IMG/VR virus record: IMGVR_UViG_3300029827_000002
Coordinates: 1 to 58,698 of that record
DNA: 58,698 nt
Strand: one strand, 5' to 3'
Origin: a virus
Shown: positions 1 to 58,698 of the stretch, piece by piece
Layout: each line of letters begins with the position of its first letter
Numbering within the stretch: the first letter of the stretch is position 1
Position numbers and translations under genes: made by a program
Notes under the pieces: generated by a model
The model's input: only the letters and a program-made list of their open reading frames with translations
What the model was told of the DNA's origin: nothing
The model's database searches: none

Positions 1-212
1 AATTTTCGGAAATGAATCATATAAGACAAGATGATAAATGTTATGTTGTGATTTATTCCTTAAATGATCTTTTAGACATTGAATCAATGTTAAATGTTTT
101 TTGTTCAATAAACAACTTAGAAGCACATAAAATAAGAGCCGATATCTCAAATATTGGAATGCAAAATAAAATACAAGTTGTAGAGGTAGAAAAATATTAT
201 GAAAAATTTTGA
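1..212 (+). CDS. C-terminal part of a gene spanning the circular junction
   Basis: This is the 3' half of the gene that begins at 58470. Reading position 3 onward as TTT TCG GAA ATG continues exactly the frame at the end of the window, so the ATG at 12 is internal and not a start. The joined protein is about 135 residues: an N-terminal zinc ribbon (in the 58470 entry) and this unannotated C-terminal half, rich in hydrophobic strand-like segments. Its stop overlaps the next gene by 14 bases, which suggests translational coupling. I do not recognise a function. Confidence 0.85.
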   Translation, partial: FSEMNHIRQDDKCYVVIYSLNDLLDIESMLNVFCSINNLEAHKIRADISNIGMQNKIQVVEVEKYYEKF

Positions 213-399
213 TTTTGATATTGATTCAATAATAGGAAAAACAATAAAAAATATTGATAATGATCTTAGTGAAGGTTATATAAAAATAACATTCACTGAT
301 AATACAGCCATTGTTTTTGAAGCCGATACAAGCGGAGATTACGGAGAATATAATACTCCAATAAGTTGTAGAAAGGGAAATGAATATGATGAAATATAG
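199..399 (+). CDS. Small hypothetical protein, 66 aa
   Basis: This acidic 66-residue protein starts inside the previous gene (14-base overlap) and overlaps the next one. It begins with an IGKTI segment, then strand-like segments and an ITFTDNTAIVFE stretch. That looks like a small beta-rich phage protein, loosely similar to DUF7448-type proteins (recall only). It belongs to the plus-strand operon that starts near 54.6 kb and wraps around the junction. No catalytic motif is visible. Confidence 0.7.
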   Translation: MKNFDFDIDSIIGKTIKNIDNDLSEGYIKITFTDNTAIVFEADTSGDYGEYNTPISCRKGNEYDEI

Positions 400-733
400 A
401 TATTATGATATACCTAAAATTGCAAAGATTTTCTTAAGTATTTATGATAGGTTGCCACAATTAATAGAGCAGCCAAATGAAGGATTTCAACTAGAATCAT
501 TTGTCCAGATATGGGGCAATACAAGCGGCGGACATGAAGGAATTGGCGGTTCTGCTATGACTTCACAATTAACAGTTGTTCTATGGAATGAAAAAAGAGC
601 ATTTATATTTTTTGATGGTAATTATGGCTATAAGATAAGGTTTTCTTTAGTCAATAAAGAATTATTTTTTAAAGATTTACATAATAAAAATATTGCTGGG
701 GCAATATCTCAGAAAAAAAGATATCAAAAATAA
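380..733 (+). CDS. Hypothetical protein, last gene of the wrapping plus operon
   Basis: A 117-residue soluble protein with a central Gly/Ser-rich segment (GNTSGGHEGIGGSAMTSQ) and beta-strand-like flanks. The start could be the ATG at 380, 386 or 389, since the purine-rich AAAGGGA abuts the first ATG. It is the last gene before the convergent non-coding repeat region, and a terminator follows at 887-916. Function not recognised. Confidence 0.7.
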   Translation: MNMMKYRYYDIPKIAKIFLSIYDRLPQLIEQPNEGFQLESFVQIWGNTSGGHEGIGGSAMTSQLTVVLWNEKRAFIFFDGNYGYKIRFSLVNKELFFKDLHNKNIAGAISQKKRYQK

Positions 734-886
734 GGAAATAGATCATCAATAAAATTTAGATCCATTTCCTATATGGGTAAACAAATATAACAAATTAAAT
801 TTATTTGTATATGATACAATAATTATTATAATACTTTTTACTTAGCAAAATTTGAAAAATATATTAATTTAAAATTATCACTTAGC

Positions 887-916
887 AAAAAGAGCTTTAA
901 AAAAATAGCTCTTTTT
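887..916 (+). terminator. Rho-independent terminator of the plus operon
   Basis: Ten-base perfect stem AAAAAGAGCT/AGCTCTTTTT with an A-rich loop and a T-rich tail, 150 bp after the stop at 733. It is flanked symmetrically by YTAGCAA copies at 882 and 921. Confidence 0.75.
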
Positions 917-1043
917 GTTTTTGCTAAATATAATATATAATAAAAATTAGAAGTTGCTAAATTAAAATTGCTAGGTTTAAAACTTCTAAAAAATGTATTT
1001 TGTGAATTTTACTTTCCTTTATTTTTTTAATGTTGCTAAAAAC

Positions 1044-1091
1044 AAAAAATTCTTGCTAATATGATTAATTCTTACTTAGCAAGAATTTTTT
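1044..1091. repeat. 16-bp perfect inverted repeat inside the YTAGCAA array
   Basis: Arms at 1044-1059 and 1076-1091 are perfect reverse complements (AAAAAATTCTTGCTAA), separated by 16 bases, each carrying a heptamer. It may form a cruciform or act as a second terminator. Confidence 0.85.
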
Positions 1092-1215
1092 GTACCTAGC
1101 AATTTTAATTTAGCAAGGTTTTAAGTTAGCAAATTTAACCTAGCAATATTAAAATTAGCAAGGTTTTAAGTTAGCAATTCAATTAATATTTTAACTTAGC
1201 AAGTTTTAATTTAGC

Positions 1216-1267
1216 AAAAAAAATAATTGCTAAATATAAATATTTATACCTAGCAATTATTTTTTTT
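1216..1267. repeat. 17-bp perfect inverted repeat inside the YTAGCAA array
   Basis: Arms at 1216-1232 and 1251-1267 (eight A, then TAATTGCTA, and its reverse complement) are perfect, with an 18-base AT-only loop apart from a terminal CC. The T-rich outer arm could also terminate transcription, but its position in the array suggests a structural role. Confidence 0.8.
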
Positions 1268-1280
1268 AATTAGCAAATAA

Positions 1281-1433
1281 TTATTTTTTTCTTAATCTGT
1301 TCCAATAATTTTTTGCATCTTTTTTTATTTTCTGAGTATGATCAATTTCCTTCAAGCATTTTTGAGAGAAATTTCTATTACATTTTTTGTTATTATAAAA
1401 GTAACAATTTTTGTCGTTGTATATACATTCCAT
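1281..1433 (-). CDS. Small Cys-rich protein, 50 aa
   Basis: A 50-residue ORF starting MECIYND and ending RLRKK, preceded by GAAAGGA 11 bases upstream of the ATG. Cysteines at about 3, 10, 18 and 26 could bind a metal. It lies beyond the terminator at 1470-1500, so it needs read-through or its own promoter. Its stop directly abuts the heptamer array. Function unknown. Confidence 0.55.
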   Translation of the reverse strand: MECIYNDKNCYFYNNKKCNRNFSQKCLKEIDHTQKIKKDAKNYWNRLRKK

Positions 1434-1469
1434 TTGCCAATTATTCCTTTCTAATTTTTTTTGAATTTA

Positions 1470-1500
1470 TATAAAAAATAAGAGAGGATAATCCCCTCTT
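1470..1500 (-). terminator. Terminator of the early minus operon
   Basis: On the minus strand AAGAGGGG-ATTATC-type hairpin (1480-1500, one mismatch) is followed by TATTTTTTAT. It sits just after the stop of the gene at 1504. Confidence 0.65.
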
Positions 1501-1503
1501 AAA

Positions 1504-1686
1504 TTAATCTAGTTCATACCATTTTTTACCTTTTTTATTTTTTCTATCTGTTACTATTTTATTGTTTTCAACTACGGTTGCTTCGGTGCAATCTTCACCG
1601 GGTTCAAGGTTACATGTTCCTTTTCCATTATTATGTTTACAGCTTTTTATTTGACAATTTCTAATTAATTCTTGTTCTTTTCCCAT
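1504..1686 (-). CDS. DUF1540-like small Cys-rich protein
   Basis: Sixty residues with Cys at about positions 11, 16, 25 and 33 in a CxxxxC-KHNNGKGTCNLEP-xxxC arrangement, which resembles the DUF1540 metal-binding motif of Firmicutes (recall). It has an AAAGGAG ribosome site and is the last gene of the transcript from the promoter at 1892-1920. The role is unknown; the Cys pattern suggests a structural zinc site. Confidence 0.75.
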   Translation of the reverse strand: MGKEQELIRNCQIKSCKHNNGKGTCNLEPGEDCTEATVVENNKIVTDRKNKKGKKWYELD

Positions 1687-1705
1687 TGTTTTTATCTCCT
1701 TTATT

Positions 1706-1846
1706 TCAAAATATATCAGGCTCGGACAAATCTATATAACATAGTTGTCCTTTTGGTTCTTGAATTAAAAGCCATGCTGGAATATCTCCAACATCTTCTA
1801 ATTCATTAATCCTTTCAATTTCACTTTCCGTAAAAAAATCTTTCAT
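1706..1846 (-). CDS. Small acidic protein, 46 aa
   Basis: A short ORF starting MKDFFTESEIERINELE and ending LSEPDIF, with a strong GGGAGG ribosome site upstream of the ATG at 1846. It is the first gene after the promoter at 1892-1920. No motif recognised; the clean ribosome site and operon position support it as real. Confidence 0.65.
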   Translation of the reverse strand: MKDFFTESEIERINELEDVGDIPAWLLIQEPKGQLCYIDLSEPDIF

Positions 1847-1891
1847 AATCAATTTGCCTCCCATAAATTTAATATTTTTCTTACTACATCT

Positions 1892-1920
1892 ATTATATTA
1901 CATAGAATCTATTTTGTCAA
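1892..1920 (-). promoter_or_regulatory. Sigma-A promoter, copy A of a four-copy family
   Basis: On the minus strand TTGACA (1915-1920), a 17-base spacer, then TATAAT (1892-1897). It overlaps the 3' end of the ERCC4-type gene. It shares the spacer core AAATAGATTC-ATGTAA with promoters at 7219, 51012 and 51217. Confidence 0.85.
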
Positions 1921-2397
1921 CTCTTTAAGAAAATTATGGAAGATTTTCAACATTGCCCATCCTGCATCCTGCTTGTCTTGACAAAAGAAAATATTGTCAA
2001 TATATCCTTTATTATACCAAGAATTTAATGATCCTATAAATGCATTCGGATGTAATTTTGATCTATAATTATGCTCTTTTATATCTTCTTGAGTAGCATT
2101 TTCAATTAAAAGAACCATTTTAGCTCCTGCTTCTTTTGCTCTTTTAAACTCATTTTTAAATCGTTCTCGGCGATTTATCGGATTATCCTTTTTGCCTGAA
2201 GTTAAATTTAGAGCTAATTCATCAAGACTATTTTTTCTTTCAATTACAATCAAATTTCTATAATCTGTGTTATGATCAATAAATGAATAATCACCGAATT
2301 TTAATGTTTGTTTTCTTTTAACCGATATTTTATTAACAGCCATATAATTTAATATATGGCTGTTCTCCTTTTCTCTAGAATCAATTAATATGATCAT
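1909..2397 (-). CDS. ERCC4-type (XPF/Mus81-fold) nuclease
   Basis: This 162-residue protein carries the ERCC4 nuclease signature: DSRE at 6-9, GDY at 35-37 and IERK at 52-55, the GDxnERKx3D-type active site. A basic helix (RRERFKNEFKRAKEAG) and an ENA segment follow. Such small phage versions probably cut branched DNA during replication, recombination or packaging. The start overlaps the previous stop by four bases (ATGA). It lies in one operon with RecD2 and close to RecT, consistent with a recombination role. Confidence 0.85.
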   Translation of the reverse strand: MIILIDSREKENSHILNYMAVNKISVKRKQTLKFGDYSFIDHNTDYRNLIVIERKNSLDELALNLTSGKKDNPINRRERFKNEFKRAKEAGAKMVLLIENATQEDIKEHNYRSKLHPNAFIGSLNSWYNKGYIDNIFFCQDKQDAGWAMLKIFHNFLKELTK

Positions 2398-2717
2398 AAC
2401 TTATCATTCTCATATCTTCTTATTAATAATTCTTTTTGGTTACTACCTTGAATTCTTTTTAAGATACTTTCTTCTTTGCGATTAAAAGAATATTTGCCAA
2501 ATTTAGTTTCTATAAATACTTCCTTATAATTAAGCCCAATACTAGTTATTGAGTCAATATTAATTGTAAAATCAAGATATATTTCTTTATCATTATATTT
2601 TCTTGATAAAATATGTGGATCACCAATAGAAAAAATATGTAAATCACCAAATGAAATATTCCATTTAAATTCTATTGGATTTCTATGTAAAAAACGTTCT
2701 ATTGTTAATTGATTCAT
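2394..2717 (-). CDS. Hypothetical protein, 107 aa
   Basis: A 107-residue, probably beta-rich protein with a good AAAGGAG site, directly upstream of the ERCC4-type nuclease and overlapping its start. No recognisable motif. Its coupling suggests a partner role, but this is not shown by the sequence. Confidence 0.7.
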   Translation of the reverse strand: MNQLTIERFLHRNPIEFKWNISFGDLHIFSIGDPHILSRKYNDKEIYLDFTINIDSITSIGLNYKEVFIETKFGKYSFNRKEESILKRIQGSNQKELLIRRYENDKL

Positions 2718-2721
2718 AATA

Positions 2722-3087
2722 TTATTCTCCTTTAGGTAATTTTGTATTGTGAATACTTTGAATCAATCTTAATGCATATCCAATCAATTCATCTTCTTTA
2801 TTACCAGCAATGTCTAAATTATTAAATAATTCTTTAACTTTTTTTAGTTCATAATTTGTCTTATCAGATAAAATAATAAAATTCTGATCTTCTTTTAATT
2901 GATAAATTTCTTTGATTGTTAGGTCTTTTTTATATTTGTTTGATTTAATATCAATTTTAGAAAGTAAATAAAAATGATCTTCTAAAATTTTATTAATATA
3001 ATCATCAATACTTTCATTAGATTTTCTATTTTCTAATATCTTATCTAATAAATTATTTTCTATGGCTATTTTACCTTCCTTTCTCAT
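2722..3087 (-). CDS. Probable ribbon-helix-helix N-terminal protein
   Basis: The ATG at 3087 is chosen because AAAGG lies nine bases upstream; the frame stays open further upstream, to 3138. The 121-residue product begins with a strand-like EGKIAIENN followed by two helices (LLDKILENR, SIDDYINKILED), resembling the MetJ/Arc/CopG fold. The C-terminal part is helical and lysine/glutamate-rich. It overlaps the previous gene's end by 17 bases. It may be a DNA-binding regulator; this is tentative. Confidence 0.6.
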   Translation of the reverse strand: MRKEGKIAIENNLLDKILENRKSNESIDDYINKILEDHFYLLSKIDIKSNKYKKDLTIKEIYQLKEDQNFIILSDKTNYELKKVKELFNNLDIAGNKEDELIGYALRLIQSIHNTKLPKGE

Positions 3088-3898
3088 TTTCATCATCCTT
3101 TCCATACAATCTTTGATATTCTTCAGATATCGTTTCAAATGTCATATAAATAACTTTTTGTCTAGCTTTTTCAAAAAATTCATTAGCTTTCGGGAAAGCC
3201 AGTATATATTTTTTATATAATTTATTATGTAGATTTGTAGCAAATTTGCTTGATAAAATCATTTCTTTATTGTTGAGAACTATAAAACCTTTAGCATCAT
3301 AATTTTTTTGAATAGCAATTTCTCTATCGTATTTTTCAGTTAAATAATAATATGAAATAAATAGTTCGTAAGCATATTCATAGGCTTGATCTTTCATTTT
3401 AATCTTATTTAAATTATCTTCTAAAATTTTATTACTTTTTCCATTATTCCTAGACATATTTAAATAATGTTCTTCAGCTATAAAAGTATTTGTTGAGTCA
3501 GTCTTATATTGTTTTTTCTCCATATCTTTTAAACAATGAGAAATTAATCTTCCTTCAGCTAAAATTAATTTCTCAATGACTTCTGTATAGGTTGATTTTT
3601 GATATTTTGCAATATCTTTTAAAATTTTTTCTGCTTTTTTTGAAAGAATTATTCCATAAATATTTTCATCATCAAACATTTTAAATTCAAAATTAGTATT
3701 ACTTAACCTGAAACATTCTTCGATTCTTGGAATGTTAGGATGATATTCTCTATGAAATAATATTCTATTGAATAATATGCAATGATGTTTTGTTAATTGA
3801 TTATCATTCAATTTAATTTTATTTTGTTCTTCTTCAGTTACATTTAAAAATCTGCATCTATTACAATATTTATTAGAATCAATTTTTTCTTTATTCAT
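3071..3898 (-). CDS. Hypothetical Cys-containing early protein
   Basis: About 275 residues with start ATG 3898, ten bases after AAGGG; the frame is open to 3916. The N-terminus holds YCNRCRFL, HHC and EECF, a possible zinc site. The middle contains a KKAEKILKDIAKYQKSTYTE helix pair that resembles an RHH core, and the rest is helical. It overlaps the HTH gene upstream. Function unknown, plausibly regulatory. Confidence 0.65.
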   Translation of the reverse strand: MNKEKIDSNKYCNRCRFLNVTEEEQNKIKLNDNQLTKHHCILFNRILFHREYHPNIPRIEECFRLSNTNFEFKMFDDENIYGIILSKKAEKILKDIAKYQKSTYTEVIEKLILAEGRLISHCLKDMEKKQYKTDSTNTFIAEEHYLNMSRNNGKSNKILEDNLNKIKMKDQAYEYAYELFISYYYLTEKYDREIAIQKNYDAKGFIVLNNKEMILSSKFATNLHNKLYKKYILAFPKANEFFEKARQKVIYMTFETISEEYQRLYGKDDENEKGR

Positions 3899-4130
3899 TA
3901 TTTTCATTCCCTTCATTATCTAATATGAATAGTTGGTCTTGGTTAATCCCAAAGTAATCACATAGTTTTTTTCTTATCTGATATTTTGGATAAGCCTTAT
4001 TATTTTCAATTCTTCTTATCCAATCACGACTTATATTTAATTCTTCAGATAGTTCTTTTTGGGTTATATTTTTCCAAACTCTATAAGCTTTTAATTTATT
4101 ATTCATTGTTCTTATTCTTTGTTTTAACAT
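3891..4130 (-). CDS. XRE-family HTH protein
   Basis: A 79-residue Cro/CI-type helix-turn-helix. The core WKNITQKELSEELNISRDWI carries the helix-turn-helix and RRIENNKAYP follows it. Start 4130 is set by AGGAG eight bases upstream; the upstream GTG at 4139 falls inside the ribosome site. It lies in the middle of the early RecD2-ERCC4 operon, so it probably modulates early transcription. Its operator is not identifiable from the sequence. Confidence 0.85.
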   Translation of the reverse strand: MLKQRIRTMNNKLKAYRVWKNITQKELSEELNISRDWIRRIENNKAYPKYQIRKKLCDYFGINQDQLFILDNEGNENNE

Positions 4131-4145
4131 TTTAATCACTCCTAT

Positions 4146-4337
4146 CTATTTAAATAAACTCAATTTTTCTGGGCTTGTGGCTTCACTACAATCAATATTA
4201 TGTTTATATAATACAAAAACGTATTTTTCATTTACGCTTTTTATTTTACCTATATCCCATAATTTATTAGAACATCCATCATATGGTTTATAAATTACCA
4301 TTTTACCTATATTATTTTTAGCTTCATCAATAGTCAT
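4146..4337 (-). CDS. Conserved small phage protein, 63 aa
   Basis: A 63-residue protein with an SH3-like pattern: GKMVIYKPYDGCS, DIGKIKSVNEKYVFVLY and a terminal SEATSPEKLSLF. This arrangement recurs in small Firmicute phage proteins of unknown function (recall). It has an AAGGAGG ribosome site and a one-base overlap with the next gene upstream. Confidence 0.75.
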   Translation of the reverse strand: MTIDEAKNNIGKMVIYKPYDGCSNKLWDIGKIKSVNEKYVFVLYKHNIDCSEATSPEKLSLFK

Positions 4338-4576
4338 TATTTTCTATCCTCCTTAAAGAAACTTTTGGGAACAACTTTTCCATATGCTTCCATTTCTAGC
4401 CCTTCGTTTTCTTTTTCCAATTTTTTTATAATTTTTCTTTGTTCTTCTACAAGTTCCATATATTCATTTCTTTGATCTAATAGCATTTTATTGTTTACTC
4501 TTAAAGATATATTGTCATCTTCCAAAATTTTTATTTTATTTTCTAATCTTTCAATAACTTTTATAAGTATATCCAT
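4337..4576 (-). CDS. Small coiled-coil protein, 79 aa
   Basis: Almost entirely a heptad-rich coiled coil (residues about 5-65, KVIERLENKIKILEDDN and so on) with a short basic tail. GAAGGAG site. Function unknown; it may be a multimerising accessory to neighbouring replication proteins. Confidence 0.7.
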   Translation of the reverse strand: MDILIKVIERLENKIKILEDDNISLRVNNKMLLDQRNEYMELVEEQRKIIKKLEKENEGLEMEAYGKVVPKSFFKEDRK

Positions 4577-4601
4577 ATTTAATCTCCTTCTATTTTCAAT
4601 T

Positions 4602-4627
4602 AAAAGGAAGCTAAGAACTTCCCTTTT
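4602..4627 (-). terminator. Possible hairpin/attenuator in the early operon
   Basis: A nine-pair imperfect stem AAAAGGGAAG/CTTCCTTTT sits between the genes at 4626 and 4576. The downstream sequence on the minus strand (AATTGAAAATAG) is only weakly T-rich, so partial termination or RNA processing is as likely as a true stop. Confidence 0.4.
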
Positions 4628-5069
4628 AATATGTTCTTAAATAACTATAAACTTGCTTTACCTTAGTAATAACATTATCTAAAGATGTTATTTTTAAATA
4701 ATCTCTAATTTCTGTAATCTTTCTTGCTTGTACGTATTTACCTTTAATATTAAAATATTTATTTAAATCATTTAATTCTAAATTAGTTAATTTAATAGTT
4801 TCTTTTAAAGTATTTTCTATTTCTTCAAGTCTTTGAATATAATTATTTTTGTTATTATTAATTTCAATAGTTTTTTCAATATCTATATGTCTGGCATTTT
4901 CTTGATATTCATTAGAATTATTATCTTTAATTCTTATATAATTACCTTCAATTTTTATTACTTCACCAGTGATAATTACATACTCATGATATTGCCAGAC
5001 ATTCAAGGCGATAATATCGCCAATTTGAACGTCATTAATTGTATATTGCATAACTCTTGATATTTTCAT
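4626..5069 (-). CDS. Hypothetical early protein, 147 aa
   Basis: The N-terminal half looks like an OB/SH3-like beta barrel (NDVQIGDIIALNVWQYHEY, EVIKIEGNYIRIKD). The C-terminal half is helical, with an AE-like EIENTLKETIKL segment. It lies one base after RecD2 with a strong AAGGAGG site. No function recognised; the context suggests replication or recombination. Confidence 0.65.
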   Translation of the reverse strand: MKISRVMQYTINDVQIGDIIALNVWQYHEYVIITGEVIKIEGNYIRIKDNNSNEYQENARHIDIEKTIEINNNKNNYIQRLEEIENTLKETIKLTNLELNDLNKYFNIKGKYVQARKITEIRDYLKITSLDNVITKVKQVYSYLRTY

Positions 5070-5070
5070 C

Positions 5071-7176
5071 TTATAAATCCTCCTTGAATTCTGATATCAT
5101 TCTTTCTTTTAGAAATGTATTTCTTTTTTCTCTGTTATTTCTTGCAACAACTTTTTCTGTTGTTTGTTTGTTTGATAGATAAATAACTGTTTGCTTTCCT
5201 CTTGTAATTCCTGTATATAAAATACGAGAATCCATAAAAGGAGAATCTTGATTCATTATAATCACGATATATTTAAATTCTGATCCTTGTAATTTGTGAA
5301 TTGTAGAGCAATACGCCAATTGAAAATTTTTAACAGTTTCGGAATTTTTCTTATAACAAACAGTTCTGTCTAAATCTTTATAATAAACAGAGAATGTTGT
5401 CTTGTCTTCATCAGATATACGACCACTTTCTCCATTCATTACTTCATTTTCCCGATCGTTCTTAATACACATGATCTTATCGCCCTTGTCAAAAGGAAAC
5501 CATTTTGATAATTTATCTTTTTCTTTTACAGGATTTAATTGTTTTTTAAGCATTTCATTGATATTATTTACACCAGTAGCACCCTTTTTAATTGGTGCAA
5601 TAAACTGTACCTCAGAATAAAATTTATCAATGTCTTCATATTTTTCTAAAAGATAATTGAAGAAATATAATATTGAATCCTTACAATTAGAATCATTAAC
5701 TTGTTTGCAATAAAAGTCTTTCTTTTTAATTGAATTATCAAATTGCTTATTATCATTTACTAAAGTTGCGATATCAATTATGTTTGAATCCCCTTTTTGT
5801 CTAAAAACCTTTTGAAGTTTTACACAGGGAATAATTTGAGACTGAATAAGATCATGTAAACAGTTACCCGGTTGAACACTTGGCAATTGTCCCGGATCAC
5901 CAACTAAAATTAATTTTTTAAAGTCAATTGGTGCATCATCCATCGTTCTTAATAAATCATAAAATAATTCCGTATCAACCATTGAAAACTCGTCAACAAC
6001 CATTACAGATTGTCGATAAGTTCTTGAATCTTCAGCAACATTTAAAAATCTATGAATTGTTGTTGCAGCTGATCCAGTTGCTTGTTCCATTCTTCGACTT
6101 GCTTTTCCTGTTGGAGCAGTCAAAAACATACGAAAATTCAATTCATTTAAAATAAATAATGCACATTTTAACAAAGTTGTTTTTCCTGTTCCTGCTCCAC
6201 CAGTCAAAATGCTTACTTTGTTATTTACAAGATTTTTGATTCCTTCGATTTGAAGTTTATCAAATTTAATTTTATTGATTTCTTGATAATCATTGATAGC
6301 TTGATCTATATCATAATTATCAAGAAATTTTATACTAGTTTCTTTTTCGATCAATTTTTTAAGATAATACGGAATTTTCGTTTCCGCTTCAAACATAGAA
6401 TTTGTATAAATTCTTTCTCCGTCTATTTCTAATCTTTCATTTTCTTCAACAAATTGATCTACATTCTTTATATTTAAAGATGATAGTTTATCTAATAAAT
6501 CATCTTTTTCAATGTAACAATTTCCTAGACTTGTATAATATTTAACTACATATTCAACAAGATATTTAAGTCTTATTGGATTATCTTCTTTAATTCCTAG
6601 ACTTAAACCAATTCTATCGGTATATTTAAACCCAAAATCAGCATTTTCTATCAATATTTTATAAGGATTTGCTTTGAATTCATCAATACCGTTTTCTAAA
6701 TTTTCAACTAATTCATTGATTGATTTTATTTTAGTCGGACTGACTTTATCGCCAAGCAGCATATTTAATTCTTTAAATACCTCCATAGATTCAAGTTTTT
6801 GAAGTCCTTCACGAATTAATAATACAGTTGCAGCCCCAACACCTTTTATTTTAGGGTAATCTTCCGTTTTAAAAATATTAATATCCTCAACCTCATTTAA
6901 TATTTTTTCGGCTGTTTTTTGTTTTATACCCGGAATAGAACAAAGCAAATTGCTTTTAGATGTTCTGGAATTATAGTCAAATTCCTCGTATTTACATTGA
7001 AAAGATTTTTGACCTTTATAATTTCCCATAGTGCCTACTAGCGTTTTCTCGCCCTCTGTAAGCTCAAATCCATCAGCTTTTACACTGACTGACTCGTCGC
7101 CAACCCATCCAGCATAAATCCGAAAATCGCCATTTCTAAAGATTTCTCTTTCAATTTCAATATTTATCTTTTCCAT
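5071..7176 (-). CDS. recD2: RecD2-like SF1 helicase
   Basis: A 701-residue 5'-3' DNA helicase. The N-terminal region contains helix-hairpin-helix-like GIKQKTAEKIL and IKGVGAATVLLI (about 80-120). Then come Walker A GGAGTGKTT (326-334), motif Ia LTAPTGKASRR, motif II VVDEFSMVD (about 393-401), motif III GDPGQLPSVQPG, VFRQ, and the C-terminal motif STIHKLQGSE with LYTGITRGK. This order matches RecD2/TraA helicases. It is the first gene behind the promoter at 7219-7247, so it is an early replication/recombination enzyme. It overlaps no other coding frame of substance. Confidence 0.93.
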   Translation of the reverse strand: MEKINIEIEREIFRNGDFRIYAGWVGDESVSVKADGFELTEGEKTLVGTMGNYKGQKSFQCKYEEFDYNSRTSKSNLLCSIPGIKQKTAEKILNEVEDINIFKTEDYPKIKGVGAATVLLIREGLQKLESMEVFKELNMLLGDKVSPTKIKSINELVENLENGIDEFKANPYKILIENADFGFKYTDRIGLSLGIKEDNPIRLKYLVEYVVKYYTSLGNCYIEKDDLLDKLSSLNIKNVDQFVEENERLEIDGERIYTNSMFEAETKIPYYLKKLIEKETSIKFLDNYDIDQAINDYQEINKIKFDKLQIEGIKNLVNNKVSILTGGAGTGKTTLLKCALFILNELNFRMFLTAPTGKASRRMEQATGSAATTIHRFLNVAEDSRTYRQSVMVVDEFSMVDTELFYDLLRTMDDAPIDFKKLILVGDPGQLPSVQPGNCLHDLIQSQIIPCVKLQKVFRQKGDSNIIDIATLVNDNKQFDNSIKKKDFYCKQVNDSNCKDSILYFFNYLLEKYEDIDKFYSEVQFIAPIKKGATGVNNINEMLKKQLNPVKEKDKLSKWFPFDKGDKIMCIKNDRENEVMNGESGRISDEDKTTFSVYYKDLDRTVCYKKNSETVKNFQLAYCSTIHKLQGSEFKYIVIIMNQDSPFMDSRILYTGITRGKQTVIYLSNKQTTEKVVARNNREKRNTFLKERMISEFKEDL

Positions 7177-7218
7177 AATCTGCCTCCAAATTCATTTTTT
7201 TAATTCTTCTATGACTCT

Positions 7219-7247
7219 ATTATATTACATTGAACATTTCTTGTCAA
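7219..7247 (-). promoter_or_regulatory. Sigma-A promoter, copy B, driving recD2 operon
   Basis: On the minus strand TTGACA (7242-7247), 17 bp, TATAAT (7219-7224), about 40 bp before the recD2 start. It shares the ATGTAATATAATAGAGTCATAGA stretch in two overlapping pieces with the copy at 51012. The plus strand has a possible opposing TATAAT at 7266-7271. Confidence 0.9.
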
Positions 7248-7282
7248 CTAGTATGTTAAATGTAATATAATTACACTAATTA

Positions 7283-7312
7283 ATATAAAAAAAATAAGCC
7301 GAAGCTTATTTT
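7283..7312 (-). terminator. Terminator of the recT operon with UUCG loop
   Basis: On the minus strand AAAATAAGC-TTCG-GCTTATTTT (7291-7312) continues into a T-run. The stop codon of the gene at 7306 lies within the stem. UUCG closed by C-G is a very stable loop. Confidence 0.88.
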
Positions 7313-7572
7313 AAAATTCTATAAATCAATCTTCTTTTTGAAAATGTCTTGTAAAATAATACAAGTTTTGATATATTAGGATTCGGATTTTTGATCCATT
7401 TTTTAAATACTTTTTCTGAATTTGTAAGATATTTTGAATTTTCAATTTTTGCTTTATTCTTTAAATACCAATGTTTGAATTCTATGAAATTGATATTATG
7501 ACGGAATATTAATTTCATAGAATCATTATCCAAATTAATAGAATTAGAGTTTTTTTTAATTGCTTTATTCAT
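7306..7572 (-). CDS. Hypothetical basic protein, 88 aa
   Basis: Start ATG 7572 follows GAAAGG; the frame begins at a TTG at 7581, overlapping that site. It is basic, with HWYLKNKAKIENSKYLTNSEKVFKK. It begins one base after the stop of the AbrB-like gene, so they are co-translated. Together they could be a regulatory or toxin-antitoxin-like pair, but neither toxin motif nor known family is visible. Confidence 0.6.
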   Translation of the reverse strand: MNKAIKKNSNSINLDNDSMKLIFRHNINFIEFKHWYLKNKAKIENSKYLTNSEKVFKKWIKNPNPNISKLVLFYKTFSKRRLIYRILK

Positions 7573-7573
7573 A

Positions 7574-7747
7574 CTAATCAAGCCTTTCTATGATAATTTT
7601 GTTTTCTGATTCTTGATATAAAATAAATATATCATTTTCAGATAGATTCATTTTTTTTATAAGATGTATAGGAATAGTTACGACAAAACTATTCCCAACT
7701 TTTCTTATTCTTTTTTGAATACTATTTTTTCGTTTTATCTTTTTCAT
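7574..7747 (-). CDS. AbrB/SpoVT-type DNA-binding protein, 57 aa
   Basis: ATG 7747 is preceded by AAGGAGG and lies inside the 3' end of recT (26-base overlap). The same frame stays open far upstream, but only within recT in another frame. The product holds an AbrB-like swapped-hairpin core: KRIRKVGNSFVVTIPIHLI, then MNLSENDIFILYQ and a terminal KIIIERL. This fold is used by transition-state regulators and MazE-type antitoxins. Confidence 0.8.
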   Translation of the reverse strand: MKKIKRKNSIQKRIRKVGNSFVVTIPIHLIKKMNLSENDIFILYQESENKIIIERLD

Positions 7748-8867
7748 TAGTTTTTTCCTCCTTCTTTTCCTGCTTTTTTTCATTAGTTTTTTGCGTTTTA
7801 TTAGTTTCTTTTTTATTATCATTATCTTTGTCGGTCTTTTTATTATCTTTGATTTCAGAGCTATTTTTATCAGTTTTTTGACTATCTTCTTTCTTATATT
7901 CCATTTCAATTATTTTTTCATCTTTATTATTATTATTATTATTATTATTTTCTTCTTTCTTTTTTAATTTAAGTTGAATAGTTTGTTTTATACCTAAAAT
8001 AATAGTATCAACCATATTTTTAGGTATATTTGATATTGTAGTGTTTTCTTTTAATTGACCTCTTTTAATCAATACGTTTATAACATATTCAATAATTTTA
8101 TATTCTTCTTCAGATGATAAATTATTATTATTAGGGTCCATAGCCTTGTAAAACTGCTCTATATCGTTTTTATCAGCAAACAAAGGTTTTGGATCTTTTT
8201 TATTTTTATTTTTATCATCTATATTTTTATCATCTAAAGGAATATCAATAACATTTTCTGGATTTGTTTCGACTCCTATTTCTTCAGAGCTATATACTCC
8301 TTTGAAATCCTTTGTAAATAACTTTCTAGCTCCTGAAGCTATAGCACATTTTACAATCATGGTTGCGGGCATTTCTGCCCAATTTTTTAATGGTTTTGTT
8401 TTTTGACTTTTTTTATCATAATATTCTTTATAAAACTCAGAAAACGTAACACTCCATTCAAATTCTATTTTCCAATCGCTACGTTGTGCCTTGAACCATG
8501 CCCCAACTATCTGTTCGCCATGGTTTTTAAGATAAAATGTTCCTGTTCTTTCAGTCACATTATTATCTTTTAACAAAATTAGTCCCGCCTTCCATCCTTC
8601 GCATAGAGGATGTTCGTCAAGTCTGTTAGTAAAAACATCAATACCAACAACCATTTGGACATTATCGCCAAATTTGATCAGATGGGCCTCACCAAGAAAT
8701 GGATTTAACTTCTGATATTGACACAATTTAATAAATGAATATATTTCCATTTCGGTAAAATCTTTGCCTTTAGCGATTACATTTCTTACTATATCCAAAC
8801 TTAATTGGACGTTTCCATTTTCACTTTCATAAGTTACGTTACAAGCTTTAATTAAATTATTATTCAT
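7722..8867 (-). CDS. recT: RecT/Bet-type single-strand annealing protein
   Basis: A 381-residue protein whose first ~210 residues match the Bet/RecT group: FIKLCQYQKLNPFLGEAHLIKF, VVGIDVFTNR, EMPATMIVKCAIASGARK and FKGVYSSEEIG. It anneals complementary strands in phage recombination. The C-terminal ~150 residues are a low-complexity Lys/Asn/Glu tail including eight consecutive Asn codons. No paired RecE/YqaJ exonuclease was found; the ERCC4-type or PD-(D/E)XK proteins might stand in. The operon continues into the AbrB-like gene. Confidence 0.92.
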   Translation of the reverse strand: MNNNLIKACNVTYESENGNVQLSLDIVRNVIAKGKDFTEMEIYSFIKLCQYQKLNPFLGEAHLIKFGDNVQMVVGIDVFTNRLDEHPLCEGWKAGLILLKDNNVTERTGTFYLKNHGEQIVGAWFKAQRSDWKIEFEWSVTFSEFYKEYYDKKSQKTKPLKNWAEMPATMIVKCAIASGARKLFTKDFKGVYSSEEIGVETNPENVIDIPLDDKNIDDKNKNKKDPKPLFADKNDIEQFYKAMDPNNNNLSSEEEYKIIEYVINVLIKRGQLKENTTISNIPKNMVDTIILGIKQTIQLKLKKKEENNNNNNNNKDEKIIEMEYKKEDSQKTDKNSSEIKDNKKTDKDNDNKKETNKTQKTNEKKQEKKEEKTNEKDKTKK

Positions 8868-8900
8868 ATTCTTTCTCCCTTCAAGCCTTTATTTAACTAT

Positions 8901-8929
8901 ATTATATAATAAAAATATAAAAATGTATA
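8901..8929 (-). promoter_or_regulatory. recT promoter overlapping an operator
   Basis: On the minus strand TATACA (8924-8929), 17 bp, TATAAT (8901-8906). The -35 box lies inside the 18-bp palindrome at 8920-8937, which suggests repression. Confidence 0.65.
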
Positions 8930-8937
8930 TACATTTT
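8920..8937. promoter_or_regulatory. 18-bp perfect palindrome, likely operator
   Basis: AAAATGTATATACATTTT is perfectly symmetric and sits in the divergent region between recT (minus) and the RHH gene at 9010 (plus). RHH dimers bind such sites, so the neighbour at 9010 is a natural candidate binder (inference). Confidence 0.8.
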
Positions 8938-8961
8938 AGTAAAATAGTTTAATAGTTTTAT

Positions 8962-8990
8962 TTGACTAATATGTAAAATAGCTTTATAAT
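8962..8990 (+). promoter_or_regulatory. Promoter of the RHH-lysin operon
   Basis: TTGACT (8962-8967), 17 bp, TATAAT (8985-8990). The transcript would start at about 8996, immediately before the GGAGGTG ribosome site. Confidence 0.88.
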
Positions 8991-9009
8991 TACGGTGGAG
9001 GTGATTTTC

Positions 9010-9198
9010 TTGACAAAAGAAAAAGAAACAACTTCGCTAAATGTGCAAATTGAAGATGATTTATATATTGAATTTAAACTTATTTGTACTAGAAATAAAC
9101 TTAAAATAAAAAATGAAGTAAAAAAAGCTATAGAATTATATATAAAAAATTATGAGAAAGGAGAATTTCAAAAAATTGTTAATAATGAAAATAAATGA
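9010..9198 (+). CDS. Ribbon-helix-helix regulator, 62 aa
   Basis: Start TTG 9010 is chosen because GGAGG lies 8 bases before it; an in-frame GTG at 8995 overlaps that site. The product has the RHH pattern: strand TTSLNVQIEDDLYIEFKLI, then helices with NEVKKAIELYIKNYEKG. It is the first gene behind a strong promoter and next to an 18-bp palindrome, so it is a likely autoregulator that may also control recT. Confidence 0.78.
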   Translation: MTKEKETTSLNVQIEDDLYIEFKLICTRNKLKIKNEVKKAIELYIKNYEKGEFQKIVNNENK

Positions 9199-9499
9199 TA
9201 GTTTATTTAATATTTTAAATTCCTTAGTTATTCCAATATACATAGTATTATTAATTTCATCTTTTTTATTTGTTGTTTCTAAATTTTTAAAAGCAATATT
9301 TGAAATTGATAAATTTAGAAACAAAACTAAATCATTAGTTAAAGACATGGATGAAGCTTATAAATTCATGAACGAAACAATTCATCTATTTAAGCATAAT
9401 CAAAAAAAAATGTCTGAAGAAATGAAGATAATCTCAGAAACAATGGAAAAAATTAAAGTAAGATTAGAAAACTATCTTAATTTAATTGAAAAAAAATAA
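9185..9499 (+). CDS. Membrane-anchored coiled-coil protein
   Basis: The start is ATG 9185 or TTG 9176 (GGAG lies at 9160-9163). One transmembrane segment (VIPIYIVLLISSFLFVVSKFL) is followed by a long coiled coil to the C-terminus. It sits directly before the endolysin gene. A holin-accessory, spanin-like or membrane-scaffold role is possible, but no family is recognised. Confidence 0.7.
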   Translation: MKINDSLFNILNSLVIPIYIVLLISSFLFVVSKFLKAIFEIDKFRNKTKSLVKDMDEAYKFMNETIHLFKHNQKKMSEEMKIISETMEKIKVRLENYLNLIEKK

Positions 9500-9518
9500 T
9501 GAAATGGAGGAATGAAAA

Positions 9519-10256
9519 ATGGCACATAAAATTTATTTAAGTGCTTCAACACAAGAAAATAACAAAGGTGTTGGAAATTATGGAACAGAAGAGCAAAGAA
9601 TGTTTATTCTTCGTGATTTAACCGAACAGTTAATTAAAAATGGAAATGAAGGTAACAAGTTCGACATCAAAAAGAATAGTAATAAAAGTTCTTCACTAAC
9701 TGCAATAGTAAATGCTTCTAACAATTTCAAAGCAGACACTCATTGGGCGTTTCATACCAATGCAGGTGGCGGCAGAGGTTGTGAGGTTTATTATTCATAT
9801 CTTAATACAACTAATAAAGGTAAAAAAGCGGCTACACTATGGTATAATGAAATTTCCCCAATTACTCCGACATCTGATCGAGGTGTAAAAAAGGACAATA
9901 CAGTATATTCAACGGGTTTTTATGAATTAAGAGCTACAACAGCCATTACAGTATTATGTGAGTTTATATTTCATGATAATATAAGTGATGTAAATTATTT
10001 TCTTGCAAATATATCTAAATTTGCATTAGGAACAGCCAAAGCAATTTATAAGTATTATGGTTATACATATAAATCGAAAAATGATGTTAAAGATGATATA
10101 AAAAAATATGATGGTATTTTAAAAATTGCATATGATAATGGCTGGTTTACTGGAAAAGATTATAAAGAATCAACTAATGTTGATTTTGGTAAACTTTGTT
10201 GGATACTTAAACAGTATGAAGAAAATTACTTAAATAAATTATATGAGAAAAAATAA
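9519..10256 (+). CDS. N-acetylmuramoyl-L-alanine amidase endolysin
   Basis: A 245-residue Amidase_3-type lysin that would cut the amide between MurNAc and the stem peptide. The N-terminus KIYLSASTQENNKGVGNYGT with E24 matches the IYLSPSTQ group found in clostridial and Listeria phage lysins. This group lacks the usual first Zn histidine motif; HWAFHTNA and CEFIFHD supply the other metal/catalytic residues. A shorter C-terminal part (about 190-245) could be a wall-binding helical domain. The ribosome site is GGAGGAATG. It argues for a Gram-positive, probably clostridial host. Confidence 0.92.
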   Translation: MAHKIYLSASTQENNKGVGNYGTEEQRMFILRDLTEQLIKNGNEGNKFDIKKNSNKSSSLTAIVNASNNFKADTHWAFHTNAGGGRGCEVYYSYLNTTNKGKKAATLWYNEISPITPTSDRGVKKDNTVYSTGFYELRATTAITVLCEFIFHDNISDVNYFLANISKFALGTAKAIYKYYGYTYKSKNDVKDDIKKYDGILKIAYDNGWFTGKDYKESTNVDFGKLCWILKQYEENYLNKLYEKK

Positions 10257-10266
10257 AATAAATATT

Positions 10267-10294
10267 AAAACGAGGAATAATTATTCCTCGTTTT
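10267..10294. terminator. Bidirectional terminator between lysin and holin
   Basis: A 28-bp perfect palindrome (AAAACGAGGAATAA and its complement) with T-runs on both sides separates convergent transcripts. Confidence 0.92.
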
Positions 10295-10300
10295 TTTATA

Positions 10301-10492
10301 TCATACTTTTTTTTCTTTGAAATCAGTTAATAAAAACCCACCAGATGCAATTAATGATAATATTATACTCACAATATTATCTATATTATCATTATTAATT
10401 TTTATCACATTACTTTCATTTAAGATAAGCAATATTAAGGTAACTAAGGAAGCTATAAATTTTTTATTTTTCAAAATATTTTTTATTTTCAT
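10301..10492 (-). CDS. Small holin-like membrane protein, 63 aa
   Basis: Two hydrophobic segments (FIASLVTLILLILNES and IVSIILSLIASGGFLLTDF) with a basic N-terminus and charged C-terminus, the layout of small Gram-positive phage holins. It is the last gene of the tail operon and lies opposite the endolysin. The ribosome site is GAAAGGA. It would permeabilise the membrane for the amidase. Confidence 0.8.
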   Translation of the reverse strand: MKIKNILKNKKFIASLVTLILLILNESNVIKINNDNIDNIVSIILSLIASGGFLLTDFKEKKV

Positions 10493-10496
10493 ATAA

Positions 10497-10787
10497 TCAT
10501 CCTTTCAATATAACTTCAATCAATTTTTTAAGCTTATCAATCAAACCAATCAAACTACCGCCTATTGCTCCAAACATTATACCTAAAGCAGTAAACTTTC
10601 TAATACTAATATTTTCTTTAGATTTTATATTACAATCTTCTTTAGTAACAAAATTTGATATTTGAATCTCAATTTTATCTGTCTTTTCAGAAATATGTTT
10701 TATTAATTGAGTATTATTATTTTCAATTTTCTTATCCACTTTTTCAAGAATATCAATAACTTTAATTAATAATTCGTCTTGTCTCAT
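10497..10787 (-). CDS. XhlA-like holin partner
   Basis: 96 residues: a helical/coiled-coil N-terminus (residues 1-60) and one C-terminal transmembrane stretch (TALGIMFGAIGGSLIGLI), then a basic tail. This is the topology of haemolysin XhlA proteins, which pair with holins. It is four bases upstream of the holin gene. Confidence 0.75.
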   Translation of the reverse strand: MRQDELLIKVIDILEKVDKKIENNNTQLIKHISEKTDKIEIQISNFVTKEDCNIKSKENISIRKFTALGIMFGAIGGSLIGLIDKLKKLIEVILKG

Positions 10788-10842
10788 TTTGTTTACCCTC
10801 TATTTTGTTTTTATAAAATATTTATGTCTATATAATTAATTT

Positions 10843-12624
10843 TTACTTTATCATTTTTATAGGAGTAATTTCCATATATGTTCCTAAATAACCGACTGTA
10901 ATTACAGAACCAGCAGCAAATTGACCTATTTGTAATTGTATTTTTCCGCCTGTTTCTCCACTTATTATACTAAAATTTTCTTGAATATTTGCAGTTCTAC
11001 TTCCTGCCGCTGCTAAACCATAACTTGCAATAACAGATGGATAATATTGGGTCAATTTTACTTCTGTCTCATGTGCATTCGTTGAATTTATAGCAGGGCC
11101 AATTACATTTCTTAATGTTATATATTCACAATTAGTCAATGTCCACGCTGTTTTTATGTCTGTAGTATCATTTGAACATTTAGCCATTAAATATAATGAA
11201 ACTTTATAAGCTTGGTTTGGCTTTAAATACATATATAAATCATTATCATTCGCTAAACTTGTTGAATTAAATAATTGATCCTCCTTTTTTCTAATTAGCA
11301 TTGATATATTATCACTTGCTAAATGGATTTGATTAAGGCTATTAGATATCGCAAAATCTGTTAAAATGCCAAAACTTAAATCATTTGATACTCCTAAATA
11401 TATATCCCCAGGAGAACTAAAAGTTGATTCATATTCGCAAATACATAATATTTCACCTTTTTTATAACATATTGCCCTTAATGTATCATTTTGTTTTTCA
11501 AAAAATATAATAACTTCTTCTTGTTTATCTAATGAATTTATAAATGCATATGTTGTATCAACTGGAGCTCCACCATTTGCAACACTTAAATATAATGTAT
11601 CACCAGTCACATAAACTTGTGCATAATGTGTTGAATCTATATAGAATGTAATTGATGGTAATTCACCAGCTTCCTTGCATATAAATATAAATTTTGAAAG
11701 AAAACAATTTACATTTTCATATATTAACATTCCATTTTTATGATTACCTGGAGTAAGTGGCGTTTCAAAATTTGGAGGATTAATCTTTATAATTCCTAAC
11801 TTTTGTACTTCTTGACCAATATCATTAACAATCGTCCATACTGGATATGTTTGCGAAAATTTATTTTGCCAATCTGAAGATATTCCCAAATATTTTTGAA
11901 AAGCATTAAAATAAGTTGAAGTATCTGGATCATGCCTAACCATTTGCATATATTGGAAAATAGCATATTCATTTTGATAACCAGCATTATAATCAAATTG
12001 TATTTGCCAGAAGTCTATATTATTCCAATTTGGTGCTCCTGCCCAAACAAAAAAATCAGATTTTTTCGCCCAAGCTACATTCCAGCCAGTATCAAATGCC
12101 CATGCATCCACTTCAAAATCATATTCATAAGTACTTGCGATTGAAGTATCACCAATATTTAAATATAAATATCCTCCTGAATATGCATCAATGTTTGATA
12201 TATAGAACATTATAAAAATAAAATCATCCGTAGTTGATACACTTCCATCTAAAAATTCTGTTAAATTAACCGCATCAATATTATGTGCAAAATCAAAATA
12301 ATCCGCAGTTGCTATTGGAATTAAAGATTTTAAAGCTATTTCGCCTAAAACAGCATTACCACTATATATTGAATCATTTGATAATGTTCCAGTTGGATCA
12401 TTATTTATATAAACAGAATAATCAGCTTGAAAATTATCAATATCTTTTGTGTTTCTTTTTCTAAAATACTGCAAATATTCGTCAAGTTTAAAACTTGCAC
12501 TTCTAGCCAATTCCTTGTCAGCTAAATTTACAACTCCTTCTAGAGCATTTAAATTAGCTGCATTGATTGGAGGAGATGCTCCATCATTGAAAGTTATTTC
12601 TGAAAAATCATTAAAAGCAGTCAT
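10843..12624 (-). CDS. Probable tail fibre / receptor-binding or baseplate protein
   Basis: A 593-residue protein at the distal end of the tail operon. The N-terminus (NDFSEITFNDGASPPINAAN) resembles the attachment region of Firmicute phage fibres (INAxNLNxLE pattern). The middle and C-terminal parts are beta-rich, aromatic-rich and contain jelly-roll-like segments that could bind carbohydrate. It has an AAGGAAGG site. Its place before the holin genes is where receptor-binding proteins usually lie. It could also be a target for the phage-encoded glycosylation enzymes (speculative). Confidence 0.75.
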   Translation of the reverse strand: MTAFNDFSEITFNDGASPPINAANLNALEGVVNLADKELARSASFKLDEYLQYFRKRNTKDIDNFQADYSVYINNDPTGTLSNDSIYSGNAVLGEIALKSLIPIATADYFDFAHNIDAVNLTEFLDGSVSTTDDFIFIMFYISNIDAYSGGYLYLNIGDTSIASTYEYDFEVDAWAFDTGWNVAWAKKSDFFVWAGAPNWNNIDFWQIQFDYNAGYQNEYAIFQYMQMVRHDPDTSTYFNAFQKYLGISSDWQNKFSQTYPVWTIVNDIGQEVQKLGIIKINPPNFETPLTPGNHKNGMLIYENVNCFLSKFIFICKEAGELPSITFYIDSTHYAQVYVTGDTLYLSVANGGAPVDTTYAFINSLDKQEEVIIFFEKQNDTLRAICYKKGEILCICEYESTFSSPGDIYLGVSNDLSFGILTDFAISNSLNQIHLASDNISMLIRKKEDQLFNSTSLANDNDLYMYLKPNQAYKVSLYLMAKCSNDTTDIKTAWTLTNCEYITLRNVIGPAINSTNAHETEVKLTQYYPSVIASYGLAAAGSRTANIQENFSIISGETGGKIQLQIGQFAAGSVITVGYLGTYMEITPIKMIK

Positions 12625-12625
12625 T

Positions 12626-12982
12626 TTAATGCTCCTTCCTTTTATTTTTTATTTCTATTGCTTCTTCTTTTGTATTTGTTGTATGGTAACTTGGTGGCTT
12701 TTTAGTCTTTTCTATTGCATTTTTTTTAACTAATGGATTAACCATTTCCATCTTATATCTGATTATGGTTATTTTTTTAGGCTCTTTTTCTTTTGGATCT
12801 TCTTTTAATTGATCTTCTTTTTTTAATTTTGGATTATCTATTTCTAATAATTCACCACTAAAATTAAGTTTATCTTTTATCTGATCAATATAATTTTTGC
12901 AAAAATTTTTATAAAATTCTTCAACATATTTGGGATCATTTATTTTATTTTTATCTATCTGAGCATCCATTTGAAAAATCAT
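12626..12982 (-). CDS. Small hydrophilic tail-region protein, 118 aa
   Basis: Charged, Lys/Glu-rich, mostly helical or disordered, with KEDPKEKEPKKITIIRYKMEM. It is preceded by AGGGGG and lies between two tail-tip genes, so it may be a fibre connector or chaperone. No family recognised. Confidence 0.65.
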   Translation of the reverse strand: MIFQMDAQIDKNKINDPKYVEEFYKNFCKNYIDQIKDKLNFSGELLEIDNPKLKKEDQLKEDPKEKEPKKITIIRYKMEMVNPLVKKNAIEKTKKPPSYHTTNTKEEAIEIKNKRKEH

Positions 12983-12987
12983 TGTTT

Positions 12988-13506
12988 CTACCCCCTTGTA
13001 AATTCATCTTCACGAATAAAATTTATTTGTTCGGTCGCAGTTTTTGATTCTACAGGGTTTAAAACTATTCGACTAATCATTAACCCTGTATCTTTTCCAC
13101 TACCTTCTGTCCAATTTATGGATTGACTTCCACAGAAGAACCCAATTTCTTTAATTGTTACAATTCCGCTCAAGTCTGTAGGCTCAGTGTCAAGTAATAT
13201 TGCTGTAGATGTTACAATTCCAGTTCCTGTTTTTATTTTTGATATAATTGGAATTCTATAAACTTCGTTAACTAATGTTGTCATAGTATCTAAATTTGCG
13301 GTATTATCATCGCCAATTGCAACATGCTTTAACAATAAGTCAGTCTCTCCGTCACCATAAAGAGCTTTTATTACTTCATCTAAAGCACTATTCATCAATC
13401 GATTAAAGATAAGCCTATTTGTTATAATTTTTCCTGTTATCATATCTTTCTTTATTAATCTAAGTTTTCCGACCCATCCATGATTTTCTTTTATTTTTAT
13501 CATCAT
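12988..13506 (-). CDS. Tail fibre/collar-like structural protein, 172 aa
   Basis: This protein carries LLLKHVAIGDDNTANLDTMT and TTLVNEVYRIPI, features seen in phage tail-collar fibre N-termini, where a conserved GxG..A..... LxxEvyR motif recurs (recall). It lies between the tail hub protein and the fibre gene. The ribosome site is GAGGTGAT. Confidence 0.72.
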   Translation of the reverse strand: MMIKIKENHGWVGKLRLIKKDMITGKIITNRLIFNRLMNSALDEVIKALYGDGETDLLLKHVAIGDDNTANLDTMTTLVNEVYRIPIISKIKTGTGIVTSTAILLDTEPTDLSGIVTIKEIGFFCGSQSINWTEGSGKDTGLMISRIVLNPVESKTATEQINFIREDEFTRG

Positions 13507-13522
13507 ATCATATCACCTCTCT

Positions 13523-15070
13523 TTAATCGTATTCAGTCCTAGTTGTATCAATAGTTCCAGGGAATAATAAATTTGATGGATAAAGTCCACCAGGATCATC
13601 TTCAGGGTATAAACAATCAAGCTTAGTAATAACAACAGTTCCAGCCCATTCTTGTTCCTCGTTTATGTTGTAAGACTTTTCAACAAGTGCATCTTCTCTT
13701 AAAGTAAATTCTTTAGTTTTCGCCATCCATTCTTTGAAAAAATTAACGAATCCACCAATTTGAGTACCATCTACAAATGTTGCACTTCGTAAAAGCGGCA
13801 AGTTATTTCCAACATCTTCAATTTTTAAGTTTCTTACTAAATATCCCCCACCTTCTGAAGTCAAAGAATTAATGCCGAAGTTTGGAAAAATCGTATCGCA
13901 AATTTGACCATTTTTCCAGTTATGATTATATGAAGCTAACATTATTTTATTTGCCACGCTTGAATATCTATCCAATAATGCTTGTGCTTTTTCTTCTCCA
14001 ATCAATATACCTTCAATACTTGCTCCACTTTCTACATCTTCGTACAATCCCGAACCACCTTCGATTGTCTTTCTTTCATTTATAGAATCTTCATCCTCTT
14101 TAACCACATCAATTGAATATTGTCCAAAATATTTCAGGACTAAAAATTGTCCAGTTGTAAGAGCTTCTTGATCTTGATCTTGTGTAATTGTATTTTCAGC
14201 TTTTGACCAATACCAATACATGTCAGAATCCAATCCATTAATTCCGACATATCTAGGATCGACTAAATCTTCATCTCGTGGATTATTTTTATATCTTTCT
14301 ATAGTAATATATATTTTAGGTTTATTATTTAATTTAAATCTTACATAGTAACTTCTATTATCATCTGGGTTTGGATTTGCTGTCTCTGTTAATTCATCTG
14401 TTACGGCTTTTACACTCTTAAGGATTTGTTTATTTCTTAATTCTGAAATATCCTGTCCGATTTTTAAACTTCTCCATAAATAATTTGTATTTTCTCTAAT
14501 TTCTGGCCCTATATTAATTGTTCTATCATCAAGGTAAAACTTTTTATTTGCATCAATATACCATTGCCATCCTATAAGATCGACAAGCTCATTGAATAAA
14601 GTGGAGCAATAAACATATGGACAATTAACCGATATTTCGTTTAATGTTTCATCAATAGAATCATCATCATACCAAATTCCATCCTCTGCTAAATAATTGT
14701 CAATTACATCTTTTATTAAATCTGAAATCTTTAATTTGGGATACGATTCATTAACAAGTCTTCTATCACAAATCTCGTTATAGTCTACACAAGTAATTGA
14801 TTGAAGTGTTGTTGGTTTTTGATTAATTTTTTCAATGTCTGGAGTATCAATTTTACCACCATAAATTAATGTTCCATTTTCCCATACTTTTACATCTTTT
14901 CCGCAAACAGATTGAAAATAAAATAAATTACCTGTTAAATTTTCATCAATTAGATTAAAACTAAGTACTCCACGAGTGCCAGTTTCATCATAACTAATAT
15001 TTAGACTTTTACTTTCAACTTTTACTCCTGAAGGCAAAAATTGATTATCAATCTTTAAAACAAATGACAT
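13523..15070 (-). CDS. Tail hub / prophage tail endopeptidase-like protein
   Basis: A 515-residue structural protein following the tape measure. The N-terminus LKIDNQFLPSGVKVES and the segments SITCVDYNEICDRRL and YIDANKKFYLDD resemble the gp27-like/Gp37-like hub proteins of Gram-positive siphophages. No separate distal tail protein (Dit) gene was found between it and the tape measure, so this protein may combine both roles. The C-terminus includes a Pro/Gly-rich linker (PEDDPGGLYPSN). Confidence 0.78.
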   Translation of the reverse strand: MSFVLKIDNQFLPSGVKVESKSLNISYDETGTRGVLSFNLIDENLTGNLFYFQSVCGKDVKVWENGTLIYGGKIDTPDIEKINQKPTTLQSITCVDYNEICDRRLVNESYPKLKISDLIKDVIDNYLAEDGIWYDDDSIDETLNEISVNCPYVYCSTLFNELVDLIGWQWYIDANKKFYLDDRTINIGPEIRENTNYLWRSLKIGQDISELRNKQILKSVKAVTDELTETANPNPDDNRSYYVRFKLNNKPKIYITIERYKNNPRDEDLVDPRYVGINGLDSDMYWYWSKAENTITQDQDQEALTTGQFLVLKYFGQYSIDVVKEDEDSINERKTIEGGSGLYEDVESGASIEGILIGEEKAQALLDRYSSVANKIMLASYNHNWKNGQICDTIFPNFGINSLTSEGGGYLVRNLKIEDVGNNLPLLRSATFVDGTQIGGFVNFFKEWMAKTKEFTLREDALVEKSYNINEEQEWAGTVVITKLDCLYPEDDPGGLYPSNLLFPGTIDTTRTEYD

Positions 15071-18000
15071 TAGAATTTACCTCCATATCTTCTTAAGACA
15101 TCTTTCATATGTCGCATGAAATCATTCATATCTTTGATTCCATTAAAATTAAAATCTCCATTAAAAGAAATACCTTGATTACTATTTGTATTCGAAGTTT
15201 GTGGAGCAATTGACTTGTTGTTTAGCATTAAATCTTTAAGGAAAAAATCTCCTACTTCTAAATTAGCTTTTGCAAGACTTTTTTTAATTGGCCCAGCAAA
15301 ATTTAATTTATCTAAATCTCTTAAAGGCCCTTCTTTTGCTGGTGAAAATGGCAATAAATCTCTTAATCTTTTAACCAAGCTTTTTAATGCTCCAATTGCC
15401 CCACTTGCTGCGGCATTAATACCGTTTTTAATTCCGTTAACGATCGCCATTCCTGAAGAATAAGCAGATGAAGCAATTCCTTTAATTTTACTTTTTATGC
15501 TGCTAACCATGCCAGAAATAGTGCTTATTGCTTTTGATTTTATGTTGCTCCATGCTGAACTAAAAGTACTTTTTATACTACTTAAAAGACTTGAAATTCC
15601 ACTTCTTAAGCTGCTTATTTTGCTTTTAACTGAACTAATTAATGAGTTTACAATATTTGAAACTGTAGATTTTATACTATTCCAAATTGAACTAAATACG
15701 TTTTTTACTGCATTAAAAACCGTTGATACATCTCTTTTAAATATATTAAAACGAGCTATTGCAAGCTGTATTAATGCACTTACAATTTTTGAAATATTAG
15801 ATTTCATGTTATTCCAAGCCGCTATGATGGCATTTATTAAAGCAATTACAATTGAGTTAGCCTTAGTTTGTAAATTTACGAAAAATTCAATAATTTTCGT
15901 AACAAATCCAAGAATAATTTCTAAAACTCTTGCTGGAAGAGTTAAAAACCATTCGATTATTGCATTAATCATATCTGGAACAATTGATCCACCAACTAGA
16001 GTTTCATATAATCCAGTGAAAAATCCAACTATTCCTTCAACAAATCCTGAAACTAAATCGATTATTGCAACAACAATATTTCCAAAGAAATCTAATATAC
16101 TATTCCACATATTTTGAAAGCTTTCATCAACTAATTTCCAATTGCCTGTAAATAGTCCGACAAATACACCTAAAGCACCGCCAATAAATGATATAACATT
16201 CATAATAGCAGCAATAACATTATCAATAGCTTTGACGATTCCGTTAAAAAGACCCACAATTATTCCAATTATTGCAGCTATAGCACCACCTATAATCATT
16301 CCAAGTCCTTTAAATAACGTAACAACTGGCCCTATTACAGCTTTTATATTTTCAAAAGCTTTTTTGATTGCATCAACATTGAATTCTTTAAATGAATTTG
16401 CGACTGTTTCTTTAACATTAGCAAAACCAGCAGCAATTACACTAACAAAACCGCCTACAGCTCCTACAATTCCATCTATAACCGTAGTTACTACATTTTT
16501 AATTGAATTAAAGGCATTCATAAATCCATCTTTAAATGAAATAATTTTATCCCTGATCTCAATCATTTTATCTCTAAATTCTACAAAGCTAATAACTGCT
16601 TGATGTATTTTTGCCATAGTCTCACTTGGAACTAAATTTTTCATGTTATTTATAAAATCTCCGAAATTGCCAGTTGCAATTCCTTTTATTAATCCCATAA
16701 GAGCTCCTTTTATACTATCTGCATTTTCTTGAATGAATTTTGCTGCTTCTCTTAATTTAGAAATAATTCCATTAAATTTTTCAAATATAGCTCCCCGAAC
16801 TTTTTCAGAACTCAACATTAATCCTACAAAAGCAGTGACAAGCCCACCAACAACACCGATTACAGCTAGAATCGGCACTGTGACTGTACTTATAATTGCA
16901 GTAAAAGCGGCTATTACAGTACTTACACCACCAATAATTCCACCTAGAACGCCAATAGCTGTGGCTATACCCACAATAATTGGTCCGATTAGTGCCGCCA
17001 TTGCTGCAAATCCAGCGACTAATTTCTGTTGAAATGGATTTAAAGAAGCAAAAGCATTTCCAACAAATTCAAAAGCTTTAACCAATGTTTCTAATACTGG
17101 AACAGCTATAGACTTTATAACATCAAAAAACTTTATTAAATTAGCTTGTAAAGCTGATAAAGCAGCATTCCATTTAAAATCTACCGTTTCGCTTGCAGCT
17201 TTAAAAGCTTTATCGAGTGATCCAGTAGAATTTTTAACAGCATCAAAAGTTTTCTTATTACCTTCAAGATTATTTCCCATTAAATCAAGTACTCCCATTA
17301 ATGCTCTAATATTTGGAAATACTCTTGCCATTGCTTCTTCTCCGTACTTATTCGTCATTTCTCGTAAATCCATAAGGGCTTGAAGCAAACCTTCTTCTTT
17401 AATTTTTTTCCTCATTTCTGAAGAACTAGTTCCCATTGCTCGAAGTTGTTCTTCAGCTTGTTTACTAGGTTTAATTAATCCAGCCATAATGCTCTTCAAC
17501 TGTGTAGCTGCTTCGGCTGCATTAGTACCTGTTTTTGTCATTGCTGCTTGTGTCGCAGCTACTTGATCAAATGTTACTCCTAACTCACTAGCAAGTGGCA
17601 ATACTGCCCCCATTGTTGCTGCTAGTTCTGCCGCCTCTGCTTTACCTTCACGAACCGCAGCTACTAAAATATCAGTTGCTTGTCCTGCACTTAAATTTTC
17701 TATTCCATAAGCATTAACCGCAGATGTTACAAGATCGGCAATGGTTTTAGTCTCTCCTAATCCTGCGGCACTTGCCTTAGCAGACTTTTTAAGAACATCT
17801 AAAGCGTCGGCTCCTCTTAATCCAGCACTTGTAACAAAAAACATTGCTTCGGCTAGTTCTTTCGGTGGCTTTGCTACTTCTGGCGACATACTTAATATGT
17901 CTCCCTTCCATGCATTAACTTGTTTCTGAGATACGCCGACAAGTCCAACGACTTTTGACATTTCCTTTTCAAAATCTTTGCCGAACTTTGCAGCGGCTAG

Positions 18001-18198
18001 AACACCAGCAGCCAAAGGAACAGTAATAAATTTTGTAAGACTTTTTCCAACTGTCATCATTGAACTTGATACACTTTTCAATGAATTGCTAATTTGACTA
18101 GCAAAAGCAGACCCCATTCCTCTAGCACTTGCCAAGCCGCTCTGGAATGGGGAAAGATCGGCATCTATCGGAGCGGTTACTCTTCCAACAATAAACAT
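15070..18198 (-). CDS. Tail tape measure protein
   Basis: ATG 18198 (MFIVGRVTAPIDADLSPF) is chosen because AAAGGAG precedes it; a TTG at 18222 in the same frame overlaps this ribosome site. The 1042-residue protein has a TP901-type core at the N-terminus (AMFFVTSAGLRG, AAVREGKAEAAELAATMGAV, NAAEAATQLK). Multiple long hydrophobic helices fill the middle (about 390-470, 600-760), and the C-terminal repeats are rich in Ser/Ile with SIKS and SSIWNSIKS-like units. It sets tail length and helps DNA entry. Confidence 0.93.
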   Translation of the reverse strand: MFIVGRVTAPIDADLSPFQSGLASARGMGSAFASQISNSLKSVSSSMMTVGKSLTKFITVPLAAGVLAAAKFGKDFEKEMSKVVGLVGVSQKQVNAWKGDILSMSPEVAKPPKELAEAMFFVTSAGLRGADALDVLKKSAKASAAGLGETKTIADLVTSAVNAYGIENLSAGQATDILVAAVREGKAEAAELAATMGAVLPLASELGVTFDQVAATQAAMTKTGTNAAEAATQLKSIMAGLIKPSKQAEEQLRAMGTSSSEMRKKIKEEGLLQALMDLREMTNKYGEEAMARVFPNIRALMGVLDLMGNNLEGNKKTFDAVKNSTGSLDKAFKAASETVDFKWNAALSALQANLIKFFDVIKSIAVPVLETLVKAFEFVGNAFASLNPFQQKLVAGFAAMAALIGPIIVGIATAIGVLGGIIGGVSTVIAAFTAIISTVTVPILAVIGVVGGLVTAFVGLMLSSEKVRGAIFEKFNGIISKLREAAKFIQENADSIKGALMGLIKGIATGNFGDFINNMKNLVPSETMAKIHQAVISFVEFRDKMIEIRDKIISFKDGFMNAFNSIKNVVTTVIDGIVGAVGGFVSVIAAGFANVKETVANSFKEFNVDAIKKAFENIKAVIGPVVTLFKGLGMIIGGAIAAIIGIIVGLFNGIVKAIDNVIAAIMNVISFIGGALGVFVGLFTGNWKLVDESFQNMWNSILDFFGNIVVAIIDLVSGFVEGIVGFFTGLYETLVGGSIVPDMINAIIEWFLTLPARVLEIILGFVTKIIEFFVNLQTKANSIVIALINAIIAAWNNMKSNISKIVSALIQLAIARFNIFKRDVSTVFNAVKNVFSSIWNSIKSTVSNIVNSLISSVKSKISSLRSGISSLLSSIKSTFSSAWSNIKSKAISTISGMVSSIKSKIKGIASSAYSSGMAIVNGIKNGINAAASGAIGALKSLVKRLRDLLPFSPAKEGPLRDLDKLNFAGPIKKSLAKANLEVGDFFLKDLMLNNKSIAPQTSNTNSNQGISFNGDFNFNGIKDMNDFMRHMKDVLRRYGGKF

Positions 18199-18236
18199 AT
18201 AAAAACTCCTTTTTTTTGCCAATAAAATCTATTCTA

Positions 18237-18904
18237 TTATTTTATAATTACTTCTTCAGCTTCAACAAAACTTCTATTGCTTTTATCATTATACCAATGA
18301 CTATATGCTGAATCCTCTGGAAGTCCTCTAACTAGTATTAAAAACTTCCTCCAAGTAATTAAATTGTTTTTATGTATATAATTTAAATCTAAATCATAAA
18401 ATCTTTTAAAATCAGCTTCTAAGCTTCCCCATGCCCAAATTATTATCTTTGGATTTGGATTTTTTTTTCTGATATATGACCAGATTTACTCGTATCCATA
18501 TGATATCCCCATTCATCTAATATTTTGGGAACTATATTTTCATAAACAAACATCAGAGAAATTCTATTATCCCTAGACTTTTCTAAATTTTCAATAAACT
18601 TTTTCCCAAACATTAATTCTATAAAAGGCATTATTTTATCATCATCCATAATGATAGTCCATTGTCCTTTTATTTTTTTATAACAATTTCTTAGAAAAAA
18701 GGTCGAAAAATTAAAAGGCATTTTTTTAGGTAAAAAATAAGTTCTACCTAAAAGTTTTATTTCTATTTTTTGTTTGTTTTCCTCTTTTAATGCTTGATCA
18801 AAATCCAAAACAAGATTATTACTTTGTCTTTCGGTAATTTCTTCTTGTTTTTTATTTAAAAATTCGATTCTATCGGCATTATTATTTAAATTATTTTCAG
18901 ACAT
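18237..18904 (-). CDS. Frameshift product: long tail assembly chaperone
   Basis: The short chaperone frame (18443-18904) contains GAA followed by an A-run at 18460-18468, just before its stop. A -1 shift there continues into a second open frame of about 75 residues ending at a TAA at 18237-18239. The extension (KNPNPKIIIWAWGSLEADFK, then WRKFLILVRGLPEDSAYS) resembles the Gp15/GT-type second domain of tail chaperones. This matches lambda gpG/gpGT: both forms bind the tape measure during tail assembly. Confidence 0.85.
18443..18904 (-). CDS. Short tail assembly chaperone (gpG-like)
   Basis: 153 residues, starting with an Asn-rich MSENNLNNNADRIEF and containing ALKEENKQKIEIKLLGRTYF, typical of tail chaperone N-domains. 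It lies between the major tail protein and the tape measure, the canonical place. The ribosome site is AAAGGAG. The stop at 18443-18445 is bypassed by the -1 shift described in the overlapping entry. Confidence 0.87.
   Translation of the reverse strand: MSENNLNNNADRIEFLNKKQEEITERQSNNLVLDFDQALKEENKQKIEIKLLGRTYFLPKKMPFNFSTFFLRNCYKKIKGQWTIIMDDDKIMPFIELMFGKKFIENLEKSRDNRISLMFVYENIVPKILDEWGYHMDTSKSGHISEKKIQIQR
18460..18469 (-). promoter_or_regulatory. -1 ribosomal slippage site
   Basis: On the minus strand G followed by nine A, then TCC, in frame GAA-AAA-AAA-ATC. The A6-A7 run allows tandem re-pairing one base back. The -1 frame is open on both sides. Confidence 0.82.
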
Positions 18905-18932
18905 TTTAAACTCCTTTTATCTTTTTATTGCT

Positions 18933-19457
18933 TTAACTACCTGGAGTTATTTCTACTTTAGAATTAATTCTAAAGCTACCTTTATAAGTATAAACGCCAG
19001 AAGTATCTGCTCCTTCTTCATATGAAGTAAAGAATCCACTTAAAGCCCAACCATATCCAGTATTTCTTGTACTTTTCAAAGTAATTATTTTACCTTGATC
19101 AACAGCATCTTTTAATTCACTTTGTCCATCATCTAATCCGCTTGTTGATGATTCAATAGTTATTCCTTCAATATCCGCAGTTTCCGAAACTGCAATTGAT
19201 GTAAATACTTGATGTAAAACATCTGTTCCTGGTACAATATCTTCTGATCCAGTAATATCTTGTTCAGAAACCGAAACTTTTCTATTAAAAGAAGTAATTT
19301 TGCTTACGACTTGACTATCTACCTCAACGACAGTTCCAGCAAATTTGACTTCCCCTTCGACATTGTCTGGACTTGCCATTAGAATAGGTAAAACAGGCGA
19401 TAATAAAATAGTTTTCAAAGTTTTCTTAAAAATATTAAAAGTTTTATTAGATAGCAT
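18933..19457 (-). CDS. Major tail protein with an extra N-terminal leader
   Basis: 174 residues. The body from about residue 27 (MASPDNVEGEVKFAG) is a beta-rich major tail protein with GYGWALSGFFTSYEEGADTS and a terminal FRINSKVEIT. The first ~26 residues (FNIFKKTLKTILLSPVLPIL) are basic-hydrophobic and resemble the leader of the scaffold gene at 22607. The ribosome site GGAGAATTTTT places the start at 19457, so the leader is translated unless the ATG at residue 27 is used. Confidence 0.82.
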   Translation of the reverse strand: MLSNKTFNIFKKTLKTILLSPVLPILMASPDNVEGEVKFAGTVVEVDSQVVSKITSFNRKVSVSEQDITGSEDIVPGTDVLHQVFTSIAVSETADIEGITIESSTSGLDDGQSELKDAVDQGKIITLKSTRNTGYGWALSGFFTSYEEGADTSGVYTYKGSFRINSKVEITPGS

Positions 19458-19472
19458 AAAAATTCTCCTTTC

Positions 19473-19880
19473 TTATAATCTATACTTATTGCCTGTACTT
19501 TGTACTCGGCAATTATAAGTTACTGCATATTCTGTTCTGTTTTTTTCATCTTTTCCTAAATTTTCAGGTGGCTGATCTATAAATACAGCACTAACGATTG
19601 AACCGCCAGTAATTAGAGGAGTACCACCAAAACCCATAAAGTATTTGTGAATATTATAAGCAAGTTCTTTGGCTGCCGCTTTGCTTGAATTTCTTGTAAT
19701 AACTTGAAGTCCAAATAGATCAACTGATAAGCTGCTTGACTCGTCAATTTGTGGAGCATTAACATCAAAAGCAGTTACACAATTATCAGGACTTAAAGGT
19801 TGAAAATTATCAAATAAATTAGTTCCGACAGTTCCAAATCCTTCTTCTTGTAACCATTCAATGAAATTATCGGCAATCAT
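19473..19880 (-). CDS. Minor capsid / tail terminator-like protein
   Basis: 135 residues just before the major tail protein, where tail-completion proteins lie in SPP1-like phages. Features: FIEWLQEEGFGTVGTNLF at the N-terminus, SVDLFGLQVITRN and YNCRVQSTG at the C-terminus, consistent with a tail terminator that contacts the tail tube. It overlaps the previous gene by four bases. Confidence 0.72.
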   Translation of the reverse strand: MIADNFIEWLQEEGFGTVGTNLFDNFQPLSPDNCVTAFDVNAPQIDESSSLSVDLFGLQVITRNSSKAAAKELAYNIHKYFMGFGGTPLITGGSIVSAVFIDQPPENLGKDEKNRTEYAVTYNCRVQSTGNKYRL

Positions 19881-20254
19881 AATACGCCCCCTATTCCTGT
19901 CCTAAGATTAGATAAAAGTTTATCCTTCGCTAATCGATTAAATGGATCTCTTAAATAAAATCTTTTTCGACCATGTTGGAAATTTGCGTTTTTTTCATGC
20001 CATCTGATAGCGTAAGGAATTACAGGATATCCAGTAGAAGGACCGCCGCCAAAACAAGCACAACCAGCAGCTTTACCATCAGGAGACATTTTCGCTACTC
20101 CTGTATTTCTTAGCGTTCCTTCATTCAATGGAACTTCGCCTTTTCCTGCTTGAACTACAGCATCGCAAGTTTGAAAAACTGCCGCTCTTGCTGCTTGATT
20201 CATTATTCTTGTTAATTCACTGCCTCTCCAAATACTCCAACCACCTAAACCCAT
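19877..20254 (-). CDS. HK97 gp10-like minor head-tail protein
   Basis: 125 residues with EVPLNEGTLRNTGVAKMSPD and VIPYAIRWHEKNANFQHGRK, the PxxTGxLr... YaxxvHExxxxxhxxGxxk pattern of gp10-like proteins (residues adapted). It sits in the usual connector position between head-tail closure and tail terminator genes. A C-x-C-F-G-G-G segment in the middle is atypical. Confidence 0.78.
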   Translation of the reverse strand: MGLGGWSIWRGSELTRIMNQAARAAVFQTCDAVVQAGKGEVPLNEGTLRNTGVAKMSPDGKAAGCACFGGGPSTGYPVIPYAIRWHEKNANFQHGRKRFYLRDPFNRLAKDKLLSNLRTGIGGVL

Positions 20255-20260
20255 AATAAT

Positions 20261-20605
20261 TCACCTCACCATAATTTCAAAATGATGTGTTTTTCCTGCT
20301 TGTAATGGATGATCAATAGGATCAATTTTTAATACTTCCATATTTGATCTTACTTGTGGGGATGTTTGATCAATTTGCCAATATGGATAATTTATATCAA
20401 TTCCACAATCATCTTTTAAAAAAACAATTGCAGTTGATAAGATTTTTTCACCTTTTTCATTGATTATTAAATTATTACCATATTGAACAAATCCCTTTAA
20501 GGTATTATCACTTGAAATAATCGAAAAATCGCCCGCAGCATTTCGTTGCATTTTTTTTAAAGTTATTGAATGATTCATCATTTTATTGAAAGCTGCTATA
20601 CTCAT
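20261..20605 (-). CDS. Head closure / head-tail joining protein
   Basis: 114 residues, likely beta-barrel, with NKMMNHSITLKKMQRNAAGD at the N-terminus and LKIDPIDHPLQAGKTHHFEI at the end, fitting the minor-capsid/head-closure family (gp16-like in SPP1). It overlaps the connector gene upstream by four bases. Confidence 0.7.
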   Translation of the reverse strand: MSIAAFNKMMNHSITLKKMQRNAAGDFSIISSDNTLKGFVQYGNNLIINEKGEKILSTAIVFLKDDCGIDINYPYWQIDQTSPQVRSNMEVLKIDPIDHPLQAGKTHHFEIMVR

Positions 20606-21066
20606 TTTAAACCAACTCTTTTCTCAATTATTCCAGATGAAATTAAAATTGAATCAACATAACCCATTGACTCGGGAAGTTTTGATCCTGTTGAATTTTT
20701 CGATTTTGAAACACTAAATCGACCTAGTCTTAAATTATCTTGTGAATTTGGAGTATTACCACTATTAAATAATTCAGTTATCATTGAAGCTATCCATAAT
20801 TGTATTGCTTCTTTTTGCCCTGTAGTAACTTCTATCTTATAATTCGTGTTAGAAACATTAACATAATTATAATCATCAGATAACAAACAAGGTGATACAT
20901 ACCAAGTCGATTTACTTGTGTCAATCTTATATCCATTTTTGTAAATACCGTAATTACCTATTCTATCATCTAGCAGTTTTGAGGCAAGTCTTATCCTTAT
21001 TGTTGTTGCTTCGGACGAGTCTCGTCCTGTTAATGTTGCATATTCTGAACTTGTAATATATGCCAT
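20602..21066 (-). CDS. Head-tail connector protein
   Basis: Start ATG 21066 is set by GAGGTGGG upstream; the frame is open to 21186 but that part overlaps the ChaB-like gene. The 154-residue helical protein begins YITSSEYATLTGRDSSEATT with RIRLASKLLDDRIG, matching the gp6/YqbG-type adaptors that join portal to tail. EAIQLWIASMITELF is a typical helix. Confidence 0.78.
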   Translation of the reverse strand: MAYITSSEYATLTGRDSSEATTIRIRLASKLLDDRIGNYGIYKNGYKIDTSKSTWYVSPCLLSDDYNYVNVSNTNYKIEVTTGQKEAIQLWIASMITELFNSGNTPNSQDNLRLGRFSVSKSKNSTGSKLPESMGYVDSILISSGIIEKRVGLK

Positions 21067-21070
21067 TATG

Positions 21071-21271
21071 CTATGCCCACCTCTTCCACTGTCCAGTATT
21101 GTCTTTCTTATATCCAGCTTTCTCAACTGCCGCCCAAGCTGTTTGGTTTGCTCTTTTTTCATTGCTATTATATTCTTTAAATGCATTATTAAAAGCAGCT
21201 ACCCAAATTTTTTTCGCTTGTGCTGGCAATGCTTTAATTCTATCAGGATAATTATTTACAGTATAAGGCAT
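21071..21271 (-). CDS. ChaB-domain protein, 66 aa
   Basis: The sequence ALPAQAKKIWVAAFNNAF, then NEKRANQTAWAAVEKAGYKK and a terminal WKRW is a clear ChaB-like domain. ChaB domains are found in several phage structural operons, although the Escherichia coli name (cation transport regulator) says little about function here. It has a GAGGTGAT site and lies between capsid and connector genes. Confidence 0.88.
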   Translation of the reverse strand: MPYTVNNYPDRIKALPAQAKKIWVAAFNNAFKEYNSNEKRANQTAWAAVEKAGYKKDNTGQWKRWA

Positions 21272-21283
21272 TAAATCACCTCA

Positions 21284-21553
21284 TTAATTAATTCCTTTTT
21301 CATTTAAAGAAGTAATTAAATCTTCTCTTTTACCAACCGCAGGGAGATTATTATTTTTACAAATTTCTTGTAATTCTTTATAGGATTTCTTTTTTAATGG
21401 AACTTTTATTTCTGTTTTAATATGATATTTTACTGCATTTTGATTTAAATATGCAGTTGCATCAATCTGATCCATTTCAACTATATCACCTATTTTATAT
21501 AATTTCCCTTTATAATACCTTTTCTTAATAAATTCAACATTTGCCGTAAACAT
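21284..21553 (-). CDS. Small head protein with SAP/HeH-like motif
   Basis: 89 residues. The N-terminal half (FIKKRYYKGKLYKIGDIVEM) resembles phage head-decoration/gp7-like folds. The C-terminal half, SYKELQEICKNNNLPAVGKR then EDLITSLNE, matches a SAP/HeH helix-extended-loop-helix used to bind DNA. It follows the major capsid protein gene directly. Confidence 0.75.
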   Translation of the reverse strand: MFTANVEFIKKRYYKGKLYKIGDIVEMDQIDATAYLNQNAVKYHIKTEIKVPLKKKSYKELQEICKNNNLPAVGKREDLITSLNEKGIN

Positions 21554-21574
21554 GTTTTTATCACTTCCTAACTA

Positions 21575-22576
21575 TTAGCTTGCAGCTTCACCATACACAG
21601 AGAATGGATATCTTGTTTCTTCAATTTCATTTAGTCTATTGATTGGGTTTGGAACTTGCCATCCTAATCTCATAGATGCTCTTAAAGCAATCATATTTTG
21701 TTGGGCTAAATTAAACACAATTTCTTTTGTTGTCGGGTCTTGAATAACTGCTTCGGTCAGAATTGTCCACATGATATCTTTTCTAATTGCATACATTAAT
21801 TGTTTCCATTCTCCTGCAATTATTAATGATCTACTTGGAATTATAGCTCCATTTCTAGGAAATACGCAAGGCTCGCCATCAAGATAATAAGTTGTACTAC
21901 CTTGAACACCTTCTTTGTTTAAAGATTTAAAGATTGGGATTCCATCTGTGGCTCTTAATGATCTAAATTTTGATCTCATTGTCATACTACAAACATGACC
22001 GTCAACCATGAATCCATCTTCTTCAACTTTAGAGATTAAACCGCCATCCCCCATAATATCTTCGTATACATCACTTTTATTGGTATTTGGATTTATGATA
22101 CTTCCTTTAGCTACAAAATTTCCGGCAGCAGTTGCCGCAGTAACTATATTGTCAGGCCATATTCTTGGGGCATTAATTCCATAAAATACTGCTTGATCAA
22201 AAGCAATGCCGAAAGCTTCTATTAATTTAGGCTTACTTTCTGCCCAAATATCATAATCGGCATCATCTAGTACAGCTATTGGAATCGGAACAATTACGTT
22301 TAATTCCTCTGCGTCAATGTATTTGTTTTCCCACATCAATTTTGAAAGTCTTTTCCATTGTTCATCTTCTGTTTTAGAAGATGGCCCAGGATTTGAAAAA
22401 TATGCAGTCGGCAAGACTGATAAACAAGGAATTCTTTTTTGAGCCCTTGACATATTTGGACCTCTTCTTGCATATGTCATAACCGCAGAATTCTCGGGAA
22501 CACTTTGAACTATTTCACGTTGTACATCTTCAGGCATAAGAGCTTCGACACCAGCTCTTGGAATATAAGTTGCCAT
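21575..22576 (-). CDS. Major capsid protein (HK97 fold)
   Basis: 333 residues starting ATYIPRAGVEALMPEDVQRE with ENSAVMTYARRGPNMS, a typical phage_capsid family N-arm. Also present are IPIPIAVLDDADYDIWAESK-type spine-helix residues and LRASMRLGWQVPNPINRLNE at the C-terminus. It follows the scaffold gene and is the right length for a mature form without an N-terminal scaffold domain. Confidence 0.9.
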   Translation of the reverse strand: MATYIPRAGVEALMPEDVQREIVQSVPENSAVMTYARRGPNMSRAQKRIPCLSVLPTAYFSNPGPSSKTEDEQWKRLSKLMWENKYIDAEELNVIVPIPIAVLDDADYDIWAESKPKLIEAFGIAFDQAVFYGINAPRIWPDNIVTAATAAGNFVAKGSIINPNTNKSDVYEDIMGDGGLISKVEEDGFMVDGHVCSMTMRSKFRSLRATDGIPIFKSLNKEGVQGSTTYYLDGEPCVFPRNGAIIPSRSLIIAGEWKQLMYAIRKDIMWTILTEAVIQDPTTKEIVFNLAQQNMIALRASMRLGWQVPNPINRLNEIEETRYPFSVYGEAAS

Positions 22577-22606
22577 GAAACTTCCTCCTTATATCCCTAA
22601 AACTAC

Positions 22607-23308
22607 TTAATCCATATATCCAGCTTTTCTTCTTATCAAATAATTCATATCTACACTATTTCCATTTGGTTTATTTGATCCAGCGTTTTGATCATCTCCA
22701 CCAGATTGAGGGTCTTGATTATTACTATCATTATTACCAGAATCTAATAAATAAGGTTTGTCTTTAATTAATGCTTTCAATGAATTTTCAATACCAAGAA
22801 CTTTTCCATTATCGTCAATGGATACATCATCTTTATCCATTAAAATAAAAGCAGCTTCAGGGTCTCTAATTTTTAATTTACTTGCAATGCTAATGACTTT
22901 AGATTGAATTAAAAACTGATTTGATCTGTTTGTTGCTTCAATCAATTTTTTGTCACTTTCTTCTTTTTCTAATTTAAGTCTTTCAAGCTCACTTAAACTT
23001 TCTTTTTTCTTTTCGGCTTCAAGTTCTTCTCTAGTTTTCTTAATAGCTTTATTAATTCTGTTTTTCAAAAGATTGTCAAATTCTGCTTGTGACTTAAAAA
23101 TAACTTGTCCACTTGAATTATTTCCATCTTCTCCATTTCCGTCATTTCCATTTTCACTATTTGAATTTTCACCATTTGTGTTATCTTGATTTTCGCTATT
23201 TTCATTTTCTCCATTTTCACCTTCTGGAATGCTCAACACTGGAACTATTGGAAATAAAAAACTAGTAAACAATATTTTCTTAAATCTTTTGAATTTTCTT
23301 AAAATCAT
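22607..23308 (-). CDS. Capsid scaffolding protein with N-terminal leader
   Basis: 233 residues. A basic-hydrophobic leader (RFKKILFTSFLFPIVPVLSI) is followed by a 40-residue Asn/Glu/Gly low-complexity linker. A long coiled coil (about 75-145) comes next, then a helical tail (SLKALIKDKPYLLDSG). The coiled coil and position before the capsid gene match gp20/DUF4355-like scaffolds. The leader resembles that of the major tail protein. No protease gene was found. Confidence 0.85.
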   Translation of the reverse strand: MILRKFKRFKKILFTSFLFPIVPVLSIPEGENGENENSENQDNTNGENSNSENGNDGNGEDGNNSSGQVIFKSQAEFDNLLKNRINKAIKKTREELEAEKKKESLSELERLKLEKEESDKKLIEATNRSNQFLIQSKVISIASKLKIRDPEAAFILMDKDDVSIDDNGKVLGIENSLKALIKDKPYLLDSGNNDSNNQDPQSGGDDQNAGSNKPNGNSVDMNYLIRRKAGYMD

Positions 23309-23368
23309 AACTCCTCCGATTTATAGTCTGTCGACTTTATATTCCGTTTACGCCCGTCGGCTAATTCA

Positions 23369-23397
23369 ATTATATCCTACATGACAAAAAAAAACAA
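23369..23397 (-). promoter_or_regulatory. Promoter of the scaffold-capsid-tail operon
   Basis: On the minus strand TTGTTT (23392-23397), 17 bp, TATAAT (23369-23374). The -35 box overlaps the T-run of the upstream terminator. The ~55-nt leader has an unusual GC-rich patch, GCCGACGGGCGTAAACGG. Confidence 0.7.
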
Positions 23398-23444
23398 ACA
23401 TGTTATATTTATTCTACGTAGAATAAAAAACATGATTGTTTGTT
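23393..23444 (-). terminator. Long terminator of the primase operon
   Basis: An 18-bp palindrome TTATTCTACGTAGAATAA (23409-23426) is nested within outer arms AACAAAC...GTTTGTT. On the minus strand the hairpin runs into nine T. It separates the primase operon from the scaffold operon. Confidence 0.85.
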
Positions 23445-23471
23445 ATTTTTATGTGTATTTAATTGACGTTT

Positions 23472-23789
23472 TTATATAATATTTCTTTTATTTTGAAATA
23501 TTATTCCTAATCTTTTCCATTTTTCAAACATTTCTAATTTAATAAAATTTTTGTTTTGATATGCAAAAGCATAAGTATAAAAGTTTGTTCGATCACAAAA
23601 ATTATATAAATCATTAAAGTCATATAAAAAACTATATATTTTATTAGTATTCTTATTGACTATATGATCTAAAATATATTCTATAAGATATCTTTGATTA
23701 TCATATATTTTTACTTTTATATTTCGATAATTGATCTCTAAATATCTTTTATCATCTTCTAATAAATAAATTTTTTTAGATAGTTTCAT
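23472..23789 (-). CDS. Hypothetical protein after the primase, 105 aa
   Basis: Tyr/Asn-rich 105-residue protein abutting the primase-like gene (one-base gap), so probably co-translated. Aromatic-rich segments are present (RTNFYTYAFAYQNKNF). No motif or family recognised; it may assist replication. Confidence 0.65.
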   Translation of the reverse strand: MKLSKKIYLLEDDKRYLEINYRNIKVKIYDNQRYLIEYILDHIVNKNTNKIYSFLYDFNDLYNFCDRTNFYTYAFAYQNKNFIKLEMFEKWKRLGIIFQNKRNII

Positions 23790-24896
23790 TTAATTATTCC
23801 CTCTTTTTTCTATAAATTTTATAGCTTTGTAAATTTCTTCTCTGAATAAAGCTGCATTATTCATATAGAATTCATTTACATCTTTATATTTATTCAATTT
23901 TAAAATTATGCTTTTTAATCCAAGAGTCCTTAAACCTTCATCAAGCGATTCCCTAGCTATTTCAGAAGGCATTTTTTTATTCGGCTTTTCTGGATTTCTT
24001 TGATCATTATCAAAGCAAATAAAGAATTTTACATTGTTTTCTTTTAATTGATCAATAAATTCTTTAATAATATCTAAGAATTTATTAACCATTGTTATAG
24101 AATTCAAGGCTATTCCTTTACAATCGATACATTCAAACGATAATGCATCGAAAATGCCTTCTGTTATAAAAAATATGTCATTCTTCTGTGAATGCCTAAT
24201 ATAACCAGCATTCCAAATTTTTAAAGGAAGTCCTTTTAGGTTTAAAGTCTTTTTATTTTTTTTATTTAAATAGTCATCCCTTCTTAGGATGACATTTACT
24301 ACTTTTTTATTTTCCCAAACAGGAATTATGTTTTGATAACTCCACAAATTATATACTTGTGGTAATAATTCTTTTGGAAAAATCTTTCTTGGATCATCAC
24401 AAATTATTTTATAATGTTTTAAGATATTATCATTTTTAATGTTTCTTCTATAAAAATAATAATATCTTTTTGATAAAGAGAAATATTGTAGTATAATATC
24501 AGTTAGATTATGATTAACATTTTTAAATTCTTTTTCTTTAGTAGATTCATTGTTTTTATTGCTTTTTTCTTTAGTTTTATAGGTATAATTAATAGTAGGG
24601 TTTTGACACCCTACTATTTCAATGCCTTTTTCTATTATTAAAGTGAAATCTTTTTTAATGTTATAACCTTCTAATTCAGCTATAACATTAAATGCATCAC
24701 CTTTAATGCCACAATGACAACAACAAACGTTACCATTTATTGATAGATCATTGTCTGGTTTATTATGTCTATAAGGAATACATTGCCAATTATATTTTCC
24801 TTCTTTTGCTCCATAATAAGTCAATATTTTTTCCAAATTATTTCTTATCAAATCCTTTTGAGTTTCAGTATAAATTTTTTTAGTTTCAGTTTTCAT
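23790..24896 (-). CDS. DnaG-type primase-like protein (CHC2 + Toprim)
   Basis: 368 residues. The N-terminus has a CHC2-like zinc site (WQCIPYRHNK..CCCHCGIKGDAFNVI, residues about 38-70). The Toprim core follows: FFITEGIFDALSF with the catalytic Glu, and FFICFDNDQ, then KYKDVNEFY. It lacks the C-terminal helicase domain of phage T7-type fusions, so it would need the P-loop ATPase at 54915 or a host helicase. It is the second gene of the operon from the 25.6 kb divergent promoter. Confidence 0.88.
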   Translation of the reverse strand: MKTETKKIYTETQKDLIRNNLEKILTYYGAKEGKYNWQCIPYRHNKPDNDLSINGNVCCCHCGIKGDAFNVIAELEGYNIKKDFTLIIEKGIEIVGCQNPTINYTYKTKEKSNKNNESTKEKEFKNVNHNLTDIILQYFSLSKRYYYFYRRNIKNDNILKHYKIICDDPRKIFPKELLPQVYNLWSYQNIIPVWENKKVVNVILRRDDYLNKKNKKTLNLKGLPLKIWNAGYIRHSQKNDIFFITEGIFDALSFECIDCKGIALNSITMVNKFLDIIKEFIDQLKENNVKFFICFDNDQRNPEKPNKKMPSEIARESLDEGLRTLGLKSIILKLNKYKDVNEFYMNNAALFREEIYKAIKFIEKRGNN

Positions 24897-24907
24897 GATA
24901 TATTCTC

Positions 24908-25540
24908 CTAATCTTCATTTAATTTTATTTGTATTTCTGGATTACTTAGACAAACTCCATCAAAAAGTAATCCATCATCATTGCTAATCGAACCATCTTC
25001 GCAAATATAAAGATGATCTTTTAATAGATTAAATAATATTTTTTTATTAGTATCAATATAGTCTTTTTCTAATTTATTTCTGATCAAAAAATTATATAAT
25101 CTTTCTTCATCAGATATTATAATTTCTTGTTTCTTAAAATATATTTTTGCCGATGGTAGAGAATAAATTAAATAACCATTTTTAGATAAAATAGTATTTT
25201 CATTAATTACTTTATTAGTAATAGTTTCGAAGAGTAAAGCCCAAATTTCATGTTTTAAAAATTCTTCTTTATCTCTACCTTCTTCAGCTATTTCATTTAT
25301 ATATCTTTCATTTTGTTTTATCATTTCTTCACAAGTTCTTAAATATAAACTTGCTCTAATCTCCATAACTGCATTACTAGAATTGCTATATTTAGTAAAT
25401 TTTCTAATATTATTGTTATACATTTTTATTCTATAATCATAAAGATTTTTTCTTTTTTTAAACTTATATAATTCACTTTTATAATCCAATATCATTTCTT
25501 CAATTGTTACGTTTAAAGCTATTTGTTCATTTGAAATCAT
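24908..25540 (-). CDS. Hypothetical helical protein before the primase
   Basis: About 210 residues; ATG 25540 is chosen because GGAGG lies 7 bases before it. The N-terminal half is helical and Lys/Tyr-rich (KSELYKFKKRKNLYDYRIKM). The C-terminus carries ICEDGSISNDDGLLFDGVCL. It is the first gene behind the minus-strand divergent promoter and 11 bp from the primase gene, so a replication accessory is likely. Confidence 0.65.
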   Translation of the reverse strand: MISNEQIALNVTIEEMILDYKSELYKFKKRKNLYDYRIKMYNNNIRKFTKYSNSSNAVMEIRASLYLRTCEEMIKQNERYINEIAEEGRDKEEFLKHEIWALLFETITNKVINENTILSKNGYLIYSLPSAKIYFKKQEIIISDEERLYNFLIRNKLEKDYIDTNKKILFNLLKDHLYICEDGSISNDDGLLFDGVCLSNPEIQIKLNED

Positions 25541-25590
25541 TATCATACCTCCATTATATTTAATTCTATCGAATTCGAGCTAATAAGAAG

Positions 25591-25657
25591 AGTATAACAT
25601 AAATACAACATAAACGCAACATTTTATATTGTATTTATGTTGTATTTATGTTATTAT
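25591..25657. promoter_or_regulatory. Divergent promoter pair with a shared 19-bp inverted repeat operator
   Basis: Arms AACATAAATACAACATAAA at 25596-25614 and its exact complement at 25634-25652. The minus promoter is TTGCGT (25614-25619), 17 bp, TATACT (25591-25596). The plus promoter is TTGTAT (25629-25634), 17 bp, TATTAT (25652-25657). Each arm fills one promoter's spacer, and TTGTATTTATG is tandemly repeated at an 11-bp pitch. A single repressor could shut off both the primase operon and the zinc-finger gene. Confidence 0.82.
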
Positions 25658-25689
25658 AGAATAAATCAATTAAAAAGGAGCTTTAACTT

Positions 25690-25905
25690 ATGAGAGACGA
25701 AAAAAAAATATATTGTGCAGCTAAAAATTGTGGAAAAGAAATAAATAATAAGATATTATGCGGCGATCCTTCTTTTTATTGTACTAATTGTAAATTACAT
25801 TTTCACAGCGGTTGTTTGGATATTCGCTATGAAAAAACCGATAATTTTTTTACTACAATGGCGAATGTTGGTTATTGCCCAATTTGTAGTAAAAAATTGG
25901 GATGA
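25690..25905 (+). CDS. RING-like (cross-brace) zinc finger protein, 71 aa
   Basis: Cysteines and histidines spaced as C-x4-C..C..CTNCKLHFHSGC..CPIC, giving eight possible zinc ligands in two interleaved sets. This is like a RING or PHD-type finger, unusual for a phage. It is first in a plus operon, with AAAGGAG upstream, divergent from the primase operon. A DNA- or protein-binding regulatory role is likely; ubiquitin ligase activity should not be assumed. Confidence 0.75.
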   Translation: MRDEKKIYCAAKNCGKEINNKILCGDPSFYCTNCKLHFHSGCLDIRYEKTDNFFTTMANVGYCPICSKKLG

Positions 25906-25914
25906 GGTGAAAAG

Positions 25915-26079
25915 TTGAATAATAAAAAAGAGAAAAAAACATATATACATTTTTGCATAGATAAAAAATTTAAAGAAGAGATTGAAATTCTAGCAAAAAA
26001 TAAAGGGTTACCGACTGCAAGCTATATAAAAATGATATTAAAAGAAAAAATACAAGAACATAAAAATAAAAAAGGGTAA
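25915..26079 (+). CDS. Small ribbon-helix-helix protein, 54 aa
   Basis: TTG start with GAGGTGA 4 bases upstream. The product has YIHFCIDKKFKEEIEILAKN and GLPTASYIKMILKE, the RHH pattern. It is next to the inverted-repeat operator at 25.6 kb, so it could be the repressor that binds it (inference). Confidence 0.7.
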   Translation: MNNKKEKKTYIHFCIDKKFKEEIEILAKNKGLPTASYIKMILKEKIQEHKNKKG

Positions 26080-26094
26080 TATTAACCCTTTTTT
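26068..26094 (+). terminator. Terminator of the zinc-finger/RHH operon
   Basis: Ten-bp stem AAAAAAGGGT/ACCCTTTTTT with a 7-base loop, overlapping the RHH gene's stop and ending in a T-rich run. Confidence 0.88.
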
Positions 26095-26117
26095 ATTTTG
26101 TATTATTATTTTTAAGG

Positions 26118-26145
26118 AAAAAAGAGGTCATCATCACTCTTTTTT
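26118..26145. terminator. Bidirectional terminator after the glycan operon
   Basis: AAAAAAGAG/CTCTTTTTT nine-bp stem with a 10-base loop, T-runs on either strand. On the minus strand it lies after the Rha-like gene. Between it and 26215 I see no gene. Confidence 0.75.
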
Positions 26146-26215
26146 TACGTGCAGTTTAAAAAATAAAAATCATAGGCAACACAATTTTTTTTATTTTTAA
26201 TGTTTTTATTCTATC

Positions 26216-26482
26216 TTATTTATATAATTTGTCAATATATATCTGTTTATATTGTCTTATTATATTATTATTAGGAGGTAGATAAATAATTAATAAATCT
26301 ATTTGTTTAGAATTTAGATTAAAAAATTCCAAAGGTCTTCCTCCCTTAGTACCTTTGCCATATCTTAATATACAAGAATTCATATTACCAAATTGTGTAA
26401 AATCATTTTTATATTTTTTTAAATATCTTATTATTGCTTTATGAGATATTTTTAATTTCTCTGATAATTCAATACTAGTCAT
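26216..26482 (-). CDS. Rha/antirepressor-like HTH protein
   Basis: 88 residues beginning TSIELSEKLKISHKAIIRYL, the winged-HTH start of Rha-type phage regulators, followed by GRPLEFFNLNSKQIDLLIIY, the usual second strand-helix element. It has an ATG that overlaps the stop of the transferase gene, so it ends the glycan operon. It could control late genes, or it may be a passenger. Confidence 0.72.
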   Translation of the reverse strand: MTSIELSEKLKISHKAIIRYLKKYKNDFTQFGNMNSCILRYGKGTKGGRPLEFFNLNSKQIDLLIIYLPPNNNIIRQYKQIYIDKLYK

Positions 26483-27612
26483 TATATTTTTAACCTGTTA
26501 GCTAATTCTAATATTTGTTTTGCTGCGGTTTTACCTGCTTTACCCCTTAAGTCGGTTGGATAAATTTCTTCTATAAATTCTTTTTCTAAATCTTTCATTC
26601 CATCAGATAAAGCAATATCAAATAATTTAATCATGTTTTTTATATCTTTTGCATGATAACCAATTTTTTTAGAATAAATTTGATATTCAAAATTTGCTGG
26701 ATCAGATTTAAAATGATTCATTGTATCTTTTGCACAAATCCAATCAGGAAAAATTACAGGCTTGCCTAATATCCATGCTTCGTATAAAGTTGATCCTGCA
26801 TCTGCGATAACAATATCGGCTTCTAATAATTCATTTGTTGTCGGTAATTGTTTCTTTTTATTATGCATTTTACTTGTTGGATGTAAGCTTGTTACTAAAT
26901 CATAATCTTTTGGAATTTGATCTAAATATCTTAAAAATGCTGGATAACTTGATCTCCCTTTATTTTTCGAATGATATCCATGAGTAGGAGCCCATAGAAT
27001 TTTAGGTTTTAAATTCTTTTTAATTGAATTCTTATTAATATTAATTAATGGATCTAATTTAGTATATCCACAGATAAATATTTCTCCCTTATATCCAGTA
27101 TTTCTCATTCTATTTTCCCATGCTGGGCCCGAAACAAAAGCATATTTATAATCCTTAATTTTATCTCCTTTCCAATAATTTTTATCACCTATTCCATGTG
27201 AAAAGAAAATATCATTTGGGCCAACTGGAGCTTTACCCTGTTCGTTAATTCTAGCAGAATTAAAAAATCTAATATTCATTCTTGTTAGTGGAATTTTTGA
27301 ATATCCAATATCTTTTTTGGGAAGATGTTTCATTATTGGATTTGATAAAGCCTCTATTGCATGAATGTAGGCTTCGCCTGCATGTTGGCTCATGTTATCG
27401 TAAACAAAATTTATTTTGTTTCCTTTTTTAAGACCATGTCTTTTCATATATGCTTGATTATCGAGCTTTCCTACCCTTAATCCTCTATTACTTCTTATTT
27501 CTCTAAATATCTCGTTTGAATCGACTCTAATCGTAATCTCTTCAAAAGGTTCAAATCTATATTTCCCAATTATTATTGTATAATGAACTCTATTTAAAAT
27601 ATTTACTAACAT
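26482..27612 (-). CDS. TagB/TagF-like polyol-phosphate (CDP-glycerol/ribitol) transferase
   Basis: 376 residues. The segments KILWAPTHGYHSKN and DIVIADAGSTLYEAW with GKPVIF match the GT-B CDP-glycerol glycerophosphotransferase family (TagB/TagF: ILYAPTxR..., DxxixDySSxxfdxxlxxkPxif). It would transfer glycerol- or ribitol-phosphate from its CDP form to an acceptor glycan or teichoic acid. The adjacent CDP-ribitol-type synthesis genes (27612, 28258) strengthen ribitol as the donor. GGAGG ribosome site. Confidence 0.78.
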   Translation of the reverse strand: MLVNILNRVHYTIIIGKYRFEPFEEITIRVDSNEIFREIRSNRGLRVGKLDNQAYMKRHGLKKGNKINFVYDNMSQHAGEAYIHAIEALSNPIMKHLPKKDIGYSKIPLTRMNIRFFNSARINEQGKAPVGPNDIFFSHGIGDKNYWKGDKIKDYKYAFVSGPAWENRMRNTGYKGEIFICGYTKLDPLININKNSIKKNLKPKILWAPTHGYHSKNKGRSSYPAFLRYLDQIPKDYDLVTSLHPTSKMHNKKKQLPTTNELLEADIVIADAGSTLYEAWILGKPVIFPDWICAKDTMNHFKSDPANFEYQIYSKKIGYHAKDIKNMIKLFDIALSDGMKDLEKEFIEEIYPTDLRGKAGKTAAKQILELANRLKI

Positions 27613-28265
27613 TATTTTTTTACCTCCAATATTTGTCCATTAAGCAAATTATCACTTTCTATCAAATTACAAATAAATTTGCCTATTTCATGAGGTTGAA
27701 GCATATTTTTAAAATCATCATCGGGCTCTAATTCATGTCTCATATCTGTATTGACTGCCCCAGGGCAAACAATATATATTTTTATTCCATATGGTTTTAA
27801 TTCTTCTGACATTGATAAACTAAAATTAATTAAAGCTGCTTTTGTTGCTGCATAAATTGACCTACCTGGCCTTGCTCCTAAGCCAGCAGTTGAAGCAATA
27901 TTAATTATTTTACCTTCTATCTTTTTATTAATGCAAAATTTTACATATTGTTTAGTACAATTAAAAACTGCATTAAAATTAACATTAAATTGTTTATTAA
28001 TTGATTTAATACTAGTTTCAAAAATACTTCCTTGTTCTGCAATTCCAGCATTATTAATAAGTGCAATTGGATAATATTTCTTATCTTCTTTATTAAAATC
28101 ATCAAAATTTTTTATAAATTCTTCAAATTTTTTAAAATTTGTTATATCAAAATCGCTCCATCTTGAAATTGGATAATAAAGATTTTCTTTGCTTCTATAA
28201 CACCATTCTTTAGCAATTGCAGCCCCAATTCCTCTACTACTACCAGTTATTATAATATTACTCAA
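27612..28265 (-). CDS. Short-chain dehydrogenase (Bcs1/TarJ-like context)
   Basis: A 217-residue SDR: NAD(P) motif TGSSRGIG at 7-14, NNAG, the catalytic S-Y-K triad in INIASTAGLG..YAATKAAL, and PGAVNTDM. It starts with TTG after GGAGGG and overlaps the cytidylyltransferase. In Haemophilus Bcs1 an IspD-like domain is fused to an SDR reductase that makes ribitol 5-phosphate from ribulose 5-phosphate. The separate gene pair here may do the same. Confidence 0.85.
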   Translation of the reverse strand: MSNIIITGSSRGIGAAIAKEWCYRSKENLYYPISRWSDFDITNFKKFEEFIKNFDDFNKEDKKYYPIALINNAGIAEQGSIFETSIKSINKQFNVNFNAVFNCTKQYVKFCINKKIEGKIINIASTAGLGARPGRSIYAATKAALINFSLSMSEELKPYGIKIYIVCPGAVNTDMRHELEPDDDFKNMLQPHEIGKFICNLIESDNLLNGQILEVKK

Positions 28266-28941
28266 TTTTATTACCCTCCTTATAATTTAAGATTGCCTCG
28301 GCAATTTTAAGATCAATAGGATAAGTAATTTTAATATTTTCTCTTTCACCATGAAAAATTATTTTTCTTTTAAAAGGAATTTCGCCAGATATTTCTTGAA
28401 ACTTATAAATTAAGTCCATATCATCCGTAGAATTTTGAGAAATCATATTTGTATGGACTTTATAAAGCTTTTGATTATCATATTTTTGTGGCATTTGAAC
28501 ACACCCAAAATCATTTCTATCATAAGAATTTCCTAATATATCAATTACACTGGCACTTGATAAGTCTATAGGTACTACACAATCGCCATCAGCTTCTATA
28601 ACTTTTTTTATTAAATTTATCGACATAAAAGGTCTTACAGCTTCACAAATTAGCAAATTTTTTGTCTTGACATGTTCTAAGCCATTATAAACTGATTGCT
28701 GTCTAGTTTCCCCAGCTTCACATATATATCTATTTTCAATATTATATTCATTTAAAAATCTTATTACATTGGAATTATCTAAATCACTTGGAATTATAAT
28801 TGTTCCAATATCTTCAATCTTTCTTAAGGTTTCTAATCCATATATAAAAATAGGTTTTCCTTTTAGTCTAGCAAATTGTTTAGGATATCCTAATTCAGCT
28901 CTTTTTCCCTTTCCTCCTGTAAGATAGATTACATCAATCAT
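28258..28941 (-). CDS. IspD/TarI-family cytidylyltransferase
   Basis: 227 residues with TGGKGKRAELGYPKQFARLK (nucleotide-binding loop), CEAGETRQQSVYNGLEHV, CVQMPQ and ENIKITYPIDLKIAEAIL, all typical of the IspD/TarI family. It would form CDP-ribitol or a similar CDP-polyol from CTP. Neighbours (SDR and TagB/F-like transferase) argue for a polyol-phosphate role rather than isoprenoid synthesis. Confidence 0.85.
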   Translation of the reverse strand: MIDVIYLTGGKGKRAELGYPKQFARLKGKPIFIYGLETLRKIEDIGTIIIPSDLDNSNVIRFLNEYNIENRYICEAGETRQQSVYNGLEHVKTKNLLICEAVRPFMSINLIKKVIEADGDCVVPIDLSSASVIDILGNSYDRNDFGCVQMPQKYDNQKLYKVHTNMISQNSTDDMDLIYKFQEISGEIPFKRKIIFHGERENIKITYPIDLKIAEAILNYKEGNKIE

Positions 28942-28945
28942 ATTT

Positions 28946-29065
28946 TTACTCCTTTTCTTTTTTCCAAAATTTTTCTATTAATTCCTTATTATCAATTAAT
29001 ACTTGATATAAAGATGATTCTAAAATAGATATAATTTTATATTCTATGCCACCAATTTTAATCAT
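28946..29065 (-). CDS. Possible small protein, 39 aa
   Basis: Starts at ATG 29065, overlapping the previous stop (ATGA), and ends before the cytidylyltransferase gene. The product starts MIKIGGIEYKIISI. The AAGGAG for the next gene lies in its last codons. No motif; it could be a coupling peptide. Confidence 0.45.
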   Translation of the reverse strand: MIKIGGIEYKIISILESSLYQVLIDNKELIEKFWKKEKE

Positions 29066-29895
29066 AATTCTTGTAATTTTTCCTTCCATAAATCTATTAT
29101 TTGATTATCAATAATTATTCTTTTATCATTTTCAAAAACATTAAGTAAAAATTTAATTTGTTTTTTATAATCATGTGGAACTTTTGGTGTTTTTCTTTTT
29201 TGTCCGTCTTTTCTTATTAATGTTTTATTAAAATTATCCCATTCTAAATAATCAGGAATAAAATAACTTTTGTGATATTCACCAGAATAAAAATCACAGC
29301 CTAATATTCTTAATGATTTAATATTAAATTCTAATAAATGCATAATCGCAATTGTAGACATATTTGGTTCAGTTCCATCAAGTTTTATCCTTAAGTCATT
29401 TACAAAAAAATCAAAGACAGTATTCAAAGTTATTCCTTTTGTCTTTTCTGCCATAACATATTTTCTATTTAATAAAACAAATCGATTTAATGCTCTTTTT
29501 TCTTTTTCATTGCCATATACAGGGTCACGTTTAGCAACAATCCATTTTATTTTATCTCTATCTAATAGTTTAATCCTACCTGTATTATATCTATTTGCAG
29601 CCCATTTCAAGGATCGCATAATGGCTCCCGTATGATATAATACATCTGTTCTATTTCCGATATCTTCATGTATGAGTGAATAATCTTCATGTAATGGATT
29701 TATTGGAAATGTATTATTAAGTCTTACAACAATATCATAATTATTAATTTCCTCTCCTTGTTTTGATCCTTCTAAAATATTACTAGGCCCAACTATAATA
29801 ATATTTTTTCCTTTTAAATAATTTGAATAAAAGAAAGCATGTTTAAAATAATTAATTGGTCTTACACGTTTTGTTACTATTTTTCTTCTTGCCAT
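29062..29895 (-). CDS. GT29-like sialyltransferase
   Basis: 277 residues. Residues about 30-62 (KNIIIVGPSNILEGSKQGEE, then DIVVRLNN) mimic the L-sialylmotif of GT29 (VVGNSGxLxxSxxGxxIDxxDxViRxN). DIGNRTDVLYH (78-88) follows as in the family. Residues 175-203 (PNMSTIAIMHLLEFN..ILGCDFY) resemble the S-motif. GT29 enzymes move sialic acid from CMP-sialic acid. Together with the neighbouring NeuB- and NeuA-like genes, it is likely to use a CMP-nonulosonic acid. It could act on a phage or host glycan. No transmembrane anchor is visible. Confidence 0.7.
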   Translation of the reverse strand: MARRKIVTKRVRPINYFKHAFFYSNYLKGKNIIIVGPSNILEGSKQGEEINNYDIVVRLNNTFPINPLHEDYSLIHEDIGNRTDVLYHTGAIMRSLKWAANRYNTGRIKLLDRDKIKWIVAKRDPVYGNEKEKRALNRFVLLNRKYVMAEKTKGITLNTVFDFFVNDLRIKLDGTEPNMSTIAIMHLLEFNIKSLRILGCDFYSGEYHKSYFIPDYLEWDNFNKTLIRKDGQKRKTPKVPHDYKKQIKFLLNVFENDKRIIIDNQIIDLWKEKLQEL

Positions 29896-29905
29896 AATAA
29901 TTCTC

Positions 29906-30589
29906 CTAATCTTTTATAATTCTTATAATTTCAAAAACTTCGGCATATTCTTTTAAAATAATACTTCCATTTATACTTGCTTCATTAACAATTTTGTCAA
30001 TACTTCTTGGATGAGGATTTTCTTTAATTTCATCTTTATACATTTTTAAAGCCGCAATTTTTTGATCTAAAATATCCTTAGATATATTATTAATAAAATT
30101 AGGCTTAAATTTTTGTAAGCTCGGAGCTTGCCATTCTGTAGATGATAAAGTTTTAAAAGAATAAATTTCTTTTATTTGATTATTACATGGTCTTGCGGCT
30201 GTTATTGTAGATGTAAAAGTTAGTCTATGATCTATATTTAAATCACTGTAATTATGAGTATAAATAATATTTGGTTTAATAGAAAATAACCATGATTCAA
30301 TGATTTTTATAATTTCTAATATTGAAATTGTATCAAACTTTTGATCTGGAAGATTTGCAAAATAAATGTTATAATTTAAAAATTTTGCGACTTCTTCAGA
30401 TATTTTTCTTAATTGAAGAATTTCTTTATTTATATTTGTATTATCATTTTTATATCTTGAAGTAATACCAGTACTTAAAATTAATACTGAGACTCTATCA
30501 CCATTTTTTATATGTTTTATAAGCGTTCCACCTACACCAATTAATTCATCATCTGGATGCGCCACAATTGCTATTACATTATTTTTCAT
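29906..30589 (-). CDS. PIG-L/LmbE-type deacetylase
   Basis: 227 residues. The Zn motif AHPDDE sits at 10-15 (His11, Asp14), with a THNYSDLNIDHR loop ending at His121, the classic PIG-L fold. It would remove an N-acetyl group from a sugar (nucleotide). Next to an N-formyltransferase, a de-acetylate-then-formylate sequence is plausible. It overlaps the formyltransferase gene by 11 bases, which indicates co-translation. Confidence 0.88.
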   Translation of the reverse strand: MKNNVIAIVAHPDDELIGVGGTLIKHIKNGDRVSVLILSTGITSRYKNDNTNINKEILQLRKISEEVAKFLNYNIYFANLPDQKFDTISILEIIKIIESWLFSIKPNIIYTHNYSDLNIDHRLTFTSTITAARPCNNQIKEIYSFKTLSSTEWQAPSLQKFKPNFINNISKDILDQKIAALKMYKDEIKENPHPRSIDKIVNEASINGSIILKEYAEVFEIIRIIKD

Positions 30590-31256
30590 TTTTTATCGTC
30601 CTTTCAATTTTTACATCTGCAATTATATGATCATTTTTTAAACTTGCTCTTGAAAATTCAATTTTATATTCACCAAATTCAATATATGCTTTTGGATATC
30701 CTTCACCATCAAGCATTCTAATAAAATCAAATATCTTATTTAAATTAAATTCTTTTTCAATTCTATTATTATAATTTCTTGTATAACTTGTAACTTCTCC
30801 AATTTGATCTATAGGTTTTAATTGTTCATTGATTATTTTAGGAATCATTTTATTAAAAATAATATTTGAAATTCTAATTAATATCTCATCACAAGTTCCA
30901 TTTAAACAAAGATTTTCCTTTAGATAAATAGGTCCAGAATCATAATCTTTAATTATCTTAATTGCAGATATTTTAGTATGACTTATATTATCTAATATTT
31001 GATTTTGAATTGGACTGCCACCTCTGCCATAAGGCAAATCCGTACAATGAAACAATATACAATTAAAATTCTCATAAACTTCTTTTGGAATAAACCATGA
31101 CCAATGAATAAAAAACACATAATCAGGTCTGAAGTTAACTAAAGTTTCTAATAAATAATCTTTTTTTGTAATTATTTGTAATTCTTTGTATGTATAATCT
31201 AAAGATTTAGCTTTTTCTATATGACATTTTTTTATTGTTGCTATTAATATTTTCAT
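30579..31256 (-). CDS. Sugar N-formyltransferase
   Basis: 225 residues with the Fmt-like core: NCILFHCTDLPYGRGGSPIQ (residues about 65-84, catalytic His) and DYDSGPIYL (Asp106). It probably uses N10-formyl-tetrahydrofolate to formylate an amino sugar, as do formyltransferases found in some bacterial nonulosonic-acid clusters. The C-terminus LDGEGYPKAYIEFGEYKIEF is the OB-like extension. Confidence 0.82.
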   Translation of the reverse strand: MKILIATIKKCHIEKAKSLDYTYKELQIITKKDYLLETLVNFRPDYVFFIHWSWFIPKEVYENFNCILFHCTDLPYGRGGSPIQNQILDNISHTKISAIKIIKDYDSGPIYLKENLCLNGTCDEILIRISNIIFNKMIPKIINEQLKPIDQIGEVTSYTRNYNNRIEKEFNLNKIFDFIRMLDGEGYPKAYIEFGEYKIEFSRASLKNDHIIADVKIERTIKNEK

Positions 31257-31259
31257 AAT

Positions 31260-31820
31260 TTATTTATTTCTTTCTTCAAAATAATAATGATTGAAATTAA
31301 AATATAACGAATTAAAAAAAGATCCATTAAAAAACTTTCTACTTGGTAAAATTGTGCTATAGCCGTTATATTTTTTAATCATTTTTTCCCAAAATTCTAT
31401 ATTAGGATTACATTTATAACATTCACCATAAATATTTTGTAATCTCATATTTTTAAAACCTTCTTTTAAAACTAAACTTAATACTTTCGATCCATATCCT
31501 TTGCTAATATATTTGGGGCCAATAGTTAAAGCTATTTCGGAATTTCCATTTTCCCACTGAATTTTATCAAGACCAGTATATCCAATAAAAGTATCTATAT
31601 CTTTGTCTCTTTCTCCTTCAGCCTCTTCTTTAAAAATTCCCCAATATCTGGCATTAATACTTCGATTGTTTATAACATTTTTCAAAAAATCTATCTGCAT
31701 ATCACTTGTAAGTAAATACGGTGTTCTATAAATACCTTTTTTGGTATTTTCATTTCTCCATATTCTTAATTTTTCTAAATTTTCAAAATTTAAAACATCT
31801 AAATAAATATTATCTTTCAT
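31260..31820 (-). CDS. GNAT acetyltransferase (PseH/RimL-like)
   Basis: 186 residues; GNAT signature with AcCoA loop ISKGYGSKVLSLVLK and a NIYGECYKCNPNIEFWEKMI end (RimL style). In pseudaminic-type pathways PseH acetylates the 4-amino group of the UDP-sugar made by PseB and PseC. The operon position supports the same step here. It overlaps the CMP-sugar synthetase-like gene. Confidence 0.8.
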   Translation of the reverse strand: MKDNIYLDVLNFENLEKLRIWRNENTKKGIYRTPYLLTSDMQIDFLKNVINNRSINARYWGIFKEEAEGERDKDIDTFIGYTGLDKIQWENGNSEIALTIGPKYISKGYGSKVLSLVLKEGFKNMRLQNIYGECYKCNPNIEFWEKMIKKYNGYSTILPSRKFFNGSFFNSLYFNFNHYYFEERNK

Positions 31821-32475
31821 ATGTTCTCCTTATTTTTAATATTTTTATGATATCTTCTACTCTTTTAAAGTCTTCTATTGTATCAACACTCCATTTATAA
31901 TCAAATTTAAAAACAGAGTTAACCTCATAAATTTTAAATTTCTTAGGATTATTTTTTATAAATCTTGTTACATGTTCCCTATCTTCTTTATCTTCAGCAA
32001 CATTGTTAATATATGCTAAAACGGATGACTTCATGATTTCTACATCAAGTCCGCTAGGTAATCCATTTTTACCTCTATTATGTGTAAAATCAGCATTATT
32101 TAATAAATGTTTCTGTATAACTTCATCAATAACTTTAGGATAAAACCCTAACATTGGACAATCACTTGTTATTCTTACAACATTTGTTATATTTTCTTGT
32201 GTAATATTTTGTATATAATTTAATGCTGCATAATACCTATTTAATACATCTTCTTCATTTCCTTCATGAGAATAACAGAAACATTTATCTGAATATAATT
32301 TTGAAAAAACACTATTATCTGAAAATGGATAAATTATTCCTGTAAAATGACTTAATTTACTTTGTTTTGCCCCTTCAATTGTATAACTGGTCATTGGATG
32401 ACCAGCCATACTTTTTATACATTTTCTTTGAAGTCTATTTGATTTTAATCTGGCTTGAATTAAAGTTATTATCAA
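31810..32475 (-). CDS. CMP-sugar synthetase-like (NeuA/SpsF family)
   Basis: 221 residues: IQARLKSNRLQRKCIKSMAG (CTP-binding loop), EDVLNRYYAA, VRITSDCPM, DREHVT and YKWSVDT, which match the SpsF/PseF/NeuA group of the CTP_transf_3 family. It would activate a nonulosonic acid as its CMP form for the GT29-like enzyme. It ends one base before the synthase-like gene's stop codon, so they are one transcript. Confidence 0.82.
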   Translation of the reverse strand: MIITLIQARLKSNRLQRKCIKSMAGHPMTSYTIEGAKQSKLSHFTGIIYPFSDNSVFSKLYSDKCFCYSHEGNEEDVLNRYYAALNYIQNITQENITNVVRITSDCPMLGFYPKVIDEVIQKHLLNNADFTHNRGKNGLPSGLDVEIMKSSVLAYINNVAEDKEDREHVTRFIKNNPKKFKIYEVNSVFKFDYKWSVDTIEDFKRVEDIIKILKIRRTYER

Positions 32476-33135
32476 CTACAACACTTCCTTTAATATATCT
32501 GGTGTTCTTGCAAATTCCCCAGCATCTAAACCTGTCGAAGTTTTTAACTTGTAATGCCATTCGATTATTTTAGGTTTAAATCTATTAAACAGTGCAAAAT
32601 TATTTGTATGATCTGAAATATTATTCCCAATTTTAATATCTAATTTTAAATATTCTTGAACACTAGCAGGATATTGACTTATACACCAAAATTCTTCAAG
32701 TTCTTTTGGAACTTTTACGCAGCCTAACCCAGATATATTTTTATTTCCGAATTTAATTGTTAAATCATTTGTTTTTGAAATATATACTGGAATTTCTTCA
32801 GGTATAAAATCTATTAAATAATCTAATTCTCTTCTATTTGCTATTTTCACGAATGGAATATCATAACCAAGTAAAAATTCTAATGATGGTCTATCAAAAA
32901 TAGAAGCGGTTACTTTATATCCTAATTGATTTCCATATTCATAAGCATAATTAAATGATTCTTCAGTTAAAGGAATATTCGCTCCACAAGCTTTGAATAA
33001 TTGCCATTTTATAATTATTTCATACTTGCCGCTGTCAATAGCCTTCAATTCATCATACATTCTTTTTATTATTCTTTCGTCGTTTCTACATGTATTTCCA
33101 GACCCAAAATCCAATATTATTGTTTTATTTTTCAT
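32476..33135 (-). CDS. Short NeuB/PseI-like nonulosonic acid synthase
   Basis: 219 residues from ATG 33135 (GAGGTG upstream; the frame starts at 33150). Features: SIFDRPSLEFLLG and VKIANRRELDYL (NeuB TPFDxxSvdfL and KIASxEltn), CISQYPASVQEYL, NISDHT and GLDAGEFARTPD. Usual NeuB proteins are about 340 residues and have a C-terminal SAF domain; that domain is absent here. It may be a minimal enzyme or depend on a partner. It lies between the CMP-sugar synthetase and the Acb2/Tad1-like gene. Confidence 0.82.
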   Translation of the reverse strand: MKNKTIILDFGSGNTCRNDERIIKRMYDELKAIDSGKYEIIIKWQLFKACGANIPLTEESFNYAYEYGNQLGYKVTASIFDRPSLEFLLGYDIPFVKIANRRELDYLIDFIPEEIPVYISKTNDLTIKFGNKNISGLGCVKVPKELEEFWCISQYPASVQEYLKLDIKIGNNISDHTNNFALFNRFKPKIIEWHYKLKTSTGLDAGEFARTPDILKEVL

Positions 33136-33685
33136 AAGTGCCAAGAACACCTCTTTCTTTTCTTTTATTTGTTCTCGATCTTAAAGCTACAATAGCAGCT
33201 TTTAATCCATCTAAAGCAATATTATTTTCATTACACTTAAGTTCTGAGTTTTGAAAAGTTTCTAAAACATCAATACAAATTCCGATAATATCAGGAAGGA
33301 AAACACCATTTAAATTAGTTTTATTTATAGGTCCATTTTGAAAATGTATTCCACATAAAAGATTATTATTTTCAACACTTTTAATTAAATAATTTTTCGA
33401 AGAATTATTCTCATTTTCATCTTTTTCAATATATGTATGTTCTTCAGTCAATAATTCATTCCTTAATCTTGTTAAGTTCCCATTGATCTTTTTATAAGCT
33501 TTAAATGGCTCTTCTGGACTCCATGATAAGTAATCATCTGAATATCTAACAGAATATCCTTTTTTATTATCTGGAAGACCAGTATTGATTTTTTTATCTC
33601 CATATTTAAAATCGGCATATTCTCCATAATTCATTTCACAAGCTTCAATTTCTTTTGTTCCAAAATATTTTTCAAATTTTTTCAT
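33125..33685 (-). CDS. Acb2/Tad1-like hairpin domain protein (candidate anti-defence)
   Basis: 186 residues in two parts. N-terminus FEKYFGTKEIEACEMNYGEY and VRYSDDYLSWSPEEPFKAY resemble the KYIGTKxixAxPMtrgeYn...GYlVxYxDGyxSWsP cap found on phage proteins, often before Tad2-like domains. C-terminus HFQNGPINKTNLNGVFLPD, ALDGLKAAIVALRSRT and KERGVLGTY resembles a helical-hairpin family I associate with Acb2/Tad1 sponges (recall, unverified). Such proteins bind signal nucleotides of CBASS or Thoeris. It sits inside the glycan operon. Confidence 0.62.
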   Translation of the reverse strand: MKKFEKYFGTKEIEACEMNYGEYADFKYGDKKINTGLPDNKKGYSVRYSDDYLSWSPEEPFKAYKKINGNLTRLRNELLTEEHTYIEKDENENNSSKNYLIKSVENNNLLCGIHFQNGPINKTNLNGVFLPDIIGICIDVLETFQNSELKCNENNIALDGLKAAIVALRSRTNKRKERGVLGTYEK

Positions 33686-33716
33686 AGTTTAAATCATCCT
33701 TTTTTATTTATTTTTT

Positions 33717-34055
33717 TTACTTCTTTTCAAAAAAATTATTTAATAATTTTCTTATTTTTATTAATTCATTCAAATTATTTTCCATATAATCAAGAGTAAC
33801 AATAAACATATCTATTATTAATTCTTGCGTATTACTAGTATAAAGAAAATTTTCTCCACCTTTATCGTTATTTTTTAAACCTATTCTATAGCTTTTATTA
33901 TTAAATTTACATAATTCCGAAAACTCATGAACACTACAAACATTTAAGGTACTTTTATTCTTTTTTAAATAATTATTTAATTTTTCTTTTAGTAGATATT
34001 CACGAATTTCTTTATCTTTTGGCTTTTCTTCAATAAATCTAAATATTTTAAACAT
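33717..34055 (-). CDS. Hypothetical protein, 112 aa
   Basis: Lys/Asn-rich, mostly helical protein with GLKNNDKGGENFLYT in the middle and a C-terminal helix (YMENNLNELIKIRKLL). It is one of several small genes inserted among the sugar genes. AAAGGAATAA precedes the ATG. No family recognised. Confidence 0.65.
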   Translation of the reverse strand: MFKIFRFIEEKPKDKEIREYLLKEKLNNYLKKNKSTLNVCSVHEFSELCKFNNKSYRIGLKNNDKGGENFLYTSNTQELIIDMFIVTLDYMENNLNELIKIRKLLNNFFEKK

Positions 34056-34073
34056 TGTTTTTATTATTCCTTT

Positions 34074-34244
34074 CTATTCTTGACAATCAACGCAATAATT
34101 TTCCCATTCATCTTTATCATTCTTTTCAACTGTCCAATTGTTTTCTTTTGCATAATTTAAAGCGGCTTCAAAAGTTGAAAAACTTTCATTCTCACTGCAT
34201 CCATCACAAATTATATACCAATTTCCTTTAATTTTATTAATCAT
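34074..34244 (-). CDS. Small zinc-ribbon-like protein, 56 aa
   Basis: Starts MINKIKGNWYIICDGCSEN and ends with YCVDCQE: two CxxC pairs. ATG 34244 follows GAGGCAAAAATA and overlaps the preceding gene's stop. Probably metal-binding; function unknown. Confidence 0.6.
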   Translation of the reverse strand: MINKIKGNWYIICDGCSENESFSTFEAALNYAKENNWTVEKNDKDEWENYCVDCQE

Positions 34245-34632
34245 TATTTTTGCCTCTATAGACTAAAGATTTCCAATCATATTCTAAATCAAAGAATCTA
34301 TTTAAAAATTCTCTAGCTAATTCATTTGATTTTTCATGATCAATATTACAATTATCCATAAAAAAACATGAAATATTTGAATGCCACCCCAAAAGTAAAT
34401 CGTCATCTTCGGATTCAAGCCAATATTTCATTTGTGATAATGTGAATTTAAATTCACAATTTCTAAATTCTGGTTTATCCCTATTTTCAATTGTTGATAA
34501 ACACAATTCAATTCCATTATACATACCAATCATATAATCGCTTTTTAAACTTTCAGCCTGGTTTTTCTTTGTTTCTTTTAATTTTCTTAAATTTTCCTTG
34601 AAATTTATTATTTCAAATTTTTCATTATTCAT
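34237..34632 (-). CDS. Hypothetical protein, 131 aa
   Basis: Soluble protein with a KENLRKLKETKKNQAESLKS helix, GIELCLSTIENRD and DDLLLGWHSNISC. It overlaps the aminotransferase by four bases (ATGA), so it is coupled. No sugar-enzyme motif; it may be accessory. Confidence 0.65.
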   Translation of the reverse strand: MNNEKFEIINFKENLRKLKETKKNQAESLKSDYMIGMYNGIELCLSTIENRDKPEFRNCEFKFTLSQMKYWLESEDDDLLLGWHSNISCFFMDNCNIDHEKSNELAREFLNRFFDLEYDWKSLVYRGKNND

Positions 34633-35732
34633 TTTAAATTTAAACCTTCTTTCATAAATTCATTAATACAATTAATGATATATTCTTGTTGTTCAAATAA
34701 TAAGTTATAATACAATGGAATACTTATTATTTGATCGGCTACTTTTTCAGTATTAGGACATTGTTTTGAATAATCAATTTTGTCCAATGGATCATAATAA
34801 AATGAATTTTTATATATTGGAGGGAAATGTATAACACATTGAATTTCCCTTTTTTTCATGTAATTAATAAATTTATTTCTATTTTTTCTATTCTTAACTT
34901 TAATTACAAACAAATGATAAACATGAATTCTTCCCTTTAATTGCTTTAATTTTTCACATTTTAACTTATCAATATATTTATCAGCCAACATATATCTAAA
35001 TGTTTGAAATTGACAATGCTTTGTTTTAAATTGACTTAATACAAGTGCTGCATTTATTTCAGACATTCGATAATTATAGCCTAAAAGCTCCATCATACCT
35101 TCTTCATTTCTTCCATGATTTCTAAATAATTTAACTCTATAATCTAATATATAATCATTTGTTAATAAAGCTCCACCTTCACCAGATGTTATATGTTTTG
35201 CTGGATGAAACGAATAACAAACAATATCAGGAATTGTATTATCAGCGATTCTATTAATTCCGCCAAAAGAATGACACGAATCACTAATAAAATATAATTG
35301 GTTATTATCGCAAATTTCTTTTATTGCTTTATAATCAGCTAATTGACCTGCATAGTCCATGGAAATTATTGCTTTGGTTTTATTTGTGATTAATTTTTTT
35401 ATACTTTCAGGATCAATTAAAATAGTATCTGGATCGATATCCGCAAAAACAGGTGTTCCTCCACAATAACTTACACAATTTGCAGTTGCTACAAAAGAAA
35501 TTGAAGGAATAATTACTTCATCCCCAGGTTTAATTTTTATTGCCATACAAGCAGCATGTAAGGCAGATGTACCACTATTAAGAGTTTTACAAAATTTATA
35601 ACCTGTATAGTTACTCAATTCATTCTCAAATTCTTTTGTAATTTCTCCTTGTGTTATATTATCGCTTGTTAATACTTTATTTACCGCTTTTATATCATGC
35701 ATATCAATAAAATGCTTTGCATAATTAATCAT
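34629..35732 (-). CDS. DegT/DnrJ/EryC1 aminotransferase (PseC-like)
   Basis: 367 residues. LNSGTSALHAACMAIKIKPG, GDEVIIPSISFVATAN, the SDSCHSFGG region and SFHPAKHITSGEGGAL with PLP lysine K179 match the PseC group. It would transaminate the 4-keto-6-deoxy-UDP-sugar made by the dehydratase at 36209 (4-amino product). HFPPIYKNSFY near the C-terminus fits the family. It is directly after the coiled-coil pair. Confidence 0.9.
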   Translation of the reverse strand: MINYAKHFIDMHDIKAVNKVLTSDNITQGEITKEFENELSNYTGYKFCKTLNSGTSALHAACMAIKIKPGDEVIIPSISFVATANCVSYCGGTPVFADIDPDTILIDPESIKKLITNKTKAIISMDYAGQLADYKAIKEICDNNQLYFISDSCHSFGGINRIADNTIPDIVCYSFHPAKHITSGEGGALLTNDYILDYRVKLFRNHGRNEEGMMELLGYNYRMSEINAALVLSQFKTKHCQFQTFRYMLADKYIDKLKCEKLKQLKGRIHVYHLFVIKVKNRKNRNKFINYMKKREIQCVIHFPPIYKNSFYYDPLDKIDYSKQCPNTEKVADQIISIPLYYNLLFEQQEYIINCINEFMKEGLNLK

Positions 35733-35964
35733 GATTAAGCAAGTTCTCCTTTTTTCTTTTTACTTGTGCTTCTTTTGCTATACTAAATTGTTCTTTTAAT
35801 TGGTTTAATTCTTCTTGTAAATAACTTTTTTCAAGTTTTAATTGTTTAATATTCTCAATCAATAATTCATTAGTAATTTTTAAATTTTCATTTTCTTTTG
35901 AAATCATTACAATATGATCAATTTCTAATTCTTCATATGTCATTTTTTTACAATTTTCATTCAT
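35725..35964 (-). CDS. Coiled-coil protein, second copy of a tandem duplication
   Basis: 79 residues, almost all coiled coil (LKITNELLIENIKQLKLEKS and on). It is about 90% like the 83-residue protein at 35961. The duplicated DNA spans 35741-35988. The end differs from the other copy: it ends LLNHD rather than LSIEEMRKLL. It overlaps the aminotransferase gene by eight bases. Confidence 0.75.
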   Translation of the reverse strand: MNENCKKMTYEELEIDHIVMISKENENLKITNELLIENIKQLKLEKSYLQEELNQLKEQFSIAKEAQVKRKKENLLNHD

Positions 35965-36236
35965 AATAATTTCCTCATTTCTTCAATAGATAAGTTCTCC
36001 TTTTTTCTTTCTACTTGTGCTTCTTTTGCTTTGCTAAATTGTTCTTTTAATTGATTTAATTCTTCTTGCAAATAACTTTTTTCAAGTTTTAATTGTTTAA
36101 TATTCTCAATCAATAATTCATTAGTAATTTTTAAATTTTCATTTTCTTTTGACATTGCAATATGATCAATTTGTAATTCTTCATATGTCATTTTTCTATA
36201 ATTTTCATTCATAATAATTTCCTCATTTCTTCAATA
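35741..36236. repeat. Tandem direct duplication of about 248 bp
   Basis: The segment 35741-35988 is repeated with about 90% identity at 35992-36236. The repeat includes the last ~9 codons of the upstream gene (IEEMRKLL), a ribosome site and the coiled-coil gene. The upper copy therefore ends like the 4,6-dehydratase gene does. Confidence 0.85.
35961..36212 (-). CDS. Coiled-coil protein, first copy of a tandem duplication
   Basis: 83 residues, coiled coil as in the gene at 35725. Its C-terminus (LSIEEMRKLL) equals that of the 4,6-dehydratase just upstream. The duplication therefore fused the end of the dehydratase gene to this gene's tail. ATG overlaps the dehydratase stop. Confidence 0.75.
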   Translation of the reverse strand: MNENYRKMTYEELQIDHIAMSKENENLKITNELLIENIKQLKLEKSYLQEELNQLKEQFSKAKEAQVERKKENLSIEEMRKLL

Positions 36237-37159
36237 CTCAAAATATTATTCTCATTATTACTTGCATATGTAAATTGATTATGATTTATCCATAATTCTG
36301 GTAGTTTTCCATAATAAAGCTTGTAAAATGTATCGTAAATCACAATATTTCTTGATTCTTCATGACTAACTAATGTTTCATTGATTTTTTCGCCTTTTCT
36401 TAATCCTACAATTTTTATTTCAGCATCTTCCTTTATGGCTTTTATTAAATCAACTATCTTTAAAGTAGGTAATTTAGGAATAAATATTTCTTGACCTTCC
36501 ATAATTTCTAAAGAAGATAAAACAAATTTTGCGGCATTATCTATAGTTGTCCAAAACCTAGTCATTTCATTATCAGTTAAAGGAAATTTGCCACCTTCTT
36601 TGGCTATCTTCTTGAAAAAAGGAATAACTGATCCTCTAGAGCCAATAACATTTCCATATCTTACAATCGAAAATATAGTTTCATTATCGCCAGAATAATT
36701 ATTTCCATCAATAAACATTTTCTCCATACATGCTTTTGTACAACCATATAAATTTATAGGATTTACGGCTTTATCTGTAGAAATTGCCAATACTTTTTTA
36801 ACTTTTCTATCAATAGCAGCATCAATTATATTCGCTGATCCTATAACATTCGTTTTGACAGCTTCAAAAGGGTTATATTCGCATGAAGGAACATGCTTTT
36901 GAGCGGCTGTATGTATAACATAATCAATTTCATTAAATGCTCTATACAATCGATCTTTATCTCTTATATCACCAATAAAAAAAGATAATTTTGGATTATT
37001 TTTAAATTCTTTTTTCATTTCTGATTGTTTATATTCATCCCTAGAATAAATATAAATTTTTTTGATATGTTTATCACTATTTAATAATTGTTTTGTAAGT
37101 TCTTTTCCAAGAGTTCCTGTTCCACCTGTTATTAGAATTTTTTTATAAAACTTATTCAT
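36209..37159 (-). CDS. UDP-GlcNAc 4,6-dehydratase (PseB/FlaA1-like SDR)
   Basis: 316 residues. NAD motif GGTGTLG at 12-18, AAQKHVPSCEYNPFEAVKTN, ISTDKAVNPINLYGCTK (catalytic Asp, Tyr and Lys), RYGNVIGSRGSVIPFF and TDNEMTRFW. These match PseB-type inverting dehydratases that begin pseudaminic acid synthesis; the CapD/FlaA1 family is the alternative. It is the first of the sugar genes in the operon and has an AAAGGAG site. The C-terminal SIEEMRKLL is duplicated in the next gene. Confidence 0.88.
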   Translation of the reverse strand: MNKFYKKILITGGTGTLGKELTKQLLNSDKHIKKIYIYSRDEYKQSEMKKEFKNNPKLSFFIGDIRDKDRLYRAFNEIDYVIHTAAQKHVPSCEYNPFEAVKTNVIGSANIIDAAIDRKVKKVLAISTDKAVNPINLYGCTKACMEKMFIDGNNYSGDNETIFSIVRYGNVIGSRGSVIPFFKKIAKEGGKFPLTDNEMTRFWTTIDNAAKFVLSSLEIMEGQEIFIPKLPTLKIVDLIKAIKEDAEIKIVGLRKGEKINETLVSHEESRNIVIYDTFYKLYYGKLPELWINHNQFTYASNNENNILSIEEMRKLL

Positions 37160-37583
37160 TAATTTCTCCTTTTAAATTTTCAAAATCACAAATAACATTA
37201 CTTAATAAATTATCTAAAGAATCAATCATAGATTCTTTTTCTTGTTTATATTTGTTAATTAAATCTTGCAGTTGACTTAATTGATATCTTTTTCGATAAT
37301 TATTAAATTCTGACTCAAAATTATCTTTTTCAGTTCTTGAATTTTTCTTATTTTCTTCCAATCGCATTAATTTTTTAATTATATTTATATCCATTTGATT
37401 GCAATCAGCATCTACACTTATTTTATTATCTAAATTATTATTATTATTATTTAAAGTATAATCTATCAAATCAGCCACAATATTTAATAGATCGGCTGTA
37501 CTAAAAGAAGAATTTTCTTTAACTGATCTTCTTAATAATTCTTTATCATTTAATAATTTTTCTTTAATATTTTTATTTTCCAT
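37152..37583 (-). CDS. Coiled-coil protein, 143 aa
   Basis: Helical with a coiled-coil middle; contains a five-Asn run from AAT repeats. Overlaps the dehydratase gene by eight bases. It stands between the head genes and the sugar genes; function unknown. Confidence 0.65.
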   Translation of the reverse strand: MENKNIKEKLLNDKELLRRSVKENSSFSTADLLNIVADLIDYTLNNNNNNLDNKISVDADCNQMDINIIKKLMRLEENKKNSRTEKDNFESEFNNYRKRYQLSQLQDLINKYKQEKESMIDSLDNLLSNVICDFENLKGEINE

Positions 37584-37794
37584 GGATCACCTCATGCATT
37601 TCATATAATTCATTAATAACCTCATATGGTGTCTTATCTGAATATCCTTTAGTTGTAGTTATAATAGAAAGTGCCATTAATAATAATTTTCCTTCTTCTG
37701 TATTAGTATTAATATCACTTATTTCTTTTATTTTTTTTGGCTGATTCATCACTTTTAACAAACTTGCCTCATTAAGATTTTCATTTTTATTCAT
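37573..37794 (-). CDS. Hypothetical protein, 73 aa
   Basis: Small helical protein (LLKVMNQPKKIKEISD) with GAAAGGG upstream; coupled to neighbours on both sides by short overlaps. No motif recognised. Confidence 0.65.
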   Translation of the reverse strand: MNKNENLNEASLLKVMNQPKKIKEISDINTNTEEGKLLLMALSIITTTKGYSDKTPYEVINELYEMHEVIHGK

Positions 37795-37988
37795 TAATGT
37801 TTTTCCCTTTCAAATAATATTCTTTCCATATTTTTGTTTGTTTCTTCTCTATTTTTAATTCCGCAATTAAAGCAAATTCTAGCACCATTTTTTCCATATG
37901 GTCTTAATTCTGCCAGCTTCCCACAATATTCGCAAAAATCTGGCTCTTCATCTTCTATAATTACAATATCGCCTATTCTTTTTGTCAT
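37794..37988 (-). CDS. Small zinc-ribbon protein, 64 aa
   Basis: CEYCGKLAELRPYGKNGARI followed by CFNCG forms a CxxC-x17-CxxC zinc ribbon. The acidic N-terminus precedes it. It follows the minor head protein, within the late operon. AAAGGAG site. Confidence 0.75.
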   Translation of the reverse strand: MTKRIGDIVIIEDEEPDFCEYCGKLAELRPYGKNGARICFNCGIKNREETNKNMERILFEREKH

Positions 37989-37990
37989 GA

Positions 37991-39178
37991 TTACTCCTTT
38001 CTAATGTGCCTCCCAATTTGTTCCCTAACATAATTTCTATTAAGGAATTTATTATCTTTTAAATGTTCTCTTTGTTCTTTTTGCCAATATTTAACTTTAT
38101 TATCGGCAATATTTTTAACATTATTATCAAGACTTCCAACTGATCTTCTTTTCCAATTGCGAATATTTCTTTCAATTTGTCTTTGTCTTAACTGAGCATT
38201 ATAAGATATTTTTTGGGCTTCATTATATCCATATTGATCAATTAAATCTTGTTCTGCTTTGTCTACTCTTGGCGGCAATGGTTCTTTACCTTCAAACCAT
38301 AGACTTACATCATGCTTACAATTAGGGTGAAATAATCCTTGAGTTTCTGCATCATCTATTGATTCATAAACAGGATGGCGTTCTATGCTTAAAGTTATAC
38401 CTTCGTAAGGAGTGCATAATTCACAAGCTCTAAAATGACTTGATACAACGACTAAAGTATATCCTCCTTCAGCATATCTATTTAAATTAGCCTGTAAAGA
38501 ACATCTTCCTGAGACAGTACGACCGACCATTTCGCAATAAGTATCTATTGAATATTTTGCTCCATTTTTATAAGTTATAGTTTGAATTCCTTGTTTTGCT
38601 AGTTGATCCATCATTTCTTGAGAGTATTTTATCCTTGTGTAAATATCACCTTCTTTGAAATACTTCTCACCTGCTTGTATCGCTGCATTTCGATAAATAT
38701 CCTCAGCTTTTCTTAGTATTTGAATTGGTTGATTATCTAAGTTGTAATATGCTGCATCTCTAAAAGTTTTATAGAAAGGTACATGTTCAGATATATTTTT
38801 AAATAATGATAAAGTCTCGCTACTTAAGGCTGGAATTGCGATTGGTGGAGGACTTTCAATTAAAAAAGATCCATTTGTAATCTTCTTTATAATTGATGCA
38901 GATAAATTATTATATCTTAAATCTGCTTTTGCATGGTTTATTCCTGCGATATATGCTTTTGCTAAGTCTTTATTTGCCCAACTTTTCCAATCTTTATTGA
39001 ATGTTTTGGCAATTGTTGTTACTTCTGTAATATACGCTTTTTTATAATTAGTAACATTTGTTGGATCATTATTTATTTTTTCTAGTAATTTTTTTGTAGC
39101 AATCAGCATTCCAAAAACTACATTTTGAGCAGACAAATATAAATTTTTTCCATAATCTTCATATCTATCAATGTTCAT
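37991..39178 (-). CDS. Minor head protein (phage minor capsid protein 2-like)
   Basis: 395 residues with VVVSSHFRACELCTPYEGIT and LFHPNCKHDVSLW: the CxxC...H-N-C-x-H motif of SPP1 gp7-like minor capsid/head morphogenesis proteins. It is helical throughout and follows the portal gene by two genes. It would sit at the portal vertex and may be ejected with DNA. Confidence 0.85.
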   Translation of the reverse strand: MNIDRYEDYGKNLYLSAQNVVFGMLIATKKLLEKINNDPTNVTNYKKAYITEVTTIAKTFNKDWKSWANKDLAKAYIAGINHAKADLRYNNLSASIIKKITNGSFLIESPPPIAIPALSSETLSLFKNISEHVPFYKTFRDAAYYNLDNQPIQILRKAEDIYRNAAIQAGEKYFKEGDIYTRIKYSQEMMDQLAKQGIQTITYKNGAKYSIDTYCEMVGRTVSGRCSLQANLNRYAEGGYTLVVVSSHFRACELCTPYEGITLSIERHPVYESIDDAETQGLFHPNCKHDVSLWFEGKEPLPPRVDKAEQDLIDQYGYNEAQKISYNAQLRQRQIERNIRNWKRRSVGSLDNNVKNIADNKVKYWQKEQREHLKDNKFLNRNYVREQIGRHIRKE

Positions 39179-39663
39179 TTCTTCACCTTATTTTTTTGTT
39201 TTTCTTGTTCTTCATGATATTCTATTTGTTGTTCTTCGAATAGTTCAAAATTCTTTGTATTGGCAATTCTAAAATATGCATCACCGGCATGAAAAAAATT
39301 ACCGGCTTTTGTAATTTTAGCAATTACATTTTTATCATTATCGGGAAGTTTATTTTCTTTTTTATCAATGAAAGTATTAACTAAAATTACTAGTCCTTTC
39401 ATATAATATTCAAGTCCGCTTTTATATAGATCATGAAATGGTTGATAACAATCAGGAACTAATAGCTTAATAAATCTGCCATAATTGCTTCTGATCTTGT
39501 CGAGCATTGGTTGATAATTTGGCAAGCTTTGTTTTGCTAAATTCTCTAAATCTCCTAATATTTTATTTAATTTATCAGAAAATAAATAAATATTATTCCT
39601 GTAATCATATTCTTCATTAGTTTCCCATCTGAATTTTATAATATCATTATTATTTTTTTTCAT
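39175..39663 (-). CDS. Hypothetical head-region protein, 162 aa
   Basis: ATG 39663 follows TTGGAGG; the frame begins with that TTG at 39675. The helical protein (DKLNKILGDLENLAKQSLPN) lies between portal and minor head genes. It may be an accessory head protein. It overlaps the minor head gene by four bases. Confidence 0.68.
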   Translation of the reverse strand: MKKNNNDIIKFRWETNEEYDYRNNIYLFSDKLNKILGDLENLAKQSLPNYQPMLDKIRSNYGRFIKLLVPDCYQPFHDLYKSGLEYYMKGLVILVNTFIDKKENKLPDNDKNVIAKITKAGNFFHAGDAYFRIANTKNFELFEEQQIEYHEEQEKQKNKVKK

Positions 39664-39715
39664 TTTTTCCTCCAATCTAATAAGGAAATTTTATTATAAA
39701 AACAAATAAAAGACA

Positions 39716-39742
39716 AGGTTTAAGAATTTTTTTCTTAAACCT
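39716..39742 (-). terminator. Possible terminator after the portal gene
   Basis: AGGTTTAAGAA and its complement form an 11-bp stem with a five-base loop overlapping the portal stop codon; TTGTCTTTTATTTG follows on the minus strand. Weak or partial. Confidence 0.4.
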
Positions 39743-41228
39743 CAGTTTTAATCATTTCCCCTGTAATTCCTTCATCTGCATTAATTTTGTCAACTTCTTC
39801 TTGTATTTTTTCATCTGTCCAATCTGGATGCTGTAATTTTACCTTCATAAAATTAGAAATAGCTTTTGCCTGATATAAATTTCTTATTACTTCAGATGTT
39901 TCTTTATTATCTGTCATGATTGAATCTTCTATTTCCAATGATATTGGTTGATTTTCATAATTTGAATATAATCCACTTGCTTTATCAATATTTTGGGCTT
40001 GTTGTAATAAACTTAAAATCGCAGGTTTGAAATATTTTTCTTTTTTTGATCTTGTTTTTTGAGACTTATTTTCTCTTATTTTTAAAGCGGTACCGCTTTG
40101 GGCATTTCCATATTCTCCTAAGCCGAATGTTTGCGGAGAATAACCACAATTTGAAATTATTTGCCACGTTAGCTCTGAACACGTTTTCATGTGTTCTTCA
40201 ACTCTAATATCAAATTGTACTTGTTCTATAGGTTTAACATTATTTTCAGACATTCTCCATTGGGTAAAATCCATTTTTACAAAAGACTTTTGAAATTTGC
40301 TAAAATTATTTATAAAGGTCGTTGTACCGTTCACATCTGATCTTGTCTTTTGTAGTAGTTCCTCATCAACAAATATTTGTGCCATTCCTAGTTCTATGTC
40401 ACGCATCCAACTAGTCCAAGCAAAATCTAATGAATCAAGTAAGGAAATATCGTCTGAATAATCATTGATTCCTAAAGGACTTCCTAAAACGAGTCTATTA
40501 GGTCGCATATTAGGTACATATACACACCCTAAACCATATACATTTTTATATTCAACTGGCTTTAAATTTAAATCTTCAGTTTCTTTAATACTATTAGGAT
40601 CAATTTCTTTGCCTACTTTTGTCGCTGTTCCAACGTTTAATTTATATTCGATTAAAAGAGAATTGCCACTTCTTCTTCTATTCTCAAATAATCTAAAGAC
40701 TTTCCCACTATCTGTCTTTTTAACTACTCTAAAAAACAAGATTTCCCATAGTCTACCTCTCCAAAAAGTAGGAATAAATTGCTTTGGATTCATTACATTA
40801 ATTAAAGGAACTCCTTCTAATTGTGCCTCTATGTCTAATTTTAATACACAACCTGAGATTGCTGCCGATATTTCCGCACTTTCTAATAAAATACTATTAA
40901 ATCCATTCTTTTCAATAATATCTTTTATTCTTTCCCCAGCAATTGTTTTTTGATCATATTTATAAATTGGACTTTCAGAAAACAATAAATCTGCCGAAGT
41001 GCTTGCGATATCACCAGCTAAAGGCATATGGACAATACCTTTTCTTTCTTCAGTTTCTAGTCTTGCCCAAAACTTTTCTTGAGCTGTCTCATTTCCCGAA
41101 GCTAATCTTGTATAAAATCTTAATAATTGTTCAGGATCTCCACTATACCAACTTGCCCATTCCTCATATTTTAAAAACCAATAGTCGCATTGATTAGGTG
41201 GAAAATTATCTTTTTCATTCAAAAACAT
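39735..41228 (-). CDS. Portal protein (SPP1-like)
   Basis: 497 residues; GDIASTSADLLFSESPIYKY, ISAAISGCVLKLDIEAQLEG and SPQTFGLGEYGNAQSGTALK match SPP1-type (Phage_prot_Gp6) portals. It has a strong GAAGGAG site and lies two genes after the large terminase. Confidence 0.9.
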   Translation of the reverse strand: MFLNEKDNFPPNQCDYWFLKYEEWASWYSGDPEQLLRFYTRLASGNETAQEKFWARLETEERKGIVHMPLAGDIASTSADLLFSESPIYKYDQKTIAGERIKDIIEKNGFNSILLESAEISAAISGCVLKLDIEAQLEGVPLINVMNPKQFIPTFWRGRLWEILFFRVVKKTDSGKVFRLFENRRRSGNSLLIEYKLNVGTATKVGKEIDPNSIKETEDLNLKPVEYKNVYGLGCVYVPNMRPNRLVLGSPLGINDYSDDISLLDSLDFAWTSWMRDIELGMAQIFVDEELLQKTRSDVNGTTTFINNFSKFQKSFVKMDFTQWRMSENNVKPIEQVQFDIRVEEHMKTCSELTWQIISNCGYSPQTFGLGEYGNAQSGTALKIRENKSQKTRSKKEKYFKPAILSLLQQAQNIDKASGLYSNYENQPISLEIEDSIMTDNKETSEVIRNLYQAKAISNFMKVKLQHPDWTDEKIQEEVDKINADEGITGEMIKTEV

Positions 41229-41663
41229 TTAATTCACTCCTTCTAAATTTTCAATAAATCTATCAATAATTTCTCCTACAGTAAACTTATTTTTATATAT
41301 TTTTTTATTTTTAACTACTTCTCCCTTTTTATAATTTTTATAATATACTTCTCTGACAATACATTTACGAGCATCTATCCAATTATTATAATTATCTATA
41401 TAATGTTCGGCTATTATTAAAATAGAATTTTTCACTTTGTTTAAATCAAAAATTAATCTTGTTAATGCTAATTCTTGTCCAATAGGCAATTTTGTTTCTT
41501 TGTATTTAATTTCTAATAATATATATGCTTTATTTTTATATTCTATTAATCCATCCATATCAGTTGGTGTAATCTTATTATAAACAAGATTTTCAAAAGT
41601 TATAATTTGTTGTTTTCTTCCAATATGATTAATTTTACCTCTATTATTTTCATGATTTAACAT
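41229..41663 (-). CDS. PD-(D/E)XK nuclease-like small protein
   Basis: 144 residues: TDMDGLIEYKNKAYILLEIK gives Asp37 and Glu51-x-Lys53, a PD-(D/E)XK core, followed by GQELALTRLI. Similar small proteins occur near phage terminases in Firmicutes (recall). It could be a nuclease for packaging, recombination or host-DNA attack. It overlaps the methylase-fusion gene by 14 bases. Confidence 0.7.
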   Translation of the reverse strand: MLNHENNRGKINHIGRKQQIITFENLVYNKITPTDMDGLIEYKNKAYILLEIKYKETKLPIGQELALTRLIFDLNKVKNSILIIAEHYIDNYNNWIDARKCIVREVYYKNYKKGEVVKNKKIYKNKFTVGEIIDRFIENLEGVN

Positions 41664-42708
41664 TTAAAGTACACCACCCATATTTTGAAAATATATTTAT
41701 AAATTTATTAGAATTATTTCCAAAATATATAAAACATTGTCCTTGTAAAGGTGAACATTTATTATTATTAGGCTGATAAAACTTAATACGTCCTTTTGGA
41801 AAACAAATAGCATTTGAATAATTTATAATTTTATGAAACCAGATAGTATCAGTTGCATTGTTTACAAGTAATATACATTGATTTATATTGTTTAATTCTT
41901 CAATAATTTTATCAATAAATTTATTTATTAAGTTTATTGAATATGGCGGATTAATCCATATATTTCCTTTCCATTTCTTTGTTAATCCATTATCTTTAAT
42001 TGTATATATTTTATTTGCTTTAACAATTTTATTTGCTTCAATTGAACTTGCTGGATCTAAATCTATATTATTCATTACTTCAATTACAGCTTTTATATAA
42101 ACTTCTGGCGTATACCATTCATTATCTCCAGAATTATTAACAATATGAGGTTTTTTAATATCTTGATATGCTTTATTTACTGTAATTTCTCCTTTTTTTA
42201 GTTTGTTTTTTGTCTCTTCATCTGCTTTTTCTTCTATATGTTTTACTTTGTTTAGCGTTCCTTTACTGACGTTAAATGCTTCACTTGCTTGTTTTTCGCT
42301 ATCAACATTCCCCAATGTTGGGGAATCATTGTTTAACTTTCTTGACGTTCTATTAGCTTTTGACTTATTTTCTAATCCTTTAATCTTTAATATATCCTGA
42401 AGTTTTAAAGCCAATAAACCTCTATCATAATTATTTAAATTTCTTCTACCTCTTTGATTATTTATCATCCATTCAATAACATCAATTCTATTATTAAAAC
42501 TCATATATTCAGTTTCATATTGCAAATTATTTTTTTCAGCTATTTTGTATCTATTATGACCGTCAATAATTATATTTTCACCAGACCAAATTTTTATTGA
42601 ATCTTGTATGCCATGATTTTTGCAATTTTCTTCTAACTGATTAAATTCTTCATCTGTTAATTTTGGTATTAATTTTTCAAATTCTTTATCAATTTTTAAT
42701 TCTTTCAT
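41650..42708 (-). CDS. ParB-like domain fused to a DNA adenine-type methyltransferase
   Basis: 352 residues. ParB-like N-domain (IIIDGHNRYKIAEKNN, RRNLNNYDRG) spans about 1-130, and an HTH-like segment (SEAFNVSKGTLNKVKHIEEK) 140-160. A Dam-type N6-adenine methyltransferase follows: NEWYTP at 196-201, NIDLDPAS and the catalytic NPPY at 253-256. The ParB part may recognise or process DNA ends or read the genome; the methylase may protect phage DNA from restriction. Lies between large terminase and a PD-(D/E)XK protein. Confidence 0.85.
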   Translation of the reverse strand: MKELKIDKEFEKLIPKLTDEEFNQLEENCKNHGIQDSIKIWSGENIIIDGHNRYKIAEKNNLQYETEYMSFNNRIDVIEWMINNQRGRRNLNNYDRGLLALKLQDILKIKGLENKSKANRTSRKLNNDSPTLGNVDSEKQASEAFNVSKGTLNKVKHIEEKADEETKNKLKKGEITVNKAYQDIKKPHIVNNSGDNEWYTPEVYIKAVIEVMNNIDLDPASSIEANKIVKANKIYTIKDNGLTKKWKGNIWINPPYSINLINKFIDKIIEELNNINQCILLVNNATDTIWFHKIINYSNAICFPKGRIKFYQPNNNKCSPLQGQCFIYFGNNSNKFINIFSKYGWCTLNVKS

Positions 42709-42718
42709 ATTTTCTCCT

Positions 42719-44176
42719 TTAAATTCCTAAAATTTTATATCTACTTGTAGCCCAAGCTATAAGACTATCGGGTATATGGTCGTCAATCTTTGCAATCTGC
42801 CCTAGTTCTGGGTTTGCATAATGATATTTTTTCATTTTCTCTTGAGCTGTTTTATTAGTAATATTTAATTTATTTCTTTCTAATAAAAATCTTAATACAT
42901 TTATGCCAATACCTTTCCACTTATTAAAAGATACTGGAATAACTTTAGTTGGACATCTTAATTCCATAAAAGTTTTTTGTAATGTAATATTGCTGTCTTT
43001 AGGGTTACTATCACAATAGACGGCTATTACATTATATTTGATACATAATTCAGCTATTGCCTTACATCTTTCTTTTAATTCGACATATTCCCAATATTTA
43101 GTTATATTATTTCTGAAAATTTCTCTAGGGTCTTGAATTAAAGAAAAAGCTGTAAAACTATATCCCCAGTCAATTCCAGCCTCTGTAAATACTTTAGGCT
43201 CAAATATATCATTTCTACCTCTGTTATACGCTCTATCTATACTATCAAATTCAAAAATTGTTTCCCCTACTTTAGGTCTTTTTAGTAAATATTCAGCATC
43301 AACCATTGCTTTGGTACATTGTTTTATTTTTCTTTCAAATTCTGATAAAGTCCAAAAACCTCTCTTTCCAATAACTTCATTAATACACCAAGCATATAAT
43401 TTAGCTCCAATTTCATATCTATTATCGATTATTTCAGACATTAATCCAAAAGCATTATGTAAAGTGCTAGAAATTATTACATTATCAAGTATTCCATAAT
43501 TTGATTTCGGCTGTCCTAAAGCTCCCAAATATATCTTTTCTTCCATTTCATCAACTTCATCTAATCTTAATTTTTGAGGATGGGGCCCTCTTATTGATTT
43601 TGTAGAAGCTGCCAAAGCTTGAAATTGTGATCCATGAGTTGTTTTAAAACCTCTTCCAGCTACTTGACCATTAACTAAAAGTTTGTTTCTTAAATGAGCT
43701 ACCGTTGGCATATTCCATAATTCATTGGTATAGGCAACCGCTTTTATTGACTGTTCTAAGCTTCCCCCTAGTACAGTTGTCCAGCAATGAGGTTTGAAAA
43801 CACTTTCTAACCAACCAAGAATCGCTAAATCTCTTGTTTTACCTGATCCTCTCATTGCATACCATATGGAAAATGAATCTTGTTCTGAGTAAGCTCCCCA
43901 TAATGCATCTAATGGAGATTTATGATCATTCTTTACACAATATTCATTAGTACTTCGAGGATAAGGAAATTTATTATTTAATACTGTGGCACAATAAAGA
44001 GCCAACTGTTCCTTTGATCTTGGAGCTTTTCCAGCGAATGATTCATCTATATCAACTATATTTGAAAAGTTTGGTAATGCTTCTTGTCTATTATAAAGAG
44101 AATTAATCACAGCAAAAGAAAGAATATCACAATATTTTATTATTGTTTTTTTATTTCTCTTCTTTGTTTTCTGCAT
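42719..44176 (-). CDS. terL: Large terminase subunit
   Basis: 485 residues. ATPase Walker A-like MRGSGKT (about 108-114), Walker B LRLDEVDEMEE, and C-terminal RNase H-like nuclease with GIDWGYSFTA and YCDSNPKD. ATG 44176 has a GAAGAGGAT upstream. It packages DNA; the next gene upstream is the small subunit and the two overlap by 26 bases. Confidence 0.92.
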   Translation of the reverse strand: MQKTKKRNKKTIIKYCDILSFAVINSLYNRQEALPNFSNIVDIDESFAGKAPRSKEQLALYCATVLNNKFPYPRSTNEYCVKNDHKSPLDALWGAYSEQDSFSIWYAMRGSGKTRDLAILGWLESVFKPHCWTTVLGGSLEQSIKAVAYTNELWNMPTVAHLRNKLLVNGQVAGRGFKTTHGSQFQALAASTKSIRGPHPQKLRLDEVDEMEEKIYLGALGQPKSNYGILDNVIISSTLHNAFGLMSEIIDNRYEIGAKLYAWCINEVIGKRGFWTLSEFERKIKQCTKAMVDAEYLLKRPKVGETIFEFDSIDRAYNRGRNDIFEPKVFTEAGIDWGYSFTAFSLIQDPREIFRNNITKYWEYVELKERCKAIAELCIKYNVIAVYCDSNPKDSNITLQKTFMELRCPTKVIPVSFNKWKGIGINVLRFLLERNKLNITNKTAQEKMKKYHYANPELGQIAKIDDHIPDSLIAWATSRYKILGI

Positions 44177-44759
44177 TTTTATCCTCTTCTTCCTTAATTT
44201 CTTTTTCTAATTGCTTATAGTCGTCATCATCAATTGCAGGATATAAAGCTTTGAAGGCATTTTGTATATGTTCATCTGTAATGTTAAGTTTAATTCTTCC
44301 CTTTTCAAATTCTTCAATGATTTCTTGATCAACTCTTTTCCATTTAGTAGGAAATCTATTACATAGAGCAAAAATTAAAGCGTTAACATTCCCTCTATGA
44401 AATTTTGTAATTTTTTTTTGTTTCTTTTTTCTTTTTATTACTTTTTCTTTACCATCATTATCAATTAATACATCTTCTTCTAATTCTGTTTGTACTTCAG
44501 TATGTTCAAAGCCTGTACTTTCTTTATATAATGCTTCTGTTAGTTTGATTTCTAATTGTTGTTTGCTGTTCTTTAGGACCTCTTTAAACTCTGTTTTTAA
44601 TGTAGAATATTTATAGAAAGTTGCTTCACTTACTCCCAACATTTTATAAATTTGCTGGTGCGAATAACCTTCATTAAGCCAAAATCTAATTTGATCTAAT
44701 TGAGGATAAATTATTGTATCATATGCATTTTTTCTTCCTGCTTTTTTGACTTTTGACAT
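44151..44759 (-). CDS. terS: Small terminase subunit-like DNA-binding protein
   Basis: 202 residues: HTH of the resolvase/transposase type (GYSHQQIYKMLGVSEATFYK), coiled region (KNSKQQLEIKLTEALYKEST), and an acidic C-terminus. Located before the large terminase, as expected for the DNA-recognition subunit. Confidence 0.8.
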   Translation of the reverse strand: MSKVKKAGRKNAYDTIIYPQLDQIRFWLNEGYSHQQIYKMLGVSEATFYKYSTLKTEFKEVLKNSKQQLEIKLTEALYKESTGFEHTEVQTELEEDVLIDNDGKEKVIKRKKKQKKITKFHRGNVNALIFALCNRFPTKWKRVDQEIIEEFEKGRIKLNITDEHIQNAFKALYPAIDDDDYKQLEKEIKEEEDKNAENKEEK

Positions 44760-44763
44760 AATA

Positions 44764-45630
44764 TCAACTCTTTTTAAATTTCTCGTTTAATATACATGGA
44801 ACAGCATTTTTCCACTTGATTTTATGATGTATTCTTTTTGAATCATTATTTATTATCATAGAAATTTTTACACATGATGGACAATACATTACAGTATAAA
44901 AACTTTTAACATATGTTCCTTGTTCTAAATATATAGTTGTCATTCCTCCTGATTGTTTTTGGGTTTGTATTTGTTCTAGTGCGATATGATTAAGCATTAC
45001 AAAAATTTTACCTTCTTGTCCTAATTTTACATAGGTTGTTGTATCTTCATTTACATTTCCTAAAAAACTAAACCTTCTGTCTACACTACATACAAAGCTA
45101 TTCATAGCTTTTCTTTTTAATCTTATAGCTGCTCCCATTGGGTTATTTGTTCCCCCAATATAATCCCCACCTTGAGCGAATGTAACGGTTAGAATATCTT
45201 TGTTATATTCAAGAAATTTAATCATTTCATCAATAATATTATCTAATATTGGAATTCTAATTTTTGTATGTTTGTAATCTAAATTCTTATTAAATCGATA
45301 ATTCATTGATTTATAATCATCATCAAGTTCCATAAAATATTTAAATCCTTTTTCTTTAGCGATATCAAAACAAATATTTCTTGCCGATACTACAGTCTTT
45401 CTATGGTTAAAATTATCTCCTTGATCAGTCTTTTTACATGCTTCTTTTTTATCAAACATTAAAACTTTTTCAGTTCCATATTTATCAAAATATTGATTCA
45501 CTGTTTCATCTTCATTGTCTATCAGAATAAACCATTTACCACTATAACCAAGATTATTTAACATATTAATCGTATGTATTTTATCAGCACGACCATGACT
45601 TAAAATAAAAACACAAAAATCTTTTCTCAA
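44764..45630 (-). CDS. TET-associated-type (TAGT) glycosyltransferase
   Basis: 288 residues; TTG start with AGAGGATG upstream. The N-terminus CVFILSHGRADKIHTINMLN, NFNHRKTVVSARN and YFMELDDDYKSM (DDD about 103-105, metal/UDP-sugar binding) match the phage TAGT glycosyltransferase group that Iyer and Aravind proposed to modify DNA bases. It is next to ParB-like genes, which that work often finds as partners. Could glycosylate a hypermodified base or another substrate. Confidence 0.75.
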   Translation of the reverse strand: MRKDFCVFILSHGRADKIHTINMLNNLGYSGKWFILIDNEDETVNQYFDKYGTEKVLMFDKKEACKKTDQGDNFNHRKTVVSARNICFDIAKEKGFKYFMELDDDYKSMNYRFNKNLDYKHTKIRIPILDNIIDEMIKFLEYNKDILTVTFAQGGDYIGGTNNPMGAAIRLKRKAMNSFVCSVDRRFSFLGNVNEDTTTYVKLGQEGKIFVMLNHIALEQIQTQKQSGGMTTIYLEQGTYVKSFYTVMYCPSCVKISMIINNDSKRIHHKIKWKNAVPCILNEKFKKS

Positions 45631-46484
45631 TTAAAATCATCCTCTCCAAATGGCCCTTCAACTTCATTATTATTTAATTCATCTTCTCTTAATTCATTTA
45701 TTTTTTTTGAAAAATCAACAAGACCGTTAGCGATAGCTTTTTCATAATCAATTATAATTAAAGCTAAATCTTCCATTAATTCTTGAGTCTCTTTATTTTG
45801 ATGGCAATAAAATTCTGCGATATTTTCATAATTGAAGGTTAAAAATCTATTTGCGGCAAGGGTTAAAAAATCTTTTAAATCTTGATCGATATTACTTTTA
45901 TTAATTTTATTAATTAATTCTTTTGTTCTATCAACATTAACTAATTCATTAATTGGTGGAGCTTCATCCATTTTAGGCGTATATTCTGGAGATGCAATTT
46001 TATCAGTATATCTATTTTCATCATTTTCATTACTACCAGATCCCGAAGAATCATTATTATTATTTCCAAGACTTTTGAATTCTTCTTCTAAATCTTTAAA
46101 TTCTTGATTATCGAATCCAGTTAAAAGAAAATCATCTTCTCCGAAATCTTTTAAAATTTCATAAAGCTTTTCATTATCCCATTCACCAGATATTTTATTG
46201 AGTGCTACATTTAAAGCTTTTTCTTTTGTTTCATCAAGACCAACAACAACACAATCAATATCGGTATAACCTAAATCATTTAATACTTTTACTCTTTGAT
46301 GACCTCCAATTATTCTATACTTATTATTTTCACAATTTTCATTGACGATAATCGGCTCAACATAACCAAATTCATCAATACTTTTCTTGATCTTTTGATA
46401 TTCTGGATCACTTTCTTGTAAATCTTTTCTTGGGTTATATTCAGCATTGATTAATTCGCTAATTGATAACTTTTTAATTTTCAA
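45627..46484 (-). CDS. ParB-like nuclease/NTPase-domain protein
   Basis: 285 residues starting with TTG after GAGGAG. The ParB/sulfiredoxin-like N-domain includes EYNPRKDLQE, GYVEPIIVN, GGHQRVKVLNDLG. It is first behind the probable late promoter at 46512-46539 and overlaps the glycosyltransferase by four bases. Such proteins usually precede terminase genes. C-terminal part has an acidic Ser/Asn linker. Confidence 0.85.
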   Translation of the reverse strand: MKIKKLSISELINAEYNPRKDLQESDPEYQKIKKSIDEFGYVEPIIVNENCENNKYRIIGGHQRVKVLNDLGYTDIDCVVVGLDETKEKALNVALNKISGEWDNEKLYEILKDFGEDDFLLTGFDNQEFKDLEEEFKSLGNNNNDSSGSGSNENDENRYTDKIASPEYTPKMDEAPPINELVNVDRTKELINKINKSNIDQDLKDFLTLAANRFLTFNYENIAEFYCHQNKETQELMEDLALIIIDYEKAIANGLVDFSKKINELREDELNNNEVEGPFGEDDFN

Positions 46485-46511
46485 GACATCATCTCCTCTA
46501 CTTTTAAGTAT

Positions 46512-46539
46512 ATTGTACTATAAATATTGAATAAAACAA
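46512..46539 (-). promoter_or_regulatory. Probable late promoter for the ParB-terminase-portal operon
   Basis: On the minus strand TTGTTT (46534-46539), 16 bp, TACAAT (46512-46517), just after a terminator. It shares TTGTTT with the capsid promoter at 23392-23397. Confidence 0.6.
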
Positions 46540-46568
46540 AAGGAAGCTTAGAAATTCTAAGCTTCCTT
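46540..46568 (-). terminator. Terminator of the 47-kb early operon
   Basis: A 13-bp perfect stem AAGGAAGCTTAGA with three-base loop, followed on the minus strand by TTGTTTTATT. Confidence 0.85.
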
Positions 46569-46576
46569 AACATATT

Positions 46577-46771
46577 TTATTTATTTAATGTTTTCTTATA
46601 ATTAGAAATTAATTTATATATTTCTTCTATCTCTTGAAAAGATAAATAATTCTTTGATATATTTATCTTTTCAATATCCCTATTTCTAATAAATACATCA
46701 GCTATAATTTTATTATTATCTATAATTGAATAAACTGGATTTCTCCCTCTTACGGTACATTTTAAATACAT
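46577..46771 (-). CDS. Hypothetical protein, 64 aa
   Basis: Small protein MYLKCTVRGRNPVYSI with a likely beta-hairpin and a C-terminal helix (FQEIEEIYKLISNYKKT). Last gene before the terminator. No family recognised. Confidence 0.65.
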   Translation of the reverse strand: MYLKCTVRGRNPVYSIIDNNKIIADVFIRNRDIEKINISKNYLSFQEIEEIYKLISNYKKTLNK

Positions 46772-46775
46772 TATT

Positions 46776-46994
46776 TCAAATGTTAAATTTTTTATTATAT
46801 TTTATTGTTTGATTTTCAAGTTTATTAATCCTTTTTTGGTTATTTTTTATAATAGCTTCCAAAGTTTTAATATAATCACATAATTTTTGATGTTTCTTTT
46901 CAAATATTGCTTGATTATCTGTCAAAAGTTCTAATTGTTTATAAATTGATATTGATTCATCTATAATTTTCGAATTTTGTTCTTTTTTAAACAT
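46776..46994 (-). CDS. Coiled-coil protein, 72 aa
   Basis: Helical with heptads (YIKTLEAIIKNNQKRINKLE). AAAGGAG site; start overlaps previous stop. Function unknown. Confidence 0.65.
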   Translation of the reverse strand: MFKKEQNSKIIDESISIYKQLELLTDNQAIFEKKHQKLCDYIKTLEAIIKNNQKRINKLENQTIKYNKKFNI

Positions 46995-47151
46995 TTCTTA
47001 AATTCTCCTTTACCTTTTTTAAATTTTCTCTAAATTTATTTTCATCAGAACTTTTATTATTGGATTTAATTATTTCTTCTCTTTTCTTTTGTTCTGCTAT
47101 TTCTCCTTTTTCAATATAACTATTATAGCTATTTACGATATCATTATACAT
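46987..47151 (-). CDS. Small helical protein, 54 aa
   Basis: Starts MYNDIVNSYNSYIEKG, ends LKKVKENLRNV; AAAGGAC upstream of the ATG. Charged, helical. It bridges the gap between the genes at 46776 and 47166. Function unknown. Confidence 0.6.
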   Translation of the reverse strand: MYNDIVNSYNSYIEKGEIAEQKKREEIIKSNNKSSDENKFRENLKKVKENLRNV

Positions 47152-47165
47152 TTTTTATCAGTCCT

Positions 47166-47795
47166 TTAATTTTTTATAAAATCATATACTACAGCTCCAT
47201 TATTGACTATTAGTATATAATTTTCTTTATTTAAATTATTAACAAGACATAATAACATGTCGTCATCTTCTATTTGTCTTGATATTTTCTTTAAATTCTT
47301 AATTAGTCCGTTCCAAGTTGATAACGCTTGTTGATCTCCATTATATGCCTGCATAGCTTCAACCATAAAACTTTTATCATGTGGAATTATTTCTATTGTT
47401 TTGATTGATTCTTTATATTTAATGTCTGCAATATTTTTAAAATTTTCTCGAAGTATTGCTAATTGTACATCAAGAGTGTTGACTTTAGTTGGTTTTATAG
47501 TTGGCTTTTTAGTTGGTTTTGGTATCACAATTTCAGTTGATTTATTTTTAATCTTATCTTCATGCGATAAGGTCGGTTTATTTTTAACCTTATCTTTTGC
47601 TAAATTAGCTTTATTTTTATTATCATTTTTTTTAACTTTATCTTTAGTTACAATTTTTTCTGTTTTAGTATTTTGAGAATCATCATTTAAAAGAAATCCT
47701 CCAACACCCAAACATGTCAAAAAACTGAGAAAAAATATTCCACCTATAATTATTAATGTTATTTTCAAAACTTGATTATTTGTATATTTATTCAT
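47166..47795 (-). CDS. Single-pass membrane protein, 209 aa
   Basis: Start ATG 47795 follows AGGAGG (the frame starts earlier at 47837). One N-terminal transmembrane segment (ITLIIIGGIFFLSFLTCLGV), then a Lys-rich low-complexity linker and a compact C-domain (about 110-209). Extracellular orientation is likely. Superinfection exclusion or surface modification are possible, but nothing in the sequence decides. Confidence 0.65.
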   Translation of the reverse strand: MNKYTNNQVLKITLIIIGGIFFLSFLTCLGVGGFLLNDDSQNTKTEKIVTKDKVKKNDNKNKANLAKDKVKNKPTLSHEDKIKNKSTEIVIPKPTKKPTIKPTKVNTLDVQLAILRENFKNIADIKYKESIKTIEIIPHDKSFMVEAMQAYNGDQQALSTWNGLIKNLKKISRQIEDDDMLLCLVNNLNKENYILIVNNGAVVYDFIKN

Positions 47796-47814
47796 TTCCA
47801 AATTCCTCCTATTA

Positions 47815-48144
47815 TTATCTTTTATTAATTCTTTCAATTTTTTTCATTAATTTTTCATTGTTAATTTTTTCAGCAATAAAATCCAGCTCTGATTCCGACA
47901 ATCTTTCTGGCTCAATGAGTTCATATCCACCATCATATCCGCCATAAGTTTCGATTTTATGTCCCAAAATTTCTAATGTCCGCTTGTAATAATAAATTGA
48001 TCTTTTATTATTAAGCCCCAATCTTTCCGCAAGCTCAGGGGCCTTTTTTCTTCCTTCTTCTTTCAATATTTTTAACATTTTTAAAGCGTTTTCAAGCTTC
48101 TTTGTTTTTGTATTATCATATATTTTTTTCTTTGTCATTGACAT
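47815..48144 (-). CDS. HTH_11-type transcription regulator
   Basis: 109 residues. A winged HTH: KMLKILKEEGRKKAPELAER with LGLNNKRSIYYYKRTLEILG. KIETYGGYDGGYELI forms the wing. It is transcribed from the region bearing the 13-bp inverted repeat at 48164-48197, so it probably regulates itself. Confidence 0.82.
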   Translation of the reverse strand: MSMTKKKIYDNTKTKKLENALKMLKILKEEGRKKAPELAERLGLNNKRSIYYYKRTLEILGHKIETYGGYDGGYELIEPERLSESELDFIAEKINNEKLMKKIERINKR

Positions 48145-48163
48145 ATCAACCTCACTTTATTTA

Positions 48164-48197
48164 TCATTTTGCCCTAGTTGTATTTAGGGCAAAATGA
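48164..48197. promoter_or_regulatory. 13-bp perfect inverted repeat operator
   Basis: Arms TCATTTTGCCCTA (48164-48176) and TAGGGCAAAATGA (48185-48197) with an eight-base spacer. It lies just upstream of the HTH gene. A plus-strand TATAAT at 48198-48203 abuts it, so the site could control both directions. Confidence 0.8.
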
Positions 48198-48248
48198 TAT
48201 AATATATATATGTTTTAAAAAATTTAAATAATTATTACTACTTTTAAG

Positions 48249-48270
48249 GGCTGATAATATCAGCCTTTTT
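48249..48270 (+). terminator. Plus-strand terminator
   Basis: Stem GGCTGATA/TATCAGCC with T-run TTTTTTATAT on the plus strand only. It would end a roughly 60-nt transcript starting at the 48.2 kb operator. Confidence 0.7.
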
Positions 48271-48368
48271 TATATGTCAGCTTCTACAGCTTCAAGGTCT
48301 TTAAGCTTTTCCAAATATTCTGGATCACATGAGCCATCTGTAAATTCTTCATCTGGATTGAAATTCAT
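48270..48368 (-). CDS. Possible small acidic protein, 32 aa
   Basis: MNFNPDEEFTDGSCDPEYLE, then a short helix. The ribosome site is weak (AGAG). It may be a remnant of a longer gene or a real peptide. Low confidence. Confidence 0.3.
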   Translation of the reverse strand: MNFNPDEEFTDGSCDPEYLEKLKDLEAVEADI

Positions 48369-48390
48369 AACTCTAGGACTATGATATTTA

Positions 48391-48624
48391 TTAAATTCTA
48401 TTATTTAAATTTTTAAAAGTTACATAGTGAACATTAAAGTTAAATTCTGCATTTTCAACAGTGCCACGATATTTAAAAACATAATTTTTTTTATTTGATT
48501 CTAAAAATTCAAAATCATCTTTTTCCTTTAAAAATTTAATAAAAGATTCTTTATATAATTTTTTTGAAAATCTTAATGTCGTATATCCAGTAACTTCATC
48601 TAATTTAAAACTTATTCCTAACAT
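48391..48624 (-). CDS. Hypothetical protein, 77 aa
   Basis: ATG 48624 is set by GGAGGTATTTAAA (frame opens at 48639). Beta-alpha pattern with LGISFKLDEVTGYTTLRFSK. Transcribed with the gene at 48626. Function unknown. Confidence 0.65.
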   Translation of the reverse strand: MLGISFKLDEVTGYTTLRFSKKLYKESFIKFLKEKDDFEFLESNKKNYVFKYRGTVENAEFNFNVHYVTFKNLNNRI

Positions 48625-48625
48625 T

Positions 48626-49165
48626 TTAAATACCTCCAAACATTTTGATAAATTCTTGGGCTTTTATATTTAATTTATAGGAATGATCTTTAGGCAAGTA
48701 GCAAATCAATTTATATTCATAATCATCATAATTATGCTGACCATCCCATTGATTCCATGAATTATTTTTAATAAAAATTATATGAATTGAATTTATGTCA
48801 AATTCTGCATCCGATTGCTTATTTTCTGAATATGTAATATTGCCATTATCTGAATACCATTTATCTATACATTCGCCAAATATTATATTTGGTCCATATA
48901 GAATTTCGGCGGTTTCACGACAACCATCTTTGCCAGCCCATGAATGTTCATGAGATATATTATTCAACATACAGTATTCATTAAAACTTTTTGCTGTAGT
49001 ACAAGTTTGAATTTGATAATCCTTCCAAACATCAAGCTTTTTAACAGCTTGTTTTAAATGTTGAATATTTATTTTCCCTTCAGTTTTTTCTAATAATTCG
49101 GCAGCTAATAAAGCCACCTTTTCTATTCTCTTTTCTTCTTTAAACATTCTTAATTTTCTTTTCAT
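48626..49165 (-). CDS. Hypothetical protein, 179 aa
   Basis: 179 residues with helical N-terminus and NNISHEHSWAGKDGC and SWNQWDGQHNYDDYEYKLIC segments. AGGAGG site. No family recognised; part of the early operon from the promoter at 51012. Confidence 0.65.
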   Translation of the reverse strand: MKRKLRMFKEEKRIEKVALLAAELLEKTEGKINIQHLKQAVKKLDVWKDYQIQTCTTAKSFNEYCMLNNISHEHSWAGKDGCRETAEILYGPNIIFGECIDKWYSDNGNITYSENKQSDAEFDINSIHIIFIKNNSWNQWDGQHNYDDYEYKLICYLPKDHSYKLNIKAQEFIKMFGGI

Positions 49166-49189
49166 TGTATAAATCCTCCTATTTTTTTA

Positions 49190-49468
49190 TTATTCTCGAT
49201 ATCCATCATATATTTCAATGAAATATTCATTTTGATTTTTATTTTTATGTAATAAAAGTCCTTCAAATACAGAATTTTTATTATATTTTTTTATATCATC
49301 ATATAACTTAAATAAGATATAAATATTATTTGGAATTTCAATTTCAATAATATATTCATCATGAAATTCCCCATCCTCATAATTAATATTTATAATTTTT
49401 GCATATTTTTCAATAATTTCAATATATTCTTTCGGTGTCTCACAAGTGGAAATAATATTTATTTTCAT
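49190..49468 (-). CDS. Hypothetical protein, 92 aa
   Basis: Small alpha/beta protein with ETPKEYIEIIEKYAKIININ and a C-terminal strand. Strong TTAGGAGG site. Function unknown. Confidence 0.65.
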   Translation of the reverse strand: MKINIISTCETPKEYIEIIEKYAKIININYEDGEFHDEYIIEIEIPNNIYILFKLYDDIKKYNKNSVFEGLLLHKNKNQNEYFIEIYDGYRE

Positions 49469-49497
49469 AATATCCTCCTAAGAGGGGATTTTATCCC

Positions 49498-50964
49498 CTA
49501 TTCATTTAAATCAATTAATTCAAAATCAGATATTTCTTTACAAGTTAGTTTTCGATTATAGGTCAAAACTTCAAATTTATATTCTTTTTGATTCTCATGA
49601 TTTATTAATCCATTCATAGGTTGACAATAAGGCGAAAACCCTCTTGATCTATATGTATATTTAAATTTAGCTGATTTAATCCAATGAGGTATTACATTTA
49701 AAATATTTTCATTTATTAGTTCATTTAATGCAGCTTTTCCACCTAAAGGAATATATGGTGTTTGTCCGCTCATAGAAGCATAACCAAGATTTCTATGAAA
49801 TATTGTATATTCATTTTCATAAGTAAGATTTCCATTGCCAAATGTTATATCACCATCTAATTTCACTATTTTAAAATCTTTAATTTCAATTAATTCATTA
49901 TTATTATTTTCTTCTTTTTCTTCATTGGCATCTTTTAGAATTAAAGCAGTTAATTGATTTTTTACATATGTTCTACTTGTTGATTCGATCCTAGCTTCCT
50001 TTGTAACAATCTTAGTTGACATATTATCAATATCACTTATAGCATATTCAGGAAAACAGTTAACTCTATGTCCTCCTATTTCTTCAACGTCATAATAAAT
50101 TGCTAATTTATTAATTGTTACATTAACTACTTTATACCATCCTTCATTAATAGCCATGTCCTCATACTTATAAAGAACTTGACCAATTTGATATTTAGCA
50201 TTTTCTTTTTTAACTTCTTCAATTGATTCATTATTTTCATTATTATTTTCTTCTTCTTCAATTAATTTCATTCTTTCGTCATAACCTTTAGAAACTATTT
50301 CGATTCTTTCGTCATGATCTTTATCAAGTAAAACATTTATTTGATTATAAACATATGATTCATTTGTTGCCTTGATCTTAGCTTCCATTGTTACAATTCT
50401 TGTTGATCCGTTAAGTCGATCAATTTCACCTATACAATATTCAGGATAATTATTTTTTCTATTTCCGCCAATTTCTTCGACATCATAGAATATTCCAAAT
50501 TTATCAATTGTTATGTTTATAACTCGATACCATCCCGAATCATTCGCCATATCTCCACAATTGTAAAGATATTGACCTATTTTATATTTAGAAATTTCTT
50601 TTTTATCTTCTTCAACTTCTTTAACTTCTTCTTTTTTATCTTCAATTTTTTTAAATGCTTTTTCAATTTCATTTTCTCTTATATCTTGTTTGCTTCTCAA
50701 ATATCCATATTTAATTCTATCTTCAATATATTTCAAAGTATAACTGCCAAATTCTTCGTAGCCATTAAAGCTTGTTGCGGCTTTATCAGCTTCTATAATA
50801 CTATCTATTGATATTTGATCTTCCATTGAAAATGTTTTTTCATTTAAATCTTCATACCAAAATTCAGAATATCTCCAACTTTTACCTATTTTCCAAACAT
50901 AAATAATAGCAATGCCTTCTCTTAAAAGTTCTTGAATTTCTTTTGATAATTTTGATAATGTCAT
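49498..50964 (-). CDS. Large early protein with internal ~90-residue duplication
   Basis: 488 residues and the first gene behind promoter copy C. It contains two homologous modules of about 90 residues near 125-215 and 260-350, each with KYxIGQxLY, W-Y-x-V-x-N, FYDVEEIGG-like and IVTxEAxI segments. These are separated by a Lys/Glu-rich linker and followed by a distinct C-domain. I recognise no family. The modular repeat suggests a binding scaffold or inhibitor. Confidence 0.7.
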   Translation of the reverse strand: MTLSKLSKEIQELLREGIAIIYVWKIGKSWRYSEFWYEDLNEKTFSMEDQISIDSIIEADKAATSFNGYEEFGSYTLKYIEDRIKYGYLRSKQDIRENEIEKAFKKIEDKKEEVKEVEEDKKEISKYKIGQYLYNCGDMANDSGWYRVINITIDKFGIFYDVEEIGGNRKNNYPEYCIGEIDRLNGSTRIVTMEAKIKATNESYVYNQINVLLDKDHDERIEIVSKGYDERMKLIEEEENNNENNESIEEVKKENAKYQIGQVLYKYEDMAINEGWYKVVNVTINKLAIYYDVEEIGGHRVNCFPEYAISDIDNMSTKIVTKEARIESTSRTYVKNQLTALILKDANEEKEENNNNELIEIKDFKIVKLDGDITFGNGNLTYENEYTIFHRNLGYASMSGQTPYIPLGGKAALNELINENILNVIPHWIKSAKFKYTYRSRGFSPYCQPMNGLINHENQKEYKFEVLTYNRKLTCKEISDFELIDLNE

Positions 50965-51011
50965 AATATATCTGCCTCCTTAAGGTTTTTTTTGTTTTTC
51001 TCTATGACTCT

Positions 51012-51040
51012 ATTATATTACATGGAATCTATTTTGTCAA
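51012..51040 (-). promoter_or_regulatory. Sigma-A promoter, copy C
   Basis: On the minus strand TTGACA (51035-51040), 17 bp, TATAAT (51012-51017). It drives the 488-residue gene. The downstream GAGTCATAGA stretch is shared with copy B. Confidence 0.9.
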
Positions 51041-51047
51041 TAAGAAC

Positions 51048-51210
51048 ATAAAAAAAAGATACATTTTCATGTATCTATCTAAAAATTCGTATTTATTAAA
51101 TCATTTACTTACTTAATATTTAGCTGGTCGCTCTAGCTAAATATACCTTTTATAAGGAGACAGAATATGATTAAATTGAAATTTAATTATATTCTGGTTT
51201 AAATACTACA
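51048..51210 (-). ncRNA. Putative structured small RNA, about 160 nt
   Basis: A promoter (copy D) at 51217-51245 reads, on the minus strand, into three hairpins and no good ORF. The hairpins are at 51161-51196 (8+8 bp, one mismatch), 51116-51144 (10-bp perfect ATATTTAGCT/AGCTAAATAT, 9-nt loop) and 51057-51076 (terminator stem with eight T). The loop of the second contains GAGCGACC-like bases on that strand. Its role is unknown: a regulatory or antisense RNA would fit. Confidence 0.65.
51057..51076 (-). terminator. Terminator of the putative small RNA
   Basis: AGATACAT-TTTC-ATGTATCT; minus-strand T-run follows directly. It ends before promoter copy C. Confidence 0.85.
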
Positions 51211-51216
51211 GCCTCT

Positions 51217-51245
51217 ATTATATTACATTGATTCTATTTTGTCAA
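51217..51245 (-). promoter_or_regulatory. Sigma-A promoter, copy D
   Basis: On the minus strand TTGACA (51240-51245), 17 bp, TATAAT (51217-51222). Drives the putative small RNA. Confidence 0.88.
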
Positions 51246-51353
51246 TAAGATTTATGATTTATGCAATTATATATAATTAATTTTACAATAGTTTTTATTC
51301 CATTATTATTGTAACTATGGTAGAATTATATTAAATGATTTTTGGAGGCTAAA

Positions 51354-51518
51354 ATGAAAAATAATAAAAAAGAAGCTCGAACTTATTTATTAACAAAAGA
51401 TATCATTGAAGCGATTGAAAAAGCTTCAAATATTAATAAGATCGGCGATAGTAAAAACACTATTGTAAAAAAATGTATTATATTTGGATTGAAAGAATTA
51501 TACGATATTCAAATATAA
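51354..51518 (+). CDS. Small ribbon-helix-helix-like protein, 54 aa
   Basis: MKNNKKEARTYLLTKDIIEA start with TTGGAGG upstream; RHH-like TYLLTKDIIEAIEKAS and TIVKKCIIFGLKELY. It is first in the FtsK operon. Autoregulator or plasmid-type DNA-binding (ParG/Arc-like) are options. Confidence 0.65.
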   Translation: MKNNKKEARTYLLTKDIIEAIEKASNINKIGDSKNTIVKKCIIFGLKELYDIQI

Positions 51519-51541
51519 AAATAAAGAAAGGATAAAATATA

Positions 51542-51958
51542 ATGAAAAATTTATTTAATGGCCTTAAAAGTTTAATTTTAAGACCAAAATTAGTTAAAAT
51601 AATATTTTTAGTTGTAATAATTGTATTTATGTATAACATTTATAATATTTTACAAACTGAAAAAAATCCAGCATATTATTTTTGTTTTTATCTTGCCATT
51701 CCTGCTTATTTATATATTCTAGGAATGATTAACCAAGAAAAAGAAGAAAAAATGTCAGTTAAAGAAAATTCTTTGCCTGCAGTTCAAGAAAATAATATTC
51801 CAGTTGATGAATTTAATGATCAACAAAATGACATAGATAAATTAGAAAAACGAATTATAAAAACCTCAAGAACTGAAGAAATAGAAACAATATATTTTAG
51901 AGGTGGACAGGCATATAGAAACAAAGAAACATATTACTTTAATAGGGAGGGAAATTAA
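51542..51958 (+). CDS. Two-pass membrane protein, 138 aa
   Basis: Two hydrophobic segments near residues 18-40 (IIFLVVIIVFMYNIYNIL) and 45-63, then a soluble acidic tail of about 70 residues. AGAAAGGA site. It and the next gene form a membrane pair upstream of the FtsK/TcpA-like ATPase, as in plasmid or integrative-element transfer regions (inference). Confidence 0.7.
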   Translation: MKNLFNGLKSLILRPKLVKIIFLVVIIVFMYNIYNILQTEKNPAYYFCFYLAIPAYLYILGMINQEKEEKMSVKENSLPAVQENNIPVDEFNDQQNDIDKLEKRIIKTSRTEEIETIYFRGGQAYRNKETYYFNREGN

Positions 51959-52198
51959 ATGTTATTTTCAAATGTAATAGAGAACTTAATTAATAGTTTA
52001 ACAGGGTCTATTTCACTATGTATTGCCGTTCTAGGCGTTGTGGCAATAGCATGGTACGTTATAAACTCAAAATTTAAATTTTTATCAGCAGTTCTAACAT
52101 TTTTGTTGATAGCGATTTTAAGCTATTTGGCTTTTAATCCAAATTTAATTCAAGAAATAGGTGGAAAATTATTTTTTATGATATATGAAGGGATCTGA
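51959..52198 (+). CDS. Two-pass membrane protein, 79 aa
   Basis: Begins one base after the previous stop with GGGAGGG upstream. Segments SISLCIAVLGVVAIAWYV and FLSAVLTFLLIAILSYLAF span the membrane. Resembles small VirB2/TcpE-type partners in size and topology; not demonstrated. Confidence 0.7.
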   Translation: MLFSNVIENLINSLTGSISLCIAVLGVVAIAWYVINSKFKFLSAVLTFLLIAILSYLAFNPNLIQEIGGKLFFMIYEGI

Positions 52199-52203
52199 TT
52201 AAA

Positions 52204-54033
52204 TTGAAAATTTTAAATAAAAAAAATAAGCCTAAAAAAAAATTAAGCACTATTATAATTAAATTCTTTGTTAAATACCTAATGGTAGCTCTAAAATTTA
52301 TATTTAGAGCTACCATTAAAGGTTTTACCTCGGATCAATGTATACTATTTAAAAATAGAAAGAAGATTAAAATTATAAACTTTATATCCCTAAGTATTAT
52401 TTTAATTTTATCATATTTTAATATAGCATGGGTTAAATTAATCTTTTTTTTCACTTTAAAAGGATTTATTTTAATGTTGCATAATTCTAAGCAAAATATT
52501 AAAACGCTTAAAATTAAGCAAAAATATAAGAGATTATCGAATGAATTTTTTGATAACAAATTAGAGGTTGTTTATTTTGATAATGAAAAAATAACAATAA
52601 TATCAAATGAATTAACTATTGAGGATATTATTAAGTCTAAAAGTAAGTTTGAATTATTCTTTAATAGAAAGATATCTTTTATAAAAAATCAACAAAAGAA
52701 TCTTAGGTATATTGATCTATATTTTTCAAAAGAAACAAAATTTAAGGATTGTTATCCTTTTGAAGAATATATAAATAAAATAGATGAAAAAGAAATAAAA
52801 AATAAATCAATTCCAGCAGTTATTGGAGTTGATGAAAAAGAAAACACTGTAATAATTGACTTTGCAAAAGTAAAAAATTTGTTTATAGCTGGTGAACCCG
52901 GTGGAGGAAAATCCGTTTTAACAAATGTCATAATACAATCGTTAATGATCTTAAACAATAATATTATGTTTATCATGGTCGATCTAAAAGAAGGAGTAGA
53001 GTTAAGCGATTATGATAATTTTAGAAATACTATAGTTGTCAGTAATACAAAAGAGCTATGCAGCATAATAAATAAAATAAATGAAATCATGATCGATAGA
53101 TTACAAAGAATTAGAAAAATGGACAACTGCAAAAATTATTTTGACTATAATAATAAAAAAAATACCGAAAACATGTCGGAAATTTTTCTGATAATTGATG
53201 AATTAGCCGAAATAAAGTTAAATTCATCCAGTAAGGGGCGATCAGAAGAGGAGACACAACTATTACAAATAGGTCAAAAAGCACGAGCCGCCGGGATATA
53301 TATCGTCGGAGCTACACAAAGACCGAGTGGAGAACAAATAAATACAGATTTTAGAGCTATATTTCAAAAGGCGATATCTTTCTGTATTTCAACAAAAGAA
53401 ACCCAGCGAATGACTAAAGTTCCAGACACTGAAAAATTAAAGCCTGGTGAATTTAAAACTAATATCTGGAATCAAACTTCAAGAATTTATAAAGCTTTTT
53501 TAGTAGATTCCAAACATAATAAAATTTATTATGATTTAAAACATGTTCTAAAAGATGAAAAAATACTCATAAATATACTGGAAAAAAAGAAAACTAAACA
53601 CTATAATTTCTTCCAAAGAATAGTTAACAAGTTTAACAAAGGTTATGACAAAAAGTTAGTACAAGCCTTTGATTGGTACAATTATTTAAAAACTGTTCCT
53701 AGCTCAGTAAAAATGCAGATTTCAGAGATTAAAAAATTAGTACAAAATGATAATAATTCCATAGAAAATCCTCAAATTCAACATGGGGATAACTACTTTT
53801 TACTTTTAAAATTTTTGCTGGAAAATAAACAGGAAAATAATTTGATTCCAGCAAGCAATAAAATAATAAAATCTTTGAAATTATCCGAAAGAAAAAAGAA
53901 AGAATTATTAACAAAAGCACTCGAAGAAAATTATATTAAAAAAAGAGGAAAAACAAGATTTGAGATAAATGATTGTGAAAAGTGGAATGATATTAAAGAA
54001 TCTATTAAAACAAAACCTACCAAACCCAACTAA
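52204..54033 (+). CDS. FtsK/SpoIIIE-type DNA translocase (TcpA-like)
   Basis: 609 residues from TTG 52204 after AAGGGATC. Two N-terminal transmembrane segments (about 17-40, 57-90) are followed by Walker A GEPGGGKS (230-237), Walker B FLIIDELAE, and GQKARAAGIYIVGATQRP (sensor region). The C-terminal ~100 residues form a winged-helix-like DNA-binding part. It is the type used as coupling protein in conjugative plasmids (TcpA) or ICEs (Orf21). No relaxase or VirB4 was seen here. It is terminated by a 15-bp stem at 54037. Confidence 0.88.
   Translation: MKILNKKNKPKKKLSTIIIKFFVKYLMVALKFIFRATIKGFTSDQCILFKNRKKIKIINFISLSIILILSYFNIAWVKLIFFFTLKGFILMLHNSKQNIKTLKIKQKYKRLSNEFFDNKLEVVYFDNEKITIISNELTIEDIIKSKSKFELFFNRKISFIKNQQKNLRYIDLYFSKETKFKDCYPFEEYINKIDEKEIKNKSIPAVIGVDEKENTVIIDFAKVKNLFIAGEPGGGKSVLTNVIIQSLMILNNNIMFIMVDLKEGVELSDYDNFRNTIVVSNTKELCSIINKINEIMIDRLQRIRKMDNCKNYFDYNNKKNTENMSEIFLIIDELAEIKLNSSSKGRSEEETQLLQIGQKARAAGIYIVGATQRPSGEQINTDFRAIFQKAISFCISTKETQRMTKVPDTEKLKPGEFKTNIWNQTSRIYKAFLVDSKHNKIYYDLKHVLKDEKILINILEKKKTKHYNFFQRIVNKFNKGYDKKLVQAFDWYNYLKTVPSSVKMQISEIKKLVQNDNNSIENPQIQHGDNYFLLLKFLLENKQENNLIPASNKIIKSLKLSERKKKELLTKALEENYIKKRGKTRFEINDCEKWNDIKESIKTKPTKPN
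52281..52317. repeat. 15-bp perfect inverted repeat inside ftsK-like gene
   Basis: AATGGTAGCTCTAAA (52281-52295) and its complement (52303-52317) with a seven-base loop. It lies within the N-terminal membrane-segment coding region. A chance 15-bp perfect repeat is unlikely in coding DNA. Confidence 0.85.
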
Positions 54034-54036
54034 TTT

Positions 54037-54081
54037 AAAATTGATGTTATCTTTTTAACTCTGAGGATAACATCAATTTTT
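54037..54081 (+). terminator. Terminator of the FtsK operon
   Basis: A 15-bp perfect stem AAAATTGATGTTATC/GATAACATCAATTTT with TTTTTT downstream. Confidence 0.92.
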
Positions 54082-54163
54082 TATTCTAGTTACATGCCAG
54101 TTACATGATGCAATAAATTCCTTTTAATTGAAAAAAGTATTTCCATTTATATAATAATCTAGC

Positions 54164-54579
54164 TGTTACCTTACAATTTATAGAAGGTAACACTAACATT
54201 TTCATAAGTTAGATAAATTCAAGCTTAAAAAGCCTATTATATATATATATATTACTGTTACTTTTTTAAATATTATAAGGTAACACAAACTAGAATAGTC
54301 ATAATCATATTTTCATTGATTTTGTTACCTTGTAACCCAAAATAAATAATGCTTTTCACATGGGGACACTTCCAAATATTTCTAAATAAGTCTATATATA
54401 AGTCTATAACTTAAATACAATTTTTGTTTATATCAAATTATATACTATTCTATATATAGTTATATGCATCTTTTTTTTGGGTTACAAGGTAACACGCTAT
54501 TCAACACTAGTCTATCACTGTATTGTAGCTGTTACCAATAAAGGTAACACAAAGGTAACAGCAATTCAAAAAGGTAACA
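54164..54579. repeat. GGTAACA repeat region, candidate origin/operator
   Basis: Nine GGTAACA copies: 54186, 54279, 54488, 54543, 54554, 54573 direct, and 54164, 54323, 54530 inverted. TTTTGGGTTACAAGGTAACA occurs at 54475-54494 and as its exact complement at 54323-54342. Region 54082-54682 holds no gene. It lies upstream of the HTH and replication ATPase genes, as in iteron origins; an operator array for the HTH protein is the alternative. Confidence 0.75.
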
Positions 54580-54615
54580 GTAAAAAAATGTAATAAAAAT
54601 TGCTATTATTTATAC

Positions 54616-54644
54616 TTGATAAATATTATTAATATCTATATAAT
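54616..54644 (+). promoter_or_regulatory. Promoter of the replication operon
   Basis: TTGATA (54616-54621), 17 bp, TATAAT (54639-54644), 39 bp before the HTH gene start. Confidence 0.88.
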
Positions 54645-54682
54645 ATAAATACGAAAAAAACAAAATAAAGAGGTGAAATTAA

Positions 54683-54943
54683 ATGAATGGAAAATATTTT
54701 GATTATTTGTTAAGTTTAAAAGGTTTGAAAAGGAAAAATGTAGCACAAAAATTAGGAATAGCCCAAACAACTTTAAACAAAAAAATAAAAGGTGATATAA
54801 GAATAACACTTGAAGAAATAATATCTATTATGAAATTACTTAATATGTCTTTTGACGAAATATTTATAAAATGCAATAATAATTCAACCAATATGGAGAC
54901 AAGAGGTGGAGTTAATGAAAACTTCCATAGTTCAAAATTATGA
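54683..54943 (+). CDS. XRE-family HTH regulator
   Basis: 86 residues; GLKRKNVAQKLGIAQTTLNK is the helix-turn-helix. The ribosome site is AGAGGTG. The first gene of the wrapping operon and overlapping the replication ATPase gene by 29 bases. Likely binds the GGTAACA repeats or the promoter and may set copy number. Confidence 0.85.
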   Translation: MNGKYFDYLLSLKGLKRKNVAQKLGIAQTTLNKKIKGDIRITLEEIISIMKLLNMSFDEIFIKCNNNSTNMETRGGVNENFHSSKL

Positions 54944-56696
54944 AGAAAAAATGTATGTTAAAACTGTAATATATGCTAAAAATTCAGAAACTTATAGCAT
55001 ATCAAATTTTATAATGGAAGCCGAAGAAATAATACAATCAAATGATTCAATCGAATTACATATAAAATTTAAAAGAAAAAAATTACTCAATGATACTAAT
55101 GAACAAATTTTAATATTTACAAGTGATGATTTTCAAGATACAAAAAAATTTCGCAAAAAAATGAATAGCCAAAACATGGAATATATGTTTACAGGAAATG
55201 ATGCTGATCTAGAATATATAAAATCTAAAATTGTTTTAGGATGTGAAATAAATAAAATAGGACTCAATTATATTGGATTGGTTAAAAATAAAGATCAATG
55301 GCAATATATTGATAAAAAAGGAAATAATCAATTTATAACTTTAGACAATAATATTTTAAATTCTAATTTTGATTTGGATGAATTACCCACTGAAGATGAA
55401 TTAAAAGAAATTGCTAAAGGTCTATTTAATTTTAATGATAACAATATAGTATATCCCTCTTTATGCTCAGCAGTAAATTGCATTTTAAATGAAAGATTAT
55501 TTAATCTAAAAATTAAAATACCTATATTAAATATGACTGGTGAGAGTGGATCAGGTAAAAGCACGACATTTGAAACAATTATATCTAATATATGTCATTG
55601 CGAAAAGCCAGAAGTAGCAGCTAATATTAAGGAATTTGCGGCTGTTAGGCTATTATCTTCAAGTAATATAATTCCTTTTACAATCGAAGAATACAAAGAA
55701 TATAAATTAAATAGTCATAGAAGAGATTTAATTTCGGCTCTTGTTCGATCTGTTTACGACAAGCATAATACAAGGCGTGGGAAAATGGATCAGTCATTAA
55801 ATGATTATAATTTAATTGCACCAATGATAATTGTTGGTGAATCTTCATTTGACGAGACAGCAATCAAAGAAAGAACTATTGTTATTATGTTTTCTAAAAA
55901 CAATTTGAAAGAAGAATACAATAAATCAATGACATTATTAAAAAACAACTCAGATATACTTTATAAATTAGGAAACTTAATATTAAAAGAAGTAATAAAC
56001 GTTGAAGATAAAACCATCACTGAAATATATAAAAATTATATAAATTTCAATGATGATTTTCCCGACAGAATAAAATCTAACGTATCAATATCAATGATAT
56101 CTTATCATATTTTACATAAAATTTTTAGTAAAATTTGTAACATGAAACCTGAAAAAGAAGTTTTTGAAATAATAAAAACTTCTCAAAAAGAATTTAATTT
56201 AAATGATGCTCCAATAATCTCAGTTGTAGAAAATACTTTTGAAATTATTTCAAATATGATTGAAGAACAAATATTAAAAGAAAGGTTTGATTATGTATTA
56301 AAAGATCAAACAATATGTTTAAGACTTCCAATAGTTTACAATAAAATAACAAAATATATAAAAGAATATAATATTCAATCTGAAGTATATAACAAAAAAA
56401 GTTCATTTGCTAGTCAAGTAGAAAGAAGTCAATATTTTATAAGCAAAAATACAGCAATAAGAGCCGAATGGAATAATAAAACACCATCATCTTGTAAGAA
56501 GTGTTATGTTTTTGATCTTGAAAAAATAGCTGCATCAATTGATTTTTGTTTATGTCAATCTAATGAAGATATAATTAATGAAGAAAATAAAAATAAAACC
56601 CCTTATTTATTCGATAAGGACAAATTTTCTTTAGAAGGAATTAAAAATGATTTACCAATGTTAGATGATTTACCATTGCCGCCTAAAATAAAATAA
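54915..56696 (+). CDS. P-loop replication ATPase/helicase-like protein
   Basis: ATG 54915 follows AGAGGTGGAG; a GTG at 54906 lies in this site. 593 residues, with Walker A GESGSGKST at about 209-217, an IIPFTIEEYKEY Walker B-like Glu segment and MIIVGESSFDETAIKERT with a candidate sensor/Arg-finger. This matches DUF927/SF3-like or AAA+ helicases of phages and mobile elements. The N-terminal ~180 residues may be the DNA- or primase-partner domain. It probably unwinds the origin. Confidence 0.8.
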   Translation: MKTSIVQNYEEKMYVKTVIYAKNSETYSISNFIMEAEEIIQSNDSIELHIKFKRKKLLNDTNEQILIFTSDDFQDTKKFRKKMNSQNMEYMFTGNDADLEYIKSKIVLGCEINKIGLNYIGLVKNKDQWQYIDKKGNNQFITLDNNILNSNFDLDELPTEDELKEIAKGLFNFNDNNIVYPSLCSAVNCILNERLFNLKIKIPILNMTGESGSGKSTTFETIISNICHCEKPEVAANIKEFAAVRLLSSSNIIPFTIEEYKEYKLNSHRRDLISALVRSVYDKHNTRRGKMDQSLNDYNLIAPMIIVGESSFDETAIKERTIVIMFSKNNLKEEYNKSMTLLKNNSDILYKLGNLILKEVINVEDKTITEIYKNYINFNDDFPDRIKSNVSISMISYHILHKIFSKICNMKPEKEVFEIIKTSQKEFNLNDAPIISVVENTFEIISNMIEEQILKERFDYVLKDQTICLRLPIVYNKITKYIKEYNIQSEVYNKKSSFASQVERSQYFISKNTAIRAEWNNKTPSSCKKCYVFDLEKIAASIDFCLCQSNEDIINEENKNKTPYLFDKDKFSLEGIKNDLPMLDDLPLPPKIK

Positions 56697-56715
56697 AAAA
56701 GGAATGATAAAAACA

Positions 56716-57072
56716 ATGAAAGAAAAAATGAAAGCAATGATATTAAATTTATTAAAAGAAAGGAGCGAAGGTATAAGCTTCGCTCAAATAGAAGATATGT
56801 TTGAAGACAACAATATTAACTATAATGGAGATAATGTTGTTGGTCCATCAAGATATAAAAATATGTATTATTGGATTAATATGTCAGATGAATTTTCAGA
56901 GGCAATAATAGAACTTAAAGAAGAAGATAAGATAAAACTTAGTGTTTGTAATGTCATAATATATATGGCAGATGGAAAAATAATTAAATATCCATTAGCA
57001 AGAAAAGCCATTCAATATGAAGAGCCGCATTGGCTTCCAGTTATTATAAAAATGAAAGAGGTGAAAATATGA
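56716..57072 (+). CDS. Hypothetical winged-helix-like protein
   Basis: About 118 residues; the start could be 56704, 56716 or later. AILNLLKERSEGISFAQIED at the N-terminus looks like a winged helix, while the tail is mixed. It follows the replication ATPase. Function unknown. Confidence 0.65.
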   Translation: MKEKMKAMILNLLKERSEGISFAQIEDMFEDNNINYNGDNVVGPSRYKNMYYWINMSDEFSEAIIELKEEDKIKLSVCNVIIYMADGKIIKYPLARKAIQYEEPHWLPVIIKMKEVKI

Positions 57073-57317
57073 ACTTTATAAAATTAAAGCAAATCAATGA
57101 AGATGCAAAATTAATCAATTTTTTCTTTTCAGGTCAATTAACAAAAGACTATGAAATAAAAGTTGATTCAAAAAAATTTGAAGTAGATAAACTTAATATT
57201 GCTTTAAATCAATTATATGAAAATAGCAAGTTAAGGCAACAATGGGAAGCTAAGAAAGAAGGGAAATTTATTGTTATCAGTCAATTGGATATCAATAAAA
57301 ATCTTAAAAAAAATTAA
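57069..57317 (+). CDS. Hypothetical protein, 82 aa
   Basis: Start ATG 57069 with GAGGTG upstream; the frame opens at a TTG at 57030. FIKLKQINEDAKLINFFFSG and EVDKLNIALNQLYENSKL. Coupled to the preceding gene by a four-base overlap. No family recognised. Confidence 0.65.
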   Translation: MNFIKLKQINEDAKLINFFFSGQLTKDYEIKVDSKKFEVDKLNIALNQLYENSKLRQQWEAKKEGKFIVISQLDINKNLKKN

Positions 57318-57358
57318 AATAGATTTTTAAAACTGAGAAAAAGAGAGGAGATTTTAAA

Positions 57359-57682
57359 ATGTATATTGAATACTGGATCGATAATAAAGATAGCGAAAAT
57401 GAATTACATTATATGAAGATTTCTAATACTGGAATTATTATTACAGGAATAACAAAAAAAGATACATTTAGACTATTAAAAGAAAGATTAAATCAATTTA
57501 TTACTGATTTTAAACAATTAAAAACAGTTGAAATTGGTAATATTCAAGAAAAGAATTCGCCTTATGAAGAAAAAATTAATATTATTCCTGAAATTATTAA
57601 AAGAGATAGAGATTTTGAGGATTATCTGGAACATAAAATAAGACAAGAAAAAAGAAAGGGGAAATTTACTAATGATAAATGA
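57359..57682 (+). CDS. Hypothetical protein, 107 aa
   Basis: AGAGGAG upstream. Alpha/beta protein with MYIEYWIDNKDSENEL and a C-terminal helix-rich tail (EDYLEHKIRQEKRK). Function unknown. Confidence 0.65.
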   Translation: MYIEYWIDNKDSENELHYMKISNTGIIITGITKKDTFRLLKERLNQFITDFKQLKTVEIGNIQEKNSPYEEKINIIPEIIKRDRDFEDYLEHKIRQEKRKGKFTNDK

Positions 57683-58103
57683 TATAGAAGTTGTAATCTG
57701 TCCTGAATGTTTAGAGGTAGATAAAAAAATAAATTGCTTTCTAAGTGAAAATGAATTTCAATGTAATGACTGTAATACAAAATTTACAATGGAAAATAAT
57801 TATACTGGCAGAATTTCAGATGGATATCATTCATTTAATGAACTGTACTATCATAAAATGATATTATTTTCTACTATTTGTAATATTTATAAAAACAAAT
57901 CTTGGAAAAGTAAATTTCATCATGACGGAACAATGTATAAAAATCATTTTATAGTTGGAGTATTAACTCCAAAAGGTCATTTTAGTTACCATTTTGAGCT
58001 TAAATATTGGGATATGTTTAAAATAGGTATTTATGATAAAGCTCCTAAATGGGATGGTCATGTATCAAAAGATATTGATAGATTGTTGAGTCTATTACCA
58101 TGA
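57672..58103 (+). CDS. Zinc-ribbon protein, 143 aa
   Basis: N-terminal VICPECLEVDKKINCF and CNDCNTKF form CxxC...CxxC. A C-terminal half with HSFNELYYHKMILFSTIC and WKSKFHHDGTMYKNHFIVG is shared in spirit with phage proteins that have a conserved WKSkxH.dG motif (recall). It overlaps the previous gene by 11 bases. Confidence 0.7.
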   Translation: MINDIEVVICPECLEVDKKINCFLSENEFQCNDCNTKFTMENNYTGRISDGYHSFNELYYHKMILFSTICNIYKNKSWKSKFHHDGTMYKNHFIVGVLTPKGHFSYHFELKYWDMFKIGIYDKAPKWDGHVSKDIDRLLSLLP

Positions 58104-58465
58104 ATAATGATCAATTAAAGAGAGAATTCAAAAAGAATTTAAAAATTTTAAAACTATGGAGAATGGGGAATAAAAAAATGTTAGATTATAATTTTTGTGA
58201 TAAATGTAAAGAAAGTAAAATTGATGATGTTTGCGATATAAGAGAATTCGCAAATGATGACGAAATATATATATGTAATGAATGTATTCAAAAAATGATT
58301 GAAAATAAAGAAATTATTGTAAATAATGATATTTTAAATAATGAGTTATTCTCATTTACTAAGAAGGGAATAGAAATTAAAATAAAAGAAATTCAAAAAG
58401 AGCTTGAAATCTTAATTAATTATGAAAATAGATACCTTAGAGAACTAAAAGAAATGGAGAAATAA
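58100..58465 (+). CDS. ClpX-type zinc finger protein, 121 aa
   Basis: ATG 58100 overlaps the previous stop (ATGA); an alternative ATG at 58178 has its own GGGGAA. FCDKCKESKIDDVC and YICNECIQKM resemble the ClpX C4 zinc domain. The C-terminus is a coiled coil. Function unknown. Confidence 0.7.
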   Translation: MNNDQLKREFKKNLKILKLWRMGNKKMLDYNFCDKCKESKIDDVCDIREFANDDEIYICNECIQKMIENKEIIVNNDILNNELFSFTKKGIEIKIKEIQKELEILINYENRYLRELKEMEK

Positions 58466-58469
58466 AACA

Positions 58470-58698
58470 ATGAAAAAAAGAATAAAATGCACATATTGTC
58501 ATAGAGTCCATATAACAAATAAATCAGGATTGTGTTCAGATTGCCAAAAAGAAATTAAAGAAAAACAATTTCTAGAAACAAGGATCATGTCAAATAGATT
58601 TTTAAAACTTGAATGGATCGTTTTTGAATTCAATTGGGATAAAAAGAACACTAAGCATTTTTTACAGTTTTCGGAAATGAATCATATAAGACAAGATG
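58470..58698 (+). CDS. N-terminal part of the junction-spanning zinc-ribbon protein
   Basis: Starts MKKRIKCTYCHRVHITNKSG, then LCSDC: a CxxC...CxxC zinc ribbon. ATG 58470 follows GGAGAAATAAAACA. The frame runs off the window end and continues at position 3 of the window. It supports circularity. Confidence 0.85.
   Translation, partial: MKKRIKCTYCHRVHITNKSGLCSDCQKEIKEKQFLETRIMSNRFLKLEWIVFEFNWDKKNTKHFLQFSEMNHIRQD

Follow-up and report, generated by a model that had tools for sequence, protein, structure and literature searches.

A predicted virion-glycosylation locus with a short NeuB-type synthase in the head-gene operon of an uncultivated phage

We have analyzed a stretch of 58,698 nucleotides of viral DNA (IMG/VR record IMGVR_UViG_3300029827_000002, taken whole and termed here the window), in which a cassette of sugar-pathway genes is placed inside the head-gene operon. 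Phage particles are usually regarded as bare protein. We think it probable that this cassette is a serotype-like locus by which the phage decorates its own virion with a polyol-phosphate and an N-acyl nonulosonic acid. The chemistry of the locus is strongly inferred from enzyme families and structural models. The ends of the genome carry a common 31-bp repeat, and thus it is probably closed.

A glycan cassette among the head genes

The cassette genes run from 37159 to 26482, all on the (-) strand, and are intact and mostly overlapping or abutting (Table 1). A sequence-only reading of this DNA had placed PseB-, PseC-, GNAT- and NeuB-like genes in one operon with formyltransferase, PIG-L and GT29 genes, and all of these were found, intact and co-directional. 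The genes at 28941-26482 (IspD-like, SDR and TagF/TarL-like) also form part of the unit, but had gone unrecognized. The CMP-sugar synthetase that it proposed is indeed a cytidylyltransferase, of SpsF-like type. Measured against relatives, every cassette gene has a dN/dS in the range 0.09-0.42, indicating that the genes are kept by selection.

Table 1. Cassette genes and flanking head genes in the window
Feature	Position	Strand	Evidence
Portal protein, upstream anchor	39735..41228	-	phrog_533 E 9e-87
MuF-type minor head protein, upstream anchor	37991..39178	-	phrog_581 E 1e-52
PseB-like UDP-GlcNAc 4,6-dehydratase, 316 aa	36209..37159	-	TIGR03589 406.2 bits vs cut-off 407.75; PF02719 E 1e-100
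PseC/SpsC-like DegT aminotransferase, 367 aa	34629..35732	-	TIGR03588 PseC E 1e-95; PF01041
Short NeuB/SpsE/PseI-type synthase, 224 aa, reduced to the catalytic barrel (no SAF domain)	32476..33150	-	structure and profile
SpsF-like cytidylyltransferase, 221 aa	31810..32475	-	CTP_transf_3 PF02348 E 6e-17
GNAT N-acetyltransferase, putative PseH/SpsD-like role	31260..31820	-	Acetyltransf_3 PF13302 E 2e-10
Formyltransferase, variable module	30579..31256	-	Formyl_trans_C_2 PF21553 E 8e-26; PF00551 E 0.003
PIG-L type N-deacetylase, variable module	29906..30589	-	PF02585 E 3e-21
GT29 sialyltransferase-type glycosyltransferase, variable module	29062..29895	-	PF00777 E 2e-9
IspD/TarI-type cytidylyltransferase, constant core	28258..28941	-	PF01128 E 2e-27
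Short-chain dehydrogenase (SDR), constant core	27612..28265	-	PF00106 E 5e-37
TagF/TarL-fold CDP-polyol phosphotransferase-like protein, constant core	26482..27612	-	fold TagF 3l7j E 8e-10
Capsid scaffold, downstream anchor	22607..23308	-	PF06810 E 2e-11
Major capsid protein, downstream anchor, candidate acceptor	21575..22576	-	phrog_10 E 3e-26

The PseB-, PseC-, PseH-, PseI- and PseF-type steps are all present, with PseC, GNAT and the cytidylyltransferase assigned at the superfamily level only. The PseC-like protein scores 320.6 bits against an equivalog cut-off of 423.5 (TIGR03588), and is therefore a relative of PseC rather than an equivalog; the stereochemistry could be that of Pse, Leg or another sugar. 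By its role the SpsF-like enzyme would be a CMP-nonulosonate synthetase. A UDP-GlcNAc-derived, CMP-activated and possibly N-formylated nonulosonic acid, as originally suggested, remains the simplest reading of these families.

The PseG/SpsG hydrolase (TIGR03590) was above cut-off in none of the 16 records searched; its absence, remarked on at the outset, extends from this phage to the 14 other virus records covered. In the virus records the search gave a weak GT-B motif only, within the TagF/TarL-like protein. This protein is unlikely to be the absent PseG, because loci that lack nonulosonate genes have the trio to which it belongs just as often. Loss of spsG in Bacillus subtilis lowers the spore sugar without abolishing it (PMC7439481), so the PseG/SpsG step may be partly bypassed.

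The short NeuB-type synthase

Is the short protein a member of the NeuB family? It falls just below the cut-off for Pfam NeuB (E 3e-4), and PDB sequence searches with the single NeuB, TagF/TarL-like or GT29 protein gave no hits or chance hits only. However, a profile search found the PseI structure 8h2c (E 4e-7), and an AF2 model (pLDDT 89.4) matched NeuB 1xuu with Z = 20.9 over 201 residues (1xuu residues 17-261). These two results settle the weak Pfam call. The protein is a TIM barrel of NeuB type with the PEP- and metal-binding residues; K48, Q50, K102, S179-D-H-T182 (including H181), E197, H199 and D209 are invariant in 29 sequences. Its real start is likely to be the ATG near 33135. A KDO8P/DAHP synthase was considered and rejected, with Z = 15.4 for KDO8P synthase compared with 17.7-20.9 for NeuB, PseI and SpsE. 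The best structural matches are thus to the family first proposed and not to unrelated enzymes, but about one third of a canonical NeuB is absent.

The C-terminus coincides with the end of the barrel. The SAF (antifreeze-like) domain, which closes the active site in known NeuB-type enzymes, has been lost together with one loop, and a search of 15 virus records gave no SAF match. Sequences of ~290 aa that lack a full SAF domain also occur among the canonical forms (L035, L036 and L061); its absence therefore points to a sub-family, and does not count against membership of the NeuB family.

In a phylogenetic tree the relatives of the short NeuB (n = 38) form one clade with support of 100/100, and all members lie on phage or phage-like contigs. 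A search of 791 bacterial genomes found it on two phage contigs only; the two metagenome-assembled genomes concerned are from Spirochaetes and Eubacteriales, and their phage contigs may be mis-binned. On these sequence comparisons the short NeuB is a virus-specific clade. We know of no short NeuB in the Megavirinae. Two versions of the query gave zero matches in about 50,000 phage records. The initial view that phages with such a set are rare nevertheless needs qualifying, since uncultivated phages carry it by the dozen. In the literature covered, which included few subscription papers, we met with no account of a nonulosonic acid operon carried by a phage.

Constant and interchangeable modules

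The position of the locus is constant, between the MuF/portal and scaffold/capsid genes. The IspD-SDR-TagF/TarL trio is likewise constant, and in about 30 loci it lies just ahead of the genes for scaffold and capsid, whereas the middle genes are swapped. The IspD-type and SDR genes form an adjacent pair in nearly all trio-bearing loci. A family profile of the former matches IspD and ribitol-5-phosphate cytidylyltransferase structures about equally. In the SDR, N96, S125, Y138 and K142 are invariant in 18 sequences, and this enzyme would be a polyol-phosphate-forming reductase; the product of the pair may be CDP-ribitol or a similar CDP-polyol. The TagF/TarL-like protein is weakly matched by sequence (E 7e-7 to TarB, far under cut-off), and a PDB profile search with its family failed to give a match. 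Its model (pLDDT 77) gave Z = 17.6 for TarL with CDP-ribitol, 17.5 for TagF and 15.3 for UDP-GlcNAc 2-epimerase, and its invariant HG and HPT motifs resemble those of TagB, TagF and TarL. Every viral copy whose N-terminus is present carries a conserved module of ~60 aa there, which is duplicated in some of them. Together, sequence and model point to a putative CDP-polyol module. A related glycerophosphate transferase occurs in Thermobifida phage P1312, where no nonulosonate set is annotated nearby.

As judged by gene content, the nonulosonate genes are one cargo among several that can be exchanged. Either GT29 or a Capsule_synth-type transferase is present in 18/18 NeuB+ and 0/9 NeuB- informative loci, which are phylogenetically non-independent; merging near-relatives by hand, to about 11 NeuB+ and 6 NeuB- lineages, gives P of about 8e-5. 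An SpsF-superfamily cytidylyltransferase has the same distribution (18/18 and 0/9). PseB, PseC-like and GNAT genes lie beside the short NeuB in most loci, the GNAT gene in nearly all. GT29 itself occurs only in loci with NeuB. It scores 37.7 bits against a cut-off of 23 for PF00777, and its family profile matches ST6Gal-I 4mps in the sialylmotif L region (residues 86-133, E 8e-5). In L061/L062 an unrelated canonical-type NeuB and a different cytidylyltransferase also adjoin GT29. A second group of phages has the short NeuB paired with a Maf-type glycosyltransferase, followed by terminase and portal. The formyltransferase is missing from L003/L004/L010, with other genes in its place. In the phage collection GT29 gave one partial match only, and terminase and Maf queries gave none; matches to IspD and PseB were mostly to unannotated records that, in our judgement, resemble host DNA.

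A glycan for the virion and its alternatives

Judging from the families, PseB, PseC and GNAT would convert UDP-GlcNAc into a UDP-2,4-diacylamino-trideoxyhexose. At the gap that follows, a host PseG/SpsG-like hydrolase or an unrecognized enzyme would take off UDP. The short NeuB would very probably then join the sugar to PEP, giving a nonulosonic acid that the SpsF-like enzyme converts into the CMP-sugar. PIG-L and the formyltransferase could plausibly exchange one N-acyl group to give an N-formyl derivative, and GT29, as the co-occurrence suggests, would transfer the nonulosonic acid. Alongside this route, a CDP-polyol (ribitol or similar) would be made by the constant trio, which would also transfer polyol-phosphate. 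The likeliest acceptor is a cytoplasmic phage head protein, on which polyol-phosphate would be constant and the nonulosonate a swappable epitope. The virion is suggested as acceptor by the position of the locus together with the lack of export genes and of an integrase. The position in the head operon could also mark an insertion hotspot, and is not proof of the acceptor. The cassette proteins have no transmembrane segments, no tyrosine or serine recombinase was found in the record of this phage, and it is probably virulent. The host is probably of low-GC, Bacillota type, judging from sequence: the major capsid protein shares 45% identity with that of a Clostridioides phage, and there is a weak indication of Gram-positive hosts from capsid and portal relatives, and of Bacillota from the nearest capsids.

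Might the cassette instead alter the envelope of the infected host, producing a teichoic-acid-like or capsular polymer that, for example, blocks superinfection or hides cells? The IspD, SDR and TagF/TarL-like proteins resemble enzymes of wall teichoic acid and of the Hib capsule (PMC10299916), and Acinetobacter prophage enzymes that modify the pseudaminic acid of the host capsule are known (PMC12053666). Yet the cassette encodes neither a flippase nor a lipid-carrier transferase, a polymerase or any transmembrane protein, in about 30 loci its neighbours are late head genes, and 11 of the 13 records tested, this phage's included, have no integrase; we regard this explanation as unlikely. It is rather less likely still that the product of the short NeuB is a different PEP-derived ulosonic acid (Kdo-like or otherwise), or that the enzyme uses an unusual substrate, such that PseG is unneeded. 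This would fit the loss of the SAF domain and loop, the absence of PseG from all virus records searched, and the use here of Capsule_synth-type transferases (PF05159), a family that includes Kdo transferases, as the alternative to GT29. Against it are the PseB, PseC-like and GNAT genes beside the short NeuB, the Z scores clearly above that of KDO8P synthase, and the GT29 and Maf transferases, whose known donors are sialic or related nonulosonic acids. Close relatives are mosaic in sequence and exchange modules, and in the relative L020/L069 the TagF/TarL-like gene is split into two frames, as might be expected if the set were a moron, transient or in decay, that came from a polysaccharide locus of bacteria and now has no function. 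This is very improbable given the dN/dS values of all the genes, the conservation of a virus-only clade across very divergent phages and the intactness of all genes in the window.

The preferred reading, a virion glycan, has counterparts in known systems. As in the legionaminic acid pathway of B. subtilis sps (SpsM/C/D/G/E/F; PMC7439481), a dehydratase, an aminotransferase, an acetyltransferase, a synthase of NeuB type and a cytidylyltransferase of SpsF type would act in this same order on UDP sugars, but the phage lacks SpsG and the SAF domain, has a GT29 transferase and carries the genes in a virus head operon. The PseB-like and PseC-like first steps and PseI-like synthase recall the Campylobacter/Helicobacter PseB-C-H-G-I-F route, from which the phage differs in its sub-cut-off PseC, shortened PseI and lack of PseG. 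A cytidylyltransferase and reductase feeding a TagF/TarL-fold CDP-polyol transferase are found in Hib Bcs1 with the CroT domain of Bcs3 (PMC10299916), and in staphylococcal TarL and TagF. Unlike bifunctional Bcs1, the phage has two genes; its transferase, unlike the Hib and staphylococcal enzymes, is soluble and stand-alone with the N-terminal module of viral copies, and its polyol is predicted only. The mycobacteriophages Che8, Corndog and Myrna, as cited in PMC12363180, glycosylate their own capsid or tail proteins with phage enzymes; glycosyltransferases are reported for them, whereas here there would be swappable activated-sugar pathways too. Acinetobacter prophages likewise link phage genes with nonulosonic acids (PMC12053666, PMC6586298), but modify a host-made capsule sugar, whereas here the route is largely phage-encoded. 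In the sugar pathways of Megavirinae (PMC10117803), too, virus-encoded, clade-specific, rare bacterial-type sugars serve the particle surface, but those viruses infect eukaryotes.

More tentatively, it is possible that tailed phages own a virus-only, SAF-less nonulosonic acid synthase family, with no phage PseG, and a constant polyol-phosphate linker module, forming a viral serotype locus: a conserved capsid primer with interchangeable terminal sugars added by GT29, Kdo-transferase-like or Maf-type enzymes. If true, whole uncultivated phage lineages would equip their own particles with self-made polyol-phosphates and acidic sugars of bacterial type, and would exchange the outer virion sugar as bacteria exchange capsule types. 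This raises the questions of what selects for change in a virion glycan, whether a NeuB barrel functions without SAF and what removes UDP. The short NeuB would provide a marker gene for finding such phages.

A glycan cassette between head genes

The virus record is 58,698 bases long with a GC content of about 25%, and a 31-base repeat is common to both ends. The cassette genes mostly overlap, lie on the minus strand and are bounded by the portal/MuF and scaffold/major capsid pairs. Their order is PseB-like, PseC-like, several small ORFs, short NeuB, SpsF-like cytidylyltransferase, GNAT, formyltransferase, PIG-L, GT29, IspD-like, SDR and TagF/TarL-like protein. Family searches of the window upheld the gene identifications of the sequence-only reading, which had missed that the final three genes belong to the cassette. 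Compared with relatives, all cassette genes have dN/dS values of 0.09-0.42.

The tandem small ORFs between PseB and PseC are near-identical, and are a recent duplication. The phrog_2428 protein (unknown function) also lies beside cassettes in L006, L009, L010, L045 and L063, distant phages included; it may resemble small phage anti-defence (Acb2-like) proteins. Elsewhere in the window, the protein with LPD15 and DarA_C domains is a probable anti-restriction protein.

Features of the window and of related loci (L numbers)
Locus	Feature	Position	Strand	Remark
Window	Portal/MuF minor head pair	41228-37991	-	upstream flank of cassette
Window	Scaffold/major capsid pair	23308-21575	-	downstream flank of cassette
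Window	Tandem coiled-coil-like small ORFs	36212-35961, 35964-35725	-	between PseB and PseC
Window	186-aa phrog_2428 protein	33125-33685	-	overlaps NeuB
Window	LPD15 + DarA_C protein	49498-50964	-
L084	Cellular TagF/TarL-like relative	1489-2382		near gene for collagen-like repeat protein
L020	TagF/TarL-like gene	12029-13380		split in two frames
L045	Tyrosine-recombinase-like gene	9159-9986		inside trio, between SDR and TagF/TarL-like gene

The short NeuB

The short NeuB matches the Pfam NeuB family with E of only 3e-4, while searching with a profile built from its relatives gives the PseI structure of C. jejuni at E 4e-7. Its predicted structure (pLDDT 89.4) is closest to NeuB, SpsE and PseI (Z 17.7-20.9, compared with 15.4 or less for KDO8P or DAHP synthases), which bears out the NeuB-like assignment made earlier from sequence. 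The structural match stops at NeuB residue 261, the end of the barrel, and no SAF domain was found in any of the 15 virus records searched. Positions equivalent to the NeuB PEP, metal and general catalytic residues, mapped on the canonical enzymes, are invariant across 29 sequences.

In a tree of 51 sequences, the 38 short forms fall on one side of a single branch with support of 100/100. In two phyla (393 and 398 genomes), the canonical NeuBs scored no higher than 59 bits and came from frames at least 311 aa long, and the short form occurred only on two phage contigs, L033 and L034 (321 and 338 bits). Scanning the genomes of 85,000 species gave four loci, these two contigs and two canonical ones; there were zero matches in about 50,000 phage records. 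We rate this virus-only NeuB clade the most distinctive part of the cassette.

A constant trio and exchangeable cargo

A profile search with the TagF/TarL-like protein gave 35 virus loci, in nearly all of which the IspD-like, SDR and TagF/TarL-like genes occur together, directly or shortly upstream of scaffold and capsid genes. The best fold match is to TagF and TarL with CDP-ribitol (E 8e-10, Z 17.5-17.6), against Z 15.3 for UDP-GlcNAc 2-epimerases, in a model with pLDDT of only 77. An N-terminal module of ~60 residues, which we guess serves docking, is common to the viral copies, doubled in several, and lacking from the cellular relative; the gene for the latter is perhaps part of a surface glycoprotein system. 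The recombinase-like gene of L045 possibly takes part in module exchange.

The IspD-like family profile matches both IspD and ribitol-5-phosphate cytidylyltransferases. Bcs1 is composed of IspD-type and SDR domains; the phage genes have the same make-up, and CDP-ribitol is therefore their likely product by analogy. Bcs1 is a CDP-ribitol synthase (PMC10299916).

Close relatives have nearly the same capsid and a different cassette middle. The window, L002, L005 and L006 have a formyltransferase, PIG-L and GT29 there, L003 and L004 have a Capsule_synth-type protein, and L010 has a pyruvyltransferase, a GT29 and a methyltransferase. In more remote relatives the nonulosonate genes are missing, and GT32-like, GT2-like or pyruvyltransferase-like genes take their place (named by sequence inspection). 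Base identity between the window and L006 is 89% for GT29 and PseB and 71% for NeuB, a difference that shows that modules have recombined along the cassette.

NeuB is present in 18 of 27 informative loci. All 18 have GT29 or Capsule_synth, compared with none of the nine lacking NeuB, a contrast inflated by near-copies; about 11 versus 6 lineages remain (P about 8e-5 by our calculation). L015, outside this table, has both transferases. In L061 and L062 the NeuB is unrelated and of canonical type and the cytidylyltransferase is a different one, yet GT29 is again present. This co-occurrence is the best evidence that GT29 may act on nonulosonic acid. In both loci, which adjoin the same trio, the NeuA-like enzyme has a C-terminal extension and GT29 is fused to a GT32-like part.

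Proposed products, acceptor and precedents

PseB, PseC and GNAT, followed by UDP removal, short NeuB and the cytidylyltransferase, would give a CMP-nonulosonate. PIG-L and the formyltransferase may alter one N-acyl group, GT29 would transfer the nonulosonic acid, and the trio would make and transfer polyol-phosphate. The lack of a recognisable PseG-type hydrolase, remarked on previously, extends to all virus records searched, in none of which a UDP-removing step was found. Supply of this enzyme by the host is plausible, since B. subtilis without SpsG retains some legionaminic acid on its spores (PMC7439481). The cassette proteins are soluble, no export genes were seen in the cassette and no recombinase was found in the window record; from these observations and the late-head-gene position we infer that one of the head proteins most likely serves as acceptor.

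A second group is made up of 14 loci with a Maf-type protein, which has MptE-like and Maf N-terminal domains in the single one scanned. Maf proteins are nonulosonate transferases acting on flagellin. In a tight subset, the Maf-type gene has short NeuB and PseB directly before it and terminase and portal directly after, and GNAT and formyltransferase are usually present; this near-fixed order is seen in L009, L013, L016, L017, L018, L019, L021, L025 and L034. Other short-NeuB loci (L007, L024, L026, L027, L028 and L029) have an amidotransferase resembling PseA/WbpG by inspection, which suggests acetamidino nonulosonic acids in those phages. Together, these loci suggest that N-formyl or amidino nonulosonic acids are a recurring theme beside virion genes.

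Phage virion glycosylation (PMC12363180), nonulosonate pathways (PMC7439481) and CDP-ribitol polymers (PMC10299916) are already known. The nearest phage precedent is that of prophage enzymes altering host pseudaminic acid (PMC12053666), and the literature searched contained no account of a nonulosonate operon encoded by a phage.

Follow-up and report, generated by a model that had tools for sequence, protein, structure and literature searches.

A putative GT29-like nonulosonic acid transferase in a phage sugar gene cluster, with relatives in or near bacterial pseudaminic acid operons

Results

A phage cluster of nonulosonic acid synthesis genes

The window, the whole stretch of 58,698 nucleotides analysed here, is an IMG/VR phage record carrying tape measure, portal, minor head, scaffold and capsid genes. 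The placing of the glycosyltransferase (GT) in a phage by the first-pass annotation is thus sound, as is its report of adjacent nonulosonic acid (NulO) synthesis genes, which Pfam and NCBIfam identified as PseB-like, PseC-like, NeuB/PseI-like, CMP-sugar synthetase and others. With the minor head gene (37991) to one side and those for scaffold (22607) and capsid (21575) to the other, the cluster has all its genes on one strand, in the order PseB-like, PseC-like, unknown phage protein, NeuB/PseI-like, CMP-sugar synthetase, GNAT, formyltransferase, PIG-L, GT, TarI/IspD-like, SDR and TarB-like.

The PseB-like UDP-GlcNAc 4,6-dehydratase (inverting; 36209-37159, minus strand, as for every enzyme gene below) scored 406.2 bits with TIGR03589, whose cut-off is 407.75. 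For the PseC-like aminotransferase (34629-35732) the best NCBIfam model was TIGR03588 (320.6 bits; cut-off 423.5). A phage protein of unassigned function (phrog_2428; 33125-33685) sits inside the cluster just before the gene of a short NeuB/PseI-like synthase (32476-33150; 224 aa), which is without a SAF domain. PF03102 matched this synthase under its cut-off, and the copy in the sister phage L003 above it (35.4 bits). In alignment the synthase appears minimal, with the N-terminal barrel half shortened and the C-terminal motifs SDH and EWH retained. There follow a CMP-NulO synthetase (31810-32475; CTP_transf_3, weak PseF/KdsB), a GNAT acetyltransferase, weakly PseH-like by Pfam and NCBIfam (31260-31820), a formyltransferase (30579-31256) and a PIG-L deacetylase (29906-30589; Pfam). 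Homologues of the formyltransferase occur in bacterial Pse operons together with relatives of the GT that we call GP-type, having GPS or GPA in place of GNS. Beyond the GT, Pfam and NCBIfam identified an IspD/TarI-like cytidylyltransferase (28258-28941) and an SDR oxidoreductase (27612-28265). A TarB-like polyol-phosphate transferase (26482-27612) was matched weakly (NF041711, E 7e-7, far below cut-off). These last three genes (26482-28941) may form a cassette for polyol-phosphate transfer, linked to the NulO genes.

A search of the window found no PseG, and by curated cut-offs the six-enzyme Pse pathway (PseB-C-H-G-I-F) is not complete there. The cluster nevertheless resembles a pathway to pseudaminic acid with formylation. 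Very few sequenced phages have a NulO synthase gene: a PseI relative was present in 3 of 50,697 records.

GT29-like motifs in the putative transferase gene

The putative GT29-like (GP-type) NulO transferase is encoded at 29062-29895 (minus strand) by an ORF of 277 codons with an ATG start and AGGAGAA just 5' of it; its 277 aa product was characterised by Pfam, profile searches, an AlphaFold model and Foldseek/VIA-align 2. PHROGs gave no match to the ORF, and a single-sequence phmmer search of the PDB returned nothing useful. The first-pass annotation had proposed a GT29 profile search, and this was positive: PF00777 (Glyco_transf_29) matched residues 33-120 at 37.7 bits (E 2e-9; Pfam cut-off 23 bits) and was the sole Pfam family at E <= 1. 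The match takes in the L motif together with DIGNRTD, and its score over the cut-off places the L motif and DIGNRTDVLYH well above chance; the remainder of the protein has diverged too far to be matched by the Pfam model.

The L-motif-like segment KNIIIVGPSNILEGSKQGEEINNYDIVVRLNNTFPIN (29698-29808, minus strand; aa 30-66) was located by the Pfam stretch and by alignments. It reads GPS where GT29 enzymes have GNS, so that Asn is replaced by Pro. Because this Pro recurs in several bacterial lineages, it is a trait of the subfamily and not a lesion. DIGNRTDVLYH (29632-29664, minus strand; aa 78-88), in the Pfam stretch and the ST3Gal1 alignment, is the counterpart of GT29 DVGSKTT. The S-like and VS-like segments fall outside the Pfam stretch and emerge from a subfamily-only profile aligned with porcine ST3Gal1 (chain residues 93-280). 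The S-motif-like segment EPNMSTIAIMHLLEFNIKSLRILGCDFYSG (29281-29370, minus strand; aa 176-205, of which EPNMSTIAIMHLLEFNIKSLRILGCDFY is aa 176-203) aligns as NMSTI...LGCDFY, with PSTG changed to MSTI and the S-motif Gly to Ile. Of the L-like and S-like segments with DIGNRTDVLYH between them, as first read, Pfam supports the L motif and DIGNRTD, and the subfamily profile aligns the S-like segment, in which the Gly of the motif is absent. A degenerate motif III-like segment, EYHKSYFIPDY (29248-29280, minus strand; aa 206-216), was assigned from alignments and by inference, just EYHKSY standing at the motif III position (H/Y-Y-Y/W-E). The VS-motif-like segment, PHDYKKQ (29158-29178, minus strand; aa 240-246), was placed by alignments and contains H241, the proposed catalytic base; in GT29 enzymes this role has been reported for the VS His (PMC10225777). 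The VS pattern HxxxxE has become HxxxxQ in the phage proteins, and the Glu is kept in the bacterial relative L012. Across the GP-type alignment H241, N60, R58, D54, G80 and Y211 are invariant.

Fold and family placement

The AlphaFold model of the GT is of modest confidence (pLDDT 60, pTM 0.64), with aa 90-158 poorly modelled; that of the L012 protein has a pLDDT of 54. Foldseek with the phage model returned GT29 for all of the top 30 chains. A structure comparison with GT29, GT42, GT52 and GT80 had also been proposed at first pass, and GT29 was best in it. VIA-align 2 aligned the predicted model (pLDDT 60) with ST3Gal1 over 171 residues at Z 11.2 and an rmsd of 3.9 A, and the listed GT29 chains gave Z 9.5-11.2. 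GT42 chains formed the second-best fold group (Z 7.4-8.8). The best bacterial sialyltransferase match was 9c08 (Z 8.8), with CstII at about 8.7-8.8, and MptE-like HPPK reached Z 8.5. GT-B sialyltransferases (the GT52/GT80 fold) are absent from the fold list, an absence that does not amount to exclusion.

A profile built from GP-type sequences alone, without any canonical GT29 sequence, found the solved GT29 enzymes first among PDB sequences (E 1e-5 to 1e-3), and its best match covers the L motif through the VS His. PF00777, the GP-type profile and the fold thus agree with the original description of the protein as GT29-like. GT42 gave no family at E <= 1 in Pfam and no chain in any profile search of PDB sequences. 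GT42, GT52 and GT80 were each rejected as the family of the phage GT, with no sequence match and PF00777 alone at E <= 1.

Conservation and selection

The GT gene occurs in three further IMG/VR phage contigs, at 99, 96 and 87% identity and in the same neighbourhood. Between the window and L003 its dN/dS is 0.19 and the protein is 88% identical, whilst the neighbours in the cluster are less conserved (60-73%). The further carriers and the low dN/dS indicate that the gene is real and under selection. In the sister phages L003 and L004 a gene for a 198-aa methyltransferase separates the GT and IspD-like genes; the window is without it (28942-29061).

Bacterial relatives of the putative phage transferase

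Bacterial GT29 sequences, 23 of them, were reported in 2018 (PMC5811610). GT29 is therefore not confined to eukaryotes, and the first-pass description of it as mainly eukaryotic went too far. Six bacterial relatives of the phage GT came from one genome scan. The best, a Puniceicoccaceae protein (L012), has the GPS motif too and is 31% identical, and samples of two phyla yielded more GP-type sequences. In the tree the phage proteins join the bacterial GP-type with support of 83/90, not a strong branch, and both stand apart from canonical bacterial GT29, huge-phage GT29 and ST3Gal1.

Transfer from a eukaryote to the phage was rejected: a clade with ST3Gal1 gave an AU p of 0.0056, and the best tree places the phage GT with the bacterial GP-type. 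A single origin of all phage GT29 was also rejected (AU p 0.011), with long branches present. These AU tests used one animal sequence, a fragment, with long branches and with groups named after the tree was seen. The transfer of a eukaryote-type fold suggested at first pass is thus not borne out, the nearest relatives found being bacterial GP-type proteins. Judged from sequence, the phage GT is a divergent branch of bacterial GT29, apparently inherited from bacteria and only distantly akin to animal sialyltransferases.

Two fusions were seen among the bacterial proteins. Helicobacter mesocricetorum encodes a GT2-GT29 fusion protein (L015:303-2306). In a genome of the phylum of L012, a region that by eye is FkbM-like methyltransferase is fused to a GP-type GT29-like domain (L054:40-1971).

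Linkage of GP-type genes to pseudaminic acid operons

Relatives of the phage GT lie in, beside or near sets of pseudaminic acid genes in three bacterial genomes. In L056 the GP-type gene lies directly upstream of PseB, PseC, a PseF-like reading frame, PseG, formyltransferase and PseI; PseB, PseC, PseG and PseI all score over the equivalog cut-offs of their families. A relative in L079, with GSA for GPA, adjoins a complete Pse operon whose formyltransferase is similar to that of the phage (2e-12). In L057 PseF and PseI, both above cut-off, are about 4 kb from the GP-type gene. The gene next to that of L012 encodes a CMP-NulO synthetase (PseF 81.8 bits, under cut-off), and the closer GP-type members L054 and L055 have no Pse-type neighbour genes. 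The link is thus strongest in a longer sub-branch (L056, L057 and L079), whilst L012, L054 and L055 are not beside complete Pse operons. It is seen at individual loci, and Pse genes are a very small part of these genomes. This link between GP-type relatives and pseudaminic acid operons is the new element of our analysis; a search of the open-access literature found no paper tying GT29 to phage NulO genes or to pseudaminic acid transfer.

A 44-kb contig classed as viral (L173) encodes PseC, PseF, PseG and a PseI 70% identical to that of L056. The GP-type gene is absent from this stretch, which may be host DNA.

GT29-like genes in other phages

The first-pass annotation regarded a phage GT29-like enzyme beside NulO synthesis genes as a notable transfer of the fold. 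GT29-like genes are not rare among phages. BFVD already has an entry under the name 'Glycosyl transferase family 29 [uncultured Caudovirales phage]', and in a scan with the L011/DLP_6 type, confirmed GT29-like relatives of another phage lineage turned up in at least 222 IMG/VR contigs. Ten sampled among these all matched PF00777, seven of them over the cut-off. The IMG/VR family L093-L172 shows the pattern ILVGNSVEILQ...RFGxGxP...SWHxP...NPHxxxE, with an NPHxxxE-like VS motif in most members. In contrast to the window phage, none of 80 L011/DLP_6-type IMG/VR loci had detectable NulO synthesis genes within the flanks examined.

In INPHARED, tblastn with canonical or L011-type queries found clear GT29-like genes in 2 of 50,697 records, LR756508 and Stenotrophomonas phage DLP_6. 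Matches in PP596840 and a Mycobacterium phage were judged to be chance. The 484-kb uncultured phage LR756508.1 carries at least five GT29 paralogues at about 309-327 kb (L005, L021-L028), with a NeuB gene among them; several have an HYWEE-like motif III, and they lie near ST3Gal1 in the tree (87/96).

Discussion

Given the observed homology, fold, gene neighbourhood and purifying selection, we infer that the phage GT is probably an inverting, metal-independent NulO transferase of the GT29 clan and GP type, with a CMP-pseudaminate-type donor and H241 as its base. With PseG not found, a short and divergent NeuB, and weak PseF and PseH matches, the sugar could be another NulO, and an enzyme of the same fold and CMP-sugar chemistry might use a legionaminic-, sialic- or Kdo-type donor or another CMP-linked compound. 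The PseF-like enzyme of the window scores equally with Kdo cytidylyltransferase and PseF, and a canonical bacterial GT29 gene adjoins NeuB in L016, as another does a CMP synthetase in L017. However, PseB lies at the equivalog cut-off and no aminotransferase model does better than PseC, both belonging to the Pse branch, and the GP-type relatives in L056, L057 and L079 accompany Pse genes. We consider a donor outside the pseudaminic type unlikely, if well worth bearing in mind.

The fold and the activity could also be read differently. The protein would be GT42-like or MptE/Maf-like if its GT29 likeness were confined to the donor-binding half; the Pfam match is indeed limited to the N-terminal half, CstII and MptE-like HPPK come next in fold, and the LGCDFY segment presumably resembles one of GT42. 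We think this improbable, as GT29 leads by 2 Z units and also in sequence, whilst GT42 appeared in neither the Pfam nor the PDB-sequence profile searches. The changes GNS to GPS, PSTG to MSTI and VS Glu to Gln would suit a catalytically degenerate homologue that binds CMP-sugars or has a regulatory role without transfer. Yet the GP form is found in diverse bacteria with H241, N60, D54 and R58 invariant, and the phage gene is under purifying selection and more conserved than its neighbours, which makes loss of catalysis the most far-fetched of these accounts.

If the phage GT is a NulO transferase, its donor would be a CMP-activated nonulosonic acid, most likely of pseudaminic acid type with N-acetyl and/or N-formyl groups. 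It would be made by the phage PseB, PseC, GNAT/formyltransferase, NeuB and CMP-synthetase genes with help from the host. The Rossmann-like L-motif half of the GT would bind this donor, and H241 of the VS-like motif would take a proton from the acceptor hydroxyl, allowing in-line attack with inversion and no metal. As the gene lies among head genes and is probably expressed late, the most likely acceptor is a virion or host-surface glycan.

To our knowledge, nearly all that is known of GT29 concerns sialic acid. It is close to an even call, tending to the negative, whether the GP-type as a whole is a GT29 branch with pseudaminic acid, probably N-formylated, as its donor sugar in place of sialic acid, serving bacteria in their Pse operons and acquired by a phage that produces a Pse-type sugar of its own and attaches it. 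If true, such a branch would widen the donor range of the family and offer, for a bacterial sugar, a candidate transferase that is soluble. A phage with both synthesis and transfer of the sugar points to the modification of phages themselves, or of their hosts, with acidic nine-carbon sugars.

Comparison with known systems

The GT29 enzymes of PF00777 (ST3Gal1, ST6Gal1, ST6GalNAc2 and ST8Sia3) have in common with the phage GT the L motif, a VGSKTT-like segment, an S-like segment, the VS His and the fold. Unlike them, the phage GT is without a Golgi anchor, has GPS for GNS, degenerate S and III motifs and Gln for the VS Glu, and its neighbours probably make a Pse-type sugar. The published bacterial GT29-like proteins (PMC5811610; L013-L017) are, like the phage GT, prokaryotic and anchorless with an L motif and VS His, but they keep GN or GS, mostly carry an additional region at the N terminus and lie outside the GP-type group (83/90). 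The bacterial GP-type proteins (L012, L051/L054, L046/L055, L047/L056 and L041/L057) share with it the GPS/GPA L motif, a similar S region and the invariant His and Tyr; they differ in residing in cellular genomes, in an identity of 21-29% over the alignment and, for several, in extra N-terminal domains. GT42 enzymes (CstI and CstII) use CMP-sialic acid and have a related fold (Z 7.4-8.8), but a sequence-profile match is absent. The pseudaminyltransferase KpsS1 (GT118) uses CMP-Pse, the type of donor proposed for the phage GT; as cited in PMC12887879, it is a retaining KpsC homologue of an unrelated family.
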